Below, in pieces: positions 1 through 64,000 of a stretch of 64,000 bases of DNA. Under the pieces are notes generated by a model. That model searched no databases and was not told where the DNA came from. It saw only the letters and a list, made by a program, of their open reading frames with translations. Position 1 is the stretch's first letter, and each line of letters starts with the position of its first letter. The DNA lies in contig NZ_AP028155.1 in the NCBI RefSeq assembly GCF_033096445.1, forward strand, positions 2,919,880-2,983,879. Direction: 5' to 3'. A program made the translations under genes and the position numbers. Source of the stretch: Butyricimonas faecihominis (GTDB lineage: Bacteria; Bacteroidota; Bacteroidia; Bacteroidales; Marinifilaceae).

Positions 1-171
1 TTCCTCCGCGAAACGAGTATCTTTCCGCAATCTATCGAACAACTGCTTATGCTCTTCCTTCTCCTTCATCCAACTATCCAACAAACGCTGTTCGTCCGGC
101 ATGATCGTTCCAGAGAAATATTTTTGAAGCAAATGACCTATTTCATTTTTATAGTCCATATCTATGATCAT
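1..171 (-). CDS. FecR-family anti-sigma factor, N-terminal fragment (cut by window edge)
   Basis: The reading frame runs from an ATG at 171 through 57 codons to the window edge without a stop. The N-terminus (MIIDMDYKNEIGHLLQKYFS, then a WMKEKEEHKQLFDRL helix) looks like the short cytoplasmic anti-sigma domain that opens Bacteroidota FecR proteins. An AGGAG lies 6 nt before the ATG, which is unusual in this phylum and supports this start over the in-frame ATG at 159. It follows the ECF sigma gene by 46 nt, the normal sigma-FecR order. FecR proteins hold the sigma factor until a TonB-dependent receptor signals substrate binding. The membrane segment and periplasmic domain lie outside the window. 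Confidence 0.75.
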   Translation of the reverse strand, partial: MIIDMDYKNEIGHLLQKYFSGTIMPDEQRLLDSWMKEKEEHKQLFDRLRKDTRFAEE

Positions 172-217
172 ATTTTACTCCTAATACGACCACGAAAACA
201 AAAAGAGGGTATCCGAT

Positions 218-775
218 TTAAAAAAATGTACCGACTAATAATAAAAAATGTGCATCACCCAAGCGCTTTCTTAAATATTGCATGGCATTTTTCTTGTAGG
301 ATTTCACGGTAAGTACTGATAAAGCAAGCAATTGAGCAATCTCCTCGTTCTTCTTCCCTTCCAAATGTAATTCAAACACCGCACGACTTCGCTCCGGCAA
401 TTCCTGCACCACGAGATGTAACTCCCGGTACATCTCCTCTTCTGCCATATCCAGCTCATCCCATTCATGCTCCTCTTTCATGACCGCCGCAGCATATCGG
501 TCTTCTACAACTTGATGTTTTAAATAATCCATGCATCTATTCGCCACAGCATTATAAAGAAAAGCCCTGAAACCGACATACGAGTTAAACTCCTTATTTC
601 CCTCCCACACATTCACGAAAACCTCCTGCACAATATCCTCCGCCACATCCCGTCGCTGTACTCGCCTCATGGCATACACAACGAGATAATTAAAAAAACG
701 CAGAAACAACTCATGAAAAGCTTTTTCCTGTTTTTCGTTTATTTGACGGATAAATATACTATTCAAATCATCCAT
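218..775 (-). CDS. ECF sigma-70 factor (SusCD/FecR-associated)
   Basis: A 185-residue extracytoplasmic-function sigma factor that would direct RNA polymerase to a nutrient-uptake operon under control of the FecR downstream. Region 2 is visible near the N-terminus (DVAEDIVQEVFVNVWEG, then FRAFLYNAVANRCMDYL) and region 4 near the C-terminus (LPERSRAVFELHLEGKKNEE, then a helix-turn-helix LALSVLTVKSYKKNAMQYLR). The frame opens with TTG and GTG codons at 784 and 781, but the first ATG is at 775 and is preferred. The last residues (HFLLLVGTFF) are strongly hydrophobic, as in the other SusCD-linked sigma factors of this window. It is divergent from marC. Confidence 0.92.
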   Translation of the reverse strand: MDDLNSIFIRQINEKQEKAFHELFLRFFNYLVVYAMRRVQRRDVAEDIVQEVFVNVWEGNKEFNSYVGFRAFLYNAVANRCMDYLKHQVVEDRYAAAVMKEEHEWDELDMAEEEMYRELHLVVQELPERSRAVFELHLEGKKNEEIAQLLALSVLTVKSYKKNAMQYLRKRLGDAHFLLLVGTFF

Positions 776-808
776 TGACACCAAATAAAATTTTGCACCC
801 GGGCATCA

Positions 809-832
809 CAAATATACGACTTTTTTCAAAAC
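809..832 (-). promoter_or_regulatory. Putative promoter of the ECF sigma gene
   Basis: On the - strand a TATATTTG (-7 type, TAnnTTTG) at 809-816 is preceded by TTTTGAAAAAAGTC. The same upstream motif precedes the sigma gene at 44892. It lies about 35 nt before the ATG at 775. Confidence 0.45.
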
Positions 833-865
833 CTCTTCCTTTCTCCTAATTTCAGTTTTTATCTT

Positions 866-873
866 TATCTTTG
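866..873 (+). promoter_or_regulatory. -7 promoter element of marC-like gene
   Basis: TATCTTTG matches the Bacteroidota TAnnTTTG -7 element and lies 18 nt before the ATG at 892. It overlaps the in-frame TTG at 871, so that TTG cannot be the start codon if this promoter is used. Confidence 0.5.
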
Positions 874-891
874 CAAGCAGAAAATAGAAAC

Positions 892-1488
892 ATGGACTTT
901 AGCATCAATATAAAAGAAATATTCACCGCTTTTATGGTACTTTTCGCCGTGATCGACATCACGGGATCAACCCCTATTATTATCGGGCTCAACAGTGCAG
1001 GTAAAAAAGTCAATGCAGGAAAAGCCGCAGGAATATCTCTTGCGATATTCATCACGTTCCTGTTTGCCGGAGATGGACTCTTGAAACTATTCAACATCGA
1101 CATCTCCTCATTTGCCCTTGCAGGAGCGCTCGTCCTTTTCGTGCTAGCAGTCGAAATGACATTCAACATAGAAATTTTCCAGAATGATGGCCCGGAAGGA
1201 TCAGCAACAATTGTCCCTGTCATATTCCCACTGATTGCTGGAGCCGGAGCATTAGCCACGACTTTAACTCTCAAAGCAGAATGTAGCGTGTTCAGCATTA
1301 TTATTGCCATTATACTCAATATGCTTGTCGTATATATCGTCCTACGTAACGTCTATCTCGTGGAACGAGTATTGGGAAAAGGCGGTGTCTACATTTTACG
1401 GAAATTCTTCGGGATCATCCTGCTCGCCATGTCGGTAAAAATATTCACCTCCAACTTGAACACCTTACTGGAAACATTGATGATATAA
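892..1488 (+). CDS. MarC family (UPF0056) inner-membrane protein
   Basis: A 198-residue polytopic membrane protein with about six hydrophobic segments. The N-terminal FAVIDITGSTPIIIGL and the central TIVPVIFPLIAGAGALATTL are the two hallmark segments of the MarC/YchE/YhgN family. Family length is usually 190-220 residues, so it appears complete. Function in the family is unresolved: an early link to multiple antibiotic resistance in E. coli was withdrawn. Start chosen at the ATG 892, since an upstream in-frame TTG lies inside the promoter. It is a single gene divergent from the sigma factor. Confidence 0.88.
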   Translation: MDFSINIKEIFTAFMVLFAVIDITGSTPIIIGLNSAGKKVNAGKAAGISLAIFITFLFAGDGLLKLFNIDISSFALAGALVLFVLAVEMTFNIEIFQNDGPEGSATIVPVIFPLIAGAGALATTLTLKAECSVFSIIIAIILNMLVVYIVLRNVYLVERVLGKGGVYILRKFFGIILLAMSVKIFTSNLNTLLETLMI

Positions 1489-1563
1489 TAAAATTCCCTC
1501 CTTTCCTACCGAGTCCTGTAACTTTTCGTTACCTTTAAGCGTCCCATCATAAAACAGATCATT

Positions 1564-2382
1564 ATGAAAAAAATATCATTTGTCATTTTCATGCTCTGCC
1601 TCACAATAACCGGAGCATTCGCACAGGAACAAATCAGCATCTCCCGCTTCCAAGGACAAAAGATTACCGGAATCGAGGCTCACGGAATCTTCAGTATAAC
1701 GGCTAAACAAGGTACCACGACCGGAGTCACCGTAAACATTCCAGCTCGACTTGAAAAACAACTCGTTCTGAAACTAGATTCCGATGGGAAATTACATATC
1801 TACATCGATGGGAAAATCACCACCAAAAACAAAAGAAACAATGACGATGATCGTTTCACGGCAGAGATTACCTTTACCAGCCTTGACAATGTGGAGTTAA
1901 CCGGAGTCTGTAAATTGGAAACCATCGGGGATTTCATGACAGCCAAGCTAAAGGTGGACCTCTCCGGAGCCAGTAAAATGCTTGTAGGTGGAGATTTCCT
2001 AGCAAAAGAAAAACTTAACATCGAACTAAGTGGAGCCTCAAACCTCAAAGGACAAATGACCAGTCCCGAATCAACCTTCGACATTAGCGGAGCATCAAAC
2101 CTCTCTCTTAAAGGTAACACCGTACATTGCAAAATGGAAGTATCAGGAGCCTCAAAAGCGAACCTGGAAGACTTTCCGATAAACGAACTGAAAGCAGAAG
2201 TATCGGGAGCTGCAAAAGCTCATTTTCAAGTCAAAGAAAAAATCAGTCTACACACCTCCGGTGCCGCAAAAGCTACATACTCCGGTGATCCGATCATCCT
2301 CTCCCTGCACTCATCGGGAGCCTCCAACATCAACAAGATCACGCCAAAATCCTTTGAGAATAGAAAAAAATACGAAAAGTAG
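1564..2382 (+). CDS. Exported DUF2807 (head-GIN) domain protein
   Basis: A 272-residue protein with a clear signal peptide (MKKISFVIFMLCLTITGAFA, cleavage before QE). The mature part is a beta-rich domain with recurring SGAS/SGAA turns spaced about 15-25 residues apart (LSGASK, LSGASN, ISGASN, VSGASK, VSGAAK, TSGAAK, SSGASN), the pattern of the DUF2807 'putative auto-transporter adhesin, head GIN' family, which folds as a beta-helix. No lipobox is present, so a periplasmic or secreted location is likely. Biological role is unknown. A TACCTTTA box about 30 nt upstream is a weak promoter candidate. Confidence 0.82.
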   Translation: MKKISFVIFMLCLTITGAFAQEQISISRFQGQKITGIEAHGIFSITAKQGTTTGVTVNIPARLEKQLVLKLDSDGKLHIYIDGKITTKNKRNNDDDRFTAEITFTSLDNVELTGVCKLETIGDFMTAKLKVDLSGASKMLVGGDFLAKEKLNIELSGASNLKGQMTSPESTFDISGASNLSLKGNTVHCKMEVSGASKANLEDFPINELKAEVSGAAKAHFQVKEKISLHTSGAAKATYSGDPIILSLHSSGASNINKITPKSFENRKKYEK

Positions 2383-2406
2383 GCATTTCTTAATTATCTA
2401 TAACTC

Positions 2407-2437
2407 TTTGCACCCTTTTCGAAAAGTATTACCTTTG
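2407..2437 (+). promoter_or_regulatory. Promoter upstream of cobalamin riboswitch 1
   Basis: TTTG at 2407-2410 and TACCTTTG at 2430-2437 are separated by 19 bp, a full match to the Bacteroidota -33/-7 promoter. Transcription would start just before the riboswitch. Confidence 0.7.
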
Positions 2438-2474
2438 CACCCGAATTTTGGAGCAAAGGTAATTTTTATCTAAT

Positions 2475-2616
2475 TACCCATTAGGGAATCCGGTGTAAAT
2501 CCGGGGCTGTACCCGCAGCTGTAATCTCTTATTTAATGATCCGGCACTGCTATGCCACTGTTCAGTGATGAATGGGAAGGCCACCGGATGACAGAGAAAG
2601 CCAGAAAACCTGCCAA
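2475..2616 (+). promoter_or_regulatory. Cobalamin riboswitch 1 (btuG1-btuB1 leader)
   Basis: The aptamer signatures are in order: GGGAATCCGGTGTAAATCCG, GCTGTACCCGCAGCTGTAA, TGCCACTG, a GGGAAGGCC element, and the B12 box region ending AAGCCAGAAAACCTGCC. It represses downstream expression when adenosylcobalamin or a related corrinoid is bound. It lies in the 345-bp gap before btuG1; the remaining ~110 nt to the ATG would hold the expression platform. Confidence 0.9.
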
Positions 2617-2727
2617 CATTCATTTTATTCAACGTTTCGGGAAGTAAACAACGAATTAGCATCTGGTAGTACCAAATACGTTATTCCTTGTTTTTCATCC
2701 TTAATTTTTAATTTATTAACAAATAAA

Positions 2728-3846
2728 ATGATGAAAAAACTTTTATTCTTACTTTTATTTTTCGCTACATTCGTAGCTTGTTCTGATGATGATAATACTG
2801 ACTATGACCCAAGTAAACACATCGACATGATCGTGGTCAACGAGGGAGCAGCTACTACAGGAAGTGGGGCTTTATCCGTGATTTATGATGATAGAAGTAC
2901 CACTTTTGACCTATTCCAAGATGTAAACAACAGGCCTTTAGGTGACATCGCCCAATCAATCACCTATATCAATGGTAATTACTTTGTGGCCCTAAATGGT
3001 TCTAAAAAAGTAGAAATCGTCGAGCCTCAAACATTCAACTCGATTGCAACTATCGTTTTTGAAGACAGCAACATATCACCTCGTTTCATTCAACCGATCA
3101 GTGCAACAGAAGCCATTGTCTCCTCCTTAGGAAGAGAACTTGCACGTATCAATATAAAAGATTATTCTGTTATCGAATATATTGACATCTCAGAAACAGA
3201 AGCCATGCAAATTGAAAAAATGATCACGATTGACAAGAAATTATTCTGTGCAGCTATCGACAAAGGTATTGGCGTCTTTGACGTGGATAACATAAAAGGT
3301 TCATCCATGCGTCTAGTTGAAGGACTACAAGGTAGTATCATGAAAACAGCCAAACCGATCCTCGACAAGAACCATAAATTATGGATACTAACAACAGAAA
3401 GTGATAAAGTCATCTTGAATGGTATTAATCCGGAAACAGAGAAAGTAGAAGATACCATCGAAATCCCGTACGTGAAGGAAGGAGATAAGGACTACGTTGA
3501 TGATTGTATCACAGGAACAGATTGGTACACGAGAATGGACACAGACCGGACAAAAAGTAAACTATACTTTTACATGACCATCCTATCTGAAAAAAACAGC
3601 AGACTCGGAGCTATTTTCACCATGGATGTTGATTCTCACGAAATAGCTCTCTATCGCAGACTTCCGGATTTAGGGATGATGTACGGTATGGGAATTTCTC
3701 CTGATGGTGACGTATTCCTCTGTGATTGTCTGGATTATTCTAGACAAAGAGGTTTCCTCCGGGAATACAAGGAGAATGGTAGTATCGTCAGTCAACGAGT
3801 AGGAGTATATCCTAGAATGATTCATTTTACCGAATACGACAAATAA
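2728..3846 (+). CDS. btuG: BtuG-like surface corrinoid-binding lipoprotein (divergent copy)
   Basis: A 372-residue lipoprotein with lipobox FVAC followed by SDDDN, which fits export to the cell surface. The rest is a YncE/DUF5074-type beta-propeller with blade-like segments (GNYFVALNGSKKVEIVEPQT, LWILTTESDKVILNGINPET). In Bacteroides, BtuG is a seven-bladed propeller that caps BtuB and binds B12 with very high affinity. Placement between a cobalamin riboswitch and btuB supports the same role, but this copy is clearly diverged from the one at 5819-6979 and could prefer another corrinoid. Adjacent ATGs at 2728 and 2731 are both possible; the open frame back to 2572 runs into the riboswitch and is not coding. 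btuB follows after 14 nt. Confidence 0.82.
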   Translation: MMKKLLFLLLFFATFVACSDDDNTDYDPSKHIDMIVVNEGAATTGSGALSVIYDDRSTTFDLFQDVNNRPLGDIAQSITYINGNYFVALNGSKKVEIVEPQTFNSIATIVFEDSNISPRFIQPISATEAIVSSLGRELARINIKDYSVIEYIDISETEAMQIEKMITIDKKLFCAAIDKGIGVFDVDNIKGSSMRLVEGLQGSIMKTAKPILDKNHKLWILTTESDKVILNGINPETEKVEDTIEIPYVKEGDKDYVDDCITGTDWYTRMDTDRTKSKLYFYMTILSEKNSRLGAIFTMDVDSHEIALYRRLPDLGMMYGMGISPDGDVFLCDCLDYSRQRGFLREYKENGSIVSQRVGVYPRMIHFTEYDK

Positions 3847-3860
3847 ATAATTTCCCGCCC

Positions 3861-5798
3861 ATGAAATACACGCTGTTTCTCCTGTTACTAACACTTATAT
3901 CCCTGTTCGCCCAGGGCCAACACCGTGATAGTATTGCCATGTATGGCACAATTGACACCGTACTCGTACAGGAGAAACAGCTTGATAAGGCAAAAGACGC
4001 TAATGCCGGAACACGAGTCAGCACGATTGACATCGAAATATTAAATTCCAACCGGACAAAATCCCTAGCTGAATTACTTTCCGAAAACTCGGTCGTGTAC
4101 ATCAAAAGCTTGGGTCAAGGCGCCTTGGCAACCTCTTCTTTTCGAGGGACCAGTTCTACTCACACTCGTGTCAACTGGAATGGTCTCAACATCAATCCTC
4201 CCATGGCAGGTTCCTTCAACTTCTCACAAATTCCAGTCTTCTTCACCGACAACGTGGAATTACAATATGGTGCTGGAAACGTGAAAAACGGAACCGGATC
4301 TATCGGGGGAAGCATCAATCTATCCAACGCCCCCATCTGGGACGATCAGATACACACCCGTGCATTTGTAGAAGGCGGTTCATACTCCACTTACACGGGA
4401 GCAGCATCCGTGCGTGTCGGCAATTCCCGCCACTCATTCCACACGCGAGCTTATTACCAACAATCAGACAACAATTACACCTACACGAACAAAGTACTCA
4501 TGAAGGATCCCTTCCGGGAAAAACGAAAAGAGGCACAATACAAACAAGCCGGATTTATGCAAGAGGCTTACTTCAAAACTTCCGCCAACACGATGCTTTC
4601 TGCCAACGTGTGGTTACAATACGGTGACCGTAGGTTACCCCAACCCATCATGGTAAGCGTCACACAACATGAAAAACAGGAAGATTTTGACTTGAGAAGT
4701 TACATTGGATTCGATTACCTTTGGGGTAAACACAAGCTATTCCTGAAAGGCGCTTATTTCCTCAGTACCCTACAATATGATAAATGGAGTGACGGAACAT
4801 ACAAATATGCCGAAGAAGCCTTTAATCGCTCTGTCACCTACCACGTGGGTGCAGACTATCACTACAATCTCTCCCGATTTGTGAACCTCAACACGACCCT
4901 CAACTATACCCGAGATCAGATTAAAGCCGCTAATTTTTCCTCTGACAACATCGCCCGAAACGTCATTTCATGGCAAGCAAACTTCCGTTGGTCCGCAACC
5001 CCTTGGCTGTTGGTCAATGGTCAATTCATGGGAGAGTGGAACGACGGGGAATTCGCCCCGACCTATTCCATCGGGCTCTTTGCTCATTTACATGAAAACG
5101 TGTTAACCTTAAAAGGTAATGTGGCATACAATTATCGTTTCCCCTCAATGAACGACCTATACTGGCAGCCCGGAGGAAACTCGAACCTAACCCCGGAGAA
5201 AGGTTTCTCCTATGACCTGACACTGGGATATACACCCCGGTTAGGAGACCCCTTCACCCTAAACCTTGACGCTGCCCTATATTTGATGGACATTGACGGC
5301 TGGATCATGTGGTTACCCACAAAAGACTGGTTCTGGGAACCTCGTAACGTACAAAATGTGCGTAGTTATGGAGCAGAATTATCCGCCAAGGCAATTTTCC
5401 GGACAAATCATTTTCATGCTCGCCTGAACATCAACTATAACTACTCCCCTTCTGTCAACCGAGAACGCAATTTCGATGAAGACGATACCTACAAAAAGCA
5501 ACTCCCTTACATCCCCAAGCACAAAGCAAATGCTCTTTTAAACATCGAATACAAGAATTGCTTTCTCAACTATCAAACGAACTATACAGGTATTCGTTAC
5601 ACGATGGCAGACGAATCCTATAAAACGAATGCCTACACGATACACAATATTACCATAGGTTACAAACTCTCTTTACACAAAATAAAAATCACGCCTCAAA
5701 TTCGGATAGAAAATCTATTTGATGCCTACTACGAGTCCACGCAATATTATCCTATGCCATTGCGTAATTGTTTGGCATCCGTCATGTTCGAATTTTAA
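3861..5798 (+). CDS. btuB: BtuB-like TonB-dependent corrinoid receptor 1
   Basis: A 645-residue outer-membrane receptor. A signal peptide (MKYTLFLLLLTLISLFAQGQ) is followed by a plug domain (about 50-165: LAELLSENSVVYIKSLGQGA, SFRGTSSTHTRVNWNGLNIN, a GTGSIGGSINL strand) and a 22-strand-type barrel ending in the canonical terminal F (SVMFEF). No N-terminal SusC-type regulatory domain is present, which separates BtuB from SusC. A TonB box is not obvious (VSTIDIEIL is a candidate). It shares a riboswitch-controlled operon with btuG1 and would import B12 or an analogue into the periplasm. It converges on btuG2, with about 20 bp between the genes. Confidence 0.87.
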   Translation: MKYTLFLLLLTLISLFAQGQHRDSIAMYGTIDTVLVQEKQLDKAKDANAGTRVSTIDIEILNSNRTKSLAELLSENSVVYIKSLGQGALATSSFRGTSSTHTRVNWNGLNINPPMAGSFNFSQIPVFFTDNVELQYGAGNVKNGTGSIGGSINLSNAPIWDDQIHTRAFVEGGSYSTYTGAASVRVGNSRHSFHTRAYYQQSDNNYTYTNKVLMKDPFREKRKEAQYKQAGFMQEAYFKTSANTMLSANVWLQYGDRRLPQPIMVSVTQHEKQEDFDLRSYIGFDYLWGKHKLFLKGAYFLSTLQYDKWSDGTYKYAEEAFNRSVTYHVGADYHYNLSRFVNLNTTLNYTRDQIKAANFSSDNIARNVISWQANFRWSATPWLLVNGQFMGEWNDGEFAPTYSIGLFAHLHENVLTLKGNVAYNYRFPSMNDLYWQPGGNSNLTPEKGFSYDLTLGYTPRLGDPFTLNLDAALYLMDIDGWIMWLPTKDWFWEPRNVQNVRSYGAELSAKAIFRTNHFHARLNINYNYSPSVNRERNFDEDDTYKKQLPYIPKHKANALLNIEYKNCFLNYQTNYTGIRYTMADESYKTNAYTIHNITIGYKLSLHKIKITPQIRIENLFDAYYESTQYYPMPLRNCLASVMFEF

Positions 5799-5818
5799 AC
5801 AAGCATCTATTCACATCT

Positions 5819-6979
5819 TCATTTCAACTCCTGTAAAGGCCTTGTCGTAAACACAATGTGAGCAGGAATATCTCCCGTTTGCACATCCCATTTCTTCTTT
5901 CCGTCGGACCCGAAACAATACAACCTCCCCGGAGTAACATAATCTCCGGCATCGCCCACGAAGATCTCGCCCGTTTCTGGATTTACCGCCAAAGCGTAAG
6001 GAGTCACGATAGACTTCTCGGTTCCGTCCTTGATAAAATTCCGAGAAACAATACGTTTCGCCTTCGTGTCATAAATCGTGTAATTGACCGTCCACTTACT
6101 CGTAATCTTACTATATTCTGTACTGTAAGAATAGAGCGAATCGCCGCACAAATAAAGTTCGCTCGCCGGGAAATTCAAAGCTCCTTCCACGAGATCATTC
6201 TTCGCGTTTATCACGTAAGTATTCGAATGTACGTTATAATAATCCCCGCGGGAAGTCACGTAAATCAGTCCATTTTGGTCAACACGCATACGATGTAGAT
6301 TAATCGCCACCGTGATTTTCTTCGTCTCCTTAAACGTTTCCAAGTCAATCACGGACACCGTATTATCGTAATTCGGCACACGGTATCCCCCGGAGTTTGC
6401 AACATACAACTTATTCCCGACAATCACCATCTCTTCCGGTTGGTACCCCACGGTACAACTCCCCACGACTTTCAGCGTGGCCGTGTCAATCTTCACCACC
6501 TCACCCAAACGGGCATTCGGATCTATCTGTACCGGTCCGGCATACGAACTGACATAAGCGAATCCCTCATGAAAAACAATATAACGACAATTCGTTACCG
6601 TGATCTTCGTAATTTCCTTCGCCGTGTTCACATCCATCACCTCGATCAAGTGAGAACAATTAATCACCGCATACAATTTATTCCCGTAAATCTGAATATC
6701 ATTCCCCACGTCTCCCAGCTCCTTTACCACGCCCGGATTCCGCTCCGCGAATATATTCTTATGATACCCTCCGGAAGCATAATTGAAATAATCCAACGTG
6801 GCCTTATTACTTCCCATATTCCCCTCGTTCAACAGGAAAAAACCTTTTACAGGCCCCGGCACCGAATCGCTCGGGGTAACCTTCGTTATCACGGACGGAA
6901 TAATTTCATCATCATCATTCCGACAAGAAAAAAACAATAACATTCCCAACGCGAGGAACATTAACATACCCAATTTCAT
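5819..6979 (-). CDS. btuG: BtuG surface cobalamin-binding lipoprotein (canonical copy)
   Basis: A 386-residue lipoprotein (MKLGMLMFLALGMLLFFSC, then RNDDDE). The propeller contains the features of canonical BtuG: GFFLLNEGNMGSNKATLDYF, GNDIQIYGNKLYAVINCSHL, YVANSGGYRVPNYDNTVSVI, YALAVNPETGEIFVGDA, and a DIPAHIVF ending. It would bind B12 at the cell surface and hand it to the BtuB encoded just upstream. The frame is open further upstream into btuB2, but the ATG at 6979 gives a normal signal peptide; ATGs at 7000/6997 are alternatives. It is the second gene of the riboswitch-2 operon. Confidence 0.9.
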   Translation of the reverse strand: MKLGMLMFLALGMLLFFSCRNDDDEIIPSVITKVTPSDSVPGPVKGFFLLNEGNMGSNKATLDYFNYASGGYHKNIFAERNPGVVKELGDVGNDIQIYGNKLYAVINCSHLIEVMDVNTAKEITKITVTNCRYIVFHEGFAYVSSYAGPVQIDPNARLGEVVKIDTATLKVVGSCTVGYQPEEMVIVGNKLYVANSGGYRVPNYDNTVSVIDLETFKETKKITVAINLHRMRVDQNGLIYVTSRGDYYNVHSNTYVINAKNDLVEGALNFPASELYLCGDSLYSYSTEYSKITSKWTVNYTIYDTKAKRIVSRNFIKDGTEKSIVTPYALAVNPETGEIFVGDAGDYVTPGRLYCFGSDGKKKWDVQTGDIPAHIVFTTRPLQELK

Positions 6980-7011
6980 TCGATTTTCACAATACATCAT
7001 TCGATCTTTAT

Positions 7012-9018
7012 CTAAATTTCTATGTTGATAATAAACTTCACGTTCGTCCCCGGCATCGGGTAACACTGCACCACCTCGTACTGTTGGTTAAAAATATTAT
7101 TCGCCTCCGCCGTCAGTCTAATTGCAGTCTTTCGCCACGAGAAATTCTTCGATAACGAGAAATCACTCGTGTACCACTCTTTAGCCCTGTTCTCCGGGAT
7201 ATTCGCGCTCGCCTCGTAACGCTTCCCCGTGTATATAAAACTATAATTCAAAAACCAGCTCTTGTACGTCCCGTTCAAAATCAGCGAACCACTATGCCAA
7301 GGGATATAAGGAATCTGATCTCCATAATACGTACTCTCTTTCTTTGTAAAATCCTGGGCCTTCTGGTATGTGTAATTCACCCGGGCATCCAACAACCAAT
7401 GTTGACAGAACCTCCAATTACTCTGCAAGGCTACATCAATACCTCGAATTTCCACCTCTCCCAAATTCACCATCGTCCAGCGAAACTGGTTGGAAGTCGG
7501 CATGGCAATAATCTTATCGGACACCTCGTTATAGTAGGCGTCCACCTGTACGTCCAGCCCCTGCAACACCCCTTTGTCAAAGTTGCGATTATAAGTCACT
7601 CCCACGTTATACTGGTTCGTGTACTCTGGTTCCAGATTTATATTCCCGATAAAAGTATAATACAAATCATTCAACGTCGGCATTCGGAACACACGCTTAT
7701 AAAAAGCCCTCACGTTAAAATCCGCCACACGGAACGGCTGCCACGCCATCACGACCGTGGGAGTATATTCCTGCATATCATCGGCTGCCCCATTCGCCAC
7801 CTTCGTCCGCTCATGCACGAAAGTCCCCAACACGCTTGCCTGAAATTTAAAACGATCAAAATGCAAGGCCGTTGCCACGGCCCCTAATGTCGTGTAACGG
7901 GTCGGATAGACAAAATCCACCAAATCCGCATTCAGCTTGTTCCACTGAAAATCCACGGACACATCCACGTTCCAAAAAGGCAAAATGGCAAACATATTGG
8001 CTGACGAAACATAAATTTCGTGTTGCCGGAAATGATTATTCACGTACATCGTACTCACGTCCAACCGGGGATCGGAAAGATAATGCAGAAAATCATAGGC
8101 ATACTTCGCGTTCATCTGTAAACTATAACCACTAAAATGCCTCAAAAAAGAACCTTGAAGGAAAAAATTAGAATCCCATTGACGATCCTGATGCTTGAAC
8201 TTTCCCGGCTCTTCCCGTACCGATGCTCCGGGATAACCTCTTTCGGAATCATAAAAATACGCCTTGGCCTTCCACTCCCCGTCATTCATCCGGCCAAACA
8301 CACCGTACTCTGCCCGCAAGGCACGAACATCCCCGTTCTTACGCACCTCGGTTGTATCGTAACCGTTCTTTTTCCGGTAACTGAACTTGTATTTTCCTGT
8401 CGTGTACATATACTCCGAACTAAAAGCCCCGCTCACGTGTTCCCCCAACCGATGTTCAAACAACACCGATGGATTCGCCACCCCGAAAGATCCCGTTTTA
8501 AAAGTAACCTTCGCGTTATATTTCTTCCCGTCTGTAAACCTCGGTGTACGGCTTGTCATGTAAATAGACCCGGCCGAGCCAAAATCTTTGGCAGACTGGA
8601 ATATGGCACTCCGCTGCCCGTTATACAAAGAGATCGCCTCCATGTTATCCAGTGAAAAACGTCCCAGATCCACGGTCCCGTTCTGCGCATTTCCCAACTC
8701 GATACCATCATAAAACACCCCCACGTGTTGGGTCCCCATCGCCCGGATATTCACGGTCTTCAAGCCCCCGATTCCCCCGTAATCCTTGATCTGCACCCCC
8801 GAAAAATAACGCAAAGCATCCGCGACGGAATGCACCGTCAACCTTTGTAACACCGGGCCTTCCATCGTTTGAACCGGAATCACCTCCTTCTGAACCCGCT
8901 TGGCGGAAACAACAACCTCATCAATATTGTACACCTTTGTCGTGTCCACTTTTTGTGCCCACGAACCATTCCCAAACAAGGAACACCATAAAATTACACC
9001 AAAAACGATTAATTTCAT
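7012..9018 (-). CDS. btuB: BtuB TonB-dependent cobalamin receptor 2
   Basis: A 668-residue outer-membrane receptor: signal peptide ending GNGSWAQ, a TonB box (NIDEVVVSAKR) at about residues 32-42, a plug with DALRYFSGVQIKDYGGIGGL and NIRAMGTQHVGVFYDGIELG, and a barrel in which FRMPTLNDLYYTFIGN and NLEPEYTNQYNVGVTYNRNF match the BtuB-type signature. It is larger than and clearly distinct from BtuB1. It is the first gene after riboswitch 2 and is followed by btuG2, the partner that forms a stable lid complex in Bacteroides. Confidence 0.92.
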   Translation of the reverse strand: MKLIVFGVILWCSLFGNGSWAQKVDTTKVYNIDEVVVSAKRVQKEVIPVQTMEGPVLQRLTVHSVADALRYFSGVQIKDYGGIGGLKTVNIRAMGTQHVGVFYDGIELGNAQNGTVDLGRFSLDNMEAISLYNGQRSAIFQSAKDFGSAGSIYMTSRTPRFTDGKKYNAKVTFKTGSFGVANPSVLFEHRLGEHVSGAFSSEYMYTTGKYKFSYRKKNGYDTTEVRKNGDVRALRAEYGVFGRMNDGEWKAKAYFYDSERGYPGASVREEPGKFKHQDRQWDSNFFLQGSFLRHFSGYSLQMNAKYAYDFLHYLSDPRLDVSTMYVNNHFRQHEIYVSSANMFAILPFWNVDVSVDFQWNKLNADLVDFVYPTRYTTLGAVATALHFDRFKFQASVLGTFVHERTKVANGAADDMQEYTPTVVMAWQPFRVADFNVRAFYKRVFRMPTLNDLYYTFIGNINLEPEYTNQYNVGVTYNRNFDKGVLQGLDVQVDAYYNEVSDKIIAMPTSNQFRWTMVNLGEVEIRGIDVALQSNWRFCQHWLLDARVNYTYQKAQDFTKKESTYYGDQIPYIPWHSGSLILNGTYKSWFLNYSFIYTGKRYEASANIPENRAKEWYTSDFSLSKNFSWRKTAIRLTAEANNIFNQQYEVVQCYPMPGTNVKFIINIEI

Positions 9019-9173
9019 TTACTCTGCCATTACAACGATAACAAATCCGATCATTCCATTTCCGGCAATCGCTTTCATTTGCAATCACCTTGGACCCAAT
9101 CATTAATTCAAGAAAGATTTATTTTTCTTGCACCTCGCAAACTCTAGTCCCAGAGAGTTACGAACTCATGATC

Positions 9174-9343
9174 TTGGCAGGTCTTCTGACTTGCTCCGTC
9201 CTTGAACGCCCTTCCCATTTCGTGTCGAAACAGTGGATGTGAGTCTTGTTCACGGACTTTGGCGGAGCTTACAGCAGCGGGTCTGTTCAGGATTCGCACC
9301 TGATTCCCTTTTCATCACACGCCCGAAACGAGGTGTGACACCA
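9174..9343 (-). promoter_or_regulatory. Cobalamin riboswitch 2 (btuB2-btuG2 leader)
   Basis: On the - strand: GGGAATCAGGTGCGAATCCT, GACCCGCTGCTGTAAGC, CCACTG, GGGAAGGCG and the B12 box AAGTCAGAAGACCTGCC. A TATTTTCG at 9353-9360, one base from TAnnTTTG, is the probable -7 box. The sequence is nearly the same as riboswitch 3. The rest of the 520-bp gap is a ~150-nt leader plus the hairpin at 9472. Confidence 0.92.
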
Positions 9344-9471
9344 AAATCGTTACGAAAATATATAAAAAAACAAATACTATTTGGATTTTAGAACGAAAAA
9401 TTCAATTATTCACAACATTTCTTGCTTACAAACAAAAAGGAATTTCTATCCTCCCCCTATCGATTAAAATT

Positions 9472-9516
9472 CGAGGGGAAGCGCTCGATACCTATTATCA
9501 TGAGCACTTCCCCTCG
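9472..9516 (-). terminator. Large hairpin after the LRR lipoprotein operon
   Basis: Inverted arms CGAGGGGAAGCGCTC (9472-9486) and GAGCACTTCCCCTCG (9502-9516) pair over 15 bp with one mismatch around a 15-nt loop. It lies just after the stop of the gene at 9538 on the - strand and is followed by AATTTTAAT, so it is a plausible transcription terminator or mRNA-stabilising hairpin. Confidence 0.6.
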
Positions 9517-9537
9517 GGCATTAGTTTAACAACCAGC

Positions 9538-11961
9538 TTACGGTTTCACCAATTTTCCAGCCTTTGCCTCCTCGAAAGTCGGGTTGTAAGCATTCCCTCC
9601 AACGAGCCATGACATTTCATCGTCAAGAGACCCGATTGCCTTTTCCAAACCTTTGAAAGAAACAAGTCCTCCTTGTTTGTGTATATCAATAACATCAACA
9701 CGTTCCAAAGCAGAAAAACAATCCAAATCCGTTATCGTCGTATTATATTGGGTCTCGTCATTCGCCCTCGAAGTCATGACAAGTTTCCCGACACGTTTCA
9801 ACACGGGAGTATAAATTTCCTCCAGCATCGTGGGGTACATCCCGTTCACGAAAGAAGTTGTGATCTCCATACTTCCGGTCACCTCCTCTAAGGCAGGGAA
9901 ACGCAAGGCTTCAGCCGCACCCACATAAGTCATACTACCCACCTTCTTGAGTTTAGGATATTCCGTGGGCTGCACCCTCATCCGTGCCCCCTGACCTTCA
10001 GTCAATTTCATAGCATTATCAACAACTTCAAGATCAGGAAGACGAATGACTCCCTTATTCTCACTATACCCTTGAGTAATATTTAAAGTCCCAAGTTCCT
10101 TCACTCCGGAGAAATTATATTCTACACGATCAGTCTTCGAAACCGGGACATCATTAATATTCAAGCTCCCAATCCAGTCAAAACCAACAAAATTCATCCC
10201 GGGAACTTTATTCAAAGTAAAAGCTCCTTCAAAAGAACCCTTCCCTTTCAACGTAATCACATGACTGGCCGAAATCGTAACCGTGGCCGTAGTCAACCCC
10301 GTAAGATCAAGCTCTTGTAAAGCATCAAGTCCGCTGAAAGAACAAGTAGTAAGAGAACCTGTCTGAAGTTGAGCCAACAAAGTAAAGCTTTCCAACTTTT
10401 TCATTCCTGATAAAGAAAGTTGCTTGCCCACGGAACGTAAGGCCGTCAACCCGTTGATAGCCGAAATCTCATTCAAGTTACTCAAGAACATGTTCCCCCC
10501 GATCGTCTCTAAACGGCTGAACCCGGTAAAAGATACCGCTACCTGCATATCGGATAGTGTGAAATTTCCTCCAACCGAAGTCAAATTAGAAAAGCCATCA
10601 ATCGCGGTGATACCAGACATCGAAGAAAACGTGAAATCACCTCCCACTTCTTTCAACGCTTGTAAAGATTTCATATCAGTAAAAACACCACTCTTCAATT
10701 CATACTTACCGACCACGGAAGTCAAAGCAGAAAGATCAAGAGAAGCTAACTTGTAACAAACTTCAATATTCAATCCCCCCTTCCCCAAAGTAGCAAGATT
10801 ATGCAGGTCAATTACTTCGAGATCTTCAATATAATACACCCGAAAACCTCCCGCAGAACGAAGATTCGGCAGGTTAAATTCCTTTACCCGATGGGTCCAT
10901 TGCAACGTGATCTGATCACTGACCGAGGTCAATTGACTAAAATCAAACTCCTCAACCACCTCCATCGTCTCAAGATAAAGCACCCCAACCGATTGCAATA
11001 CCGGGAATGCAATTTTCCTCGTATTATAAATACGTGTAAGATCAAGCCTGTTCCCAACAACCGCCAAAGAGGGGAATACAATTTCCTCTGGAGCAACAAT
11101 ATTGGAACTTGACTGCCTTCCCATGATATAGAAATTAGCTCCTACCGTCTTCAACGCCGAAAAGTCCAATTCCCCAAGCTTCCAAGTCTGGACATTAAAA
11201 TTGCCACTCACGCTCTCAAGAGCAGGTAAATTAAGATTATAAAGCGTATCGGCAGAAATCGTAAAATCCCCACCAACAGCCTGCAAATTAGGCAAATTCA
11301 CTTCTCGTACGAAACGTATTCCCCACGGCCCATTCTCATATGGCCGCGGAGTCATAACGAACCCTCCTGCCCGTTGCAGATTCTGCAATCCATCAAGAGA
11401 AGTTCCCCGGTAAGTAGGATTAATCGTCACCACGCCCGTAACTTCCTTCAAAGCCGAGAGAGCAGCAATGGAAGTAAGCGAATCCTCCTTCACGCTTCCC
11501 GCCAGCTTACCAATAACAAGATTCCCCTCTATTTTACCAATACCACGAGCCGCGAAAGCCTCAACCTCCTCAGGGGTTGTCAAACGGACATCTCCCTCAC
11601 TAGCTAAAACCGTTCTGGTAACCATATACTTGTAAACCCGCTGATTATTGTTATAGGAAGTAACCGTAAAATTAAACGCCTCTCCCCAATTTTCCACTTC
11701 AGCCGGATCAGGTGAAACGCTGGCATTCTCACTACAAACGATCTCCACTTTTGCCCCCTCAAGAGACACATTTTCGGGAACAAGAAGCAACAACGTATCT
11801 CCGGAAACAAGTCCGGTATAAGTATTACCATCTTGAAGAAGACGGAATGAAGTAATAAAATTTTCGTCTCCGGAAAAAATACTGTCATCATCCTCGCAAG
11901 AGACAAGTAAAGCCATAAAGCTTACAACGAGTATATATAAAAATCTATTCATTTTCATCAT
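9538..11961 (-). CDS. Surface lipoprotein with leucine-rich-repeat-like solenoid (paralogue 2), B12-regulated
   Basis: About 807 residues. Lipobox LLVSC followed by EDDDS indicates a surface lipoprotein. Residues ~25-125 form a DUF5018-like Ig fold (FITSFRLLQDGNTYTGLVSG); the rest is a solenoid of 20-25-residue repeats of the type LPNLQAVGGDFTIS, FSALKTVGANFYI, FSNLTSVGGNFTLS, resembling bacterial receptor-L/LRR folds. It is the last gene of the riboswitch-3 operon. ATGs at 11961, 11958 and 11952 are all possible, the first lying 2 nt after the upstream stop. Function is not known. Location suggests corrinoid or corrinoid-protein capture at the surface; that is inference. It is paralogous to the gene before it. 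Confidence 0.85.
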   Translation of the reverse strand: MMKMNRFLYILVVSFMALLVSCEDDDSIFSGDENFITSFRLLQDGNTYTGLVSGDTLLLLVPENVSLEGAKVEIVCSENASVSPDPAEVENWGEAFNFTVTSYNNNQRVYKYMVTRTVLASEGDVRLTTPEEVEAFAARGIGKIEGNLVIGKLAGSVKEDSLTSIAALSALKEVTGVVTINPTYRGTSLDGLQNLQRAGGFVMTPRPYENGPWGIRFVREVNLPNLQAVGGDFTISADTLYNLNLPALESVSGNFNVQTWKLGELDFSALKTVGANFYIMGRQSSSNIVAPEEIVFPSLAVVGNRLDLTRIYNTRKIAFPVLQSVGVLYLETMEVVEEFDFSQLTSVSDQITLQWTHRVKEFNLPNLRSAGGFRVYYIEDLEVIDLHNLATLGKGGLNIEVCYKLASLDLSALTSVVGKYELKSGVFTDMKSLQALKEVGGDFTFSSMSGITAIDGFSNLTSVGGNFTLSDMQVAVSFTGFSRLETIGGNMFLSNLNEISAINGLTALRSVGKQLSLSGMKKLESFTLLAQLQTGSLTTCSFSGLDALQELDLTGLTTATVTISASHVITLKGKGSFEGAFTLNKVPGMNFVGFDWIGSLNINDVPVSKTDRVEYNFSGVKELGTLNITQGYSENKGVIRLPDLEVVDNAMKLTEGQGARMRVQPTEYPKLKKVGSMTYVGAAEALRFPALEEVTGSMEITTSFVNGMYPTMLEEIYTPVLKRVGKLVMTSRANDETQYNTTITDLDCFSALERVDVIDIHKQGGLVSFKGLEKAIGSLDDEMSWLVGGNAYNPTFEEAKAGKLVKP

Positions 11962-11963
11962 TC

Positions 11964-14021
11964 TTATTCTTGAATATTTGGTTTCGTCCATTGTCCTTCC
12001 TCCACCAACTGTTTATAAGTAGGATTATAAAGATTATCCTCAACCTGCCATTTATCCTCCGGACAAGTCAGCACGGCAGCCTTAATCGCGGCAAAAGAAG
12101 CAAGTTTATCATGTTTTCGGATACGTAGCCCCCCAATTTTCTCCAACGAAGAAAGGAAATCCAAATTCTCCCATTTCGTATTCTTGTAATTAACATCATC
12201 GTTATCACTCGAAACATTCGGTCCTAGTGGACGCAAATCAAGCGTGCCACCAACCTGTTTAAGAGACGGGTAGAGAATTTCCAGAGGACCGCGATCCCCG
12301 TAATACGAGTATCCCGTCTGGATAATCATATTCCCACCCACGGTTGCCAACAAGGGGAAAGTCTCTTCATCATAAAGATCAATACTCATGGTTGCATCCC
12401 CTCCAATAGTTGTCAACTTGGGAAAATGCTCTTTCACGCTCGAAGAATATAATTTAAAATTACCTCCAATTTCCTCAAGATCTGAGAGAGACACTGGTTT
12501 TATGTTATAATTCACCCAGTAAGAAAAATCCCCGTTTATCTTACGAATACCATTGATTTCAACCGTCCCCTCCCGCAAGCTCAACGAACTGATCGTCAAC
12601 CATTCAATTTCATGAAATCCTTGTAATTTAGGCATATACCCACCTAAATTCTCCAACTTAATACCACCATTGAAACGATCATCCGCGATAACCGTGGTAG
12701 TTTCAAGCCCGGTACCGGTGAATCTCAGTTCATCAATCTGAACACCCCGCAAATCAACTTCCCCGATCCCATTCGCCAAGACAAGAGTCTTCAAGCTTTT
12801 CAAACTGGAAGGAAACTGCAAACGCTCCGCACTACTTTTAATTGTAAGAGTTCCCCCCACACTCTCAAGTGATGCGATATTATCGGAAAGAATACCCGCC
12901 GTCGCTATACTGAAATCTCCATCAACAGATTGTAACAACGGTAAATTAAATTGATTCACACCGGTACACGTCAAGTTAATACTTCCCGCACGGGTTAAGA
13001 CAGGGAATGTAATCTCGTATAACGGATTTTCCAAAATACTCAATGCAGAAGCAATGGTTTGCAAATTCGGACAATAAAGCAACAATAGAGACCCTTTCGC
13101 CACGTTCAAGTTATCACAAGAAATCAATTCAGGAAATTCCAGACGCACGACAGGCATATTCACGCTAACAGAACCTCCAACCTTATCAAGAGATTGAAAA
13201 ACCATCTTCTGAACAGTGGACTTACCATTCAAGGAAAGATTACCACTCACGGATTGCAAAGCCGAAAAATCTGATGATACAAAAGGAGTTGCCAAAGTAA
13301 GGCTACCACCTACAGACTGCAATTTCGGGCAAGAAACCTCCGCGGCAGAAGCACTCGTGATATTAAAATCACCGCCTACACGAGTGAGGTTATCCATCAC
13401 CACCACCCACAAGCTATCCGCTGAATTGATTTGGAGGGAACCACCTACCTCTTCGAGATTATCCAAACCCTCGAACTGATTCCCTAAATAGTAACGATTA
13501 AGGACCACATTCTCTGTCACTTTTTTTAAAGAGGAAAGCGCCGCCAGCGAAGTAATCGTATCCGTTCCTACCTGACGCCCGATAATAAGACTGCCATCAA
13601 CACGAGAATACCCCTTCGCACCAAAAGCATCAACCTCCTCTTGCGTATTAAGCATGATGATTCCCTCGGCAGAAAAATAACTCCGGGACGGAATATACAT
13701 ATACTTCCGTTCCACCCCGGAATGTGACGTTACAACAAAATACATCTGTTGTTCCCAGTTATCAATCATTGACGGATCGGGTTTTATCGTCGTGTTTTCA
13801 CTACATATAACTTCTGCGGCAAGTCCTGAAAAAGAAACATTCTCAGGCATATTCAATAAAATCGTATCACCCCGAAAAGACGCGACAAAAACTTGATCGC
13901 CCTGTTTAAGGGTAAACGAGGTAATAAAATTGTCATCTCCGGAAAACGGATCATTATCATCTTCACAACCGATAATAAAAGAAAGCATGAGAAAAAATCC
14001 CCAAAGTATATTCTTATTCAT
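11964..14021 (-). CDS. Surface lipoprotein with leucine-rich-repeat-like solenoid (paralogue 1), B12-regulated
   Basis: 685 residues, lipobox FIIGC then EDDND. It has the same layout as the next gene: a DUF5018-like N-terminal Ig domain (DDNFITSFTLKQGDQVF, with NMPENVSFSGLAAEVICSEN matching VPENVSLEGAKVEIVCSEN in the paralogue), then LRR-like repeats (LDNLEEVGGSLQINS, FSALQSVSGNLSLNG, LASLESVGGTLTIKS) and the shared C-terminal NLYNPTYKQL motif. It lies 19 nt after the PKD-type lipoprotein and 2 nt before its paralogue, so the three are one transcript. No catalytic motif is visible; a binding or scaffold role is likely. Confidence 0.86.
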   Translation of the reverse strand: MNKNILWGFFLMLSFIIGCEDDNDPFSGDDNFITSFTLKQGDQVFVASFRGDTILLNMPENVSFSGLAAEVICSENTTIKPDPSMIDNWEQQMYFVVTSHSGVERKYMYIPSRSYFSAEGIIMLNTQEEVDAFGAKGYSRVDGSLIIGRQVGTDTITSLAALSSLKKVTENVVLNRYYLGNQFEGLDNLEEVGGSLQINSADSLWVVVMDNLTRVGGDFNITSASAAEVSCPKLQSVGGSLTLATPFVSSDFSALQSVSGNLSLNGKSTVQKMVFQSLDKVGGSVSVNMPVVRLEFPELISCDNLNVAKGSLLLLYCPNLQTIASALSILENPLYEITFPVLTRAGSINLTCTGVNQFNLPLLQSVDGDFSIATAGILSDNIASLESVGGTLTIKSSAERLQFPSSLKSLKTLVLANGIGEVDLRGVQIDELRFTGTGLETTTVIADDRFNGGIKLENLGGYMPKLQGFHEIEWLTISSLSLREGTVEINGIRKINGDFSYWVNYNIKPVSLSDLEEIGGNFKLYSSSVKEHFPKLTTIGGDATMSIDLYDEETFPLLATVGGNMIIQTGYSYYGDRGPLEILYPSLKQVGGTLDLRPLGPNVSSDNDDVNYKNTKWENLDFLSSLEKIGGLRIRKHDKLASFAAIKAAVLTCPEDKWQVEDNLYNPTYKQLVEEGQWTKPNIQE

Positions 14022-14040
14022 AATTCGCTTGTTTTTAGTC

Positions 14041-15762
14041 CTATTTTTTAGCTTTTAAACGTAAATCAATAGCAGCCGAGGATTCAGTAGAAACTTCTCC
14101 GACAGCAGCCCCCTGTCCCATTTGCGCGGTATGAACCTTCACGAAATCTATGTATTTAAGATTAGCCGGGGAACCGTCTTGTTGGATCGCGTTCTCGATG
14201 CGAAAACCTGTCGGCTCGTTAATATTATCCACGTATCCCCAATCAAAACCCCAGTTCGTTTCAAGTCCCTCGGTTTTAAATTGATTTCCCAAACAAGTAC
14301 CCGTCAATATATAATACTCTTCTTTAAGGAACCATGGGAAATAACCGCTATCCGGGTGATAAGCATTACGGGCCAAGAAACGGAGATTCCCGTCATTATC
14401 GATAGACAGCACATCCTGTTTCTCCGCCGTGGGCCGGAAATACTTCAACGCATATCGCTGAGTGATGCCGGGCTTACCAGTTTCACTACCTTTAAGCTCG
14501 TACCAAGTATCATCAGGAATGCCATTACCATTCTCGTCCTGACTCACCCACACGACACCACATTCACACCAATGTTTACCAAGAGGGTTCCCCACGATAT
14601 CAAAATCAGCCTCACCTTTACCATCATCTTTAACGCTATGGTCAAATTGCAAGATAAAATAACCGCCCCAAGCTCCCAAAGAAGCTATCCAAGACTCTCC
14701 TCCACCGCTATCCAACGTCTTCTGTATTGACATCCGGGCATCCTCTGCCGTCTGATTCTGTGTAAACCTGATAAATTGACCGGGAGCAGGAATAAATTCA
14801 TAACAAGTATTCGAAATATAGCTACTTGTAGCTTTCGTTTCTCTAAAATGAGTTCCTTCCGGAGCCTCGCAAACGACATTCACGGTGGCCATCGCCGTCT
14901 TTTCCTTATCGTTTGCCGTCACGGTAATCTCATAAGTTTTCCCTTCAACAGAAGGGGTAAAATTATAACAAATTGACGTTTCACCCTCTTGCACGACACC
15001 ATCCACTTTCCACTCGTAAACAGCCAGATCACTGATCGAGAATTTCACGGGAGCGAGTACTACATTTTTCCCGATCGGACAAGTCATCGTACGCACATCA
15101 TTCAACTGAGAAGGCAAAACGTAACGCCCGTTATCAAAGAATAATATAGGCTTTTCCTCCGGAATAACTGATATATTGATATTCTTCACATCGGCCCCAT
15201 CCTCATTCGTCACCTTTAACGCCACCGTGTAAACATTAATATCATCCTCCTTAAACACATAAATAGAATCATGCCCAACAACTTTCCCGTTATAGCTCCA
15301 TTCAAAAGTAGTCGATTCATCCGTGTAGTCCGTCATGGCCGCCATCTCCTTCTCCAAACCACAATATGCCACTGCCGAAGCCGACATTGTGATAGAAGGT
15401 GCCAAACGATCCACCACGGTTACTTTTACTTGTTTCTCCACGCTACCGTTATCCGCATCAAGGCGGAAATTCACGAAAAACTCTCCCAATTGACTACCTT
15501 TAAAAAGATAAACCGTGTCATTTGCCACGATCACCCCCTCCTGTTTCCAAGAATAAACAGGATTCACTGCATCCGTCACCGAAGCCTTTAGTGCCACCTC
15601 TTTACCTATCTTCACCTTATACTCTCCCGTCTCTGAATTAAAAGAGAAATCGGGATTACCGACGAGAACCTTTTCATCATCGTCATCACATGCCGTAAAG
15701 CCCCCGATAAAGAACATCACAAGCAACACTAGCCTAATCTGATTTTTTTTTCTCATAATCAT
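14041..15762 (-). CDS. PKD/Ig-repeat surface lipoprotein of the cobalamin regulon
   Basis: 573 residues. Lipobox GFTAC followed by DDDDEK. Three PKD/Ig-like domains occupy about 35-115, 116-200 and 205-298 (typical YSWKQEGVIVANDTVYLF, FEWSYNGKVVGHDSIYVF, YEWKVDGVVQEGETSICYNF). The C-terminal ~270 residues form a distinct module (SLGAWGGYFILQFDHSV, VVWVSQDENGNGIPDDTWYE, FVKVHTAQMGQGAAVGEVST) seen in cell-surface proteins of Bacteroidota; the DENGNGIPDD loop looks like a Ca2+ site. It is the first gene after riboswitch 3. It may correspond to one of the accessory B12-binding lipoproteins (such as BtuH) described for Bacteroides, but that cannot be decided here. ATG 15756 is an alternative start. 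Confidence 0.85.
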   Translation of the reverse strand: MIMRKKNQIRLVLLVMFFIGGFTACDDDDEKVLVGNPDFSFNSETGEYKVKIGKEVALKASVTDAVNPVYSWKQEGVIVANDTVYLFKGSQLGEFFVNFRLDADNGSVEKQVKVTVVDRLAPSITMSASAVAYCGLEKEMAAMTDYTDESTTFEWSYNGKVVGHDSIYVFKEDDINVYTVALKVTNEDGADVKNINISVIPEEKPILFFDNGRYVLPSQLNDVRTMTCPIGKNVVLAPVKFSISDLAVYEWKVDGVVQEGETSICYNFTPSVEGKTYEITVTANDKEKTAMATVNVVCEAPEGTHFRETKATSSYISNTCYEFIPAPGQFIRFTQNQTAEDARMSIQKTLDSGGGESWIASLGAWGGYFILQFDHSVKDDGKGEADFDIVGNPLGKHWCECGVVWVSQDENGNGIPDDTWYELKGSETGKPGITQRYALKYFRPTAEKQDVLSIDNDGNLRFLARNAYHPDSGYFPWFLKEEYYILTGTCLGNQFKTEGLETNWGFDWGYVDNINEPTGFRIENAIQQDGSPANLKYIDFVKVHTAQMGQGAAVGEVSTESSAAIDLRLKAKK

Positions 15763-16005
15763 TAATCTGTTATTTCGACAATTCTTTTCATCCTATTTTT
15801 ATTTCAACCTCCTGTTTGCAATACATACCACATATGCCCGCGGTAACACCACAAAAGCAAGCATTCAATTCATAGCTGACACAAAACAACAGCTTTCCGG
15901 TCCAAATAGATACAAATAGCAATAATTGTCTATCGCACAACAGTCTGATAAAAATAATGTTTTCTGTATCCAAGCTCTAGTCCCAGAAAGCTTTAGATCC
16001 ATGAT

Positions 16006-16180
16006 ATTGGCAGGTCTTCTGACTTGCTCCATCCTTGAACGCCCTTCCCATTTCGTGTCGAAACAGTGGATGTGAGTCTTGTTCACGGACTTTAGTGGAG
16101 TTTACAGCAGCAGGTCTGTTCAGGATTCGCACCTGATTCCCTTTTCACCACACGCCTGAAACAGGGTGTGACACCAAAAT
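16006..16180 (-). promoter_or_regulatory. Cobalamin riboswitch 3 (PKD/LRR lipoprotein operon leader)
   Basis: On the - strand: GGGAATCAGGTGCGAATCCT, GACCTGCTGCTGTAAAC, CCACTG, GGGAAGGCG and AAGTCAGAAGACCTGCC. It differs from riboswitch 2 at only about ten positions by eye. It places the three surface lipoproteins in the B12 regulon. About 240 nt separate it from the first gene; nothing else was recognised in that 5' leader. Confidence 0.92.
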
Positions 16181-16185
16181 CGTCG

Positions 16186-16193
16186 CAAAAATA
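16186..16193 (-). promoter_or_regulatory. -7 element before riboswitch 3
   Basis: TATTTTTG on the - strand matches TAnnTTTG and lies immediately upstream of the riboswitch. No good TTTG is found 19 bp further upstream. Confidence 0.45.
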
Positions 16194-16362
16194 TATAAAA
16201 AACAAATAGTATTTGAATTTTAAAGTTATAATTCTAGAATTTTACAAAATTTATCATTTACAAATACCCGACATGATTATTAATTATTACAATACAATCC
16301 GTTATAGCTCATCGTTCTCATAAAACGAAACCTCATCACATTTCGTATCTTCCATCACTCAT

Positions 16363-17049
16363 TTACGATTCAGCCTCCCACAGGCACACCGAATCGGAAA
16401 CATCCTTCCCGTCGGCATTTTTAGCAAAGACATAAATGACAAGGCCTTCCCCGGCTATTTTTTCTGAAAAGTTCACGCTTTTTTCTATCGTCTCTCCCCG
16501 AAGTCCCAACTCCTCGACACGACAAATATATTTCGTCTTACAAAGAAGCACGGCATAAATCTTATCATCCAGAAAGCAATCAACGGACTCGATTTCTTCC
16601 TTCTCGTGAGTGAAAAAGATTCTCCGATTTTCCATATCAACCTCGGCACGAATTTCTGGGATCACCAACGAACCCGCTGCCACGCGTAATTTCTCGTAGT
16701 TGATCACCCCGTTAAATTCCTTGACTGCTTTCTTACGGCTATTGAAAGGTTTTTCCGGATTTGCTTTCTCCACGGTCACCGCATCCATCACGTTCGCACT
16801 GGTAAATCCCCGAAAACCTTTCGGGTAACCGTTCCCTCCGGGAAATCCCAACTGGACGGCATTTCTCATCCATATTTTCCGTTCCGTTATCGTCCCGAAA
16901 GCCGCGGACTGTCGTTTTTGCGGTTCCTGACTCGGTTTACGCGAGATGCTTGTCCCCCGGCAATAATTTTTCCCGCTTGGTCCCCCGTAAGTGATCACGT
17001 TACCGAACTTACCCCGAATCTTTCCAAGTGGATTTACAAATTCCGCCAT
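16363..17049 (-). CDS. DUF6266-like hypothetical protein
   Basis: 228 residues, no signal peptide, no membrane segment. The N-terminal half (NPLGKIRGKFGNVITYGGPS, CRGTSISRKPSQEP, then SANVMDAVTV) resembles the DUF6266 family of Bacteroidota, whose role is unknown. The C-terminal half is predicted beta-rich, perhaps fibronectin-like (RIFFTHEKEEIESVDCFLDD). It is divergent from 17309-17962, which has a comparable layout (GSIRI..ITYYRHGNKVRACKSRRSPKK). Basic, glycine-rich N-termini of this kind could contact nucleic acid, but that is speculative. It sits inside the B12 cluster without an obvious link. Confidence 0.68.
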   Translation of the reverse strand: MAEFVNPLGKIRGKFGNVITYGGPSGKNYCRGTSISRKPSQEPQKRQSAAFGTITERKIWMRNAVQLGFPGGNGYPKGFRGFTSANVMDAVTVEKANPEKPFNSRKKAVKEFNGVINYEKLRVAAGSLVIPEIRAEVDMENRRIFFTHEKEEIESVDCFLDDKIYAVLLCKTKYICRVEELGLRGETIEKSVNFSEKIAGEGLVIYVFAKNADGKDVSDSVCLWEAES

Positions 17050-17178
17050 ATCCTGTTATTTTTATGTTCCTCGCCAGCAAAGATACACAAATAAACCGAT
17101 GTAGTCACACTTTCAAACTAAATAAATAAATTATTACATGTATTATTCATGAGATATAAGTGATCACTTTCATGTAAA

Positions 17179-17220
17179 GCGCTATTAAAACGCTATTAAA
17201 GCGCTATATATAATAGCGTT
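17179..17220. repeat. GCGCTATTA direct and inverted repeats in a divergent promoter region
   Basis: GCGCTATTAAAA and CGCTATTAAA follow each other, then AACGCTATTA (17189-17198) and TAATAGCGTT (17211-17220) form a perfect 10-bp inverted repeat. The block lies about 15 bp before the -33 box of the rightward gene and could be an operator. Confidence 0.5.
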
Positions 17221-17234
17221 TTATAAAAGATTTA

Positions 17235-17266
17235 TTTGCGTATTAAAAATATTCTATCTATTTTTG
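17235..17266 (+). promoter_or_regulatory. Promoter of the rightward DUF6266-like gene
   Basis: TTTG at 17235-17238 and TATTTTTG at 17259-17266, 20 bp apart, match the Bacteroidota -33/-7 consensus. The ATG at 17309 follows 42 nt later. Confidence 0.6.
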
Positions 17267-17308
17267 CTCATGAATTAATACACGAGTGATTATCAAATAA
17301 TTATTATC

Positions 17309-17962
17309 ATGGAAAACACATTATCTATTCCAGTAGCTCTCTTGGCACAAGGCTCTATCCGGATCGACGGGATAACCTATTACCGACACGGCAATAAAGT
17401 TCGGGCCTGCAAATCACGACGGAGCCCTAAAAAAACAAGAACCGAGGGGGAAGAGGAATCCTCCAGCCGTTTCACGGAAGCCCGTAAAATGTGGAGAATC
17501 TATCGTCGTGCCATCGGGGATTTACCGATATGGAAACTCATGGCCAAGGAGATGGGAATAAATAAAAGCGATTCCTTATTCCATTCTCAAAACGGAGGAT
17601 GTTTTCGCCCGGGAGAAGGGGTATGGGCTTTCCCGACATTCCGATTCTCGACAGGCACGCTGGATGCACCGGTGATCACGGGTGTCACAAGGGAAGGATG
17701 GTCCGTGACCCTAAACTGGGAAAATGACATTGACTGCCCGAAAGCGAGCGTGTCAGATCAAGTGTACGTGGGATATTTTTACGGGACCTTACCCCGCGCC
17801 CCGCAAATGATCACGTGTTTTAACTCGTTTCGGGGCGATGGCAAGGTGACCGTGGACATTCCGGCAGCAAAACAACCGGAAGGGACACCCCTGCATCTCT
17901 ACTTGTTTTTCGGCAATAAAGATACCACCCGTTTCTCTCCAAGCGTGTACGCGGGAGTGTAA
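17309..17962 (+). CDS. DUF6266-like hypothetical protein (second, divergent copy)
   Basis: 217 residues, no signal peptide. The N-terminal third is basic (GNKVRACKSRRSPKKTRTEG), followed by a helical stretch (FTEARKMWRIYRRAIGDLPI, then WKLMAKEMGI) and a beta-rich C-terminal half that resembles a fibronectin/Ig fold (WSVTLNWENDIDCPKASVSD). The order of parts matches the 16363-17049 protein although similarity is low. No enzymatic motif is seen. It has its own promoter and no co-transcribed neighbour. Confidence 0.65.
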   Translation: MENTLSIPVALLAQGSIRIDGITYYRHGNKVRACKSRRSPKKTRTEGEEESSSRFTEARKMWRIYRRAIGDLPIWKLMAKEMGINKSDSLFHSQNGGCFRPGEGVWAFPTFRFSTGTLDAPVITGVTREGWSVTLNWENDIDCPKASVSDQVYVGYFYGTLPRAPQMITCFNSFRGDGKVTVDIPAAKQPEGTPLHLYLFFGNKDTTRFSPSVYAGV

Positions 17963-18007
17963 TGTCCATACGCTCCCCCCTCTCTCCGAAATCGTGATTA
18001 CCGGACG

Positions 18008-18112
18008 TTACGCCCGCGGGAATTCATCGGCATGGGGGACCTTGTGACAGATATGCAAGAAGTTAAACATTATTACACGCTTGGCATCCTCCCCCGTGAC
18101 GGGATTGATCAT
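18008..18112 (-). CDS. Possible small ORF or gene remnant (34 aa)
   Basis: An ATG at 18112 opens MINPVTGEDAKRVIMFNFLH and ends after PHADEFPRA at a TAA. The composition looks coding-like, but an in-frame TAG lies just upstream of it and no ribosome-binding signal is seen. It could be the 3' end of a decayed gene. The 558-bp gap 17963-18521 otherwise holds riboswitch 4 and its promoter. Confidence 0.2.
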   Translation of the reverse strand: MINPVTGEDAKRVIMFNFLHICHKVPHADEFPRA

Positions 18113-18171
18113 CGAAAACCTCGCCTAACAGGTGGTTCATACCAATGAAATAAAAATCTTTTATCCAATTT

Positions 18172-18203
18172 ATTGTCTAATTAAAAATTACGACCTATTT
18201 TCG
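18172..18203 (+). promoter_or_regulatory. Probable promoter of the btuFCD transcript
   Basis: ATTG at 18172-18175 and TATTTTCG at 18196-18203 with 20 bp between are each one base from the TTTG / TAnnTTTG consensus. The same TATTTTCG variant precedes riboswitch 2. Confidence 0.45.
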
Positions 18204-18235
18204 CACCGTCATAGTTTCATACACCACTTCGTGTT

Positions 18236-18388
18236 GTATTGAATGAAAAAGGGAATCCGGTGCAAATCCGGGACAATACCCGTTGCTGTATTTCCCCCTT
18301 TTAAAGGAAAAGTTTATCGTACGTTTGCCACTGGTTAGAATGCTGGGAAGGCACGATAAAAGGGATAAGTCAGAAGACCTGCTATGAT
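18236..18388 (+). promoter_or_regulatory. Cobalamin riboswitch 4 (btuF leader)
   Basis: GGGAATCCGGTGCAAATCCG, ACCCGTTGCTGTA, GCCACTGG, GGGAAGGCA and AAGTCAGAAGACCTGC appear in the aptamer order. About 130 nt remain to the btuF start, including an AGATTTGCATCT-type inverted repeat that could be part of the expression platform. Confidence 0.9.
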
Positions 18389-18521
18389 GAGGGACAGATT
18401 TGCATCTGCGGGATTCAGATGGTAGTCAGGTTGGATGGCAAGGTCATTCTGTTTTGATTTACCGTTTCAGGTTTTTCCCGCTCGCGTAAATATATCTCTC
18501 GAAGCATAAAAGCTATTATAT

Positions 18522-19652
18522 ATGAAACGAGTACTATTTTTATTCACGTCAATCGTTCTGCTGATGCTATCCGGTTGTCAGACGAAAACAAAGTCCACGA
18601 CCGCCTTCACGAAGGAAGTTTACTCACCGGAATACGCCGCGGGCTTCGACATCATGGGAGCTGATAACACGGAAAGCACGATTATTCGCGTGCGTAATCC
18701 TTGGCAGGGAGCGGAAGGCATTGAAATGTCCTACTTCGTGGCCCGGAACGGAGAGCAGGCACCGAAAGATTTTGACGGGGTGATTATTCCTGCGGGAGCC
18801 AAACGAATTGTGTGCATGTCATCCACTTATATCGCCATGCTGGATGCCATTAACCAAGTAGATCGAGTAGTCGGAGTTTCCGGGATGAATTATGTTTCCA
18901 ACCCGTATGTCCTTGCCCACAAAGAAACCATAAAAGACATGGGGGCAGAAGTAAATTACGAACTTCTTGTCGGGTTGGCCCCGGATCTCGTGTTACTTTA
19001 CGGCATCGGGGACGCGCAATCAACCGTGACGGACAAATTAAAAGAATTGAATGTTCCTTATATGTACGTGGGGGAATACTTGGAAGAATCTCCGCTGGGC
19101 AAGGCTGAATGGTTGGTTGCCATTTCCGAATTGACGGATAGCCGGGAAACAGGTACAAAAGTATTTAAAGAAATACCCGAACGTTATAACAACATGAAAC
19201 AGTTAACGGCAAACGTGGAAAAACGTCCTACCGTCATGCTGAACACGCCGTGGAATGACAGTTGGGCCATGCCTTCCGTGAAAAGCTACGTGGCACAATT
19301 AATCACGGACGCGGGAGGGGATTATATTTACAAGAAAAACACCTCTAACGGGGCCGAACCCATCGGACTGGAAACAGCCTACGGGTTGATTCGCGAGGCT
19401 GACGTGTGGTTGAATGTAGGCATGGCAACAACTCTCGACGAGTTAAAGATCATGAACCCGAAATTCAAGGACGCGAAAGCCATCCAAGAAAACAAGATCT
19501 ATAATAATAACTTGCGCTTAACGCCCGAAGGGGGAAATGATTACTGGGAATCGGCTGTTGTACGCCCGGACATCGTACTCCGGGACCTGATCAAAATCCT
19601 GCACCCGGAACTGGTGACGGAGGATTTGTATTATTACAGGCACTTGGAATAG
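18522..19652 (+). CDS. btuF: BtuF-like cobalamin ABC transporter substrate-binding lipoprotein
   Basis: 376 residues, lipobox LMLSGC then QTKTKS; there is no acidic run after the cysteine, which fits a periplasm-facing lipoprotein rather than a surface one. Two Rossmann-like lobes of the BtuF/FepB class are visible (KRIVCMSSTYIAMLDAINQV, DRVVGVSG, then LVGLAPDLVLLYG; second lobe MLNTPWNDSWAMPSVKSYVA, ADVWLNVGMATTLDELK). It would deliver periplasmic corrinoid to BtuCD. It is the first gene after riboswitch 4. btuC, normally adjacent, lies 1.5 kb downstream because of an IS110 insertion. Confidence 0.88.
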   Translation: MKRVLFLFTSIVLLMLSGCQTKTKSTTAFTKEVYSPEYAAGFDIMGADNTESTIIRVRNPWQGAEGIEMSYFVARNGEQAPKDFDGVIIPAGAKRIVCMSSTYIAMLDAINQVDRVVGVSGMNYVSNPYVLAHKETIKDMGAEVNYELLVGLAPDLVLLYGIGDAQSTVTDKLKELNVPYMYVGEYLEESPLGKAEWLVAISELTDSRETGTKVFKEIPERYNNMKQLTANVEKRPTVMLNTPWNDSWAMPSVKSYVAQLITDAGGDYIYKKNTSNGAEPIGLETAYGLIREADVWLNVGMATTLDELKIMNPKFKDAKAIQENKIYNNNLRLTPEGGNDYWESAVVRPDIVLRDLIKILHPELVTEDLYYYRHLE

Positions 19653-19692
19653 TTTAGAGTTTAAAATTTAGAGTTTAGAATGAAAAAAGCAT

Positions 19693-19783
19693 CTACCCCC
19701 ACCGGCTCCCCCTTACACAGGGGAAGAGACGAACGCGAGAAGGCGCTACGATATTACAATGTAGCGTATCCTCCCCCTGTGTA
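19693..19783. repeat. Left part of a ~112-bp palindromic intergenic element split by the IS110 element
   Basis: CTACCCCCACCGGCTCCCCC, then TTACACAGGGG, pair with TCCCCCTGTGTA (19772-19783) plus the right half AGGGGGAGTTAGAGGGGGTA (starting 21073) beyond the IS. An inner CGCTAC/GTAGCG hairpin (19744-19766) lies in the centre. Such GC-rich palindromes recur between genes in Bacteroidota. Joining 19783 to 21073 restores the second arm. Confidence 0.6.
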
Positions 19784-21072
19784 CCTTAGATTTGTACACG
19801 AAATAAATAGACGAACACTTGGCTAACAATAATAATAAATGCTTAAACTTGGAGGATAAACCAAAGTATTGAAAGAAAGGCGGGAATGGAGTGAACCAAC
19901 CCCTGTGGTGAGCTTTCATGCTCGTCCCCTTATTTGGACTCCTTTCCCTTTCTTGAACCCAGGCCCGTATAAGAAATTAACTTGAATTGTTAAGGTACTT
20001 GGGACAGGTTCAAAATCCTTTCTCTCTAGACTTGTTAAACACAAAAGTATGGAAAATAATTGTTTTATAGGCATCGACGTGAGTAAAAATAAACTTGACA
20101 TTTGCGTTCTTCAAGGTAAAGAAGTTTTGCAAGAGGACGTTATAGATAATAACCCGTCCGCGATCCACCGTTTCCTTGTCGACATGGCGGAAAAGCGGGG
20201 CTTGGATCTTTGCAGTTGCCTTGTTTGTGCCGAGCACACGGGAAATTACACTTACCCCTTGACGTTGGCTTGCCGGGATCTAGGTTGTCGTTTGTGGCTG
20301 GAAAATCCCGCCCAGTTGAAGTACTCGTCGGGAGTTCATCGTGGCAAGAACGACCGTGTAGACGCCCGGCGGATAGCGTTGTACGCTTCTCGATTCAATG
20401 ACAAGGCCATGTTGTATCACGAGCTTACCCCGGAACTGGAACGGGTCAAGCAACTGAGACAGGAACGCTCTCTTTACCGTTCGGACTTGAGCAAGTACAA
20501 GGGGCAACTTTCGGACCAGAAAAATTTCATGGAGAGTACCGTTTACAAGGCGAAGGCAAACCGGTTGAAACACGTGATCAAGGAACTAGAGAAGATGATC
20601 GATGTCGTGGAGCGAGAAATAACGGGAATCATCGATTCTTGTGATGTTTTAAAACGTCAAATGAAAATAATAACCTCGGTGGAGGGCATTGGAAGGGAAA
20701 CCGCCTTGTGTTTTATCGTCGAGACCGCGGCGTTCACAAGGTTCACCGACTCGAGAAAGTTTGCCTGTCACGCGGGAATCGCCCCTTTCCAGTACACCTC
20801 CGGCAGTAGCGTGCGCTCCCGTAACAGGGTCTCGCGCAGGGCAAACAAGCAGGTAAAAACGTTACTACACATGGCTGCCTTGTCTATAACAAGGAAAAAG
20901 AAGAGTGAATTGAAAGTGTATTACAAGAGAAAGGTGGAAGAAGGCAAAAACAAGATGACCGTCATCAATGCCATCAGGGCCAAGCTGGTCGCTCGTGTTT
21001 TTGCCGTCATTAGAAAAAATGATATTTATTCCATAAATTTTACTTGATTTACTTGTTTAAACCATAAGAATA
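19784..21072 (+). mobile_element. IS110-family insertion sequence
   Basis: A ~1,289-bp element deduced from the interrupted palindrome: TA at 19782-19783 and TA at 21071-21072 would be the shared 2-bp core. It holds one transposase gene and a 265-nt non-coding left end, the position of the bridge RNA in IS110-group elements. No terminal inverted repeats are expected or seen. The GC-rich flanks on both sides belong to the target, not the IS. Confidence 0.75.
20049..21047 (+). CDS. IS110-family transposase (DEDD recombinase)
   Basis: 332 residues with the two domains of the family. The N-terminal RuvC-like DEDD domain shows FIGIDVSKNKLDICV (first D), CAEHTGNYTYPL (E) and GKNDRVDARRIALYA (DD pair). 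A central coiled region (about 130-200) is followed by the C-terminal Tnp_2 domain (ITSVEGIGRETALCFIVETA, FACHAGIAPFQYTSGSSVRS) with the serine region and a basic tail. Length is usual for the family and the frame is intact, so the element may be active. Confidence 0.93.
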   Translation: MENNCFIGIDVSKNKLDICVLQGKEVLQEDVIDNNPSAIHRFLVDMAEKRGLDLCSCLVCAEHTGNYTYPLTLACRDLGCRLWLENPAQLKYSSGVHRGKNDRVDARRIALYASRFNDKAMLYHELTPELERVKQLRQERSLYRSDLSKYKGQLSDQKNFMESTVYKAKANRLKHVIKELEKMIDVVEREITGIIDSCDVLKRQMKIITSVEGIGRETALCFIVETAAFTRFTDSRKFACHAGIAPFQYTSGSSVRSRNRVSRRANKQVKTLLHMAALSITRKKKSELKVYYKRKVEEGKNKMTVINAIRAKLVARVFAVIRKNDIYSINFT

Positions 21073-21174
21073 AGGGGGAGTTAGAGGGGGTAGTTAAAGC
21101 GTCCCCCCGTGCGGCTGGAATCTAAAATCATAAATCAAGAAATTAATAACGGTGATGTCATTTTCAATTTTATC

Positions 21175-22176
21175 GTGAAACGCAATTCGATCATATTCCT
21201 TTTCCTGAGCCTGCTGGTTTTCGTGCTGTTCGCGCTCGACTTGGTGTCGGGAGATTCGGCACTTTCCGTCGGGCAGGTTTGGAACGTGTTCACGGGTAAC
21301 GAGACGGATATGACAACCCGGAATATCGTGCTGTCGATTCGCTTGGTAAGGGTGATCGTGGCCGTTCTGATCGGTGTGGCACTTTCGATAAGCGGCTTGC
21401 AGATGCAGACCGTTTTCCGGAACCCGCTGGCAGACCCCTACCTGCTGGGAGTAAGCTCCGGTTCGGGACTAGGCGTTGCTTTCTTTATCCTAGGGGCTCC
21501 TTTGCTGGGACTGGCACATTCCGGGTTCTGGCAGTCGGTAGGTATTGTCGGAGCCGGATGGGGCGGGGCCGTCATGGTCCTGTTACTGATTGCCATCATC
21601 AGTCGTTACGTGAAAAATATCCTTGGGGTGTTGATCATGGGAGTGATGATCGGTTACATCGCGGGAGCTATCATACAGATTTTACAGTACTTGAGTTCTG
21701 CCGAGCAATTGAAAATGTTTTTCCTGTGGTCGATGGGCTCCTTGGGACACGTCACGACCACGAAACTGTTTATCATGATTCCCGTGATTTGCGTGGGCGT
21801 CATTCTCTCGATTTATTGTATCAAGGCATTGAATCTTCTTTTACTCGGGGAGAGCTATGCCCAGACGATGGGACTGAATATACGGCGTGCCAGAACGCTT
21901 ATTTTCGTGTCGACAACGTTGTTGACCGGAACCGTGACGGCATTCTGCGGCCCGGTGGGCTTTCTCGGACTTGCCGTGCCTCACGTGGCCCGTATGTTGT
22001 TTAACGACGCGGATCACCGGACACTTTTGCCGGGAAGCATATTACTAGGAGTCGTGGCCATGTTGATATGTGATATTATTGCTAAAACACTCGTGCTACC
22101 CGTGAATTGTATTACCGCCCTGCTGGGAATTCCGGTAATTATTTGGGTGGTATATAAAAATCTTCGACCGGCATGA
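21175..22176 (+). CDS. btuC: BtuC-like cobalamin ABC transporter permease (FecCD family)
   Basis: About 333 residues with ten hydrophobic segments. FecCD/BtuC hallmarks: SIRLVRVIVAVLIGVALSIS, GLQMQTVFRNPLADPYLLGV, SSGSGLG, and FCGPVGFLGLAVPHVARMLF, the segment that contacts the ATPase. The frame is open from a GTG at 21109, but that codon lies just past the palindromic repeat; the GTG at 21175 (KRNSIIFLFLSLLVF) gives a normal N-terminus. Start is therefore uncertain. Its coding end overlaps btuD by 4 nt. Co-transcription from riboswitch 4 now depends on read-through across the IS. Confidence 0.88.
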   Translation: MKRNSIIFLFLSLLVFVLFALDLVSGDSALSVGQVWNVFTGNETDMTTRNIVLSIRLVRVIVAVLIGVALSISGLQMQTVFRNPLADPYLLGVSSGSGLGVAFFILGAPLLGLAHSGFWQSVGIVGAGWGGAVMVLLLIAIISRYVKNILGVLIMGVMIGYIAGAIIQILQYLSSAEQLKMFFLWSMGSLGHVTTTKLFIMIPVICVGVILSIYCIKALNLLLLGESYAQTMGLNIRRARTLIFVSTTLLTGTVTAFCGPVGFLGLAVPHVARMLFNDADHRTLLPGSILLGVVAMLICDIIAKTLVLPVNCITALLGIPVIIWVVYKNLRPA

Positions 22177-22928
22177 TACAACTGGAATCTTTAACACTGG
22201 GATACGGGCAACAAATCCTGCTGGACCGGGTGTCGGCCAGCTTGGACGGGGGCGGGCTGATCGCCTTGCTGGGACGTAACGGCAGCGGGAAAAGTACCTT
22301 GCTGCGGGCCACGGCGGGGTTAGGGAAAATCAAGTCCGGGCGAATATTGCTGGCCGGGAAAGACCTTGCCGGGTTGCGACCGGAGGAACTGGCTCGCACC
22401 GTCAGTTTCGTGACTACTGAAAAGGTTCGGATTCCTAACTTGAAATGCCGGGATGTAGTCGCCCTCGGGCGGGCCCCCTACACGAACTGGGTAGGAAGAC
22501 TGCAACCACGAGACCGGGAAATCGTTGATAAATCCCTCGCATTACTCGATATGTCCACCTATGCCGAACGAACAATGGACCAGATGTCGGACGGGGAATG
22601 CCAGCGAATCATGATCGCCCGGGCCCTCGCACAAGACACTCCTATCATCTTGCTTGATGAACCCACCTCTTTTCTGGACCTGCCAAACCGTTACGAGCTG
22701 GGAGTGCTATTGCAAAGACTGGCTCACGAACAAAACAAATGTATCCTTTTTTCAACCCACGAACTGGATATTGCTCTCACGCTCTGTGATTCCATCGCCC
22801 TGGTCGATCGTCCGCATTTGCATTACCTACCCACGCGACAGATGATTAACAGCGGTCATATCGAACGCCTGTTCCGTAACGAGACCATCACGTTCGACCC
22901 GAAAGAATTGCGTATACGTGTCCGGTGA
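22173..22928 (+). CDS. btuD: BtuD-like cobalamin ABC transporter ATPase
   Basis: 251 residues. Walker A GRNGSGKST (about 34-42), Q-loop region VSFVTTEKVRIPNLKCRDVV, signature MSDGECQRIMIARALA (a D in place of the usual second G/S of LSGGQ), Walker B IILLDEPTSFLDLP and H-loop STHELD. It energises import through BtuC. The ATG overlaps the btuC stop (ATGA), indicating translational coupling. It ends the B12 supercluster. Confidence 0.92.
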   Translation: MIQLESLTLGYGQQILLDRVSASLDGGGLIALLGRNGSGKSTLLRATAGLGKIKSGRILLAGKDLAGLRPEELARTVSFVTTEKVRIPNLKCRDVVALGRAPYTNWVGRLQPRDREIVDKSLALLDMSTYAERTMDQMSDGECQRIMIARALAQDTPIILLDEPTSFLDLPNRYELGVLLQRLAHEQNKCILFSTHELDIALTLCDSIALVDRPHLHYLPTRQMINSGHIERLFRNETITFDPKELRIRVR

Positions 22929-22989
22929 AAGGCTGTTTAAGACTGGCATTAAACTTGTCGCTCATTTTCGATAATCATATAAAATTGAG

Positions 22990-22997
22990 TATCTTTG
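22990..22997 (+). promoter_or_regulatory. Promoter -7 box of the ATPase pseudogene
   Basis: TATCTTTG with TTCG 19 bp upstream (22967-22970) is close to the Bacteroidota consensus, 28 nt before the ATG at 23026. The promoter seems intact although the gene is not. Confidence 0.5.
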
Positions 22998-23025
22998 TTC
23001 TATTATTATCCATAAACGAACGCGC

Positions 23026-23340
23026 ATGAGTGAGAAAATTTATCCCATAGGTATCCAGAATTTCGAGAAAATCCGAAAAGAAGGTTATTTCTATATTGAC
23101 AAGACCGCCTTGATTTACCGACTGGTAAAAACAGGTAGTTATTACTTTCTCAGTCGCCCGCATCGTTTTGGCAAAAGCCTATTGATCTCCACGCTCGATG
23201 CCTATTTCTGGGGAGAAAAAGAAATCCATGACAAGCATTACGCTCAACCATTCCAATCAGACAAGCGCAAGATATTTAAAATCGGTGTAAATTTCAGTTC
23301 GAAAACAAGGAATATCGAGAAATGGATCGTGGAGTCATAA
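23026..23340 (+). pseudogene. AAA-ATPase/PD-(D/E)XK nuclease-type protein, internal deletion
   Basis: The N-terminus is typical of the large (about 500-residue) Bacteroidota AAA-ATPase-like/DUF1703 family: IYPIGIQNFEKIRKEGYFYI, then DKTALIYRLVKTGSYYFLSR and a P-loop-like RPHRFGKSLLIS. At about residue 66-75 it jumps to what looks like the extreme C-terminus of the same family (RKIFKIGVNFSSKTRNIEKW). The result is a 104-residue frame lacking the Walker B, sensor and nuclease regions. The deletion is in frame, so a short product may still be made. A short functional protein is less likely. Confidence 0.7.
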
Positions 23341-23355
23341 CGCTCGGATTCATCC

Positions 23356-23406
23356 AGCCAAGAGACAATCCGAAAATAGATTTATTCCACAAATTGTCTC
23401 TTGGCT
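23356..23406. repeat. Perfect 14-bp inverted repeat between convergent genes
   Basis: AGCCAAGAGACAAT (23356-23369) and ATTGTCTCTTGGCT (23393-23406) with a 23-nt loop. It lies between the pseudogene and the end of the K+ uptake gene on the other strand. There is no T-run on either side, so terminator function is possible but not shown. Confidence 0.5.
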
Positions 23407-23420
23407 ATGACTCGCTTGAA

Positions 23421-24089
23421 TCAAGCAATCTGGATTCCAAGTTTCCGGAAGTTCTTCGGATGACCGAAAAGTACAAACACATCCTTTTCAACAAAAACGG
23501 TATCATCGGACGGGTTATTCATTACCAATGATTTATCGACTTTAGCATCATAGCGTTTTAAGGCTATCAATTTTAACCCAAATTCTTCTTCGAATTTCGC
23601 ATCACCTAATTTTCGCCCGATAAAACGAGGTGGAATCTCCCACTCGATAATCAAATGATCGTCATCAACAACATAGGAATCTATAGTTGTCCCCAACTCC
23701 ACTTTTGTCGCGAAGAAATCGGCATACTCCCATTCCGGATTGATGGTCTCCGTGATTCCCATAGACTTCAGAATCACCTTATGCACCGGCGAAATGGCCC
23801 GTGCCACGATACGTTTCACGCCAAATTGTTTCAATAGCGCAATCACGAACAGGGAGGTCCCAAAATCTTTCCCGAACACCACAAACACCACATCCACTTC
23901 TGTCAAAGGTAGCGTTTGTAATGCTTGTTCATTTTTCACATCCAATGCCACGGTATTCGTGATGGAATCCTTGTACAAATTAATCTTACTGATGTCAGAA
24001 TCCACTCCCAACACCTCGTTTCCCCGTTTGGTCAGACGTTGCGATAGTGCAAGTCCAAAATTACCTAATCCAAATACGATACACTTCAT
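23421..24089 (-). CDS. Potassium uptake regulatory subunit (KtrA/TrkA, RCK domain)
   Basis: 222 residues. The Rossmann RCK_N domain begins at the start (MKCIVFGLGNFGLALSQRLT, with GxGxxG-type GLGNFG and the acidic VLGVDSD at strand 2) and the RCK_C (TrkA_C) domain covers about 140-222 (IPPRFIGRKLGDAKFEEEFG, VFVLFGHPKNFRKLG). It gates the channel encoded next to it in response to nucleotide binding. The frame is open 19 codons further up, but those translate an AT-rich intergenic repeat, so the ATG at 24089 is chosen. It lies 68 nt downstream of the channel gene. Confidence 0.9.
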   Translation of the reverse strand: MKCIVFGLGNFGLALSQRLTKRGNEVLGVDSDISKINLYKDSITNTVALDVKNEQALQTLPLTEVDVVFVVFGKDFGTSLFVIALLKQFGVKRIVARAISPVHKVILKSMGITETINPEWEYADFFATKVELGTTIDSYVVDDDHLIIEWEIPPRFIGRKLGDAKFEEEFGLKLIALKRYDAKVDKSLVMNNPSDDTVFVEKDVFVLFGHPKNFRKLGIQIA

Positions 24090-24092
24090 AAT

Positions 24093-24124
24093 AATTGAAA
24101 ATTGAGAATTGAAAATTGAAAATG
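24093..24124 (-). repeat. Dispersed TTTTCAATTCTCAATT-type spacer repeat
   Basis: Read on the - strand this is an A/T-rich TTTTCAATT/CTCAATT repeat ending just before the ATG of the RCK gene. A 23-nt stretch (24093-24115) recurs exactly, as the reverse complement on the + strand, at 29887-29909, just before the DUF4435 gene. Confidence 0.5.
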
Positions 24125-24157
24125 TGAGACGGAGCTTGGTTTTCAACTTTCAATTGA

Positions 24158-25972
24158 TTAAACGATTACGGTTTCATCGGGATACGTGTAAAGTTTCACT
24201 TCCTGATGGCGGATGAAACAAGCCAAAAGGGTGATTAAGCCTACACGCCCGACAAACATGGTGAGGGCAATGGTCATTTTACTTGCCACACATAAATGGG
24301 GCGTCAAATTCAAAGTCAGCCCCACCGTCCCCAAGGCAGAAACGACCTCGAAAACAGCTTGAGTCAGCGTTGCCTTCGGTTCCAGAATCACGATGACAAA
24401 AACAGCCAGAATGATCCACAGAATAGATAGCATGATGATTGAATGCGCCCGGTTCACGTTCTCCCGAGTCAATTGACGATGCGCGATAACAACCCGATCG
24501 TTCCCCGCGAGATTCGCCCATATATTTTTTAAAGCAATCACGAAGGTTGTCACCTTGATACCGCCCCCCGTGGACATCGGAGCCGCACCGATCCACATCA
24601 AGACAATCGTGAGGAAGATTGTCGGAACGTGTAACATGGACATATCCACGTTGTTAAAACCTGCCGTACGAGGGGTGACGGCCCCCATAAACGAAGTGGC
24701 AAATTTTCCCGTGAATGACATTCCGTCCAACACGTTATGATTTTCAAATATCCAGAACAAGGCTGTCCCCACGACAAGCAGGATTAAAGTGGTCGGTAAC
24801 ACGATTCGCGTTGTCGTACTCACGATGCGAGGTTCGTGGACCACCTTGTAATTCATACCCAACAGACATTTGATCTTATTCCGAATACCATAATGCAGGA
24901 GTCGCCCGTAATTGAACAAGATCGGGAATCCGATACCACCAAATATAATCAAAAAAGCCAAAATGACTTGCAAACCATACAAATGCCTGATCAAAGGATC
25001 ATAGAGATTGCCCGGCAACGTGGAGAACCCGGCATTACAGAAAGCCGAAACACCATGAAACAAGGCGAAAAAGAGTTTATTGTCAATTTCCGCTACATCC
25101 TGCACTTGCATGTAGACAAGGTAAACACCAATTCCCTCGATGATAAACGTGGTCAGAATGATATACACGACCGTCCGAAAAATATCGCTCAAAGATGCCT
25201 CGTTCAATAGGTTTTTCATCATGAACTGATCGTGAAAGGAGGTGCCACTCAAGAATGACATGGCAAAAAAACTGGTAAAGGTCATCACCCCAATTCCCCC
25301 AACTTGAATCAGCATGAGCAGCACGACCTGCCCGGTCAACGTAAAAGTGGCACCGGTATCAACGACAGTCAACCCGGTCACACACACGGCACTCGTCGAG
25401 GTAAACAAGGCATCCATGAAACTGATCCCCTCGTACGTGGCATTAGGTAATCTTAACAAAACAGCCCCCAAAAGGATGATAAATAAAAAACTCGCGGCAA
25501 AAAGAACTTCCGCCTTTACCCGACTTCGCAAGACAACAAATATCTGTTTCGAGAGTTGTATGATACTCAATAGTAATACCACAGCATACGTCAATATTCG
25601 CTCGACCTTGAAAAGGAAGGGGTTAGTCTCCTCGAAATCCGGTCGGTCGAAGTGTTTGGAGAACAAGGTCAAGGCAAACAGGAAAAGTAACACTAACACT
25701 TCTATCCAAAATCCTTTTTCCGCCCGTAGCAGCCTGAAATTAAACAAGAACCGCAACAAGCCAAGCACTACGAAAAGACGAATTATCGCTCGATAGGTGT
25801 AGTATATCTCATGAGAATAATCAGCCGGCATATCAAAGCCGAAACGATAAATGACTAAAATAATTGCGAGAAAAGAGGCTAGAAATAATAACACATTACT
25901 TACCAGTTCAACAATCTGTTTTACAGACTTATAAATCTTTCTCGCCCGATAGCGGAATTCCACTGAAAACAT
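24158..25972 (-). CDS. TrkH/KtrB-family potassium uptake channel
   Basis: 604 residues, membrane protein. After an N-terminal extension with about four hydrophobic segments (residues 1-150) comes the four-repeat TrkH core. The selectivity-filter segments are visible: SAVCVTGLTV (~195), SAFCNAGFS (~309), TPRTAGFN (433-440) and SALGTVGLTL (~546). WIGAAPMSTGGGIKVTTF is the conserved loop before the last repeat. It pairs with the RCK subunit 68 nt downstream. Ktr/Trk systems import K+ driven by Na+ or H+ gradients. The longer N-terminus is common in Bacteroidota members. Confidence 0.93.
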   Translation of the reverse strand: MFSVEFRYRARKIYKSVKQIVELVSNVLLFLASFLAIILVIYRFGFDMPADYSHEIYYTYRAIIRLFVVLGLLRFLFNFRLLRAEKGFWIEVLVLLFLFALTLFSKHFDRPDFEETNPFLFKVERILTYAVVLLLSIIQLSKQIFVVLRSRVKAEVLFAASFLFIILLGAVLLRLPNATYEGISFMDALFTSTSAVCVTGLTVVDTGATFTLTGQVVLLMLIQVGGIGVMTFTSFFAMSFLSGTSFHDQFMMKNLLNEASLSDIFRTVVYIILTTFIIEGIGVYLVYMQVQDVAEIDNKLFFALFHGVSAFCNAGFSTLPGNLYDPLIRHLYGLQVILAFLIIFGGIGFPILFNYGRLLHYGIRNKIKCLLGMNYKVVHEPRIVSTTTRIVLPTTLILLVVGTALFWIFENHNVLDGMSFTGKFATSFMGAVTPRTAGFNNVDMSMLHVPTIFLTIVLMWIGAAPMSTGGGIKVTTFVIALKNIWANLAGNDRVVIAHRQLTRENVNRAHSIIMLSILWIILAVFVIVILEPKATLTQAVFEVVSALGTVGLTLNLTPHLCVASKMTIALTMFVGRVGLITLLACFIRHQEVKLYTYPDETVIV

Positions 25973-26164
25973 AACACCAACTTTTTTTAATAAATAACGT
26001 TAAGCAGTTACCGCAAGTTACATAAATCACCGATAATTCTTCACTTTCCGATAACACCGGGAAATGTCTCCAAGTTTACTCATTATTTTTCAGTTTTCCG
26101 CTAGACTTTTCTATTTTTGATTTTCACGAAAAGGTAAAACACAAGAGGGGATAACCCAATATAG

Positions 26165-26533
26165 TTATTTCATGAATACAAAGTAAACTGCCAGCACCAA
26201 GCAAACACAAGCGGCCAAGTGATTCCACTGGAAGGTTACCCCTTTGAAGAAAAGCATGGAGAAGATAATGAAAATGGTCAGCGTGATCACTTCCTGAACC
26301 ACTTTTAACTGCATCAGCGAAAAAGGCCCCCCGTTCCCAATGAATCCCAAACGATTAGCCGGAACTTGGGCACAATATTCGAACAAAGCAATACTCCATG
26401 AAAACAAGATTACCCCGAAGAGAGGCCAGTTATCTATCCATTTCATTTCCTGTAACTTCAGATGGCCATACCAAGCAAAAGTCATGAATACGTTCGAAAC
26501 GATCAGCAATAATATCGCATAAAGTCCTTGCAT
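26165..26533 (-). CDS. DUF486 (DMT superfamily) membrane protein
   Basis: 122 residues with four hydrophobic helices. FMTFAWYGHLKLQ, the central ALFEYCAQVPANRLG and the GGPFSLMQLKVVQEVITLTI segment are diagnostic for DUF486, a small family related to the drug/metabolite transporters. Full family length. It is a single gene with no linked partner; substrate unknown. Confidence 0.9.
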   Translation of the reverse strand: MQGLYAILLLIVSNVFMTFAWYGHLKLQEMKWIDNWPLFGVILFSWSIALFEYCAQVPANRLGFIGNGGPFSLMQLKVVQEVITLTIFIIFSMLFFKGVTFQWNHLAACVCLVLAVYFVFMK

Positions 26534-26628
26534 ACTGTATTTTTTAATCTATTTATAAGTCTTCAGAAGACGGCACAAAAATACAAATTCTCAAAGAAAT
26601 TCGTGAAATAGACCACAAATATTACATC

Positions 26629-26661
26629 ACTCGACTATTCTTCCACTATTCTTCCACTATT
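26629..26661 (+). repeat. 11-bp tandem repeats (CTTCCACTATT)
   Basis: ACTCGACTATT, CTTCCACTATT and CTTCCACTATT are consecutive 11-mers (26629-26661), followed by a degenerate fourth unit. They lie between DUF486 and the LruC-domain gene, about 60 bp before a -7 box. A related set occurs at 59346-59389. Confidence 0.6.
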
Positions 26662-26719
26662 CATTCCATAAGGAAACAAATAGCATACTATATTGCAATA
26701 TTTGCAAGCAAAACTTCCG

Positions 26720-26727
26720 TACTTTTG
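26720..26727 (+). promoter_or_regulatory. -7 promoter element of the LruC-domain gene
   Basis: TACTTTTG matches TAnnTTTG and is 18 nt before the ATG at 26746. A TTTG at 26701-26704 is 15 bp upstream, shorter than the usual 19. Confidence 0.45.
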
Positions 26728-26745
26728 TAAAAAATATAAAGGACA

Positions 26746-28782
26746 ATGAATAATTACAAGCATGTATGCATGTTACTACTAGGATGGTTGACGTGTATAG
26801 TATTGTTTTCAGCCTGTAAAAAGGATGTCTACGATCCAAACAAGAATGAACCGGCAAAAGATATTTTTGACTTCGCCACCACCGTCGATAAGTCTTTGGA
26901 CATTGATTATGGCATGAAAGGTAACAAAGCCGTGTTCGAGGTATTCACGGAAGATCCCGTTATTTTAGAAAACGGAAAAGCCAAGAAAAAAGAAAATGTA
27001 AAATCCATTTTAAAAGCGTACACGGATGAAGATTGTACATACTCCGGTATTGTCAATTTGCCAACAGCTTGCACGAAAATTTACCTGTATTCGGAGAATT
27101 ATATTCTACCGACCAGCGTGGAAGTCGAGGTCGAAAATTCGGGAATTAAATTCAACCTGAAAGATTATATCAAAAATCTTCAACCAAGCACGCCGGTCAT
27201 GACATCCCAGATGGCGATCATGGACAAAGCGCTATCCAGAGCATACACGGAAACGAACCCGTACAACATTCAGTTCCTTGGAGGATATGATAATAACGGG
27301 ATGCCGGATTATCTTCTAAGGGAAGAACATAACGGGATCACGTACCCGGTTGCCGTTGATGTACCCAACGGACTAGTAAACCGGTTAAACGATGTTTTGA
27401 CCGCCAAAGATAACTCTAGCTTTGCTGTTTCGACAAAAGTTATAAACACGAATGTCTTGAAAGATGCTAGCATTAAATTGACATTCCTTGGAGAAGAGGC
27501 CGAATACCGGAATGCAATCGGTTACTACTATTACGAAACCCAGAATCCACCAAGCGCGGAAGAGTTCGAATCCCTACCCAAATACATCGCTTTCCCAAAT
27601 TGTTCTACATGGGGGTCAAACTCCGGAATCACAAGTAATTATATGCCCCCATTATGGTCTGGTCATCAGATTCAACTCAAATATTTTGACAAAAACGGGA
27701 AAGAGACAAATGTATTCCCGGCAGGCATCACTATCGGATGGTTTATGATTCCGGATGGGTTTGAAGTTTACAAACAAGCATCAGGAAATAAAGTTAACAT
27801 TGTGAATCCGAAATATGGTATCCGGTATTCGAATAATGAATTCAATAAAGACAATAAAAGTGTATGCATAAGCCTATACGACGAGAAAAGTAAAACTACT
27901 GTAAACGGTTTCGAGGACGGAGGAGACAAGGATTACAAAGATGTTTTTTTCTACTTGACCTCCACTCCCGAAGAGGCGATCTATGACCCGAACAAGCCAA
28001 CAACCGACCCGGATGAAGAATATCCACCCATTGAAAGTGACGCCCTCGAAGGTACGTTAGTATTCGAGGATTTATGGCCCAGTCAGGGAGATTATGACAT
28101 GAATGATGTTGTTGTCACGTATCATACCACATTCACAACTGACAAGGACAATAAAATTATTGGGATCAAAGACATATTCACTCCAATCCATGCAGGCGGA
28201 GCTTTAAAAAGCGCTTTCGGTTATCAAATGAACATGGACAAGAGTGATATTGACAATATTAAAATCGAGAATTCCTCATCAACCGCCCTCAACGAGAATG
28301 GAATGGAAATCAACCAAGATAAACCAACATTTATGTTGTTTGATGACATTCAACAAGCTGTTAAAAACGGAGCGATAACCGTTACCTTGGAACTGGCCGG
28401 AAAGAACTCGATCAATGATGTCTCAAGAAAAAAACTTTACAATCCATTTATCTGTGTCAGCACGGATGGATTCAATGCAACAAGCAAAGAAGCTCGTCGT
28501 GAAATTCATCTCACAAATTATCCCCCGACCCCGTTTGCCAATTTGTATTTCTTCGGACGTAATAATGATAAAAGTTCGTTGGATCAAGAAGGAAATCCTA
28601 TCGGACCCAATTACTATGTCGCTGAAGATAACTATCCCTTCGCCATCGATCTTCCTATCACAGATTATCAGATACCGGATGAGAGTGTAAAAATTGACAA
28701 GTTCTACCCGGGGTTCTATAAATGGGCAAAAAGTAAAGGCGAAGAAAATAAAGACTGGTATGAATACCCAGCCTCCAAATAA
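26746..28782 (+). CDS. LruC-domain surface lipoprotein with DUF4114
   Basis: 678 residues; lipobox VLFSAC followed by KKDVYD. The middle (about 285-405) fits DUF4114 (YYYYETQNPPSAEEF, ITIGWFMIPDGFEVY, GFEDGGDKDYKDVFFYLTST). The C-terminal ~250 residues are the LruC domain (GTLVFEDLWPSQGDYDMNDV, VVTYHTTF, AGGALKSAFGYQM, GNPIGPNYYVAEDNYPFAID). The acidic GDYDMNDVVV and GGDKDYKDV segments suggest calcium sites. Function of the family is unknown; it is a common large surface protein of gut Bacteroidota. It is transcribed alone and has a good terminator. Confidence 0.88.
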   Translation: MNNYKHVCMLLLGWLTCIVLFSACKKDVYDPNKNEPAKDIFDFATTVDKSLDIDYGMKGNKAVFEVFTEDPVILENGKAKKKENVKSILKAYTDEDCTYSGIVNLPTACTKIYLYSENYILPTSVEVEVENSGIKFNLKDYIKNLQPSTPVMTSQMAIMDKALSRAYTETNPYNIQFLGGYDNNGMPDYLLREEHNGITYPVAVDVPNGLVNRLNDVLTAKDNSSFAVSTKVINTNVLKDASIKLTFLGEEAEYRNAIGYYYYETQNPPSAEEFESLPKYIAFPNCSTWGSNSGITSNYMPPLWSGHQIQLKYFDKNGKETNVFPAGITIGWFMIPDGFEVYKQASGNKVNIVNPKYGIRYSNNEFNKDNKSVCISLYDEKSKTTVNGFEDGGDKDYKDVFFYLTSTPEEAIYDPNKPTTDPDEEYPPIESDALEGTLVFEDLWPSQGDYDMNDVVVTYHTTFTTDKDNKIIGIKDIFTPIHAGGALKSAFGYQMNMDKSDIDNIKIENSSSTALNENGMEINQDKPTFMLFDDIQQAVKNGAITVTLELAGKNSINDVSRKKLYNPFICVSTDGFNATSKEARREIHLTNYPPTPFANLYFFGRNNDKSSLDQEGNPIGPNYYVAEDNYPFAIDLPITDYQIPDESVKIDKFYPGFYKWAKSKGEENKDWYEYPASK

Positions 28783-28815
28783 TACTGATTTTAATAAGTA
28801 TTTCATATCACGATC

Positions 28816-28850
28816 TCAGAGACAGGCCTACCAGCCTGCCTCTGATTTTT
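28816..28850 (+). terminator. Rho-independent terminator after the LruC-domain gene
   Basis: TCAGAGACAGGC and GCCTGCCTCTGA form a stem with one mismatch around CTACCA, followed by TTTTT. Confidence 0.8.
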
Positions 28851-28927
28851 ATATATCCACACCCATCGAAAGAAGCAAATTTTTGTTTAAAAAACAAGAA
28901 TTTTAAGAGATTTCAGTCTGTAAACAC

Positions 28928-28935
28928 TATCTTTG
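28928..28935 (+). promoter_or_regulatory. -7 promoter element of the AAA/DUF4435 cassette
   Basis: TATCTTTG, 40 nt before the ATG at 28976. The -33 region is not well conserved. Confidence 0.45.
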
Positions 28936-28975
28936 TTCAAATAACGGATAAACTTTACCATCAAAGTGCAGTATC

Positions 28976-29812
28976 ATGAAAGCGAACAAGATTCAGAAAA
29001 TAGAGATCCGCAATATATGGGGAAAATATAATTTCCGGTGGGAAAATCTCAATCCCGACGTGAATATCCTGACAGGTATTAACGGTAGCGGGAAAACCAC
29101 ATTCTTCAATATTATTGACGCCTTACTTTCGGCAGATATTAAACGCTTGAAATTGTACAACATCGAGGCCGAGGTCACTATTGACGACATCTTGATCAGT
29201 TTCCGGAAAGATAGTACCCTAGCATCTGTAAGACAAAAGTTAGCCGGGGTGAACTATTTAAAGATCAGCACCTTTGACGTACCAATCCGAGACCGTCGAA
29301 AAATGGGTAAAGAAGATAGTCCCTTACTCAGCGAGTTAAAGGAAATCGTGTACAGCGTGGGCGAGAATAACAATTCGTTTTCTGATTACCGCCTTCGGGC
29401 CACGAATTTTCCGGATCAGGCGGAAAAGATCAACCGCAGGATTCGCAAATTTTACGACACGGTGAACCACTTGTTTGCCGGAACAGGGAAGACCATCGAG
29501 ATTGACCCAATGACGAATCAATTGGTCTTCCGGGATGGAGATGAAATTATCCATCTTTACAAGCTATCGTCGGGAGAGAAACAATTACTAATTATTCTGC
29601 TCCGCGTGTTCCTGATGGACGAACAACCTTACATCCTGCTTATGGATGAACCGGAAATCTCGTTACATATCGAGTGGCAGTACCGCCTTTTTGAAGAAAT
29701 TCAAAAACTGAACCCGCATTGCCAAATCATTACCTCTACCCACTCCCCGAGCCTGTTCGGTGATGGCTGGGGGGACAAGTTGGTATTCATCGAAGACCTA
29801 TTGATTCACTAA
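28976..29812 (+). CDS. AAA (ABC-like/AAA_15) ATPase, partner of DUF4435 protein
   Basis: 278 residues. Walker A TGINGSGKTT (about 33-42), ABC-type signature LSSGEKQLLIILLR, Walker B ILLMDEPEISLH and a terminal H-loop TSTHSPSLF give an SMC/OLD-like ATPase head without a long coiled coil. It is shorter than AriA of PARIS (about 450 residues) but sits directly before a DUF4435 gene, the same arrangement as AriA-AriB. A role in phage defence or in nucleic-acid sensing is inferred from this pairing. It has a separate promoter box upstream; the DUF4435 gene follows after 100 nt. Confidence 0.85.
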   Translation: MKANKIQKIEIRNIWGKYNFRWENLNPDVNILTGINGSGKTTFFNIIDALLSADIKRLKLYNIEAEVTIDDILISFRKDSTLASVRQKLAGVNYLKISTFDVPIRDRRKMGKEDSPLLSELKEIVYSVGENNNSFSDYRLRATNFPDQAEKINRRIRKFYDTVNHLFAGTGKTIEIDPMTNQLVFRDGDEIIHLYKLSSGEKQLLIILLRVFLMDEQPYILLMDEPEISLHIEWQYRLFEEIQKLNPHCQIITSTHSPSLFGDGWGDKLVFIEDLLIH

Positions 29813-29826
29813 CCTGATCAATTTTA

Positions 29827-29909
29827 GATTTATGATTTTAGATTCCAACCCAGCTCTTTTAATCGTAGATTGATGGTCTTTTTACATTTTCAATTCTCAA
29901 TTTTCAATT
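29827..29909 (+). repeat. Two dispersed A/T-rich spacer repeats
   Basis: GATTTATGATTTTAGATTCC (29827-29846) is the exact reverse complement of 21117-21136 upstream of btuC. The 23 nt at 29887-29909 match 24093-24115 in reverse complement. Both fill the 100-nt gap between the two genes of the cassette. Confidence 0.5.
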
Positions 29910-29912
29910 GTT

Positions 29913-30869
29913 ATGTTTTCTCCTCCCGTATCTAAAGAAAAATATTATTATCACGCAGCCAAACGTTTTATGATGGACGCACAGCTCTTGCGTTGTAGGG
30001 CAGCTATTCACGTGGAAGATAAAGACGATATTGTTTTCTGGAGCAATATTTTCAAGCATTTCCGCCCGAATGACCGGTTTCATTTTATCGCGGGTTCCCG
30101 GAACGAACGGGGCCATGAAACCAGAGGCGTGACGCAATGTCTGAAATATGTCAAATACTTAAACCCGAAGTTTTTTATCTGCATAGACAGTGACTATCGC
30201 TATTTGTTGCAAGAACAAGGGATTGATGTTAAACATTACATTTTCCAGACCTATACCTACTCTTTCGAGAACCATCATTGCTATGACAAGGGGTTGAACG
30301 AGTTATGCTACCGGATCACGACCCTACCTAATAACGTGTTCGATTTTCACCAATTTCTGAAAGAGTATTCGAATATCGTGTACAAATTATTCCTGTGGCA
30401 TCTATATTTCCTAGTGGCAGATCCCAAACGATTCTCGATCGCTGATTTCAACGAACTGATTTCGTTTCAATGGCAACGTCGACCGGACATCCGACAGAAC
30501 GGACGCCACGAGTTAAACAAGTTGAAAGGACGGATCGAACAAAAACTTGCCCAACTCCGGAAGAATTACCCCAAAGCGAACCTTTCCATACTGGAAGAAA
30601 AATACCAAAAGATGGGGCTGACCCCGGACACCACGTATCTCTTTATCCGGGGGCATAATATTTATGATATGGTTTACATGCTGAACCGGGAAGTTTGTAA
30701 AAAGGTACTGAGAATCGCGAAAGATTCGTATTCCGGTTCACAACAACCGCCTCATGTCAACCTTTTTGGTTACCGGAACAGTATTGACGATCAATTGAAA
30801 AAGAATTTACATTTCGGGGCTTATCCCGCCATTCGCAAGATAGAGGAAGACGTTCATCTTCTATTCTAA
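29913..30869 (+). CDS. DUF4435 (TOPRIM-like) protein, possible AriB-type effector
   Basis: 318 residues. TOPRIM-like acidic motifs are visible: IHVEDKDDIVFW (E35, D36, D39) and FICIDSDYRYL (D92, D94), the residues needed for metal-dependent nuclease activity in the AriB effector of PARIS. The C-terminal half (FYDTV-like helices, YLFIRGHNIYDMVYM) matches the DUF4435 C-terminal region. It is probably co-transcribed with the AAA ATPase upstream. Its stop codon overlaps the stop of the convergent gene (CTAA). Conserved AAA-DUF4435 pairs are common in Bacteroidota and may not all be defence systems. Confidence 0.85.
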   Translation: MFSPPVSKEKYYYHAAKRFMMDAQLLRCRAAIHVEDKDDIVFWSNIFKHFRPNDRFHFIAGSRNERGHETRGVTQCLKYVKYLNPKFFICIDSDYRYLLQEQGIDVKHYIFQTYTYSFENHHCYDKGLNELCYRITTLPNNVFDFHQFLKEYSNIVYKLFLWHLYFLVADPKRFSIADFNELISFQWQRRPDIRQNGRHELNKLKGRIEQKLAQLRKNYPKANLSILEEKYQKMGLTPDTTYLFIRGHNIYDMVYMLNREVCKKVLRIAKDSYSGSQQPPHVNLFGYRNSIDDQLKKNLHFGAYPAIRKIEEDVHLLF

Positions 30870-32134
30870 GGTTTCCTCCCGGAAGGTAACACCTCCAAGA
30901 TGGCTTTATGGGATTCGCCATTCTTTCCAATCGTGAAATGAATACGGGCTTGTATTCGCTTACCGGATGGCGTGTTCTCCCATTTAGGCCCCTCGGCCAA
31001 CAATCGAATAACCTCTTTATTGCTCTCCTTCGAGAAACCATCCTCTATCCGGATTCGGCTGGGGACTTTCTTCCTGTTCAACTCGAATGAAAGTATTACA
31101 GCCCCCATTTTATTCGAATCCAAGTCGGTTTTCGGATAGCGCAAAGCTTTTTCCATATATTGATTGAAATGGAGGACATCATCTTTAGATACCAACGTAT
31201 CAAGTACAACATTTTGTCGACTGGTTATAACAGAAACTTCCTGCATTTTTATATTGGACATTTCTACCTCTTTCTTTTTTGCAACACCATAACCGGTAAC
31301 AACAACCTCATTCATTTTTTCTGCATCTTCTTCCATCTTCACTTGCAATTCGTCTCCCGCCTTAACCAAAATATGCTGAGATTTCATCCCGATAAAAGAA
31401 AAGGTAAGTAAACCCTCTGATGTAGGAAGATCCAAACTAAAGTGGCCGTTGGCATCCGTGACTACCCCCATCGTCGAGCCGGAAAGGAGTACTGTCACTC
31501 CCGCTAAAGGATTGTCCTTCCCATCCGTTATCATACCCGACACGTGATTATCGTTTACTTTCATTTTCCGGGTTACCAGTCGGGAAGTATCTTCAATCTG
31601 AACACTTGCCAAAGAAACTTCTTGATCAGCAAGTTCCTCCATCACCATCTCCCGTACAGAATCCTTTTTTCTTGCTACCCGGTTATCCGAGCGTAACAAC
31701 TGTTTTTTATCGCCCGGAGGCACTGTCAAAGAATCCGTTTTATCAAATAAATCTATTGTGTTTCCACTTTCAAGTGTCAGTATCGCTCTCTCTTTGGTTT
31801 TCACCGAATCAGATAATTGAGCAACTACCATCACGGGTACATCAAAAGTTTTCTCTTGCCGGGTAAACCACCATGTCCCGCAAGCTAGCAAAATAGCAAA
31901 CGAGGCTGCAATATACATCCATGTCCGTTTTTGTTTACGAGATGAACGGGAGCGCTCGTTCAACTGGCGTTCCAGACGAATCAGGCCATCAAGAGGATCA
32001 CCGGGAGTCGAAGTCAACCCCTCCAATGCCTCGAACAAGAACGGATCGGACAAAGCCTCCCGCTCCATACGGTTAGCAGCCTTACCTTTCCGGTTGCCAT
32101 GCAGGTATTCTTTTATGTCGTCAATCCGTTTCAT
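30866..32134 (-). CDS. Anti-sigma-like membrane protein with carboxypeptidase-regulatory-like and TonB C-terminal domains
   Basis: 422 residues. A cytoplasmic N-terminus of about 70 residues is followed by one membrane helix (TWMYIAASFAILLACGTWWF, 71-90). A periplasmic linker leads to a CarboxypepD_reg-like domain (about 195-275: VSGMITDGKDNPLAGVTVLL, GVVTDANGHFSLDLPTSEG), a plug-like NEVVVTGYG motif, and a TonB-C-type domain (about 320-415: FNQYMEKALRYPKTDL, GAVILSFELNRKKVPSRIRI). It overlaps the upstream sigma gene by 14 nt, so it probably acts as the anti-sigma partner. The combination of a SusC-like N-terminal module with a TonB C-terminal domain in one anti-sigma candidate is notable. 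Confidence 0.8.
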   Translation of the reverse strand: MKRIDDIKEYLHGNRKGKAANRMEREALSDPFLFEALEGLTSTPGDPLDGLIRLERQLNERSRSSRKQKRTWMYIAASFAILLACGTWWFTRQEKTFDVPVMVVAQLSDSVKTKERAILTLESGNTIDLFDKTDSLTVPPGDKKQLLRSDNRVARKKDSVREMVMEELADQEVSLASVQIEDTSRLVTRKMKVNDNHVSGMITDGKDNPLAGVTVLLSGSTMGVVTDANGHFSLDLPTSEGLLTFSFIGMKSQHILVKAGDELQVKMEEDAEKMNEVVVTGYGVAKKKEVEMSNIKMQEVSVITSRQNVVLDTLVSKDDVLHFNQYMEKALRYPKTDLDSNKMGAVILSFELNRKKVPSRIRIEDGFSKESNKEVIRLLAEGPKWENTPSGKRIQARIHFTIGKNGESHKAILEVLPSGRKP

Positions 32135-32699
32135 TTGATGTTATTCCTTTACGTTCCAAACACAATTTCAAGTTCCGTTTCCCATTCTGGATAAAACTCT
32201 TTACCATTTTCGAAGAAAAACCCGTGCGTTCTTCCACTTCCTTGTACGAAAGTTCATTCAGGAAGAAATATTTCACGCTGACACGTTGTCTTTCAGGCAA
32301 CCCCTCGATACATTCCCGCAACGATTTCTCTCGATTCTCCCTCTCGTTTACAACAGTAAGATGAAAATCATCGCAAAATTCCATAAAAGAATCGTCTAAA
32401 GAAACGGACAAATTTTTACTCCGTTTCCGGATTTCCATCAAGCAGTTATTGCGAATACAAGTATATAGCCAAGCTTTGAAGGATTGTATTTCCGTCTCTT
32501 TTACCTTCACAATCAATTCTTCGAATAGTTGCATAACGGCATCCTGCGCATCTTCCGGTCGCTTCAGATACTTTAAGGCCACCCCATAGACCAAGGGCAT
32601 GTATCTTTTATAAGCCTCCACGAAATACGCCAAGTCACCGCTTTCACAATATCGTTTCAGCAGTTCTTCATCCGTTATGTTCTCTTGACCCCGCTTCAC
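32121..32699 (-). CDS. ECF sigma-70 factor
   Basis: 192 residues. Region 2: YLKRPEDAQDAVMQLFEELI and FKAWLYTCIRNNCLMEIRKR. Region 4: LPERQRVSVKYFFLNELSYK, VEERTGFSSKMVKSFIQNGK. Unlike the three SusCD-linked sigma factors of the window it has no hydrophobic C-terminal tail, and it is paired with a membrane protein of a different architecture. A -7 box TATATTTG lies 20 nt upstream. Divergent from the vWA gene, which may be a target. Confidence 0.9.
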   Translation of the reverse strand: MKRGQENITDEELLKRYCESGDLAYFVEAYKRYMPLVYGVALKYLKRPEDAQDAVMQLFEELIVKVKETEIQSFKAWLYTCIRNNCLMEIRKRSKNLSVSLDDSFMEFCDDFHLTVVNERENREKSLRECIEGLPERQRVSVKYFFLNELSYKEVEERTGFSSKMVKSFIQNGKRNLKLCLERKGITSNETD

Positions 32700-32719
32700 T
32701 ATTTATACATTGATTTTTA

Positions 32720-32727
32720 CAAATATA
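32720..32727 (-). promoter_or_regulatory. -7 promoter element of the sigma gene
   Basis: TATATTTG on the - strand with TTTA 20 bp upstream, 21 nt before the ATG at 32699. Confidence 0.5.
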
Positions 32728-32813
32728 AGAATTAAAAAAATTCTCTCTAAAGATTTATGGAATTTCTTTTCGTCTGTCATCTTAGGATAAAATTAATTTA
32801 AAAATAACAGCTT

Positions 32814-34655
32814 ATGAAAACAAATAGCGTTTTAAAGAAATTAGCATGGGGATTAGTTATATTCATTGGATTATCCAATGTCGTTTTAGCCCAAAAGATT
32901 CAAGTAAGTGGTAAGGTAATGCTTGCCGCGGACAGTTCGGCATTACCCGGGGCAACCGTTCTCATTAAAAACACGAATATTGGCGTAGCCACCAATTCGC
33001 AAGGGGATTACACGATACAGGCGAATGTAGGAGATACCTTACGATTCAGTTTTATCGGGTTAGAAATTTTATATATCCCGGTAAAAGAGAAGACATTAAA
33101 CGTTTACCTGAATACGGATGACGAAACGGCAATGGTAAGCGAGTGCATTGTTACCGGATACGAAACCATACACCACGAAAGTGCCGTGCTTAAACTCCGT
33201 TCCGGAATGCCCGTAACATTAACTTCCGAGCAAAACACGGAAGAGTATAACGAATTCGCCGCAAATTGCTTCCTGTTGGCCTTGGACAAGCCTCTTTCCA
33301 CGTTCTCGATCGACGTGGACAACGCTGCTTATTCTAATGTACGACGTTTTATTAATCAAGGAACTCTTCCTCCTGTCGATGCCATACGCACGGAAGAGTT
33401 CCTGAATTATTTCGCTTATGATTACCCCGCCCCACGAGGAAATGACCCGGTAAGTATCACCACCGAGGTTTCCAACGCCCCATGGAACACGCAGCACAAA
33501 CTGGTACATATCGGGATCAAGGCAAAAGAAATTGCCACGGAAAACCTTCCGGCCTCGAATCTTGTATTCTTGATTGACGTATCCGGTTCCATGGATTTCT
33601 CCAACAAACTCCCGCTGTTGAAATCATCTTTGAAATTACTCGTGAAACAACTTCGTCCACAAGATCGAGTAGCGATTGTTACTTACGCGAACCAAACAAA
33701 AGAAGTACTTACCTCTACCCCGGGAAGTGATAAAGCCAAAATTCTGGCTGCCATCGATGGATTATATGCCAGTGGCGGTACTGCCGGTGGAGATGGAATC
33801 CAAAGAGCCTACCGGGTTGCCGAGAATAATTTTATTAAAGGAGGAAACAATCGCATTATCCTAGCCACAGACGGAGATTTTAACATCGGCATTTCTTCAC
33901 CCAAAGAACTAGAAAAGATGATTGAAACAAAACGGGCTACCGGTATATACCTGACAGTATTAGGTTTCGGAATGGGAAATTATAAAGACAACCGGATGCA
34001 GGTTCTCGCGGAGAAAGGAAACGGGAATCACGCTTATATTGACAACCTGACGGAAGCGAAAAAAGTATTAGTAAACGAATTCGGAGGAACCCTTTTCACG
34101 GTTGCCAAAGATGTAAAGATTCAGGTGGAATTCAATCCGGCTAAAGTTCAAGCTTATCGCCTGATCGGTTACGAAAGCCGCCTGCTGGAAGCGAAAGACT
34201 TCAACGATGACACGAAAGATGCCGGAGAAATGGGAGCCGGACATAGCGTTACTGCCTTGTACGAAATCATCCCGGTCGGAGTTAAAAGTAATTTTGCACC
34301 AAACATCGACCCACTGAAATACCAGAAAACAGGAAAAGATGAAAAGAAAGCCTTAACGGATAGTCCGGAATTATTAACCGTGAAGCTTCGCTATAAACAA
34401 CCGAACTCACATAAAAGTTCTAAAATGGAAGTAGCCGCTATCGACAAAGATACACCTATAAAAAAGAGTTCCGAAAATTTCCGGTTCTCTGCCGCTGTTG
34501 CAGGATTCGGGATGTTATTACAAAATTCGGATTACAAGAACGATTTTACATTCGATAACGTTATCGACCTCGCCAAACAAGCTACAAATTATGACCCGGA
34601 AGGGTATCGAAAAGAGTTTATCCGGCTGGTCGAAAGTGCTGCCTTACTAAAATGA
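32814..34655 (+). CDS. vWA-domain protein with carboxypeptidase-regulatory-like N-terminus (YfbK-like)
   Basis: 613 residues. Signal peptide (ends NVVLAQ), then a CarboxypepD_reg-like domain (about 29-100: VSGKVMLAADSSALPGATVL, GVATNSQGDYTIQANVGDTL) and a TonB-box-like ECIVTGYE. A vWF_A N-terminal region (STFSIDVDNAAYSNVRRFIN) leads to the vWA domain with an intact MIDAS DVSGSMD (D255-S257-S259) and ATDGDFNIG, and a DUF3520 C-terminus (YDPEGYRKEFIRLVESAALL). The same regulatory-like module occurs in the divergent anti-sigma-like protein, which suggests a shared system. It would bind divalent metal and probably a protein ligand in the periplasm or at the surface. Confidence 0.87.
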   Translation: MKTNSVLKKLAWGLVIFIGLSNVVLAQKIQVSGKVMLAADSSALPGATVLIKNTNIGVATNSQGDYTIQANVGDTLRFSFIGLEILYIPVKEKTLNVYLNTDDETAMVSECIVTGYETIHHESAVLKLRSGMPVTLTSEQNTEEYNEFAANCFLLALDKPLSTFSIDVDNAAYSNVRRFINQGTLPPVDAIRTEEFLNYFAYDYPAPRGNDPVSITTEVSNAPWNTQHKLVHIGIKAKEIATENLPASNLVFLIDVSGSMDFSNKLPLLKSSLKLLVKQLRPQDRVAIVTYANQTKEVLTSTPGSDKAKILAAIDGLYASGGTAGGDGIQRAYRVAENNFIKGGNNRIILATDGDFNIGISSPKELEKMIETKRATGIYLTVLGFGMGNYKDNRMQVLAEKGNGNHAYIDNLTEAKKVLVNEFGGTLFTVAKDVKIQVEFNPAKVQAYRLIGYESRLLEAKDFNDDTKDAGEMGAGHSVTALYEIIPVGVKSNFAPNIDPLKYQKTGKDEKKALTDSPELLTVKLRYKQPNSHKSSKMEVAAIDKDTPIKKSSENFRFSAAVAGFGMLLQNSDYKNDFTFDNVIDLAKQATNYDPEGYRKEFIRLVESAALLK

Positions 34656-34662
34656 ATAAAAC

Positions 34663-34697
34663 AAAATTGGCCGGAAAGCTTTCCGGCCAATTTTTAT
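34663..34697. terminator. Bidirectional terminator between convergent genes
   Basis: AAAATTGGCCGGAAAG and CTTTCCGGCCAATTTTT form a perfect 12-bp palindromic stem flanked by A and T runs, which suits termination in both directions. Confidence 0.85.
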
Positions 34698-34711
34698 AAA
34701 GCAATATCACT

Positions 34712-35401
34712 TTATTTAATCAACAAATCGTTTTTCAATGCCGTCCGGGGAACAGCGACTTCAGCCACCCCACAAGCGTAAGCACCTAGAACATATTGAC
34801 CATAGGTAAAACAAACTGAGGTTTTGTTAAAGTTAACAGCCGTCACATCTTTCAGCGTTGGATCTGTCGTAAAACAACCTTCCGGATTCTTGAAATTCGC
34901 TTTCAACTGGGTATTAATCTGAGTCTCGTTAGTATAATTCAGAATCTCCTGATTCGTCAAGAACTTCTGATTCTGCACGTCATAATTGAAGGTGTAGAAA
35001 TTCGTTATTCCATGCGCACCGCCCGTGAAAGTGTAAACAATCAAGCGTACACTCACGTATTGGTCGTTTGCCATAAACACGCTATCTCCCACTTGCAATT
35101 CGTATATCCATACAGGACGCTCTTCTCCACTTTCCTGCCATGACTGGAAAAACTCGTTCGCGTTACTCTTCAAACTATCCTGCAAATCATTCACGAACTT
35201 CTCAATCTTCTTGTTCAAGACCTCGCAGCTCTTGTTCACGTTCGCATCAGCAGAGGAGAACATGGAACGATTTACCGTAATGTCCCAATTCTCAGAATTC
35301 GCCGTAACCTTTTCATTCTTCACGTTCAGCTCCTGAACCTTTGGCTGGCATCCCACAAAGGCAAATGCCATTAAAACTGCCATAATTAGTGTACTTTTCA
35401 T
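34712..35401 (-). CDS. DUF4163/DUF3298 lipoprotein (RsiV-ectodomain-like), copy 1
   Basis: 229 residues, lipobox FVGC. An N-terminal DUF4163-like half (KIEKFVNDLQDSLKSNANEF) and a DUF3298 half with the diagnostic YTFTGGAHGITNFYTFNYDV and a C-terminal CFTYGQYVLGAYACGVAEVA. The same two domains form the lysozyme-binding ectodomain of B. subtilis RsiV, so binding of lysozyme or a cell-wall ligand is conceivable, but no membrane or anti-sigma part is present. It lies 73 nt after the thioredoxin-fold gene, at the end of locus 1. A TAATTTTG box just before it suggests its own promoter. Confidence 0.83.
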   Translation of the reverse strand: MKSTLIMAVLMAFAFVGCQPKVQELNVKNEKVTANSENWDITVNRSMFSSADANVNKSCEVLNKKIEKFVNDLQDSLKSNANEFFQSWQESGEERPVWIYELQVGDSVFMANDQYVSVRLIVYTFTGGAHGITNFYTFNYDVQNQKFLTNQEILNYTNETQINTQLKANFKNPEGCFTTDPTLKDVTAVNFNKTSVCFTYGQYVLGAYACGVAEVAVPRTALKNDLLIK

Positions 35402-35473
35402 TGTGTGTTTTGTTTTTTGTGTATATCACAAAATTATGAAATTAAAATATACTGTTATCACATTGCATCACTT

Positions 35474-36760
35474 TTATTTTATCAAATCTAAAGCTGCCAA
35501 TTTCTGCTTGATCCTCATTTGAATCATCGCTTTTGTCATTTCCTGTTCCATTTGCATGGATTCCATAAAAGCCTGATTATAGCACTTCTTTGCCTCGTCA
35601 TATTCTTTCAAAACCTTATTGGTATCCCCTAGCATTGCCAAGAAGTTAATTTTATCCATCAACGAAATATCCGTGTACTGCAACGCTTTCACCGTCCATT
35701 CTTTCGTTTTCAAAATAACGCTTTCAGGCACCTTTCCCCCGGTAGCGGTGTAAACTTGCTGGGCTGCCATTCCATAATCAACGGCACGGGCATCCTCTCC
35801 CAATTCTTTAAAATAAGCATCCATTGACGTCACGTATCCCTCCCCATCTTTCTTATAAAAAAGTAAGTACTCGGCATCATACAAATAAGTGAAACGCTGC
35901 CGGGCAGACATCGTTTTCTGTGGAACCACGCTATATGTCAATTTCATATCCCCATCAATGCGTTCCAAGTATTTTTTATATTCCTCCTTGCCGGCACGAG
36001 CCATATTCTCCATGATTTTATTATTGTACTCCATCACAAAATAAGCAGGCCCTTCCCCAAGTTTCAAATAAGCCTCCATGTTTTTATTCATAAACTCCAT
36101 CAACTTGTCCCCCGGCTTATCCGTATGATGAAAAGTATTGATAATACGATAATCATCTACATTTATCAGTTCCGGTCCCATTTTCAAATCAATATAGTCC
36201 TTAAAAAATTTTTCGATTCGGGCAATCCATTTTGCCTGTTCCATATTTTCCAATGTACTCACGTAAGCGGGGGCCCCTAGCAACAACTGTTGCATTAGTA
36301 CCAAATCATTTTTAGAAGATTTGAACTTCGTGTAAATCTCCTCAAAGCTCATCTCTTCCCCCGTGACAACCTTGGCCGATTTTATAAGAGCGGCACCATC
36401 AAGAGCTCCTTCCAAGCGGGACCGTAATTTTCCATCCGCATCAAAAAAAGCCAGTGTAGGATACGATCTTACTTTATTCTGTTTCACAACCTGACGATTA
36501 GCGGGATTCTCCGCATCAATCTGTATGGAAACAAACTTTTCATTAAAATAATTTCCAACAGCCTCAAGTGTGAAAACATCTTTAGCCAGCCGTTTACAAG
36601 GCCCGCACCAATCCGCATAGAAATCTACAAACAGCATCTTTCCCTCTTGCTTGGCTTTTTCTAAAGCCGCATTATAATCTCCTTTAAAGAATTCAATTCC
36701 TTGACCGAAAGACTGAATTCCTCCTATAAATATCAATACAATAACCAGAATTGTTTTCAT
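35474..36760 (-). CDS. Exported thioredoxin-fold protein, locus 1
   Basis: About 428 residues. Signal peptide (ends IQSFGQ), then a thioredoxin domain with VDFYADWCGPCKRLAKDVF (C52 and C55 counting from the ATG at 36760) and the cis-proline RSYPTLAFFDADG. The C-terminal ~300 residues are helical and TPR-like (LGDTNKVLKEYDEAKKCYNQ). It would reduce or isomerise disulfides in the periplasm or outer surface. An ATG at 36793 is also in frame but adds 11 basic residues before the signal peptide. Its paralogue lies in locus 2 at 50288-51595. Confidence 0.88.
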   Translation of the reverse strand: MKTILVIVLIFIGGIQSFGQGIEFFKGDYNAALEKAKQEGKMLFVDFYADWCGPCKRLAKDVFTLEAVGNYFNEKFVSIQIDAENPANRQVVKQNKVRSYPTLAFFDADGKLRSRLEGALDGAALIKSAKVVTGEEMSFEEIYTKFKSSKNDLVLMQQLLLGAPAYVSTLENMEQAKWIARIEKFFKDYIDLKMGPELINVDDYRIINTFHHTDKPGDKLMEFMNKNMEAYLKLGEGPAYFVMEYNNKIMENMARAGKEEYKKYLERIDGDMKLTYSVVPQKTMSARQRFTYLYDAEYLLFYKKDGEGYVTSMDAYFKELGEDARAVDYGMAAQQVYTATGGKVPESVILKTKEWTVKALQYTDISLMDKINFLAMLGDTNKVLKEYDEAKKCYNQAFMESMQMEQEMTKAMIQMRIKQKLAALDLIK

Positions 36761-36818
36761 TTTTACTTTTGTTTTAGATAAAGCCCGATTCATCGAATCA
36801 GACTTTATCCGAATTAAT

Positions 36819-37241
36819 TTATTTTACCACAAACGTATAGACATCCGATAATAACTCGGAGTAACCATCATTCGAAACTTTCAAGGTAACGACATAACGC
36901 CCCACGGGTAGTTCCGTGTATAACGGTAACTCCATAACTCCTCCACCACGGACTGTAATTTCTTTTTTGAATACTTCCGCATCTCCTCCCTCCGAAGCCT
37001 TCACGCTTACAAATTCGAACGACAGGGGGGAAGTACCCAATACTCCCTGTATTTTCTGGGTCACCCAAGGAGCCTCATTCGCCATCCTGACAGCATCTTC
37101 CACCGGATCCAGTGTTTTTTTCACTTCCAATTCATTCGGTAAATAACCGGCATTCTCCGCCTTCAAATACCCGACCTTCATATCCTGACATCCCCAACAG
37201 GTGATAATCAGCACAAGAAATAAATATACTTGTTTCATCAT
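36819..37241 (-). CDS. Small Ig-like surface lipoprotein, locus 1
   Basis: 140 residues, lipobox ITCWGC. Followed by KVGYLKAENAGYLP and a beta-sandwich ending with GRYVVTLKVSNDGYSELLSD. It resembles the short lipoproteins next to SusD that carry an Ig-like fold and may bind substrate or pack on SusCD; the exact Pfam family was not recognised. The paralogue at 51592-52032 shares SVKA(S/F)(E/D)GG(D/N)A and GVLGT(S/E)PL. It lies 12 nt after the fasciclin gene. Confidence 0.75.
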   Translation of the reverse strand: MMKQVYLFLVLIITCWGCQDMKVGYLKAENAGYLPNELEVKKTLDPVEDAVRMANEAPWVTQKIQGVLGTSPLSFEFVSVKASEGGDAEVFKKEITVRGGGVMELPLYTELPVGRYVVTLKVSNDGYSELLSDVYTFVVK

Positions 37242-37253
37242 AGCATTTCGTTT

Positions 37254-37877
37254 TTATAATTGTCCCAAGGTATAAGAGTAATTCAAAGAATGAACGACTC
37301 CATTATCCGTTTCTATATCAGTTGAAGCGACATCAATCTGTGTTCTCGTGTCAAACGAAGTGACATACAAATACACGGGCCCCACGTCCGGAATATCATG
37401 ATAGGTATCCTGAAACGAGTATACCCAGAATTTTGTCCCGAAAGCACTGGTGAAAACTTTTCCACCTTTCCCCTGCGTCTCGCCCAAAATCTGTTCGCCC
37501 CGGGGAATATCATCCCGCCAATGAATCCCGGCAACCACATGCCGTAATATCAACTCCCGACACGTTGCTTCCGGAATTTCCCGAATAGCATTATATCCCT
37601 GCTCGATCATCCATCGAAGAATGGATAAATTTGTCGGACCGAAAAAAGTTATTTTCTCGTACCCGACCTGCTTCCCTTGAAACAAATCTTCCAGACCGGC
37701 ACGTTCCACCAAGAGTAACGTGCTATCCCAATCGTAAGAATTGGAATGCAGGTAATCATACATCGTCCCGTCAAAACGGCCGTTCGCTAAACCCGAATCG
37801 ATGTAATTGTATTTCGTCTCGCAAGAAAAAAGCGAGAGCAAAACCAAAATTATTCCTATATTTCTCATTGTCTTCAT
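37254..37877 (-). CDS. Fasciclin-like lipoprotein, locus 1
   Basis: 207 residues, lipobox SLFSC then ETKYNYID. It matches the Bacteroidota fasciclin-type proteins found with SusCD: MYDYLHSNSYDWDSTLLLVE, the FAS1 motif ITFFGPTNLSILRWM and a C-terminal GVVHSLNYSYTLGQL. FAS1 domains mediate protein or glycan contacts at the cell surface. It follows susD by 7 nt and has a clear paralogue at 52052-52702. Confidence 0.82.
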   Translation of the reverse strand: MKTMRNIGIILVLLSLFSCETKYNYIDSGLANGRFDGTMYDYLHSNSYDWDSTLLLVERAGLEDLFQGKQVGYEKITFFGPTNLSILRWMIEQGYNAIREIPEATCRELILRHVVAGIHWRDDIPRGEQILGETQGKGGKVFTSAFGTKFWVYSFQDTYHDIPDVGPVYLYVTSFDTRTQIDVASTDIETDNGVVHSLNYSYTLGQL

Positions 37878-37884
37878 TTTAAAT

Positions 37885-39420
37885 TTACTCGAATCTTGAC
37901 CAATAAATATTCTGACGTATCAAATCATTTAGATTAAATGCTTCATCCCCAATCGGTAAAAACAAAGCTCCTTCTTTTACATCTTGCTGATCCAGTGTTT
38001 TGTAATTACCATCCATATAAGTATGTATGTATTCCAGTCCATTCCGTATAATGTCATAATACCGATGTCCTTCAAGCAGAAGTTCCCTCTCCCGTTCTTT
38101 AAAGATCGCCAGTTGAATGTCATTTTCTCCCGGAGCCGGATAAGGCGTAGCGTGAGCCCGATTGCGGATTTTATTCAAATCCGCTTTTGCCAGATCATCA
38201 CCCAGTTTTGCGTAGCATTCGGCCCTCAACAAATAAATATCCGCCAAGCGCCAGTAGCTATAATTCACGTCAATGTAAGCGACCTGAGGGGTAGGACTCC
38301 ACGACACATTCCTGTAGACTACATCTCGCCATTTATACACGTATGCATATCCTTGATTCACTTTATACATCGTATCATGCGACATGGAATCCAGCTTAAA
38401 GAAATATTCATCCCTCCGGTCATCCGTATCCTCGTAAAGATTTTTAACCGTCTCGGCCTTGATCACGAAGTCTTTCGTCACCACGGATCCCGGAGTTTCC
38501 GTACCTTTTACCGGCCAAGTAATCCATACCCTGCCCGGGAAGTACGCCATCGGGTAAGTCTGAAAACGGTCCAGCTCAAACTCCAGAATATTCTCCTGAC
38601 TGGCACCTATTCCTTTCATGGCTTTCGTACACACCTCTTCACTCGTGCGTTCCAACTCGTAAAATCCCGCTTTCTTTTCAATCAAAAGCGTAGACCATTC
38701 TATCGACTCTTCATAACATTTTTTTGCATCTCCTTCCAGACCGCACAAATCAATCATGCTCCCTTTCCATGCATACAAATGAGCCAAGAGTGCCGCACAA
38801 CTTCCCTTGCAACCATATTGCTTTGACACCCAAGTATTCGCACCGAGAAGAGGCATATCCTCGTACTTCGGTAACAATTCATATCCTTCCGAGGCATTTT
38901 TTATCGCTTCATCCAACACATCCAGCATTGAACTTTTGTTATATACCTCCATACTGGTACTATTTCTCGTGATAACGGCATCTCCCCACTTCCTCGCTAA
39001 ATCGAAATAAACAAAACCCTTCACGAAATAGGCCTGCCCCGCATAGAAGTCCAATTTATCCTGCGGAATCCCCTCTGCCCGATATAAATTATCCAGAATC
39101 ACGTTCGCCACGTAAATCAAATCATACTGATTTCTCCAACCATTGGAAAATGAATTTATTATTGACGTTTGATTCAACATTCGTTGATCCCCATAATAGG
39201 AGCTATTCACCTGATCGGCCAAAAACCCCCGGAAAGCCATCACTTCATTTTCAAATTGTTTGTACCGGAAAAAACCCTCCAACTGAAAAATCATGGCATT
39301 AAAATCCTCCTCGGTTTTAAAGAAATTCGTGAATGTTATGGCATTCTCCGGTTCCACGTCCAAAACGCTATCACATCCCCATAACAAAGGGAAAAGTAGT
39401 ATATATATAATTTTCCTCAT
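37885..39420 (-). CDS. SusD/RagB-family nutrient-binding lipoprotein, locus 1
   Basis: 511 residues, lipobox LLWGC (C16) then DSVLDVEPEN. Helical SusD fold with typical features: FYAGQAYFVKGFVYFDLARK, WGDAVI, ASQENILEFELDRF, WRLADIYLLRAECYAKLGD, LNKIRNRAHATPYP, and ERERELLLEGHRYYDIIRNG near the end. It caps the SusC channel and binds the substrate on the cell surface. It starts 2 nt after the susC stop. Confidence 0.95.
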   Translation of the reverse strand: MRKIIYILLFPLLWGCDSVLDVEPENAITFTNFFKTEEDFNAMIFQLEGFFRYKQFENEVMAFRGFLADQVNSSYYGDQRMLNQTSIINSFSNGWRNQYDLIYVANVILDNLYRAEGIPQDKLDFYAGQAYFVKGFVYFDLARKWGDAVITRNSTSMEVYNKSSMLDVLDEAIKNASEGYELLPKYEDMPLLGANTWVSKQYGCKGSCAALLAHLYAWKGSMIDLCGLEGDAKKCYEESIEWSTLLIEKKAGFYELERTSEEVCTKAMKGIGASQENILEFELDRFQTYPMAYFPGRVWITWPVKGTETPGSVVTKDFVIKAETVKNLYEDTDDRRDEYFFKLDSMSHDTMYKVNQGYAYVYKWRDVVYRNVSWSPTPQVAYIDVNYSYWRLADIYLLRAECYAKLGDDLAKADLNKIRNRAHATPYPAPGENDIQLAIFKERERELLLEGHRYYDIIRNGLEYIHTYMDGNYKTLDQQDVKEGALFLPIGDEAFNLNDLIRQNIYWSRFE

Positions 39421-39422
39421 GG

Positions 39423-42400
39423 CTAAAATTTTACAGTTAATCCTAACGTTAGCTTCCGGGCAAGAGGATAATACATGAAATTATCATACCCGGTATAGGG
39501 GTCCACCACTTCCGGATCCACGCCGGAATAATTTGTCAACAGAAACAAGTTCTCTGCCGTAAAAAACAAACGACACCCTTCAAGATTAATTTTCTTCATC
39601 CACTCTTTCGGGAGATTATAGCCAAGAGTCAATTGTTTCAAGCGCAAATAATGCACTTTCTCTATATTGGAAGAGACATCTCCACCAAACTGACCGATAT
39701 AACCATCAGTACTAGAGGTTATAATAGGATAATCTGCCTTATCGCCCGGTTTCTCCCAAAATGTCGTGTTTGCATAATCAACAAAAATCGTACTTGTTCT
39801 TAAATTATTCTGCAAGGAAGAAATCTTGTACAAATTAATAATTTTCCGCCCCAAGGAATACGTAAACAATACATTCAAATCGAAACCGTTCCACATGATC
39901 TCGTTTGCCCATCCCCCGTAAGCAACCGGCAAGGTCGATCCCGCATAATATCGATCCTCATCATTGATTTTTCCATCCTGATTCATATCCTGAATCATCC
40001 GGGTTCCCGCCGAATAGGGATAACTCTTATTCATCGAGTGCAACAGATTTTTATTCCCTTGCTGATCGTAATAAGCCGGAATATCCTTCTCGGACTCGAT
40101 TATTCCCAGATCCTTGTAAATATACAACCCGTAAATAGGACGCCCAAGAACCAACTGGCCAGTACCGTTCACCATATCCATATCCGTGTACGACTTTTCA
40201 AAGCGGTTCCAGTTCCTCGAAATATTAAATTTTCCCCGCCATTTTACTTCCGTGTTACGTAATATATCATAATTCAACTCTAACTCGATTCCCTCATTAG
40301 AAATCTCCATTGCGTTCTGCCACGCGGTTTTATGATAATAGTAATCTCCCGGTAAGGAAACATTGAATAACAGAGATTTCGAATATTTATAATAGTAATC
40401 CAACTTGAACTTCAAACGATAATCAAAGAGATCGACATCCAAACCAATATCATACTGGTCTGATTCCTCCCAAGTCAAATTTCTATTAACGATCTGGGAA
40501 GGTAATACCCCTGCATTCCCCAAGAAAGTATTTGCAAATTCCAAAGTTCCATGTGCCAGATAGGCATCTCGGAATTGCTGCCCGGAAGTTCCCCATGATG
40601 CCCGTATTTTAGCATAACTCAACCACCATTTCTTGAAAAACGGTTCCTCGGAAAAAGCCCAACCGACAGCGACCGATGGGAACGTGGCCCAACGCACATC
40701 CTCCCCAAACACGGACGAACCATCCCTTCTCAACGTGAACTCGAACAAATATTTCTTTTTATAATTATAAGCGGCACGACCAAAATAGCTTAACATGATT
40801 TTCTCCTCAAAATTGGATCGATAGGCCTGTAAGGATTTAACACTTCCATATTCCTCGAACGTGGTAGGAAATCCATTCAGTACATAATGAATCTTATCAC
40901 TTGGAGATCCCTTCCCGCTCCCGCTAAACTGGTCTTTTGCCTCTCTCAAATAAGACAAACCCAACAGAATTTCCATGTTATGATTATCCCGGATCGATTT
41001 ATTATAAACAAGTAGATTCTCATTGGAGAATAGCGTTCCACTACTTATGCTTCCCGTTGATACACTCAAATTATTCGCCGCATCCAGATAACTGGGTGTA
41101 AATGAGTTCCGTTTCCCTTCAGAGAAATCCATGGATAAACTCGAAGACAATTTCAATCCTTTTACGAACTCGTACGCAACGGCCAGACTTGCCCGGATCC
41201 GGTAAGTAATATTTTTCTCGGAAGATTCGTTCAACTGTTTCAAGGTCTCCTTCTCAATCTCGCCGGATCCCGGCAAAATGGATAAATTTGATTTCGGGTC
41301 GACTGTCAACCGCTCTATCTTACTTGCATTTGTAAAAGAAGTATTTGCAGCTCCCCGGCTTCGATCCGTGTAGGCTAAGTACAAACGGGCATCAATATTC
41401 AAATTTGCACGGGGAACAACATTCAAGTTTGTCAGGATATTAGCTCTCTTAAAATTACTCCCCAACATGATTCCTGTTTCGTCATACCATCCTGCCCCTA
41501 CCATATACTTTATGGTTTCCGTCCCCCCGGAAGCCTGAAGATTTGCGTTTAAAATCTTTCCCGCATCGAAACAATATTTCCACCAATTCGTCGAATTGTT
41601 GTAAAATGGATTCAAACTATCTTGTAAAGGTTTCCCTGTACCAATTTGATATTCAGTTAAGGGATACCCGCTATTCCAGAAATAATCATACGCCCCATTC
41701 TGGTGATAGGCATCACGATAAGATTCCGGCATCTTATATATTCCTGTTTGCCAGCTTCCGTAAGCCGTGCAATAATTCCTTAATTTATTGAGATTCGCAA
41801 TTCGTTCCAACTGTCCTCCCGTCTGTGTCGGGGTCTCCGGCAGAATAGAATACGAGTAAGAAACATTCGCGGAGAACTTACCCCGACCGGTTTTCCCTTG
41901 TTTCGTGGTGATTAGGATTACTCCATTACTTGCCCTTGAGCCATACAACGCTGCCGATGCCGCATCTTTCAGCACCTCAACGGATTCAATAGTAGAAGGA
42001 TCAATCTCGGCTAACGTGTTCGTACCCGTCACCGGAGAAGTAAATGAATGAACGGGAACTCCGTCAATCACGTACAAAGGTGTTCCATCCGTCTGTGATT
42101 CTGACAACAAGGAATTATAACCGCGAATATTGATACGGGTTCCACCCCCACCGGGAGAACCGGAAATATTCGACACTTCCACACCTGCCATGTGTCCTTG
42201 CAACAAATTCTCAAGACTGGCAGAAGGAACCTCTTCCAGCTCCTTAGCTTTCACGGATGAAACAGCCCCAATCAATTCTCTTTTTTTCCGTTCCCCGTAA
42301 GCCACCACGGTCACCTCATCCAAATCGGAAATTTCCTCTTCCAGCACGACATTGATCGTCGTCTGATCCTTCAATTCAACCTCTTTCGTTTTCATCCCCA

Positions 42401-42962
42401 CGAAAGAGAATAACAACGCTTTGGCTGTTGCCGGAAGCTCCAATTTATACACGCCATTCACGTCGGTCACGACACCGACAGTAGTTCCCTTCACGTAAAC
42501 CGACACCCCGGGAAGCTTTCCCTTTTGCTTATCCGTGATCGTTCCCGTGATCACTCTCTTTTTCGGAGTCACAGCCGTAGAACCTTTTACTTCTTCCGCA
42601 GCTTTCTTCTTGATAACCACAACGTTCTTTTCGAGAGTGTACGTGTAATCCGTCTTCCGCAAACAAATATTCATCACGCTATCAATCAACACGTCCTTCA
42701 CGTCAATCGTGATCTTACCAATTTTGTTCACGGCATCCATACTATACACGAATGTCATTTTACTTTGTTTCTCTACAGCAAAAATGATGTCCAGCATCGA
42801 GGCATTTTCCCTTTTCAGCGTTAATTTTTCCGTTTGTGCATGCACACTTCGAAATGCTCCACTAGCTAAAAAAAACGCTATACACAAGCAAATTTTCATG
42901 CATATAGAACTTTTCTCCTTTTTTTTATCGTGCAGGAGCCACGTCCAAAAGTTTTTTTTCAT
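39423..42962 (-). CDS. SusC/RagA TonB-dependent transporter with STN domain, locus 1
   Basis: 1179 residues. Long signal peptide (ends FRSVHAQ), an STN domain (about 46-115, MLDIIFAVEKQSKMTFVYSM) that interacts with FecR, a CarboxypepD_reg-like domain (134-215, GTITDKQKGKLPGVSVYVKG), a TonB box DEVTVVAYG, a plug (LENLLQGHMAGVEV, GYNSLL, VIDGVPV, SIEVLKDAASAALYGSRASN-type segment) and a barrel ending LGLTVKF. The STN domain marks it as a signal-transducing receptor that works with the FecR and sigma factor just upstream. It is translationally close to susD (2-nt gap). Confidence 0.95.
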   Translation of the reverse strand: MKKNFWTWLLHDKKKEKSSICMKICLCIAFFLASGAFRSVHAQTEKLTLKRENASMLDIIFAVEKQSKMTFVYSMDAVNKIGKITIDVKDVLIDSVMNICLRKTDYTYTLEKNVVVIKKKAAEEVKGSTAVTPKKRVITGTITDKQKGKLPGVSVYVKGTTVGVVTDVNGVYKLELPATAKALLFSFVGMKTKEVELKDQTTINVVLEEEISDLDEVTVVAYGERKKRELIGAVSSVKAKELEEVPSASLENLLQGHMAGVEVSNISGSPGGGGTRINIRGYNSLLSESQTDGTPLYVIDGVPVHSFTSPVTGTNTLAEIDPSTIESVEVLKDAASAALYGSRASNGVILITTKQGKTGRGKFSANVSYSYSILPETPTQTGGQLERIANLNKLRNYCTAYGSWQTGIYKMPESYRDAYHQNGAYDYFWNSGYPLTEYQIGTGKPLQDSLNPFYNNSTNWWKYCFDAGKILNANLQASGGTETIKYMVGAGWYDETGIMLGSNFKRANILTNLNVVPRANLNIDARLYLAYTDRSRGAANTSFTNASKIERLTVDPKSNLSILPGSGEIEKETLKQLNESSEKNITYRIRASLAVAYEFVKGLKLSSSLSMDFSEGKRNSFTPSYLDAANNLSVSTGSISSGTLFSNENLLVYNKSIRDNHNMEILLGLSYLREAKDQFSGSGKGSPSDKIHYVLNGFPTTFEEYGSVKSLQAYRSNFEEKIMLSYFGRAAYNYKKKYLFEFTLRRDGSSVFGEDVRWATFPSVAVGWAFSEEPFFKKWWLSYAKIRASWGTSGQQFRDAYLAHGTLEFANTFLGNAGVLPSQIVNRNLTWEESDQYDIGLDVDLFDYRLKFKLDYYYKYSKSLLFNVSLPGDYYYHKTAWQNAMEISNEGIELELNYDILRNTEVKWRGKFNISRNWNRFEKSYTDMDMVNGTGQLVLGRPIYGLYIYKDLGIIESEKDIPAYYDQQGNKNLLHSMNKSYPYSAGTRMIQDMNQDGKINDEDRYYAGSTLPVAYGGWANEIMWNGFDLNVLFTYSLGRKIINLYKISSLQNNLRTSTIFVDYANTTFWEKPGDKADYPIITSSTDGYIGQFGGDVSSNIEKVHYLRLKQLTLGYNLPKEWMKKINLEGCRLFFTAENLFLLTNYSGVDPEVVDPYTGYDNFMYYPLARKLTLGLTVKF

Positions 42963-43064
42963 AACTTTGAGAAATTAAATTGATATTGAATTTAATGAAA
43001 TGGGTTGTCAGAAATAATCACCACAAAATCTCTGGCTCCCATTTTTATTTATAGCAATACGTGG

Positions 43065-44228
43065 TCAACTACCACTTTTCACCGTCAACGATTTTCCAAG
43101 CATCTCAAATTTCACCTCGCCTGTCAACTCCAATATTTTCAATAAAGAATCAACATGTTCATACTTTTCCAGCTTAAACCCAAATCGCTTTTCCGCCATC
43201 TCCGGATTCTGGTAGAACACCTCGAAATCATACCAACGAGCCATCTCCTGTAAAATGTCATCCAAGCGTTCTTCCTCGAACACGAACATCTGTTCCTTTC
43301 TCAAACGGTAATTCTCTCCCTTAATCTTACGATAAGAGAAATCTCCCAATTGCTCATGATAAGTTGCCTGCATATCAGGGCGTAACACGTTATCTTTTAC
43401 ACTCACAATACCCTCAACCAACGAGGTTTCCACAATACCTGAATTTTTATATGCTTTTACATTAAAACTCGTCCCTAACACTTTTACATCGAGAGATTTC
43501 GTTTTCACGTAGAAAGGATGAGCCGGATCATGGTGTACCTCAAAATAAGCCTCTCCTTCCAAGTATACTTCTCGTTTATTGCCTTTAAAACGAATTGGGA
43601 ATCGAATTTCCGACTCTGCAAAAACCCAAACATTTGTCCCATCTGCCAATTTCAGATTATATTCTCCTCCTCTGGGAACGATAATCCGGTGATACTCAAC
43701 TTTTGAATCTGCTATTGAATCAACTCCTGTGTAATCCAACCCGATTCCATTCTCTAAAAGCACACCATATTGATTTAGTTTTTCCGCAACATTTTTTACG
43801 GTATCTAAAGCAACCAACTGTCCCCCCGGCAACTCTAACATCGTCTTATGACTTTCAAAATAAGCGTTCACAATATAATTCGGACGCTCTCCCACCTTAA
43901 AATGACTCACGTACAAAAAAAACGCTGCAACTGCCAACGGTAAAATCAATATTGCCGCATACCAGAACACACGGTAGATTTGCTTGGAATTCTTTGTACT
44001 TGTTGCTTTCTGAATTTTATTCCAACTCCTTGCCGCATCAAAAGATTCGTAAATTTCTTTTTTAACCACAATCGCTTTAGGATCTCGAATACGTTCCAAC
44101 AATTTCTCTCCCTCGGGGATTCCCTGAAGATCCTTTTCCAACTCCAATTCCTCCATATCAGAAAGATTCCCTTCCAGATACCGGGTAATTCGCTCCGCCA
44201 ACTCGATCGATTCTCTATATTTTTCCAT
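43065..44228 (-). CDS. FecR-family anti-sigma factor, locus 1
   Basis: 387 residues: a cytoplasmic anti-sigma helix domain (1-80), a membrane helix (about 88-107, VFWYAAILILPLAVAAFFLY), a FecR domain (about 195-290, IIVPRGGEYNLKLADGTNVW, LEGEAYFEVHHDPAHPFYVK, VLGTSFNVKAY) and a DUF4974 C-terminal domain (DDILQEMARWYDFEVFYQNP). It links the STN domain of SusC to the ECF sigma. The sigma gene lies 121 nt upstream and susC 102 nt downstream. Confidence 0.94.
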   Translation of the reverse strand: MEKYRESIELAERITRYLEGNLSDMEELELEKDLQGIPEGEKLLERIRDPKAIVVKKEIYESFDAARSWNKIQKATSTKNSKQIYRVFWYAAILILPLAVAAFFLYVSHFKVGERPNYIVNAYFESHKTMLELPGGQLVALDTVKNVAEKLNQYGVLLENGIGLDYTGVDSIADSKVEYHRIIVPRGGEYNLKLADGTNVWVFAESEIRFPIRFKGNKREVYLEGEAYFEVHHDPAHPFYVKTKSLDVKVLGTSFNVKAYKNSGIVETSLVEGIVSVKDNVLRPDMQATYHEQLGDFSYRKIKGENYRLRKEQMFVFEEERLDDILQEMARWYDFEVFYQNPEMAEKRFGFKLEKYEHVDSLLKILELTGEVKFEMLGKSLTVKSGS

Positions 44229-44349
44229 ACTATTTTATCAACTTTTACATACCTAATATGCAAAAAGAGAATTCAGGGGTGACCGGAAAACTAAAAATTT
44301 TCAATTTTTATTATTCTGACAGAATAAAATCATGATAATCAACAAGGAA

Positions 44350-44892
44350 TCACATATTCATCAACACCAAGAAAATAATAAACAAATGTTTCAACTCCTC
44401 CCGGAGAAAAGCATACGCTTTCCTTTTTTGAGTCTTCACCGTGTTCACGGAAATTGCCATTTTCTCAGCAATCTCTTCTTGGGAAAAACCAGCCATACTC
44501 AATTCCACCACACGCCTTCTTTCCTTTGGCAACTTACTTATGGCAGCTATAATCTCCCGGTGGACTTCTTCTTCAATCATCACGTTCAGAACAGACTCCG
44601 TATTGTCCTCCAATCTAGGATCGACCTCTTCATTCACCCGATGCTGGCGTAAATAAAAAAGAGCGTTATTACGTAAAGACTTATAAAGATACGCTTTAAA
44701 ATATACCATATCCGTGCAAATTCCCCGTTTCTCCCAGAGATTTATAAAGGTCTCTTGCACCACATCTTCCACGGCCTCATGTTCCGGTATGTAATGTTTA
44801 ACAAAAGCACATGACGCCCCGAAAAAGCTATCAAACAACTTTTTAAAGGCTCGCTCGTCCCCTCTGTTAAATTGATGCAACAGTATATCCAC
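44350..44892 (-). CDS. ECF sigma-70 factor, locus 1
   Basis: 180 residues. Region 2 EAVEDVVQETFINLWEKRG and FKAYLYKSLRNNALFYLRQH; region 4 LPKERRRVVELSMAGFSQEE, IAEKMAISVNTVKTQKRKAY. The C-terminus HLFIIFLVLMNM is hydrophobic, as in the sigma at 218-775. It would transcribe the fecR-susCD operon that follows. Confidence 0.92.
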   Translation of the reverse strand: MDILLHQFNRGDERAFKKLFDSFFGASCAFVKHYIPEHEAVEDVVQETFINLWEKRGICTDMVYFKAYLYKSLRNNALFYLRQHRVNEEVDPRLEDNTESVLNVMIEEEVHREIIAAISKLPKERRRVVELSMAGFSQEEIAEKMAISVNTVKTQKRKAYAFLREELKHLFIIFLVLMNM

Positions 44893-44909
44893 CCTTTATA
44901 TTTTGCCTG

Positions 44910-44932
44910 CAAGATATGACTTTTTTCAAAAA
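44910..44932 (-). promoter_or_regulatory. Putative promoter of the locus 1 sigma gene
   Basis: The - strand reads TTTTGAAAAAAGTC then ATATCTTG, closely matching the element before the sigma gene at 775. Confidence 0.4.
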
Positions 44933-44995
44933 TATCAATGCAAAAAAAGAGCGATCCTTTCGGATCGCCCTCGTCTTCCCTACAATTCTCCCTAT

Positions 44996-45679
44996 CTATT
45001 TCAACAATAAATCACCTTTCAATAACATACGGGGTACGGATATTTCCGCAGCTCCACAATAATGGGCTCCTAGAACCAGCGGGTTATAAGTAAAGCAAAT
45101 ATCACCTCCCGAAAAATTTACCGTGGTTACATTTGCCAGCGTGGGAACTTCCGAGAAACAGTTCTCCGGATTCTTGAAATTCCGTTGAATCTGCTTGTCA
45201 ATCTCCGCACTCTTGTCATAATTCAGAATACTCTCCGGACTCAAAAACTTCTTGTCCTTCAAGCTGTAATTGACCGCATAATACTCAGTCAACCCGTTAG
45301 CCCCTCCTGTCAACATGTAAACCGCAAGGCGAACACTGATATAATGACGATCCGCCATGAACACGCTATCCTTAACATCCAATTCAAACGGGATCATCGG
45401 CTCTTCTTTCATCTCCCGTGCCTTTTGCAGGTACTCGTTCAATTGTGCCTTTAAATCATTTTGCAAGCTGTCAATCAACCGGGATATCTCCCCGTTCACC
45501 GCCTTACACCCTTGCTCCACCTCGGCTTTCTGAGAGGTAAACACCGGATAGGCGATCGTAATATCAAACTCGTTGGTCTTGTGGGACAAAAAATCCTTCC
45601 CTATTTTTATCGTTGCCTCCTCACATCCCGTGAAAAACAACGCCAACAATGCCACTACAAAAGTACAATTCCTCATCAT
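44996..45679 (-). CDS. DUF4163/DUF3298 lipoprotein (RsiV-ectodomain-like), copy 2
   Basis: 227 residues, lipobox FFTGC. Same domain order as the protein at 34712-35401, with YMLTGGANGLTEYYAVNYSL replacing the usual GGAHG by GGANG, and CFTYNPLVLGAHYCGAAEIS at the end. Two cysteines near the C-terminus (CFTY and YCGA) are shared by both copies and may form a disulfide. It is transcribed toward the locus 1 sigma gene, 104 nt away, but probably separately. Ligand unknown; lysozyme-type ligands are suggested only by family resemblance to RsiV. Confidence 0.82.
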   Translation of the reverse strand: MMRNCTFVVALLALFFTGCEEATIKIGKDFLSHKTNEFDITIAYPVFTSQKAEVEQGCKAVNGEISRLIDSLQNDLKAQLNEYLQKAREMKEEPMIPFELDVKDSVFMADRHYISVRLAVYMLTGGANGLTEYYAVNYSLKDKKFLSPESILNYDKSAEIDKQIQRNFKNPENCFSEVPTLANVTTVNFSGGDICFTYNPLVLGAHYCGAAEISVPRMLLKGDLLLK

Positions 45680-45892
45680 CTCCTTTTCTGTTTCAATTCT
45701 AAGGGTTATACGGAGGCTATATACAAAAGTTCGGGTCTATACTTAAAAAAATAAACTTTTAGAAATAAAAAACGCCAACTGTCAAATCAGTTAGTGATAA
45801 TATAAACCATATTAATTTATCCCCTCTAAAAGTATCAATCAAAATCAGGGAAGATCAAAGAAGTATCAGGAAAATCTTTAAAACAACACTCA

Positions 45893-45976
45893 GCCTTGAT
45901 TTTTTGGAAATTTAATACTATATTAGCCTTGACAAAATGGAAATAATATCGATTTAATGCCTTGACAAAATGGAAA
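45893..45976 (+). repeat. Three 18-bp direct repeats spaced 33 bp, overlapping the ATPase start
   Basis: GCCTTGACAAAATGGAAA occurs exactly at 45926-45943 and 45959-45976, and a variant GCCTTGATTTTTTGGAAA at 45893-45910. The period is exactly 33 bp, about three helical turns. The third copy covers the start codon at 45970. Nothing else was recognised in the 290-bp gap 45680-45969. Confidence 0.75.
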
Positions 45977-47298
45977 ATGAATATTTATATCGTAAAATAG
46001 ATGACCAGCTCTTAGCTTGGAGCAAAGAAAGTAAACGAAAACCACTTCTTGTCCGTGGAGCAAGACAAGTAGGAAAATCATCGGCAATAAAAAATTTGGC
46101 TCAACATTTTGAATATTTTGTAGAAGTAAACTTTGACCAGCAAAAAGAAGTATGTACATTATTTGAAAAGGGGATTTCGCCACAAGAAATCTGTGAGAAC
46201 CTTTCTCTGATTTACAATATTCCCATTATTCCGGGAAAAACGCTCTTATTTTTTGATGAAATTCAGGCATGTATAGCGGCTATTTCCTCATTGCGATATT
46301 TCTATGAAAAATATCCAGAACTACACCTCGTGGCCGCCGGGTCATTGTTGGAATTCGCATTGGAAGAACTACCTTCATTCGGAGTGGGTAGAGTTCGCTC
46401 CCTATTCGTGTACCCGTTTTCATTCGAGGAATTCCTTATTGCCAACAAGGAAACAATGTTGTGGGGAGCAATACAAAAAGCCACTCCACAAAAAGCTCTT
46501 TTAGAACCGATTCATAAAAAAGCCTTGCTACTGTTGAAAAAATTTCTGATACTAGGAGGGATGCCGGAAGTTATCGCTTCCTATGTTCAAGGAAAATCCA
46601 TGTTGGATTGTCTTAGAATCATGGACGACTTGATTATATCATACAAAGACGATTTTTCTAAATACAAAAAAAGAGTACCAGAGTCCCGCATCACAGAAGT
46701 TTTTGACAGTGTTATGCAGAATGCAGGCAAACCATTTATCTATGCGGGTGCAGCAAATGCGAACTACAAACAAATAAAGGAAGCCCTTGACCTGTTAATC
46801 AAAGCCGGCCTTGTTATTCCCGTAACACATTCAGCGGCAAATGGAATACCGATCGGAGCGGAAATCAATCCAAAGAAAAGAAAAATGCTTCCTCTTGACA
46901 CAGGTTTATTCCAGCGTATATTAGGGTTGGATATGTCAGAGATATTTCTCTCGGATGATTTTGAAGTTGTAAACAAAGGAGCCATTGCAGAAATTTATGC
47001 GGGGCTGGAATTGCAAAAATCAACCTCTTGCTATCACAAGGACGATTTGTATTTCTGGAAACGAGAAGAACGGGGAAGCAATGCCGAAGTAGATTACCTC
47101 ATTCAAAAAAATGAAGATATAATTCCCATCGAAATCAAGTCAGGGAAAAGAGGTTCCATGCAAAGCCTACACCTGTTCCTCAAAGAAAAACAATCACCTT
47201 ACGGCATCCGGAGTTCATCAGAAAATTTCTGTGCTTATGAGAACATCAAGGTAATTCCATTATATGCCATTGGTAACATTTATCATATAAACGAATAA
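45970..47298 (+). CDS. AAA_14/DUF4143 ATPase
   Basis: 442 residues. Walker A VRGARQVGKSSAI (about 28-40), Walker B TLLFFDEIQAC, an AAGSLLEFAL sensor segment, PFSFEEFLI, and a C-terminal DUF4143 domain with a PD-(D/E)XK-like EVDYLIQKNEDIIPIEIKSG motif. These ATPases are frequent, horizontally mobile and of unknown role. It is transcribed alone. The start is embedded in the repeat array, which suggests autoregulation. An in-frame ATG 5 codons later (MENEYLY) is not needed since the ATG at 45970 gives the usual N-terminus. Confidence 0.9.
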   Translation: MENEYLYRKIDDQLLAWSKESKRKPLLVRGARQVGKSSAIKNLAQHFEYFVEVNFDQQKEVCTLFEKGISPQEICENLSLIYNIPIIPGKTLLFFDEIQACIAAISSLRYFYEKYPELHLVAAGSLLEFALEELPSFGVGRVRSLFVYPFSFEEFLIANKETMLWGAIQKATPQKALLEPIHKKALLLLKKFLILGGMPEVIASYVQGKSMLDCLRIMDDLIISYKDDFSKYKKRVPESRITEVFDSVMQNAGKPFIYAGAANANYKQIKEALDLLIKAGLVIPVTHSAANGIPIGAEINPKKRKMLPLDTGLFQRILGLDMSEIFLSDDFEVVNKGAIAEIYAGLELQKSTSCYHKDDLYFWKREERGSNAEVDYLIQKNEDIIPIEIKSGKRGSMQSLHLFLKEKQSPYGIRSSSENFCAYENIKVIPLYAIGNIYHINE

Positions 47299-47340
47299 AA
47301 CGGGATAATTTCTCTCAACATCTCATTCCAAAGAAACAAA

Positions 47341-47383
47341 ACACCGGAACCTTCAGCCAAATACATGGTCTGAGTTCCGGTGT
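47341..47383 (-). terminator. Terminator hairpin of the locus 2 operon
   Basis: ACACCGGAAC (47341-47350) and GTTCCGGTGT (47374-47383) form a 10-bp perfect stem, extended by TCAG/CTGA inside. Read on the - strand it is followed by TTTGTTTCTTT, so it ends the M16 peptidase transcript. Confidence 0.7.
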
Positions 47384-47474
47384 AATCTTCCGGAAGATCC
47401 CCTCCGGTCTCTTGCACTTCATGTACAGACTTTCACAAGAGTTAAAATCCGCATTTCAAGTCACACACTCTCCA

Positions 47475-50291
47475 CTATTTTTCCCAATCGGATAGCGGGT
47501 TCACCTCTTCCGACTTTATTACCCAGTCTCTTACTTTCACGTTTTTCAAAAACTTCCGGGCTGCGTTACGAACATCCTCGATCGTCATGCTTTCCAGAAT
47601 CTTGTCGAAAACCTTGTGATTCGTGGCGTCCACCTTGCTCTCGGCGTAAGTATTCAACACGTTCATCCAGTAATCAACACCTATATTCTCATTCTGTTGA
47701 TCCTGCATCCGCCGGATAGAGATCAGAATTGGCGACAATTCGCTCTCCGAGAAAAGCTCATCTTTACTTCTCTCCAACTCGTTATAAATGATCTCCTTCA
47801 TCCGTTCCACCTTATCCCGTTGCGTCTCGAAGCCTACCATTAAAGTAGCTTTACGATACGGGAAAGTCATGCAGTTGGCATCCACGTTAACGCCATATGT
47901 GGCACTCTCCTGTTCTCGAACGATAGCGAACAAACGGTTCCGCAACATCTGTCCCCAAATTGTCAAGGCCATTTGCTCCTTATCGGAAAACTTCCCGTCA
48001 TTCTCTAACATCAAATTCACCATTCCCTTGTCTCCCGGCATTACCACCTTGAATTCACGGGCAATCGTGTCGGTATCCACGTCGTAATTACGAATGATAT
48101 ATTCCTCCTTCTTCCCCTTGCGAGAAGGCAGCGAGCCGATATATTCACACGTCAGACGGGCGGCCTCGTCCCGGTCAATATCACCCACGATACAGAACGT
48201 AAACTCTTTCGCATTCGAGAAACGTTCCCGGTAAAGCGACTTCATCCGCTCGAAATTCATCTTGTCGAAATAAGCCGCACCCCAATCCCGGTTACGATCG
48301 TCGATACGAGTCGTCAACTTCCGAATCGAATCCTGAACCAGATCCTGTGGAGCCTGACGACGATTTTCGTACATATATTTAGCACGTTCCACGTATTTGT
48401 CAAACTGCGGTCTACCGAAACGGGGTTCCTCGAACATCAAATAGTACAACTGGAACAACAACTCGGCATTATCCGCTTTCGTGCTACCGCCAAAACCTTC
48501 CGTGTAATCACTTACCATCATGTTCAGACGAATCTGTTTACCCTGCACGAGATTCTTCAACGTGTTCAGGTCGTACTTGTATATCCCGGACTTCATTGCC
48601 AAAGCCTGCATCGCAGCCAGCGTCGGCAAATCCTCGGCATCCACCACGGAACGCCCGCCATGACTACTACAAGCCATGGAAAAGAAACCATTCCCCTCTT
48701 CCACGTACTTGTAGAACACCCTAGCCCCGTTGGACAACGTCCACTCTTCTGCCTTGAACCGATCCAACTTTTTCACCTTCTTGATTGTTCCCCCTTGGAG
48801 TTTCAAATCAAATTCTTCCGGAATCTTGTGTTCAATCACTTCCGGCTGGATGTCTTTCTCAGCGACCTCCGCCATGACATCAAGCGCCTGATCCTTGGTC
48901 AAATATTTGTAATCCTTGTCATTACCGGATACCACGATAATCCGGTTCGAATCTGTGGCCCACGAATGAATCCAATCGGCCATATCTTCTGGTGTGATCT
49001 CCAATAACGCCTCTTTCAAGACGTCTAACTCCTCGCTCTGCTCCCGGAAAGGTAAACCACTCAGGAAATGAGACTGGAACACGCTCACGTAGTAAGAATT
49101 ACTCTCCTTCTCTGCAGCACTCTCCATTTTCTGCAGTTCTTGGAAAAGTGCCTCCTGCACCCGTTCCACTTCCACATCCGTGAAACCGAACCGTCGAATC
49201 TCTTCCCATACCGTCCACACCTGTTCAAACGCCTCGACATCCTTGTCCTTATAAGGTACGATGTCTAAAGAAAATCCATTGTAATTCCGAACAAAGGAAC
49301 CGAACTCGGCCGACGCGCTCAAAAACTTCTCCCGGTTGTCATTCACGATACGTGCCAACCGTTGTCCCCAGATTGCGTTGAAAATACGAGCCTTGAACGA
49401 GTAGGATTTCCGTCCCAGTTCATCTAATCCTTCCACCCGGTGAGCCCGCTGGTGAAAAGAAATCATTTTCGAGCGGTTCTCCGGGTCCAGGATCAACATA
49501 TAATCCAAGTCCGCCCGGTCGGGAATCTCCACCTCGTAGCGTTCCAGCGGGTTCACCCGTGCCGGGATCCGCCCGAACATCTCTTTTACTTTATTCTCGT
49601 ACTCCACCTCGTCAATATCCCCCACGATAATCACACACTGCAAATCGGGACGATACCATTTGTGGTAGAATTCACGTAACACGTCGTACGGGAAGCTTTT
49701 CAACAACTCCACCGTGCCGATCACGTTCCGCCGGGCATACTTCGTGTGATTATACACCACGGGAGCGCTCCCCTCTTGCAAACGTCGTCCCACGTCATAA
49801 TGACTTCTCCACTCCTCGATAATCACACCCCGCTCGTCATCAATATCCTTCTCTTTTAGTAAAATCTCGTTACACCAGTCCTTCACGATAAACATACACG
49901 TATCGACCAATCCCCCGTCAGCCGTGGGCACATCCTCGATATTATACACGGTTTGATTGATGCCAGTCCGGGCGTTAAACGTGAAAACACCTTTCCCTCT
50001 CAAATAAGGCATCACCCCACCCGGAAAATGAGTCGTCCCGTTAAAGGCCATATGTTCCAGAAAATGCGCCAACCCATTCTCGTGATCCTCTTCCAAGATC
50101 GAACCCACGTTCTGTAACAGGTAAAAACTCACCCGCCCCGGCTCTGCCTTGGAATGTTTCACGTAATAAGTCAACCCATTCTCCAACTTCCCGTAACGTA
50201 AACCCTCCATTCCTTCCTGCGCTGCCAAGGGGGCGAAAGCCGTGAAAAGAAATATCGTAATTGTAAATAATAATCCCCTCATACCTTTCAT
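47475..50291 (-). CDS. M16 (pitrilysin-family) zinc peptidase, locus 2
   Basis: 938 residues with a signal peptide (ends AAQ) and no lipobox, so periplasmic. The inverted zinc motif HFLEH (H76, E79, H80) is intact and DERGVIIEEWRSH supplies the third ligand region. The second half is the inactive partner half (about 490-920, FEEPRFGRPQFDKYVERAKY, FCIVGDIDRDEAARLTCEYI). Such enzymes degrade short peptides in a closed chamber. It overlaps the thioredoxin-fold gene by 4 nt (ATGA), so it is translationally coupled to it. Locus 1 lacks this gene. Confidence 0.94.
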   Translation of the reverse strand: MKGMRGLLFTITIFLFTAFAPLAAQEGMEGLRYGKLENGLTYYVKHSKAEPGRVSFYLLQNVGSILEEDHENGLAHFLEHMAFNGTTHFPGGVMPYLRGKGVFTFNARTGINQTVYNIEDVPTADGGLVDTCMFIVKDWCNEILLKEKDIDDERGVIIEEWRSHYDVGRRLQEGSAPVVYNHTKYARRNVIGTVELLKSFPYDVLREFYHKWYRPDLQCVIIVGDIDEVEYENKVKEMFGRIPARVNPLERYEVEIPDRADLDYMLILDPENRSKMISFHQRAHRVEGLDELGRKSYSFKARIFNAIWGQRLARIVNDNREKFLSASAEFGSFVRNYNGFSLDIVPYKDKDVEAFEQVWTVWEEIRRFGFTDVEVERVQEALFQELQKMESAAEKESNSYYVSVFQSHFLSGLPFREQSEELDVLKEALLEITPEDMADWIHSWATDSNRIIVVSGNDKDYKYLTKDQALDVMAEVAEKDIQPEVIEHKIPEEFDLKLQGGTIKKVKKLDRFKAEEWTLSNGARVFYKYVEEGNGFFSMACSSHGGRSVVDAEDLPTLAAMQALAMKSGIYKYDLNTLKNLVQGKQIRLNMMVSDYTEGFGGSTKADNAELLFQLYYLMFEEPRFGRPQFDKYVERAKYMYENRRQAPQDLVQDSIRKLTTRIDDRNRDWGAAYFDKMNFERMKSLYRERFSNAKEFTFCIVGDIDRDEAARLTCEYIGSLPSRKGKKEEYIIRNYDVDTDTIAREFKVVMPGDKGMVNLMLENDGKFSDKEQMALTIWGQMLRNRLFAIVREQESATYGVNVDANCMTFPYRKATLMVGFETQRDKVERMKEIIYNELERSKDELFSESELSPILISIRRMQDQQNENIGVDYWMNVLNTYAESKVDATNHKVFDKILESMTIEDVRNAARKFLKNVKVRDWVIKSEEVNPLSDWEK

Positions 50292-51595
50292 TTTGCTAAT
50301 TCCAGCGCCTGCAACTTCCGCTTGATAATCATTTGGATCTGGGCAACCCGCATCTTGTTCTCGATCTGCAATGCCTCCATGTATCCTTGGTTATAAGCCT
50401 CTTTCGCTTTATCAAACTCTTTCAACGCCTTGTAAGTATCACCCAACATCGTCACGAAATTAATCCGGTCGATTAAACCCGTTCCCTCGTATTGCATCGC
50501 TTTCACCAACCAATCCTTTACCTGTCCCAACTGCTCATTATTCAATTTTCCCTTACTCATGACGTACATATTCTGGGCAATCTCTCCGTAATCATTCGCC
50601 CCTACCTGGTCTCCCAAAGCGGCAAGATACTTAGTCATCAATTCCACGTAGGATGTCACATCTTTCTTGTAAGACAACAAATACATTCCGTCATAGTAAT
50701 ATTTGAACTTCTCGTAAGGGGTCAAAGTTCCCGTCGGCATGATAGCGTAAGCCGCCTCCAGTTCCGTGTTAATTCTCTCCAAGTATTTTTTATACTCGTC
50801 CTTACCGGCTCTCGCCAGTTCCCCAATAACATTATTATTGTACTCCACCAACAAAATTCCGGGAGCCTCTCCCAGCTTGTTCATGTAGGTTTCCAAATTC
50901 TTCACCATGAATTCCATCACGGCATCATCCTTCACGCTTTTCTTGTTGAACTTGCTTACAATCTGAAAATCCTCCTTGTTGATAAAATCCGGTCCCATCT
51001 TGGCCTTCGTGTACTCATTGTACAACTTATCAATCCGCACTATCCATTTTTGAGCTTCCATACCCTGCAAGCCTCCTACATATTCAGGAGCTTGTTTTAA
51101 TACCAACTGCATATCGGCCAGATCTTTCTTGGATTTAGCCCGATCATACAGTTTCTCAAAACTCAACTGCTCACCAGTAGCCACTTTTGCCAAATTCAAG
51201 AAATCAGCTTTTTCTCTGGCTCCGGCCAAACGAGATACCACACTGGCATCCCCCTTGAAAAATATCAAAGTCGGTAGTACCGTCACGTTAAACTTCTCCG
51301 CCGTTTCCTTCTGCCATCCTGTTTTTTCCACGTCAATCTGCATACAGACAAAACGCTCATTCATGAATTTTCCCACTTCCTCATCCGTGAAAACTTTCTC
51401 TGCCATCTGCTTACATGGCCCGCACCACGTGGCATAGAAATCCACAAATACTAATTTCTTTTCCTGTTTAGCTTTCGCTAACGCTTCATCAAAAGTTCCC
51501 TCGAAGAACTTAATTCCTTGGCCTTGGCCAGACATACTCCACCCCATAAACAGGGAGAAGCATATCATCATTACATATTTTCTCATCACAATCAT
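50288..51595 (-). CDS. Exported thioredoxin-fold protein, locus 2
   Basis: 435 residues. Signal peptide (MRKYVMMICFSLFMGWSMSG region), then VDFYATWCGPCKQMAEKVFT (C58 and C61) with cis-proline VTVLPTLIFF, and a helical TPR-like C-terminus (LGDTYKALKEFDKAKEAYNQ). Closely related to the locus 1 copy. Both ends overlap neighbours by 4 nt (ATGA), the upstream small lipoprotein and the downstream M16 peptidase, so the three are coupled and should work together. Confidence 0.9.
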   Translation of the reverse strand: MIVMRKYVMMICFSLFMGWSMSGQGQGIKFFEGTFDEALAKAKQEKKLVFVDFYATWCGPCKQMAEKVFTDEEVGKFMNERFVCMQIDVEKTGWQKETAEKFNVTVLPTLIFFKGDASVVSRLAGAREKADFLNLAKVATGEQLSFEKLYDRAKSKKDLADMQLVLKQAPEYVGGLQGMEAQKWIVRIDKLYNEYTKAKMGPDFINKEDFQIVSKFNKKSVKDDAVMEFMVKNLETYMNKLGEAPGILLVEYNNNVIGELARAGKDEYKKYLERINTELEAAYAIMPTGTLTPYEKFKYYYDGMYLLSYKKDVTSYVELMTKYLAALGDQVGANDYGEIAQNMYVMSKGKLNNEQLGQVKDWLVKAMQYEGTGLIDRINFVTMLGDTYKALKEFDKAKEAYNQGYMEALQIENKMRVAQIQMIIKRKLQALELAK

Positions 51596-52032
51596 TTAAT
51601 AATAAATGTAAATACATCAGGTAAAACAGCCGAGTAACCTTCGTTACTTACTTTGATAGTCACCAGGTAACGTCCTTTAGGTGCCGTCGGTCTCAGCGGA
51701 ACTTCCATCCGACCATTACCTCTCACAACGATTTCTTTCGAGAACAAATCCGCATTTCCCCCGTCAAAAGCCTTCACGCTCACAAATTCATAGTGTAACG
51801 GCTCTGTCCCGAGAACTCCACTAATCGCATTCGTCAACCACGGAGAATTATTATCAATCCGGATCTGGTCATTTGTCCAAGGATTCTCTTCTGCTGTTAC
51901 CAACTTTGCGGGGATAACAATAGAATCCGGAACATACTCAGCACCTTCTGCTTTCAAAAAACCAATCTTGACATCATGACACCCAGTGAATGCCAGTATG
52001 GCTATAAATATAAATAGAATAACTTGTTTCAT
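51592..52032 (-). CDS. Small Ig-like surface lipoprotein, locus 2
   Basis: 146 residues, lipobox AFTGC then HDVKIGFLKAEGAEYVP. The C-terminal half (FVSVKAFDGGNADLFSKEIV, GRYLVTIKVSNEGYSAVLPD) matches the locus 1 protein closely. A beta-sandwich binding domain at the cell surface is likely. Its stop overlaps the thioredoxin-fold gene start. Confidence 0.76.
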   Translation of the reverse strand: MKQVILFIFIAILAFTGCHDVKIGFLKAEGAEYVPDSIVIPAKLVTAEENPWTNDQIRIDNNSPWLTNAISGVLGTEPLHYEFVSVKAFDGGNADLFSKEIVVRGNGRMEVPLRPTAPKGRYLVTIKVSNEGYSAVLPDVFTFIIK

Positions 52033-52051
52033 ATTTTGTCTCTATCAATAA

Positions 52052-52702
52052 TTAAAACTGTCCCAAAGTAAACGCATAAGCCAAAGAATGTACAATCCCG
52101 TTCGTCGGCTCTATATCCGTTGAGGCCACATCAATTTTAGTGTCCATATATTTCCCTCCTCTTATATACAGAACGACCGGTCCCGCCTCCGGAGTCTCCT
52201 CGTAAGGCTCCTGGAAAGAATAAATCCTAAATTTCGATCCGTTAACCGATATCATTATCATTCCGGACTCGGCATTATCGTCGGTACCTCTCGGAATATC
52301 TTTAACCTCGTATTTACCTTTCACGATATGACTTAATATCAACTGACGACAATACTCCTCTCCCTCACCCTCGATAAACTCTTTCACGCTATGATACAGG
52401 TAAACTTTCTGCCAAGTAGCACTCCATGTATATTTCTCGTATATTTTTCGACGGATAGAATGATTCGTCGGTCCGAAAAAAGTAATTTCTTCATATCCCG
52501 CTTTTTTCCCCGTGAAATAATCTTCCAATCCCAGGTAATCGATAAACACCAAAAGCGAATCCCAATTGTAAGAATCTGAATGCAAATATTCGTACATGTT
52601 TCCCGGGTACTTCTTCTGGGCCAAACCGGTATCAATTTGATTATATTTCGTACAACCAATAAATGACAATACCAGTAATCCTAATAATATTATTTGTTTC
52701 AT
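52052..52702 (-). CDS. Fasciclin-like lipoprotein, locus 2
   Basis: 216 residues, lipobox SFIGC then TKYNQIDTGL. It aligns with the locus 1 protein throughout (MYEYLHSDSYNWDSLLVFID, ITFFGPTNHSIRR, DVASTDIEPTNGIVHSLAYA, TLGQF). It follows susD by 9 nt. The pairing of FAS1-like proteins with SusCD suggests a surface contact role. Confidence 0.82.
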   Translation of the reverse strand: MKQIILLGLLVLSFIGCTKYNQIDTGLAQKKYPGNMYEYLHSDSYNWDSLLVFIDYLGLEDYFTGKKAGYEEITFFGPTNHSIRRKIYEKYTWSATWQKVYLYHSVKEFIEGEGEEYCRQLILSHIVKGKYEVKDIPRGTDDNAESGMIMISVNGSKFRIYSFQEPYEETPEAGPVVLYIRGGKYMDTKIDVASTDIEPTNGIVHSLAYAFTLGQF

Positions 52703-52711
52703 ATCTCTTTT

Positions 52712-54346
52712 CTAGTTTATATATTGTGCCCAATACGTATTTTGTCTTAACAAACTATTATTTTTAAATGCAGAATCGTGGATCGGGTAAAAAATAGCCC
52801 CACTTTTCACGTCTGCAATGGTCATCGTTTTGAAGGCGGTGGGTTCTAAATAAGTATTGATGTATTCCATCCCGTTCCGAACGACATCGTAGAACCGGTG
52901 ACCTTCCATCAACAATTCCCGTTCTCTCTCGTGGAAAATAGCGTATTTCAATCCTTTCTCGTCTCCACTACTATTCGGATAAGCTTTTGCCCGGTTATAA
53001 CTTCTGATCTCGTTCAAATCTTTTTTTGCCAAACTTTCCTCACCCACTTTAACGTAACATTCAGCGCGTAACAAATAAATATCAGCCAAACGCCAATAGG
53101 CATAATTAGACTTCATCGCCACCAATTTCAATAGATTCGGATTATAGGCATCCTTTTCATATATCCCGACCCGCCATCTATAGGGGAAAGCGTAACCTCC
53201 GGTAATTTTGTTTATTTCATCTCGAACACTATCCCGGTTATACTGTCTTTGTTCTTCGGTGTATTCATCTTCCATGAACATCAGTTCCACCGTATCCGTG
53301 CTGTAATAAGCATATCGATAAAAATAAGCTTGCGGACGTAAATCCGATTCATCATACATTGATTTTATCGTTGAATAGGCAATCAACGCTTCCTCTTTCT
53401 TATATTTATGCTCGCTCGCGGAATAGTCCAGATGCTGTGGATAACCGATATATTTTTGTCCGAACAGGTAAGTCGAGAAAATATACTCGTCCTGCATATC
53501 CAAGGTATATTCAAAAATTGACTCCGGATTATTCGCCTCGTTATCAGAGAAAAGTTGAGATAACTTTTCCGGATCACGAACCAACGTGTAATTCCCGACA
53601 TCTCCTTTAATCAGATACCCGGCGTATTCGATGGACTTATTATAACAATCCTTTGAATCACCTTCAAGTTCGAGAAGATCGATCATACTCCCTTTCCACG
53701 CATAAGCATGAGCAAGCAAGGCACAAGCATTTCCCTTACTCCCGAATTGTTTGGAATTAATCACGGCACCCAATCGATCCACCACGGCCCCTTGAACCGG
53801 CAATATGTTAAAAGCCCTCGTGGCATTCGCAATCACCGTATCCAGAACCTCCAATACCGGTTTCTTCCCGTAAGGCTCCGAAGAAGAACTGTTTCTAGTG
53901 ATCGGAACTTCGCCGTATGTACGACTTAAATAAAAATAACTTAATGCTTTCGCGAAATAAGCTTGAGCCCGGTAAAAATCTAACCGTTCCGGGGTAACAT
54001 TTCCCTGGGCATTATGCATATTATCCAGCAACACGTTGGCCATGTATATCACCCAATAACGTTCAGTCCAGTCGGCAGAACCGGTACCGTTACTTCCAAC
54101 CACTTTTATCGGATCCCATGCCTGGCGCAAGCTGGATGTCACTTCCCTAATATCCCCCATGCCGGCATGGCTCCCGGCACCACCAACTCGCCACACGAAA
54201 CTCTGCATTTGATACAAAGTCACTTCTAGATCCTGTTCGGTCTTGTAAAAATTATCAAACGTAACTTCCGTTTCCGGCTCTACATCCAACAGACTGTCAC
54301 ACGAAGCGAGCAGAGCGATCAATAAAATATAGAGTATTTTTTTCAT
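52712..54346 (-). CDS. SusD/RagB-family nutrient-binding lipoprotein, locus 2
   Basis: 544 residues, lipobox LLASC (C16) then DSLLDVEPET. Typical segments: FYRAQAYFAKALSYFYLSRT, YGEVPITRNSS, WRLADIYLLRAECYVKVGEE, LNEIRSYNRAKAYP and ERERELLMEGHRFYDVVRNG. It starts 2 nt after susC, as in locus 1, but overall similarity to the locus 1 SusD is modest, so the ligand may differ. Confidence 0.95.
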   Translation of the reverse strand: MKKILYILLIALLASCDSLLDVEPETEVTFDNFYKTEQDLEVTLYQMQSFVWRVGGAGSHAGMGDIREVTSSLRQAWDPIKVVGSNGTGSADWTERYWVIYMANVLLDNMHNAQGNVTPERLDFYRAQAYFAKALSYFYLSRTYGEVPITRNSSSSEPYGKKPVLEVLDTVIANATRAFNILPVQGAVVDRLGAVINSKQFGSKGNACALLAHAYAWKGSMIDLLELEGDSKDCYNKSIEYAGYLIKGDVGNYTLVRDPEKLSQLFSDNEANNPESIFEYTLDMQDEYIFSTYLFGQKYIGYPQHLDYSASEHKYKKEEALIAYSTIKSMYDESDLRPQAYFYRYAYYSTDTVELMFMEDEYTEEQRQYNRDSVRDEINKITGGYAFPYRWRVGIYEKDAYNPNLLKLVAMKSNYAYWRLADIYLLRAECYVKVGEESLAKKDLNEIRSYNRAKAYPNSSGDEKGLKYAIFHERERELLMEGHRFYDVVRNGMEYINTYLEPTAFKTMTIADVKSGAIFYPIHDSAFKNNSLLRQNTYWAQYIN

Positions 54347-54348
54347 AA

Positions 54349-57300
54349 CTAAAATTTAAGCGTTAAACCTAATGTCACCTTCCTTGCACTCGGGTAATTG
54401 GTCATCTTGTCCAGCCCTTCCATTACATCCACGTTTTCCGGGTCAAGACCGGAATAATTAGTCCACAAGAACAAGTTTTCTCCCGTGAAGAATACACGCA
54501 ACCCCTGCAAATGAATTCTCTTCGCCCAAGCTGCCGGGAGATTATATCCCAAGGTCAATTGTTTCAAACGAAGGAAATTCACTTTTTCTATATTAGAATC
54601 AATCAAAGCATCATACTGTCCGTAATAGTAACTATAAACAGAAGACATTATCGGATAATCAGCATTATCTCCCGGTTTTTCCCAGAAGGAAACATTCCGG
54701 TAATCTTCAAAAATAGCTCCCGTTTTACCTGATGACTCAAACATCAACGAACCTTTTCTAAAGACATTAATCATCTTCCGTCCTAAAGAGTAATTGAACA
54801 AAAGATTCAAATCAAAACCTTTCCACTTGATTTCATGAGCAATACCTCCATGAGCGATAGGCAGGGTCGAGCCGGCGAAATACTTGTCATCTTCAGATAT
54901 AATCCCATCCCCGTTTAAATCATCAATCAAATTCATTCCCAACCGGGTAGGCTGAGCCATACCTCCATCACCTAGTGGTTTTGGGTTTCCTTTAGTATCG
55001 TAATAAATTGGGACCTCAGAATCACTCTGAACCGTTCCAAGATTTCTGAAAACACGCAACTCATTGGCCGAACGTCCGATCACATATTTCTGGTCAACAT
55101 CCATACCCGTGTTCGTTTTCTCCAAACGGTTCCAATTTCTGGAAACATTGAAACGCATCCGCCATTTCACGGCCGTCTCGCGCAATATATCCAATTGAGC
55201 TTCCAACTCGACTCCCTCGTTAGAAATCTCCAAGGCATTATCCCACAAATTCTTGTGAAAATAAACCGTTCCGGGAAGATCCACCTGCCACAACAAGGAT
55301 TTCGTGTATTTAAAATAGTAATCCATCTTCAATTTCAACCGGTAATCGAACAAATCGACATCCAAACCGAGATCATACTGATCGGATTTCTCCCATGTCA
55401 AGTTCCGATTCTCCATTTGTGCAGGAACCAATCCGGCAACCCCCAAGAAAGAATCCCCCTCACCGATAACTCCTTGCGCTAAATAAGGATCCAAGAAAAC
55501 CTGTCCGGAAGAACCCCAGGAACCGCGAATCTTACCGTGACTCAACCACCAGAAATTTTCCATAAAAGCCTCGTCAGAGAAGTTCCATCCCAAAGCAACG
55601 GAAGGGAAGGTCGCCCAACGCACATCTTTCCCGAAAACGGATGAACCATCCCGACGTAAAGTAAGTTCTATCAAATATTTCCGATCCAAGTTATAGGCTA
55701 CCCGACCAAAATAACTGACCATGATCTTCTCCTTGAAATCAGAATTAAAAGACTGCATCGCGTTCATTACCCCATCGATCTCCTTTAGCGTAGGCATCAC
55801 CGACGTTACATAATGAATATAATTACTGGGGGCTCCTTTTCCTTTTCCTTTCAAGCTATTCGAAGCTTCACGGGTGTAAGAAAAACCTAATAGCCAATCG
55901 AAATTATGACGTTCCTTCAAACTGAAATTATAATGCAATAACTCTTCTGTTTGAAGCAACACGCTCCCCTGCATCTGCCCGTACGAAACGCTCAGTCCGT
56001 TATTAAAGTCCATCGTACTCGGCTCAAAACGGTTTACTTGAGATTGGGTGTAGTCCACTCCTAACGATGCGGAAAAATCCAATCCCTCAAGAATCTTATA
56101 AGCTAAACGAATATTTGAACGAATATTATAATTATATTTCTTCTCAGAAACATCATTCAAATTTTCAAATATTTTATCGTAAACTTCTCCTTCAGCACCC
56201 AGCATAGTTGAAGTACTTTTGGGGTTTACCGTCATATAAGAAATATTATGACTTCCCAAACCACCTGAAGCCATACTCATATCAGAATAGGACATAGCCA
56301 AACGAATATCGAAAGTAAGATTCTTCCGCGGGGTTAAATTCAAATTGGAAATTAAATTTGCCCGGGAGAAATCAGAACCGACATTGATACCTTTCTCGTT
56401 GTACCAACCAAGTCCCACCATATATTTCACCCGTTCCGTTCCCCCGGAAGCCTGAAGATTCGCGTTCAACGTTTTCCCCGTGTGGAAAGCATATTTCCAC
56501 CAGTTCGTGGAATTATTATAAAACGGATTCAAACTATCCTGCAACAACCTATTTAGAGGAGGAGCACTAAGTGCATTTGAAATACCATTATGCCAGAAAT
56601 AATCATAGAATCCGGTAGTCCCTATCGCCTCTTCCGGAGAATTGGGAAGATGTAACTGATTATTGGAATCGAAATAACCGAGTACTACATGTTTAGCAGC
56701 CTCCAGCCACCATTTACGTTCCCCGTTACCTTGAATCTGAAGGGGCGTTTCCGGGTACCATGTCCATGAATAAGAAGCATTTGCCTGAAAAGTAGCCTGC
56801 CCGGCTTTACCATGCTTCGTGGTAATCAAAATCACCCCGTTGCTAGCACGTGAACCGTAGATTGCAGCCGATGCAGCATCCTTCAACACCTCGACGGATT
56901 CAATCGTCATAGGGTCTATCTCCGCCAGCGTGTTGGTACCTGTTAAAGGAGATGTAAACGAATTAACCGGTACACCATCTACCACGTACAATGGAGTATT
57001 TTCACTGATACCCTTGACCATTAAAGTATTGTAACCACGAATGGCGACACGGCTACCCCCACCTCCGGGAGCCCCGGACACGTTATTCACCTCGACTCCG
57101 GCCATGTGACCTTGCAACAGATTCTCCAAGCTGGCAGAAGGAACTTCCTCCAAATCTTTTGCCTTCACGGATGACACGGAACTGATCAATTCCTTTTTAT
57201 TACGTTCTCCATAAGCGATCACGGTAACTTCATCCAAGTCAGAGACCTCCTCTTTCAGCATCACGATCAGCTCATCGCCGGCCTTAAACGTTTTCACTTC

Positions 57301-57852
57301 TTGTTTGAAACCCACGAAAGAGAATATCAACTTACCTTTCGAAACAGGTAACGTCAAGGAAAACAACCCGGCTGCATCCGTGGAACATCCCACCGTGGTA
57401 CTATCCAAACGAATGGTCACCCCGGGGAGCGGTTGTTTCTTTTCGTCGATCACCTTTCCCTTGATAACGAATTTCTTTACCTCCTTCTTTTCATCCTTAG
57501 CGACAGAGGGTTTTACAATAATAACATTCCCCTCAAACAAAAAATCCAAACCCGAAAAAGTACGTTTCAATAAAATTTCCACGGCCTCATCCTTGGCGGA
57601 CACGGAAATGTTGTTAAACGAGACCAAATCGGCATCATTGTACACGAAAAACAAATTCGTCTCCTTCTGAATCTGTTTAAATAGTTCCATCGCACCAACA
57701 TTCTTCACGTCCAACGTCACCCGCTGTTCTTGCGAGAAGCCATTGGCAGAAATCGTCATGCTGGTCATTGTCATCAAAATAAATAATAACCTCATGATTT
57801 TCAATAAATTCTTTTTACCATAGAAATAGTAAAAACTTTGGTTTTTTTTCAT
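54349..57852 (-). CDS. SusC/RagA TonB-dependent transporter with STN domain, locus 2
   Basis: 1167 residues. Signal peptide (ends SANGFSQ), STN domain (about 45-115, MELFKQIQKETNLFFVYNDA), CarboxypepD_reg-like domain (KGKVIDEKKQPLPGVTIRLD), TonB box DEVTVIAYG, plug (LENLLQGHMAGVEV, GGGGSRVAIRGYN, VVDGVPV, SVEVLKDAASAAIYGSRASN) and a barrel ending LGLTLKF. The plug region is very similar to that of locus 1 while the barrel loops differ, which fits a duplicated system with altered substrate range. Confidence 0.95.
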   Translation of the reverse strand: MKKNQSFYYFYGKKNLLKIMRLLFILMTMTSMTISANGFSQEQRVTLDVKNVGAMELFKQIQKETNLFFVYNDADLVSFNNISVSAKDEAVEILLKRTFSGLDFLFEGNVIIVKPSVAKDEKKEVKKFVIKGKVIDEKKQPLPGVTIRLDSTTVGCSTDAAGLFSLTLPVSKGKLIFSFVGFKQEVKTFKAGDELIVMLKEEVSDLDEVTVIAYGERNKKELISSVSSVKAKDLEEVPSASLENLLQGHMAGVEVNNVSGAPGGGGSRVAIRGYNTLMVKGISENTPLYVVDGVPVNSFTSPLTGTNTLAEIDPMTIESVEVLKDAASAAIYGSRASNGVILITTKHGKAGQATFQANASYSWTWYPETPLQIQGNGERKWWLEAAKHVVLGYFDSNNQLHLPNSPEEAIGTTGFYDYFWHNGISNALSAPPLNRLLQDSLNPFYNNSTNWWKYAFHTGKTLNANLQASGGTERVKYMVGLGWYNEKGINVGSDFSRANLISNLNLTPRKNLTFDIRLAMSYSDMSMASGGLGSHNISYMTVNPKSTSTMLGAEGEVYDKIFENLNDVSEKKYNYNIRSNIRLAYKILEGLDFSASLGVDYTQSQVNRFEPSTMDFNNGLSVSYGQMQGSVLLQTEELLHYNFSLKERHNFDWLLGFSYTREASNSLKGKGKGAPSNYIHYVTSVMPTLKEIDGVMNAMQSFNSDFKEKIMVSYFGRVAYNLDRKYLIELTLRRDGSSVFGKDVRWATFPSVALGWNFSDEAFMENFWWLSHGKIRGSWGSSGQVFLDPYLAQGVIGEGDSFLGVAGLVPAQMENRNLTWEKSDQYDLGLDVDLFDYRLKLKMDYYFKYTKSLLWQVDLPGTVYFHKNLWDNALEISNEGVELEAQLDILRETAVKWRMRFNVSRNWNRLEKTNTGMDVDQKYVIGRSANELRVFRNLGTVQSDSEVPIYYDTKGNPKPLGDGGMAQPTRLGMNLIDDLNGDGIISEDDKYFAGSTLPIAHGGIAHEIKWKGFDLNLLFNYSLGRKMINVFRKGSLMFESSGKTGAIFEDYRNVSFWEKPGDNADYPIMSSVYSYYYGQYDALIDSNIEKVNFLRLKQLTLGYNLPAAWAKRIHLQGLRVFFTGENLFLWTNYSGLDPENVDVMEGLDKMTNYPSARKVTLGLTLKF

Positions 57853-57953
57853 ACATTTGATTTTTGAATTAAAAAACTACTTGGGTAAACATTGTCGCAT
57901 TTGTTTACCCGAATGAATTCAAACTCCGGATAAGTAGCCGCTTGTCCGGAATT

Positions 57954-59105
57954 TTATTTTCGCACGATTATCACTCTACCTTTTATCTCGAACTGCACAT
58001 GGGATGTCTTCTCGATCAGAGACAACAACCCATTAATTTCCTCGTAACGGGGCAAATACCCGCTAAACCGTTCGTTTCTTACCTCGTTATTCACAAAGAA
58101 CACCTGAATATCATACCACAACGATAGTTCATCCAGTATCTCGCCTATACTCTTGTTCTCGAAATAATAATTTCCTCGCTGCCACGCCACGTAAGATAAC
58201 ACGTCCACGTCCCGAACCGTAACCCGTCCCGCGAGCTTGTTAAACACCGCTTGCTGGTTCGGTTTCAACATCACTTCCGCCAATCCCTTCGGTTTCACCG
58301 ACACGGAACCTTCCACCAACGTCGTTTGGATCTGGTCATCCCGACGAGAGTTCACGTTAAACTGCGTTCCGTACACCTTCACCTCCATCCCGTTCGCCTC
58401 CACGATAAACGGTTTCTCGGTATTCTTCACCACCTCGAAATAAGCCTCTCCCTCCAACCGTACCCGTCGCTCCTTACCCGCAAACTTCACCGGGTAACGA
58501 ATCTCTGTCGCCGCATTCACCCACACTTTCGTCCCATCGGCCAGCATGATCGTGTACTCTCCCCCTTTAGGAGTAATCAAGCGATTCTGTAAATTAACAT
58601 CCTGATCATCCAGAGAATCCACGTAAACCAACGCCTGATCATTCGTGTGAATCGTCACCCCGTCAATCTCTTTCAGTGTCATCCGGGAAGTATCAAGAGC
58701 AAGGACTTTCCCGTCATTCAACACCAACGTCGCTTTTCTCACGCCATGCTCAATAGGCCCGATACCGTAATCCACAACTTCCTCCACGGATTGCCTTGTC
58801 CAAAGTAACATTCCCGCAATAATCGGTAATGCCAACATTGCCGCGTAACTCACCACCTTCAACCACACCCGTCGTCCCCGTCTCCGGTAAGCCTCGTCAA
58901 CTCTCGTCTCGAAATCCTGTTTAAATCGTTTCTTTGTCTCCACGCTCAACTGGAAATTCTCCCGCCTCGCCACGAAACGTTTCATCTCCCCGTAAAGCTG
59001 TCGATGTCTTTCCGATTCATCCAGCCAAGCTTCCAAAACCTGCCTATCCTCCTCATCCAGTGAAGAAGTAAAGCTCCGTTTTATCAACCTCCAATCTATT
59101 TTCAT
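57954..59105 (-). CDS. FecR-family anti-sigma factor, locus 2
   Basis: 383 residues: cytoplasmic domain (1-80), membrane helix (about 82-103), FecR domain (LITPKGGEYTIMLADGTKVW, LEGEAYFEVVKNTEKPFIVE, VYGTQFNVNSRRDDQIQTTL) and DUF4974 (GEILDELSLWYDIQVFFVNN, EEINGLLSLIEKTSHVQFEI). It precedes susC by 101 nt and follows the sigma gene by 472 nt, an unusually long gap for such a pair. Confidence 0.94.
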   Translation of the reverse strand: MKIDWRLIKRSFTSSLDEEDRQVLEAWLDESERHRQLYGEMKRFVARRENFQLSVETKKRFKQDFETRVDEAYRRRGRRVWLKVVSYAAMLALPIIAGMLLWTRQSVEEVVDYGIGPIEHGVRKATLVLNDGKVLALDTSRMTLKEIDGVTIHTNDQALVYVDSLDDQDVNLQNRLITPKGGEYTIMLADGTKVWVNAATEIRYPVKFAGKERRVRLEGEAYFEVVKNTEKPFIVEANGMEVKVYGTQFNVNSRRDDQIQTTLVEGSVSVKPKGLAEVMLKPNQQAVFNKLAGRVTVRDVDVLSYVAWQRGNYYFENKSIGEILDELSLWYDIQVFFVNNEVRNERFSGYLPRYEEINGLLSLIEKTSHVQFEIKGRVIIVRK

Positions 59106-59345
59106 CGTATTTTTCTAAAAATTTCGTCCCTATAACACGAAACCTCGAAAAATGTTTACAGGAGAAATGAAAAAATTTCAGAATTTTATCTTATCATTAA
59201 AATCAAACCTTCCATTTGCGAGTGATACCGTTTTTTTGAAACTCGATTATCCCCCGCAATTTCATAAATGTTGCGAGCAAGAAAAATCTGAACTAATGTG
59301 AAAAATCGTAATTATAATTTCATCATCCAGTTATCATATTGCGAG

Positions 59346-59389
59346 CCGCTCCCATTCCGCTCCCATTCCTCCCCTATTCCCCTCCTATA
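59346..59389. repeat. 11-bp tandem repeats (CCGCTCCCATT) between sigma and fecR
   Basis: Four consecutive 11-mers: CCGCTCCCATT twice, CCTCCCCTATT and CCCCTCCTATA. The third matches the unit at 26640 (CTTCCACTATT) at 9 of 11 positions. They lie in the 472-bp gap 59106-59577, in which no other feature was recognised apart from an AAATATTTGT-type A/T-rich stretch just downstream. Confidence 0.65.
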
Positions 59390-59577
59390 ACAATAACAAA
59401 TATTTGTATTACGATAGGATATATTAACATTCGGTTTGGTCTATAATAACTATTTAATTGTGATATAATAACCATACCCGGCAGAAGCTTCCCCCAAGAT
59501 CTCGTTTTTCAAGGACAAAAACAGCTTACCCGGGTCACGCACGTCACAACACACGAATGGAGCCGATTTGAAACAGC

Positions 59578-60153
59578 CTATACATTTTCAAGACAAACCG
59601 TCAACATGAAAAGCACTAGCGCGAAATCATAATCCGAGAAACAACGTTTCAACTTTTCCAACCCGCGATGCAACTGTACCTTTACGGTATTCTCATTCAT
59701 CCCCAACTGTTCGGAAATCTCGCTGTATTTGTACCCATGCACGAAACGAAGAAGGCACACTTCCCGACATTTTTCCGGTAACTCGTCCAGCACCTCCCGG
59801 ATTTTCTCCAGAATCTCCTCCCGATCAATCATGTCCACGTTGTCCGAATAGACTGCCGCCTCGGCGTATAACGCCATGTTACGATCCTCGACTTTCGCGT
59901 CCCGCAGGTAATTGTAGCAACGATTACGCACGCTCGTGTAAAGGTAGGCTTTCAAGGAACCTTGGTAATTTTTCAGAACCGATTTTTCATAGATCGCGAT
60001 AAAGACCTCCTGCACAATATCATTGGCCACGTCTTCCCGGAAAACCATATTCAAGGCAAACGTGAACAACTTGTCGAAATACCTGTCAAACAAATCTGAA
60101 TAGGCTTTTCGATCATTCCGTCGTAATCTCTCTATCAATATTGATTCATCCAA
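59578..60153 (-). CDS. ECF sigma-70 factor, locus 2
   Basis: 191 residues. Region 2 DVANDIVQEVFIAIYEKSV, LKAYLYTSVRNRCYNYLRDA; region 4 LPEKCREVCLLRFVHGYKYS, EISEQLGMNENTVKVQLHRG. The C-terminal tail FALVLFMLTVCLENV is hydrophobic. It is followed by the repeat-containing gap and then fecR. Confidence 0.92.
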   Translation of the reverse strand: MDESILIERLRRNDRKAYSDLFDRYFDKLFTFALNMVFREDVANDIVQEVFIAIYEKSVLKNYQGSLKAYLYTSVRNRCYNYLRDAKVEDRNMALYAEAAVYSDNVDMIDREEILEKIREVLDELPEKCREVCLLRFVHGYKYSEISEQLGMNENTVKVQLHRGLEKLKRCFSDYDFALVLFMLTVCLENV

Positions 60154-60182
60154 TTTCGCACTTATTTTGAACCATAGTGGGA

Positions 60183-60190
60183 CAAAAATA
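60183..60190 (-). promoter_or_regulatory. -7 promoter element of the locus 2 sigma gene
   Basis: TATTTTTG on the - strand, with TTTT 19 bp upstream (one mismatch to TTTG), 29 nt before the start at 60153. Confidence 0.45.
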
Positions 60191-60234
60191 TTTTTTATTT
60201 TCCACTTATAAAAAGTATTCCTCGTAATTTATGT

Positions 60235-61827
60235 TCAAATTAACATACTTAATAGTTGAATACAGATAATTAGAAACACCATCGCTATCGGATAAACCGT
60301 TGCATAGGCCACGCTCGGGATGTTACTGTCAGTCATGGAGTCAGCGGCAGCCAATCCCGGTGTACTCGTCATTCCTCCCGTGATCGTTCCCATCAGATCC
60401 AAAATATTGATCCGGAAACCGTAGTACCCCACCAACAGAGCCACGATCATCGGCAACAAGGTAATAGCAAAACCTACCCCGAACAGGGTTAACCCGCTAT
60501 TCACGAAGGTTTGTACCAGATTCACGCCTGCCGAGGTCCCGACTTCCGCCAAAAACAGTAACAATCCTAATTGACGTAACAGTTGATTGGCCGGGCCGGA
60601 CATAGACCACACGATAGGTCCAGTCTTACCAAGATAACCCAAAACCAGAGCCACGATCAGAATTCCTCCCGTCAATCCCGGAGAAAAGGTGAAACTATCG
60701 GAAAAAGAGATATTCACCTTTCCAAAAAGCACGCCCAACACGATACCCATTGCAATCGGGAAAAAATCGGTGTCCGACAAACGTCTCTTGTCATTCCCCA
60801 AAAGATTCAACACGTCCTTCATGCTCTCCTTCCGGGCTATTACTGTCAACTTATCACCAAAACGCAGAACTAAATCGGGACTCGGGGCCACGTCAATACC
60901 GGAACGACGCACACGGGTCACCGTACAGTGATAATTCTGATGCAGGTTCAAACTACCCAAGCTCTTCCCGGCCACCTCTTTATTCGTCAACAGCACGTAC
61001 TGCATATCAATGCTATCCCCCAGAGGCAAATCCTGATTCATCTTTTCCCCGACCAAGATTTCTAACTGCCGCAAAGCATTCGGGGAGCCTACCGCCTTGA
61101 TCAAATTTCCCTCCCGCAACACGGATAGAGGGGTTGGGATCTCGGTCAGGTTATCGTGAACCAAACGGGAAACCACGGCTCCTGTCATGGTCCGAATTTG
61201 CAAATCAGCCAAGCTCTTGTCAAAAGCGTTCGGATTACTCACCCGGAAAACAGCCGTTTTGATCTCCGGGTATTGTTGTTGCAGCAAGGTTTCCAGCCGT
61301 TTTTCCTCCGCACGGATGTCCACGCATAATATCTTAGGTAAAAGTTTCACGAACAGAATCACCCCGATCACCCCAAAAGGATAGGCAATCCCGTAAGCGA
61401 TGGAAGAGGACGAGGAACCCGTGGCATCAATAGCGGCAGCCAAACCCGGTGTACTCGTCAACGCTCCCGCAATCAATCCCACGACACTCGGCGTATCGAT
61501 GTCAAACAAATATTTAGAGGCAATTCCGGTCAGTGCTGCCGTGGCCACGATTAATAACGTGATAATTGCCAGCACTTTCCCTTTCGCTTTAAAAGAGGTA
61601 AAAAATCCCGGCCCGGCCTGCATTCCGATCGTGAAAATAAATAGTACCAACCCGAAATTTCCCAGTTCTTTCGGGATAATTACCCCGAAATGACCGAAAA
61701 GCAAGGCGATAAAAATGACCGCTGACACGTCCAGCGATATTCCTTTAAAATTAATTCGTCCCAGTATAAAACCTAGAGCAACAATTAAAAACAACGCAAA
61801 ATAAGAAGATTGTAATAATGATTCCAT
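60235..61827 (-). CDS. YidE/AspT-type putative transporter (two TrkA_C domains)
   Basis: 530 residues. Two related membrane halves carry the AspT duplication motifs GNFGLVLFIFTIGMQAGPGF with LTSTPGLAAAIDATG, and LGLLLFLAEVGTSAGVNL with MTSTPGLAAADSMTD. Between them lie two RCK_C/TrkA_C domains (about 190-275 and 280-365; FGDKLTVIARKESMKDVLNL). Members exchange aspartate for alanine (AspT) but most Bacteroidota members have unknown substrates. It lies 54 nt after aroA reading in the same direction, so co-transcription with aroBA is possible. Confidence 0.9.
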   Translation of the reverse strand: MESLLQSSYFALFLIVALGFILGRINFKGISLDVSAVIFIALLFGHFGVIIPKELGNFGLVLFIFTIGMQAGPGFFTSFKAKGKVLAIITLLIVATAALTGIASKYLFDIDTPSVVGLIAGALTSTPGLAAAIDATGSSSSSIAYGIAYPFGVIGVILFVKLLPKILCVDIRAEEKRLETLLQQQYPEIKTAVFRVSNPNAFDKSLADLQIRTMTGAVVSRLVHDNLTEIPTPLSVLREGNLIKAVGSPNALRQLEILVGEKMNQDLPLGDSIDMQYVLLTNKEVAGKSLGSLNLHQNYHCTVTRVRRSGIDVAPSPDLVLRFGDKLTVIARKESMKDVLNLLGNDKRRLSDTDFFPIAMGIVLGVLFGKVNISFSDSFTFSPGLTGGILIVALVLGYLGKTGPIVWSMSGPANQLLRQLGLLLFLAEVGTSAGVNLVQTFVNSGLTLFGVGFAITLLPMIVALLVGYYGFRINILDLMGTITGGMTSTPGLAAADSMTDSNIPSVAYATVYPIAMVFLIICIQLLSMLI

Positions 61828-61880
61828 AAATAAATAGATTCCGTGATTACCGATTAATGATTTCGTGATTAATCGGATGA

Positions 61881-63089
61881 TTAAATCAATAATTTATCCA
61901 GCTGTTCCCAAAATGTAGGGAAAGACTTCGTCACCACCCCGGCATTGCGGATGACCAAACCGGGTAACTTTAACCCGACAGGAGCAAACGCCATTGCCAT
62001 ACGATGGTCTTGATAAGTATCTATTTCCAATGAAATCAACGTATTCCGTTCCCGATTCCATGACAACTCGCCATGCACGGAGACATCCAGATCATACCCC
62101 AATTTATGTAACTCTCGAATCGAGGCGGCTACCCGGTCACACTCTTTAACATACAAAGTTTCCAAGCCGCAAATATGAAACGGAATATCTTTTAAACAAC
62201 AAGTCACGATAAAAGTAAGAGCCAGATCGGGCATTTCAGTAAAATCCGCCTCGAAAAAATCCGTATTTTCACCGACAACCCGCAAGAGAACACCCGATTC
62301 CTGCCATTCTGTTTGCACCCCTAATTGTTCCCACAATCTATATTGCAGCGCATCCCCTTGCAAACTGTCTTTTTTCAAGTCCGAAATAAAGATTTCCCCC
62401 AGCCCGACAATAGAAACCATCTCGTAGAAATAAGATGCTGCCGTCCAGTCGGATTCCACGCGCAGGTTTACCGGGATGTACCCCTTCTCGGGAATAATAA
62501 TCTTTTTCCCTTCCAAACGCACGTCTACCCCGAACAAGCGCATCATGCCGACCGTCATCCGTATGTAAGCGGCAGAAACGATTCTTTCTTCCAAATCGAG
62601 CGTCAAGCCTCCCGGCAGCAAAGGGGCAATCATCATCAAGGCCGACACGTATTGACTACTCACGGATGCGTCTAACGACAGGGAACGCCCTCCTTGTAAA
62701 GGTGCGGAAGTAATCCATAAAGGCGGAAAACCCTCGTCTCCCATGTAGGCGATACTCGCACCTAATTCCCGCAAAGCATCCACCAATACCTGCACGGGAC
62801 GCTGTTTCATACGCTCCGAACCGGTTAATTCCCGGACCCCGCCTTTCAAGGCAAAATAAGCTGTCAAGAAACGCATGGCAGTTCCGGCGTGTCCCACGTT
62901 GACCAACCTGTCTGAAGTGGACAGGGCCTCCCGCAACACCCGTGTATCATCGCTATCCGACAAATTCTCCGGTACCGGGCATCCTGCCAAGGCACATAAC
63001 ACGAGCGCCCTGTTCGAGATACTCTTTGAAGCCGGTAAAACAGCCACACCTTCAATCTTTGTCTTGTCCCACGCGATAACTCGATCCAT
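61881..63089 (-). CDS. aroA: 3-phosphoshikimate 1-carboxyvinyltransferase (EPSP synthase)
   Basis: 402 residues. Sixth step of the shikimate pathway: shikimate-3-phosphate plus phosphoenolpyruvate gives EPSP. Conserved parts: LPASKSISNRALVLCALAG (K22, S23, R27), VGHAGTAMRFLTAYF, ERMKQRPVQVLVDALRELGA, SSQYVSALMMIAPLL, SDWTAASYFYEM, MPDLALTFI (catalytic Asp), ECDRVAASIRELHKLGYDL and TYQDHRMAMAFAP. The shorter length is usual for Bacteroidota. The H in GHAGTAMR replaces the common N. It follows aroB by 15 nt. Confidence 0.95.
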   Translation of the reverse strand: MDRVIAWDKTKIEGVAVLPASKSISNRALVLCALAGCPVPENLSDSDDTRVLREALSTSDRLVNVGHAGTAMRFLTAYFALKGGVRELTGSERMKQRPVQVLVDALRELGASIAYMGDEGFPPLWITSAPLQGGRSLSLDASVSSQYVSALMMIAPLLPGGLTLDLEERIVSAAYIRMTVGMMRLFGVDVRLEGKKIIIPEKGYIPVNLRVESDWTAASYFYEMVSIVGLGEIFISDLKKDSLQGDALQYRLWEQLGVQTEWQESGVLLRVVGENTDFFEADFTEMPDLALTFIVTCCLKDIPFHICGLETLYVKECDRVAASIRELHKLGYDLDVSVHGELSWNRERNTLISLEIDTYQDHRMAMAFAPVGLKLPGLVIRNAGVVTKSFPTFWEQLDKLLI

Positions 63090-63104
63090 AATTCTACTCG
63101 TTAT

Positions 63105-64000
63105 TTACACTTGGCTCAATGCCTCAACCACTAAATCTTTCGAACAATAATTATCCAATGAAAATTCCCCGATACCCGGGAGTAACGTGAAATTCACTCC
63201 CCGCCGTTCGTTTTTCTTATCATGCAACATCAATTCATACAAGGTATCAACATGCTCCATCAGAGGATAGTTCGGATAATATCGTTTGACAAAATTCCGG
63301 ACTTCCCGGTAAATTTCTTCCGGGAAACCTTTTTCTTTGACGGACAGGTATAATTCGGCCACCAATCCCAATGCCACCGCCTCCCCGTGCAAAAGAGCCA
63401 TTCCCCGCATGATAGACAAGCTTTCGATGGCATGCCCGATCGTGTGTCCGAAATTCAACACTTTACGCAGTCCCTGTTCCCTAGGGTCTTGGGAGACAAT
63501 TTCACCTTTTATCGTCACGGAGCGCCGAATCAGCTCCAGAAAATCTTCCGGACTCGTTTCTTGATATTCCAAGCTCAACAACCGGGTCAAATACTCCCGG
63601 TCTGACAATAAACCATGCTTGATCATCTCCGCGAAACCGGACATTCGTTCCCGCACGGGTAAATGACTTAAAAAATGGACATCGATAATCACTTTTTCCG
63701 GAATGGAGAACGTGCCAATCTCGTTTTTCAAACCGTTGAAATTAAACCCGGTTTTACCGCCCAAAGATGCATCAACCTGCGCCAGCAGTGTCGTGGGAAC
63801 ATTGATGCAACGCATCCCCCGTTTGAACGTGGAAGCCGCGAATCCTCCCAAATCCGTCACGACACCACCTCCCACGCACACGAGAATGGAAGATCGACGC
63901 GCCCCCCGTTTACTCAACATCATCCAAATCCGGCTGACGCTTTCAATCGACTTATACTCTTCCCCGCAATCCAGAACCGTCACGTGAGAGGGAATCCAAT
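63105..64000 (-). CDS. aroB: 3-dehydroquinate synthase, N-terminus outside window
   Basis: 298 codons in frame to the window edge (upstream codons read WIPSHVTVLD), so roughly the first 45-55 residues are missing; the GTG at 63983 is internal. Second step of the shikimate pathway, NAD- and metal-dependent cyclisation of DAHP. Visible: nucleotide-binding GGGVVTDLGGFAASTFKRGM, NVPTTLLAQVDASLGGKTGF, metal ligands AEMIKHG, FGHTIGHAIE and LLHGEAVALG. Directly upstream of aroA in the same direction. Confidence 0.95.
   Translation of the reverse strand, partial: WIPSHVTVLDCGEEYKSIESVSRIWMMLSKRGARRSSILVCVGGGVVTDLGGFAASTFKRGMRCINVPTTLLAQVDASLGGKTGFNFNGLKNEIGTFSIPEKVIIDVHFLSHLPVRERMSGFAEMIKHGLLSDREYLTRLLSLEYQETSPEDFLELIRRSVTIKGEIVSQDPREQGLRKVLNFGHTIGHAIESLSIMRGMALLHGEAVALGLVAELYLSVKEKGFPEEIYREVRNFVKRYYPNYPLMEHVDTLYELMLHDKKNERRGVNFTLLPGIGEFSLDNYCSKDLVVEALSQV

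Follow-up and report, generated by a model that had tools for sequence, protein, structure and literature searches.

A cobalamin-riboswitch operon of Butyricimonas faecihominis predicted to encode a BtuH homologue and two LRR lipoproteins of the BtuL family

Organization of the lipoprotein operon

The window, a stretch of 64,000 nucleotides of the Butyricimonas faecihominis genome, carries on its minus strand three lipoprotein genes that run from 15762 to 9538, lie 3' of a full cobalamin riboswitch, and are followed by a hairpin.

15992..16193, minus strand: cobalamin riboswitch of the lipoprotein operon (RF00174, full model, 104.5 bits, E 4.4e-25)
14041..15762, minus strand: btuH, 573 aa, predicted surface lipoprotein of the PKD type whose C-terminal domain would bind B12 (phmmer 7biz_A, 8blw_B; PKD_3)
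11964..14021, minus strand: LRR2, first btuL-type gene, 685 aa (Recep_L_domain 7.4e-13; structure model; BLASTP)
9538..11991, minus strand: LRR1, second btuL-type gene, 817 aa as longest ORF (paralogy with LRR2; BLASTP; structure model)
about 9515-9473, minus strand: strong hairpin after LRR1 (fold of 9440-9560: -43.9 kcal/mol, z -4.53 vs shuffles)

The first-pass annotation had described a three-gene lipoprotein operon directly after the riboswitch, and this arrangement was recovered, with RF00174 matched over its full length and gaps of 19 nt between btuH and LRR2 and of 2 nt between LRR2 and LRR1. The first start codon, that of btuH, is 229 nt downstream of the riboswitch. The 2 nt gap holds if LRR1 starts at the ATG at 11961, near which its start is likely to lie; the first in-frame ATG, at 11991, would give an overlap with LRR2. 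Judged by eye, the three N-termini all present a lipobox-like stretch ending in cysteine and followed by acidic residues (VSC-EDDDS, IGC-EDDND, and TAC-DDDDE). Pfam search located PKD_3 in the btuH product, Recep_L_domain in LRR1 and LRR2, and LRR_EndoS in one of the LRR pair, and returned no enzyme domain in any of the three proteins, in agreement with the initial description of lipoproteins devoid of enzymatic motifs. Neither did it return a DUF4465 (BtuJ) domain in the three operon proteins; the sole PF14717 match of the genome at E 0.01 is found at 3906663, outside the window.

The hairpin at 9473-9515 is probably the transcript end, and it also appears among the terminator-like sites of a consensus scan whose total, 7 vs a shuffle mean of 6.1, is not above chance. 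A second set of B12-related features was located further along the same strand.

9159..9360, minus strand: second cobalamin riboswitch, serving btuB-btuG (RF00174, 110.9 bits)
7012..9018, minus strand: btuB-type TonB-dependent transporter (Plug and barrel domains; TIGR01779 3.1e-33, under its cut-off)
5819..7066, minus strand: btuG-type beta-propeller lipoprotein (DUF5074; 8blw_B 3e-43)

Because they have their own riboswitch at 9159-9360, btuB and btuG (9018-5819) look like a separate unit; the true start of the btuG-type ORF is probably further in.

The PKD-type protein as a BtuH homologue

A possible relationship of the PKD-type protein with BtuH had been raised at first, and it turned out firmer than claimed: the btuH product matches 7biz_A (E 1.2e-71, query 146-567) and 8blw_B (2.1e-44) in phmmer searches, its sequence thus identifying it as a BtuH, homologous in the C-terminal B12-binding domain. 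The corrinoid-capture setting originally proposed for the operon is supported. PKD-like N-terminal domains and a B12-binding C-terminal domain are common to the window protein and BtuH2 (BT_1956; PDB 7biz), as are, in the alignment, three of the six published B12 contacts (Gln333, Asn399, and His476). On the contrary, Tyr510, Trp511, and Trp577 of BtuH2 correspond to Leu, Glu, and Ala in the window BtuH. All six contacts are present in 4 of the 18 aligned sequences, BtuH2 itself included. The window BtuH would be expected from its sequence to bind corrinoid.

Architecture and fold of the LRR pair

LRR1 and LRR2 are paralogues (E 4e-69) sharing 32% identity. The structure model of LRR2 (pLDDT 88.3) displays an Ig-like domain at about 33-119 followed by an LRR solenoid at about 120-660, and that of LRR1 (pLDDT 88.8) shows the same architecture with a longer solenoid. 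Since a direct search of the PDB with the LRR1 sequence gave no match at E 0.1, the LRR fold is taken from modelling. Thus, both proteins are confidently modelled as an Ig-like N-terminal domain plus an LRR solenoid, which, together with their Recep_L_domain matches, upholds the LRR-like reading made before; PF01030 is found in 27/30 family members at E 0.01. Internalin J and Leptospira LIC11098 (Receptor L domain/LRR proteins), which share the solenoid fold, appear among the VIA matches of the models with Z values of 16.0 and 22.8, the latter for the LRR1 model against an LRR protein. Their sequence identity is nonetheless 13%, and the pair is set apart from them by a lipid anchor, an Ig-like N-terminus, and a conserved C-terminal YNPT stretch. 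The N-terminal domain resembles that of the levan utilisome SGBP (8a9y, 8aa2), which also adjoins a lipid anchor (8a9y_G; TM by target 0.75, rmsd 1.9 over 88 columns, E 5.9e-3), although SGBP is devoid of an LRR solenoid and its ligand is a glycan. The Foldseek and VIA lists probe the N-terminal domain poorly, and absences there carry no evidential weight.

Relationship with BtuL

In locus 2 of B. thetaiotaomicron, btuL (BT_1955) is reported between BT_1956 btuH2 and BT_1954 btuG2 (PMC12751083). Near-identical copies of this locus carry a homologous LRR gene between btuH2 and btuG2, the flanking proteins being identical to 7biz (BtuH2, 448/448 residues compared) and 8bmx (BtuG2, 366/366) and a 9i2l-like BtuJ2 preceding them (303/305 in L061); BtuL was thus recognized by its place in these copies, not from a B. 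thetaiotaomicron record. LRR2 matches the protein in the BtuL position over its length (BLASTP 2.7e-38, residues 8-694 of 696; about 24% identity), and LRR1 matches it at 8.9e-45 (residues 5-349). Sequence comparison consequently assigns both proteins to the BtuL family, with BtuL identified by locus position, and the pair, initially presented as candidate new corrinoid-capture machinery, has a precedent. The low identity of LRR2 implies that function may have changed after duplication.

The window operon and locus 2 both have a cobalamin riboswitch upstream and a lipoprotein gene placed directly 3' of PKD-type btuH. On the contrary, locus 2 has a single gene between btuH and btuG where the window has two divergent copies; these copies end the operon, whereas btuL precedes btuG-btuB-btuFCD, and btuJ is absent from the window operon. 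Replacement of BtuJ by LRR pairs was considered because the single-L tree loci carry a BtuJ match, and was dropped because L063 combines a pair with a BtuJ match. In the tree, where program warnings flag two long branches (L066) and an odd letter make-up in 7 rows, the LRR pairs branch outside the single-copy BtuL group. A single ancient a/b duplication behind LRR1 and LRR2 is not shown, since fitting the a/b label to this tree takes 6 changes vs a shuffled mean of 9.6.

Recep_L/LRR solenoids mostly bind proteins, which argues against direct corrinoid binding by the LRR pair, as extra high-affinity capture proteins. Such binding, advanced in the first-pass annotation, is favored by the location of the pair in BtuH's operon, under its riboswitch, and by the fact that several unrelated lipoproteins of the B. 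thetaiotaomicron loci bind B12 (PMC12751083). Nonetheless, no cobalamin binding is reported for BtuL, the relative occupying the equivalent place in locus 2 (PMC12751083); the claim therefore stands unsupported and direct binding seems improbable.

Genomic coupling of L genes to PKD-type btuH

L genes were surveyed in 27 gene clusters, which span several families, include near-copies (L061/L070; L064/L072/L101; L122/L123), and exclude, among others, L124, L125, L073-L080, and L131-L134 (riboswitches unscanned). A same-strand B12 riboswitch lies upstream in 24 of them, the remaining three being cut by contig ends, and btuH is directly upstream of the L genes in 23/27. Among the 27 clusters, btuB separates btuH from the L genes in L057, btuG and no btuH match precedes the L gene in L102, and L053 is a remnant without btuH.

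By hand count over 56 same-family genomes, an L gene stands in the operon of 18/21 determinable full-length PKD-type btuH genes (two at contig ends, G314 and G343, being omitted) vs 0/11 C-terminal-domain-only hits, the latter figure resting on no L match at 1e-20 in those genomes, save G309 with an L gene elsewhere. Fisher's p for this comparison is 2.8e-6, too small a value given that the loci are related. The PKD-type btuH genes without an L gene are L116, L117, and L118 (3/21). Genomes of the family with LRR matches number 18/56, weak or partial ones included (G308, G338, G340, and G341), and those with an L match 15/56, one of them solenoid-only (G308). In the order-wide search, 13 of 393 genomes match at 1e-20, four of them from the N-terminal domain on (G000, G277, G165, and G407); weak hits covering the Recep_L/solenoid part alone were rejected as family members and left uncounted. 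Altogether, L genes are genomically coupled to PKD-type btuH.

This placement bears on two further readings. Host adhesins of the internalin/BspA kind, riding along in a B12-regulated operon, would fit the best VIA matches, which include internalins and Leptospira LRR proteins. Such a role is nonetheless very unlikely, considering that (i) a common fold says nothing on function, (ii) the riboswitch is upstream in all 24 determinable clusters, and (iii) btuH directly precedes the L genes across several families. The LRR proteins might otherwise be accessory subunits that dock on BtuB/BtuG, their Ig-like domain resting on the barrel, just as the Ig-like domain of the levan SGBP, which that of the LRR proteins resembles, sits on the lip of SusC (PMC7618045). 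However, Ig-like domains are common, L genes mostly follow btuH and not btuB or btuG, and BtuH itself is reported not to associate stably with BtuBG, other such contacts being transient at most (PMC10404256). Docking on BtuBG hence appears unlikely.

Proposed role of the btuH-btuL-btuL operon

The reading that we favor, with somewhat better than even confidence, is that btuH-btuL-btuL is a B12-regulated surface capture module in which the LRR pair would be protein-binding BtuL-family solenoids partnering BtuH. BtuH would bind corrinoid at the surface, and the lipid-anchored solenoids would probably bind another protein instead of corrinoid. Their likeliest partner would be the PKD-type BtuH encoded alongside, and the likeliest effect its organization or sorting at the outer membrane and in the vesicles that cells release when B12 is scarce. 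We infer by analogy both the transfer of BtuL's role to the LRR pair and BtuH as its partner. BtuL is reported to be enriched in vesicles, and its vesicle role reflects one deletion phenotype in one paper, a lower early vesicle release, in early growth only (PMC12751083). When operons 1 and 3 were missing together with btuJ2, btuH2, and btuL, the mutant outgrew the wild type at low cobalamin, so the btuJ2, btuH2, and btuL products are not needed for uptake in B. thetaiotaomicron; a similar trend is described for it on vesicle-bound cobalamin (PMC12751083).

The growth of this mutant also weighs against the LRR pair binding a corrinoid carrier, be it intrinsic factor, haptocorrin, or a vesicle or B12-binding protein from another bacterium, to steal its B12, although several genes are gone together in that mutant. 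The LRR fold would suit carrier capture, and BtuG2 is reported to take B12 from intrinsic factor (PMC10404256); we grant this alternative little probability. There is likewise a slim chance that the duplicated solenoids recognize corrinoid-loaded carriers, in the form of vesicles carrying B12 or of B12-binding proteins that belong to neighbours or the host. If true, the H-L-L operon would be a module that serves to steal packaged B12, and BtuH would receive the corrinoid once it is set free.

The receptor L-domain superfamily presumably corresponds to IPR036941. This entry is listed among 'cobamide uptake locus proteins' (PMC10797578), and the receptor L domain was therefore probably already annotated by InterPro. 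Leucine, LRR, solenoid, and horseshoe find no mention in the main text of PMC12751083. Within the literature searched, three features appear to be new: the LRR architecture, the close linkage of BtuH and BtuL, and, in Butyricimonas relatives, the duplicated H-L-L operon.

A seemingly new lipoprotein pair would thereby join a family in which one protein has been studied, and BtuL, in turn, would gain a fold, a wide family, and a partner closely linked to it in genomes. Taken together, the fold and the association with PKD-type BtuH suggest how a non-binding lipoprotein may act on B12-scavenging vesicles, namely by retaining BtuH or sorting it.

Organization of the operon

Scans for ORFs and riboswitches bear out the three reading frames, their spacing and the upstream riboswitch described in the first-pass annotation. 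The genome holding the window is a single contig of 4.85 Mb with eight cobalamin riboswitches, four of them inside the window, and the features considered here are the following.

15992-16193: cobalamin riboswitch of the btuH-LRR2-LRR1 (H-L-L) operon (104.5 bits)
14041-15762, minus strand: btuH
11964-14021, minus strand: LRR2, first copy (a) of the tandem pair
9538-11991, minus strand: LRR1, second copy (b)
9515-9473: strong hairpin 3' of LRR1
9159-9360: second cobalamin riboswitch, downstream of the hairpin, with its own btuB-btuG pair
9018-5819: btuB-btuG pair under the second riboswitch

An additional riboswitch-btuG-btuB unit lies at 2432-5798 on the plus strand, opposite to the main operon. 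Two small genes (16363-17049, minus; 17309-17962, plus), one of them weakly DUF6266-like, are flanked by two divergent B12 riboswitches, and two ORFs matching them in length (228 and 217 aa) are found next to the B12 locus of L054. An IS110-family transposase gene (20049-21047, plus) sits between btuF (18522-19652) and btuC (21109-22176), interrupting a btuF-btuC-btuD run that is compact elsewhere, e.g. in locus L061; the reading frames of btuC and btuD are open. Two similar units (37254-44228 and 52052-59105, minus) each combine a gene for a FecR-type anti-sigma factor with one for a large TonB receptor.

BtuH and its B12 contacts

The PKD-type protein, previously suspected to be related to BtuH, is BtuH itself, as evidenced by its matches to B. 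thetaiotaomicron BtuH2 (7biz, E 1.2e-71) and to the H domain of a BtuG-BtuH fusion (8blw, E 2.1e-44), with PKD_3 domains preceding the B12-binding domain. When aligned on the six B12 contact residues of BtuH2 named in PMC8941943, it keeps three (Gln, Asn and His, both nucleotide-loop contacts being among them), while Leu, Glu and Ala replace Tyr510, Trp511 and Trp577. Across an alignment of 18 sequences, 17 have the Gln, all 18 the Asn and 14 the His; the other three positions are more variable, and four sequences carry all six contacts. Since Gln, Asn and His are kept and the aromatic positions vary, the window BtuH likely binds B12, but its binding mode or preference may differ.

LRR1 and LRR2 belong to the BtuL family

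LRR1 and LRR2 are relatives of BtuL. Table 2 of PMC12751083 places btuL (BT_1955) between btuH2 and btuG2 in B. thetaiotaomicron locus 2, whose J-H-L-G-B-F-C-D gene order is that of L061. The btuH of L061 and of locus L070 is identical to 7biz across 448 residues, L061 btuG is identical to BtuG2 (8bmx) across 366, and L061 btuJ shares 303 of 305 residues with 9i2l. The L061 L protein matches LRR2 along its length (E 2.7e-38) and LRR1 through its own N-terminal half (E 8.9e-45). LRR1 homologues occur in 18 of 56 same-family genomes (E 1e-5, some partial matches included), family-profile matches in 15 of them (E 1e-20, partial matches included), and matches to the locus-2 L protein in 32 of 158 genomes from the genus to which G165 belongs (E 1e-20), a genus that, going by matching coordinates, includes B. 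xylanisolvens XB1A.

LRR1 and LRR2 are paralogues (E 4e-69, 28% over 823 columns), each matching Recep_L_domain. Their AlphaFold models (mean pLDDT 88.8 and 88.3, respectively) predict an N-terminal Ig-like domain followed by a long solenoid, with VIA-align likeness to Leptospira LIC11098 for LRR1 (Z 22.8, rmsd 6.8, 366 aligned) and to internalin J for LRR2 (Z 16.0, rmsd 7.1, 318 aligned). For LRR2, the predicted Ig-like domain is similar to the one at the N-terminus of the levan SGBP, a domain positioned on SusC (PMC7618045).

When 31 L proteins are placed in a tree, a branch (97/95) separates the six single-copy members from all others, including the tandem pairs, and the a/b labels of the pairs require six changes. 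Window copy a groups with L054 and L055 (100/100), and copy b with L053, L054 and L055 (100/100). Genome G303, which carries L054, has two consecutive H-L-L units with one riboswitch each.

The J-H-L-G-B-F-C-D order is also found in B. xylanisolvens, B. finegoldii, B. bouchesdurhonensis, B. faecalis, Phocaeicola faecicola, P. coprocola, P. plebeius (with a shorter btuH ORF, 462 aa) and Butyricimonas. Near-identical btuJ-H-L-G-B cassettes (L061, L070, L073-L080, L131-L133; L078 and L079 diverging more), with btuFCD also present where examined, are spread over Bacteroides, Phocaeicola, Butyricimonas and one further genome, from a different genus within the same family. A mobile element would be expected to show such a distribution, and PMC11005914 mentions a conjugative transposon that carries a locus for B12 transport. 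A second cassette with the same gene order occurs in L064, L072 and L101 (L107 being assigned from protein match only), its BtuL-type protein being ~48-50% identical to that of the first, with equal match scores in genomes from three families.

L genes accompany the PKD form of BtuH

Among 27 L clusters from 26 scanned sources, near-copies included, a same-strand cobalamin riboswitch lies upstream in 24; in L056, L062 and L065 the contig ends before one could appear. In 23 of the 27, btuH is immediately upstream of the L gene(s), the exceptions being L053 (a remnant), L057 (btuB intervenes), L065 (contig start) and L102 (btuG, with a 522-nt gap). At the remnant of the H-L-L operon in L053 (9372-12863 of that locus), where LRR2 is reduced to its C-terminal half behind the riboswitch, btuH was not found.

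The 56 family genomes hold 23 full-length PKD-type btuH genes, two of them at contig ends. The operon includes an L gene for 18 of the remaining 21 (all but L116, L117 and L118), whereas in a family-profile search of the 56 genomes none of the 11 C-terminal-domain-only btuH matches had an L gene beside it, as deduced from genome-wide L matches rather than from their neighbourhoods. L genes thus accompany the PKD form of BtuH; the Fisher p of 2.8e-6 is overstated because the loci are related to one another.

BtuH is already known and BtuL already named in print; descriptions of the duplicated, two-L form were not found in the literature searched, nor were any of the LRR architecture of BtuL or of the BtuH-BtuL linkage. 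Among its cobamide-locus proteins, PMC10797578 includes an InterPro accession that is probably that of the receptor-L domain, suggesting prior annotation of the domain.

Proposed role of the LRR pair

Under cobalamin riboswitches, corrinoid scarcity permits expression. In the H-L-L operon, scarcity would therefore permit expression, and surface BtuH would capture corrinoid. BtuL is the sole experimental guide to what the LRR pair may do: in PMC12751083 it showed no binding of cobalamin, it was strongly enriched in vesicles without B12, and btuL deletion gave fewer vesicles in early growth. There too, a mutant without operons 1 and 3, btuJ2, btuH2 and btuL outgrew the wild type at low cobalamin; in pure culture these accessory proteins can therefore burden the cell instead of being required. 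The usual ligands of LRR solenoids are proteins. Because L genes are closely linked to PKD-type BtuH, BtuH is the first candidate partner of the pair. The LRR proteins would then organise or sort BtuH on the membrane and on vesicles, and the two copies could act as a hetero-pair or serve two partners.
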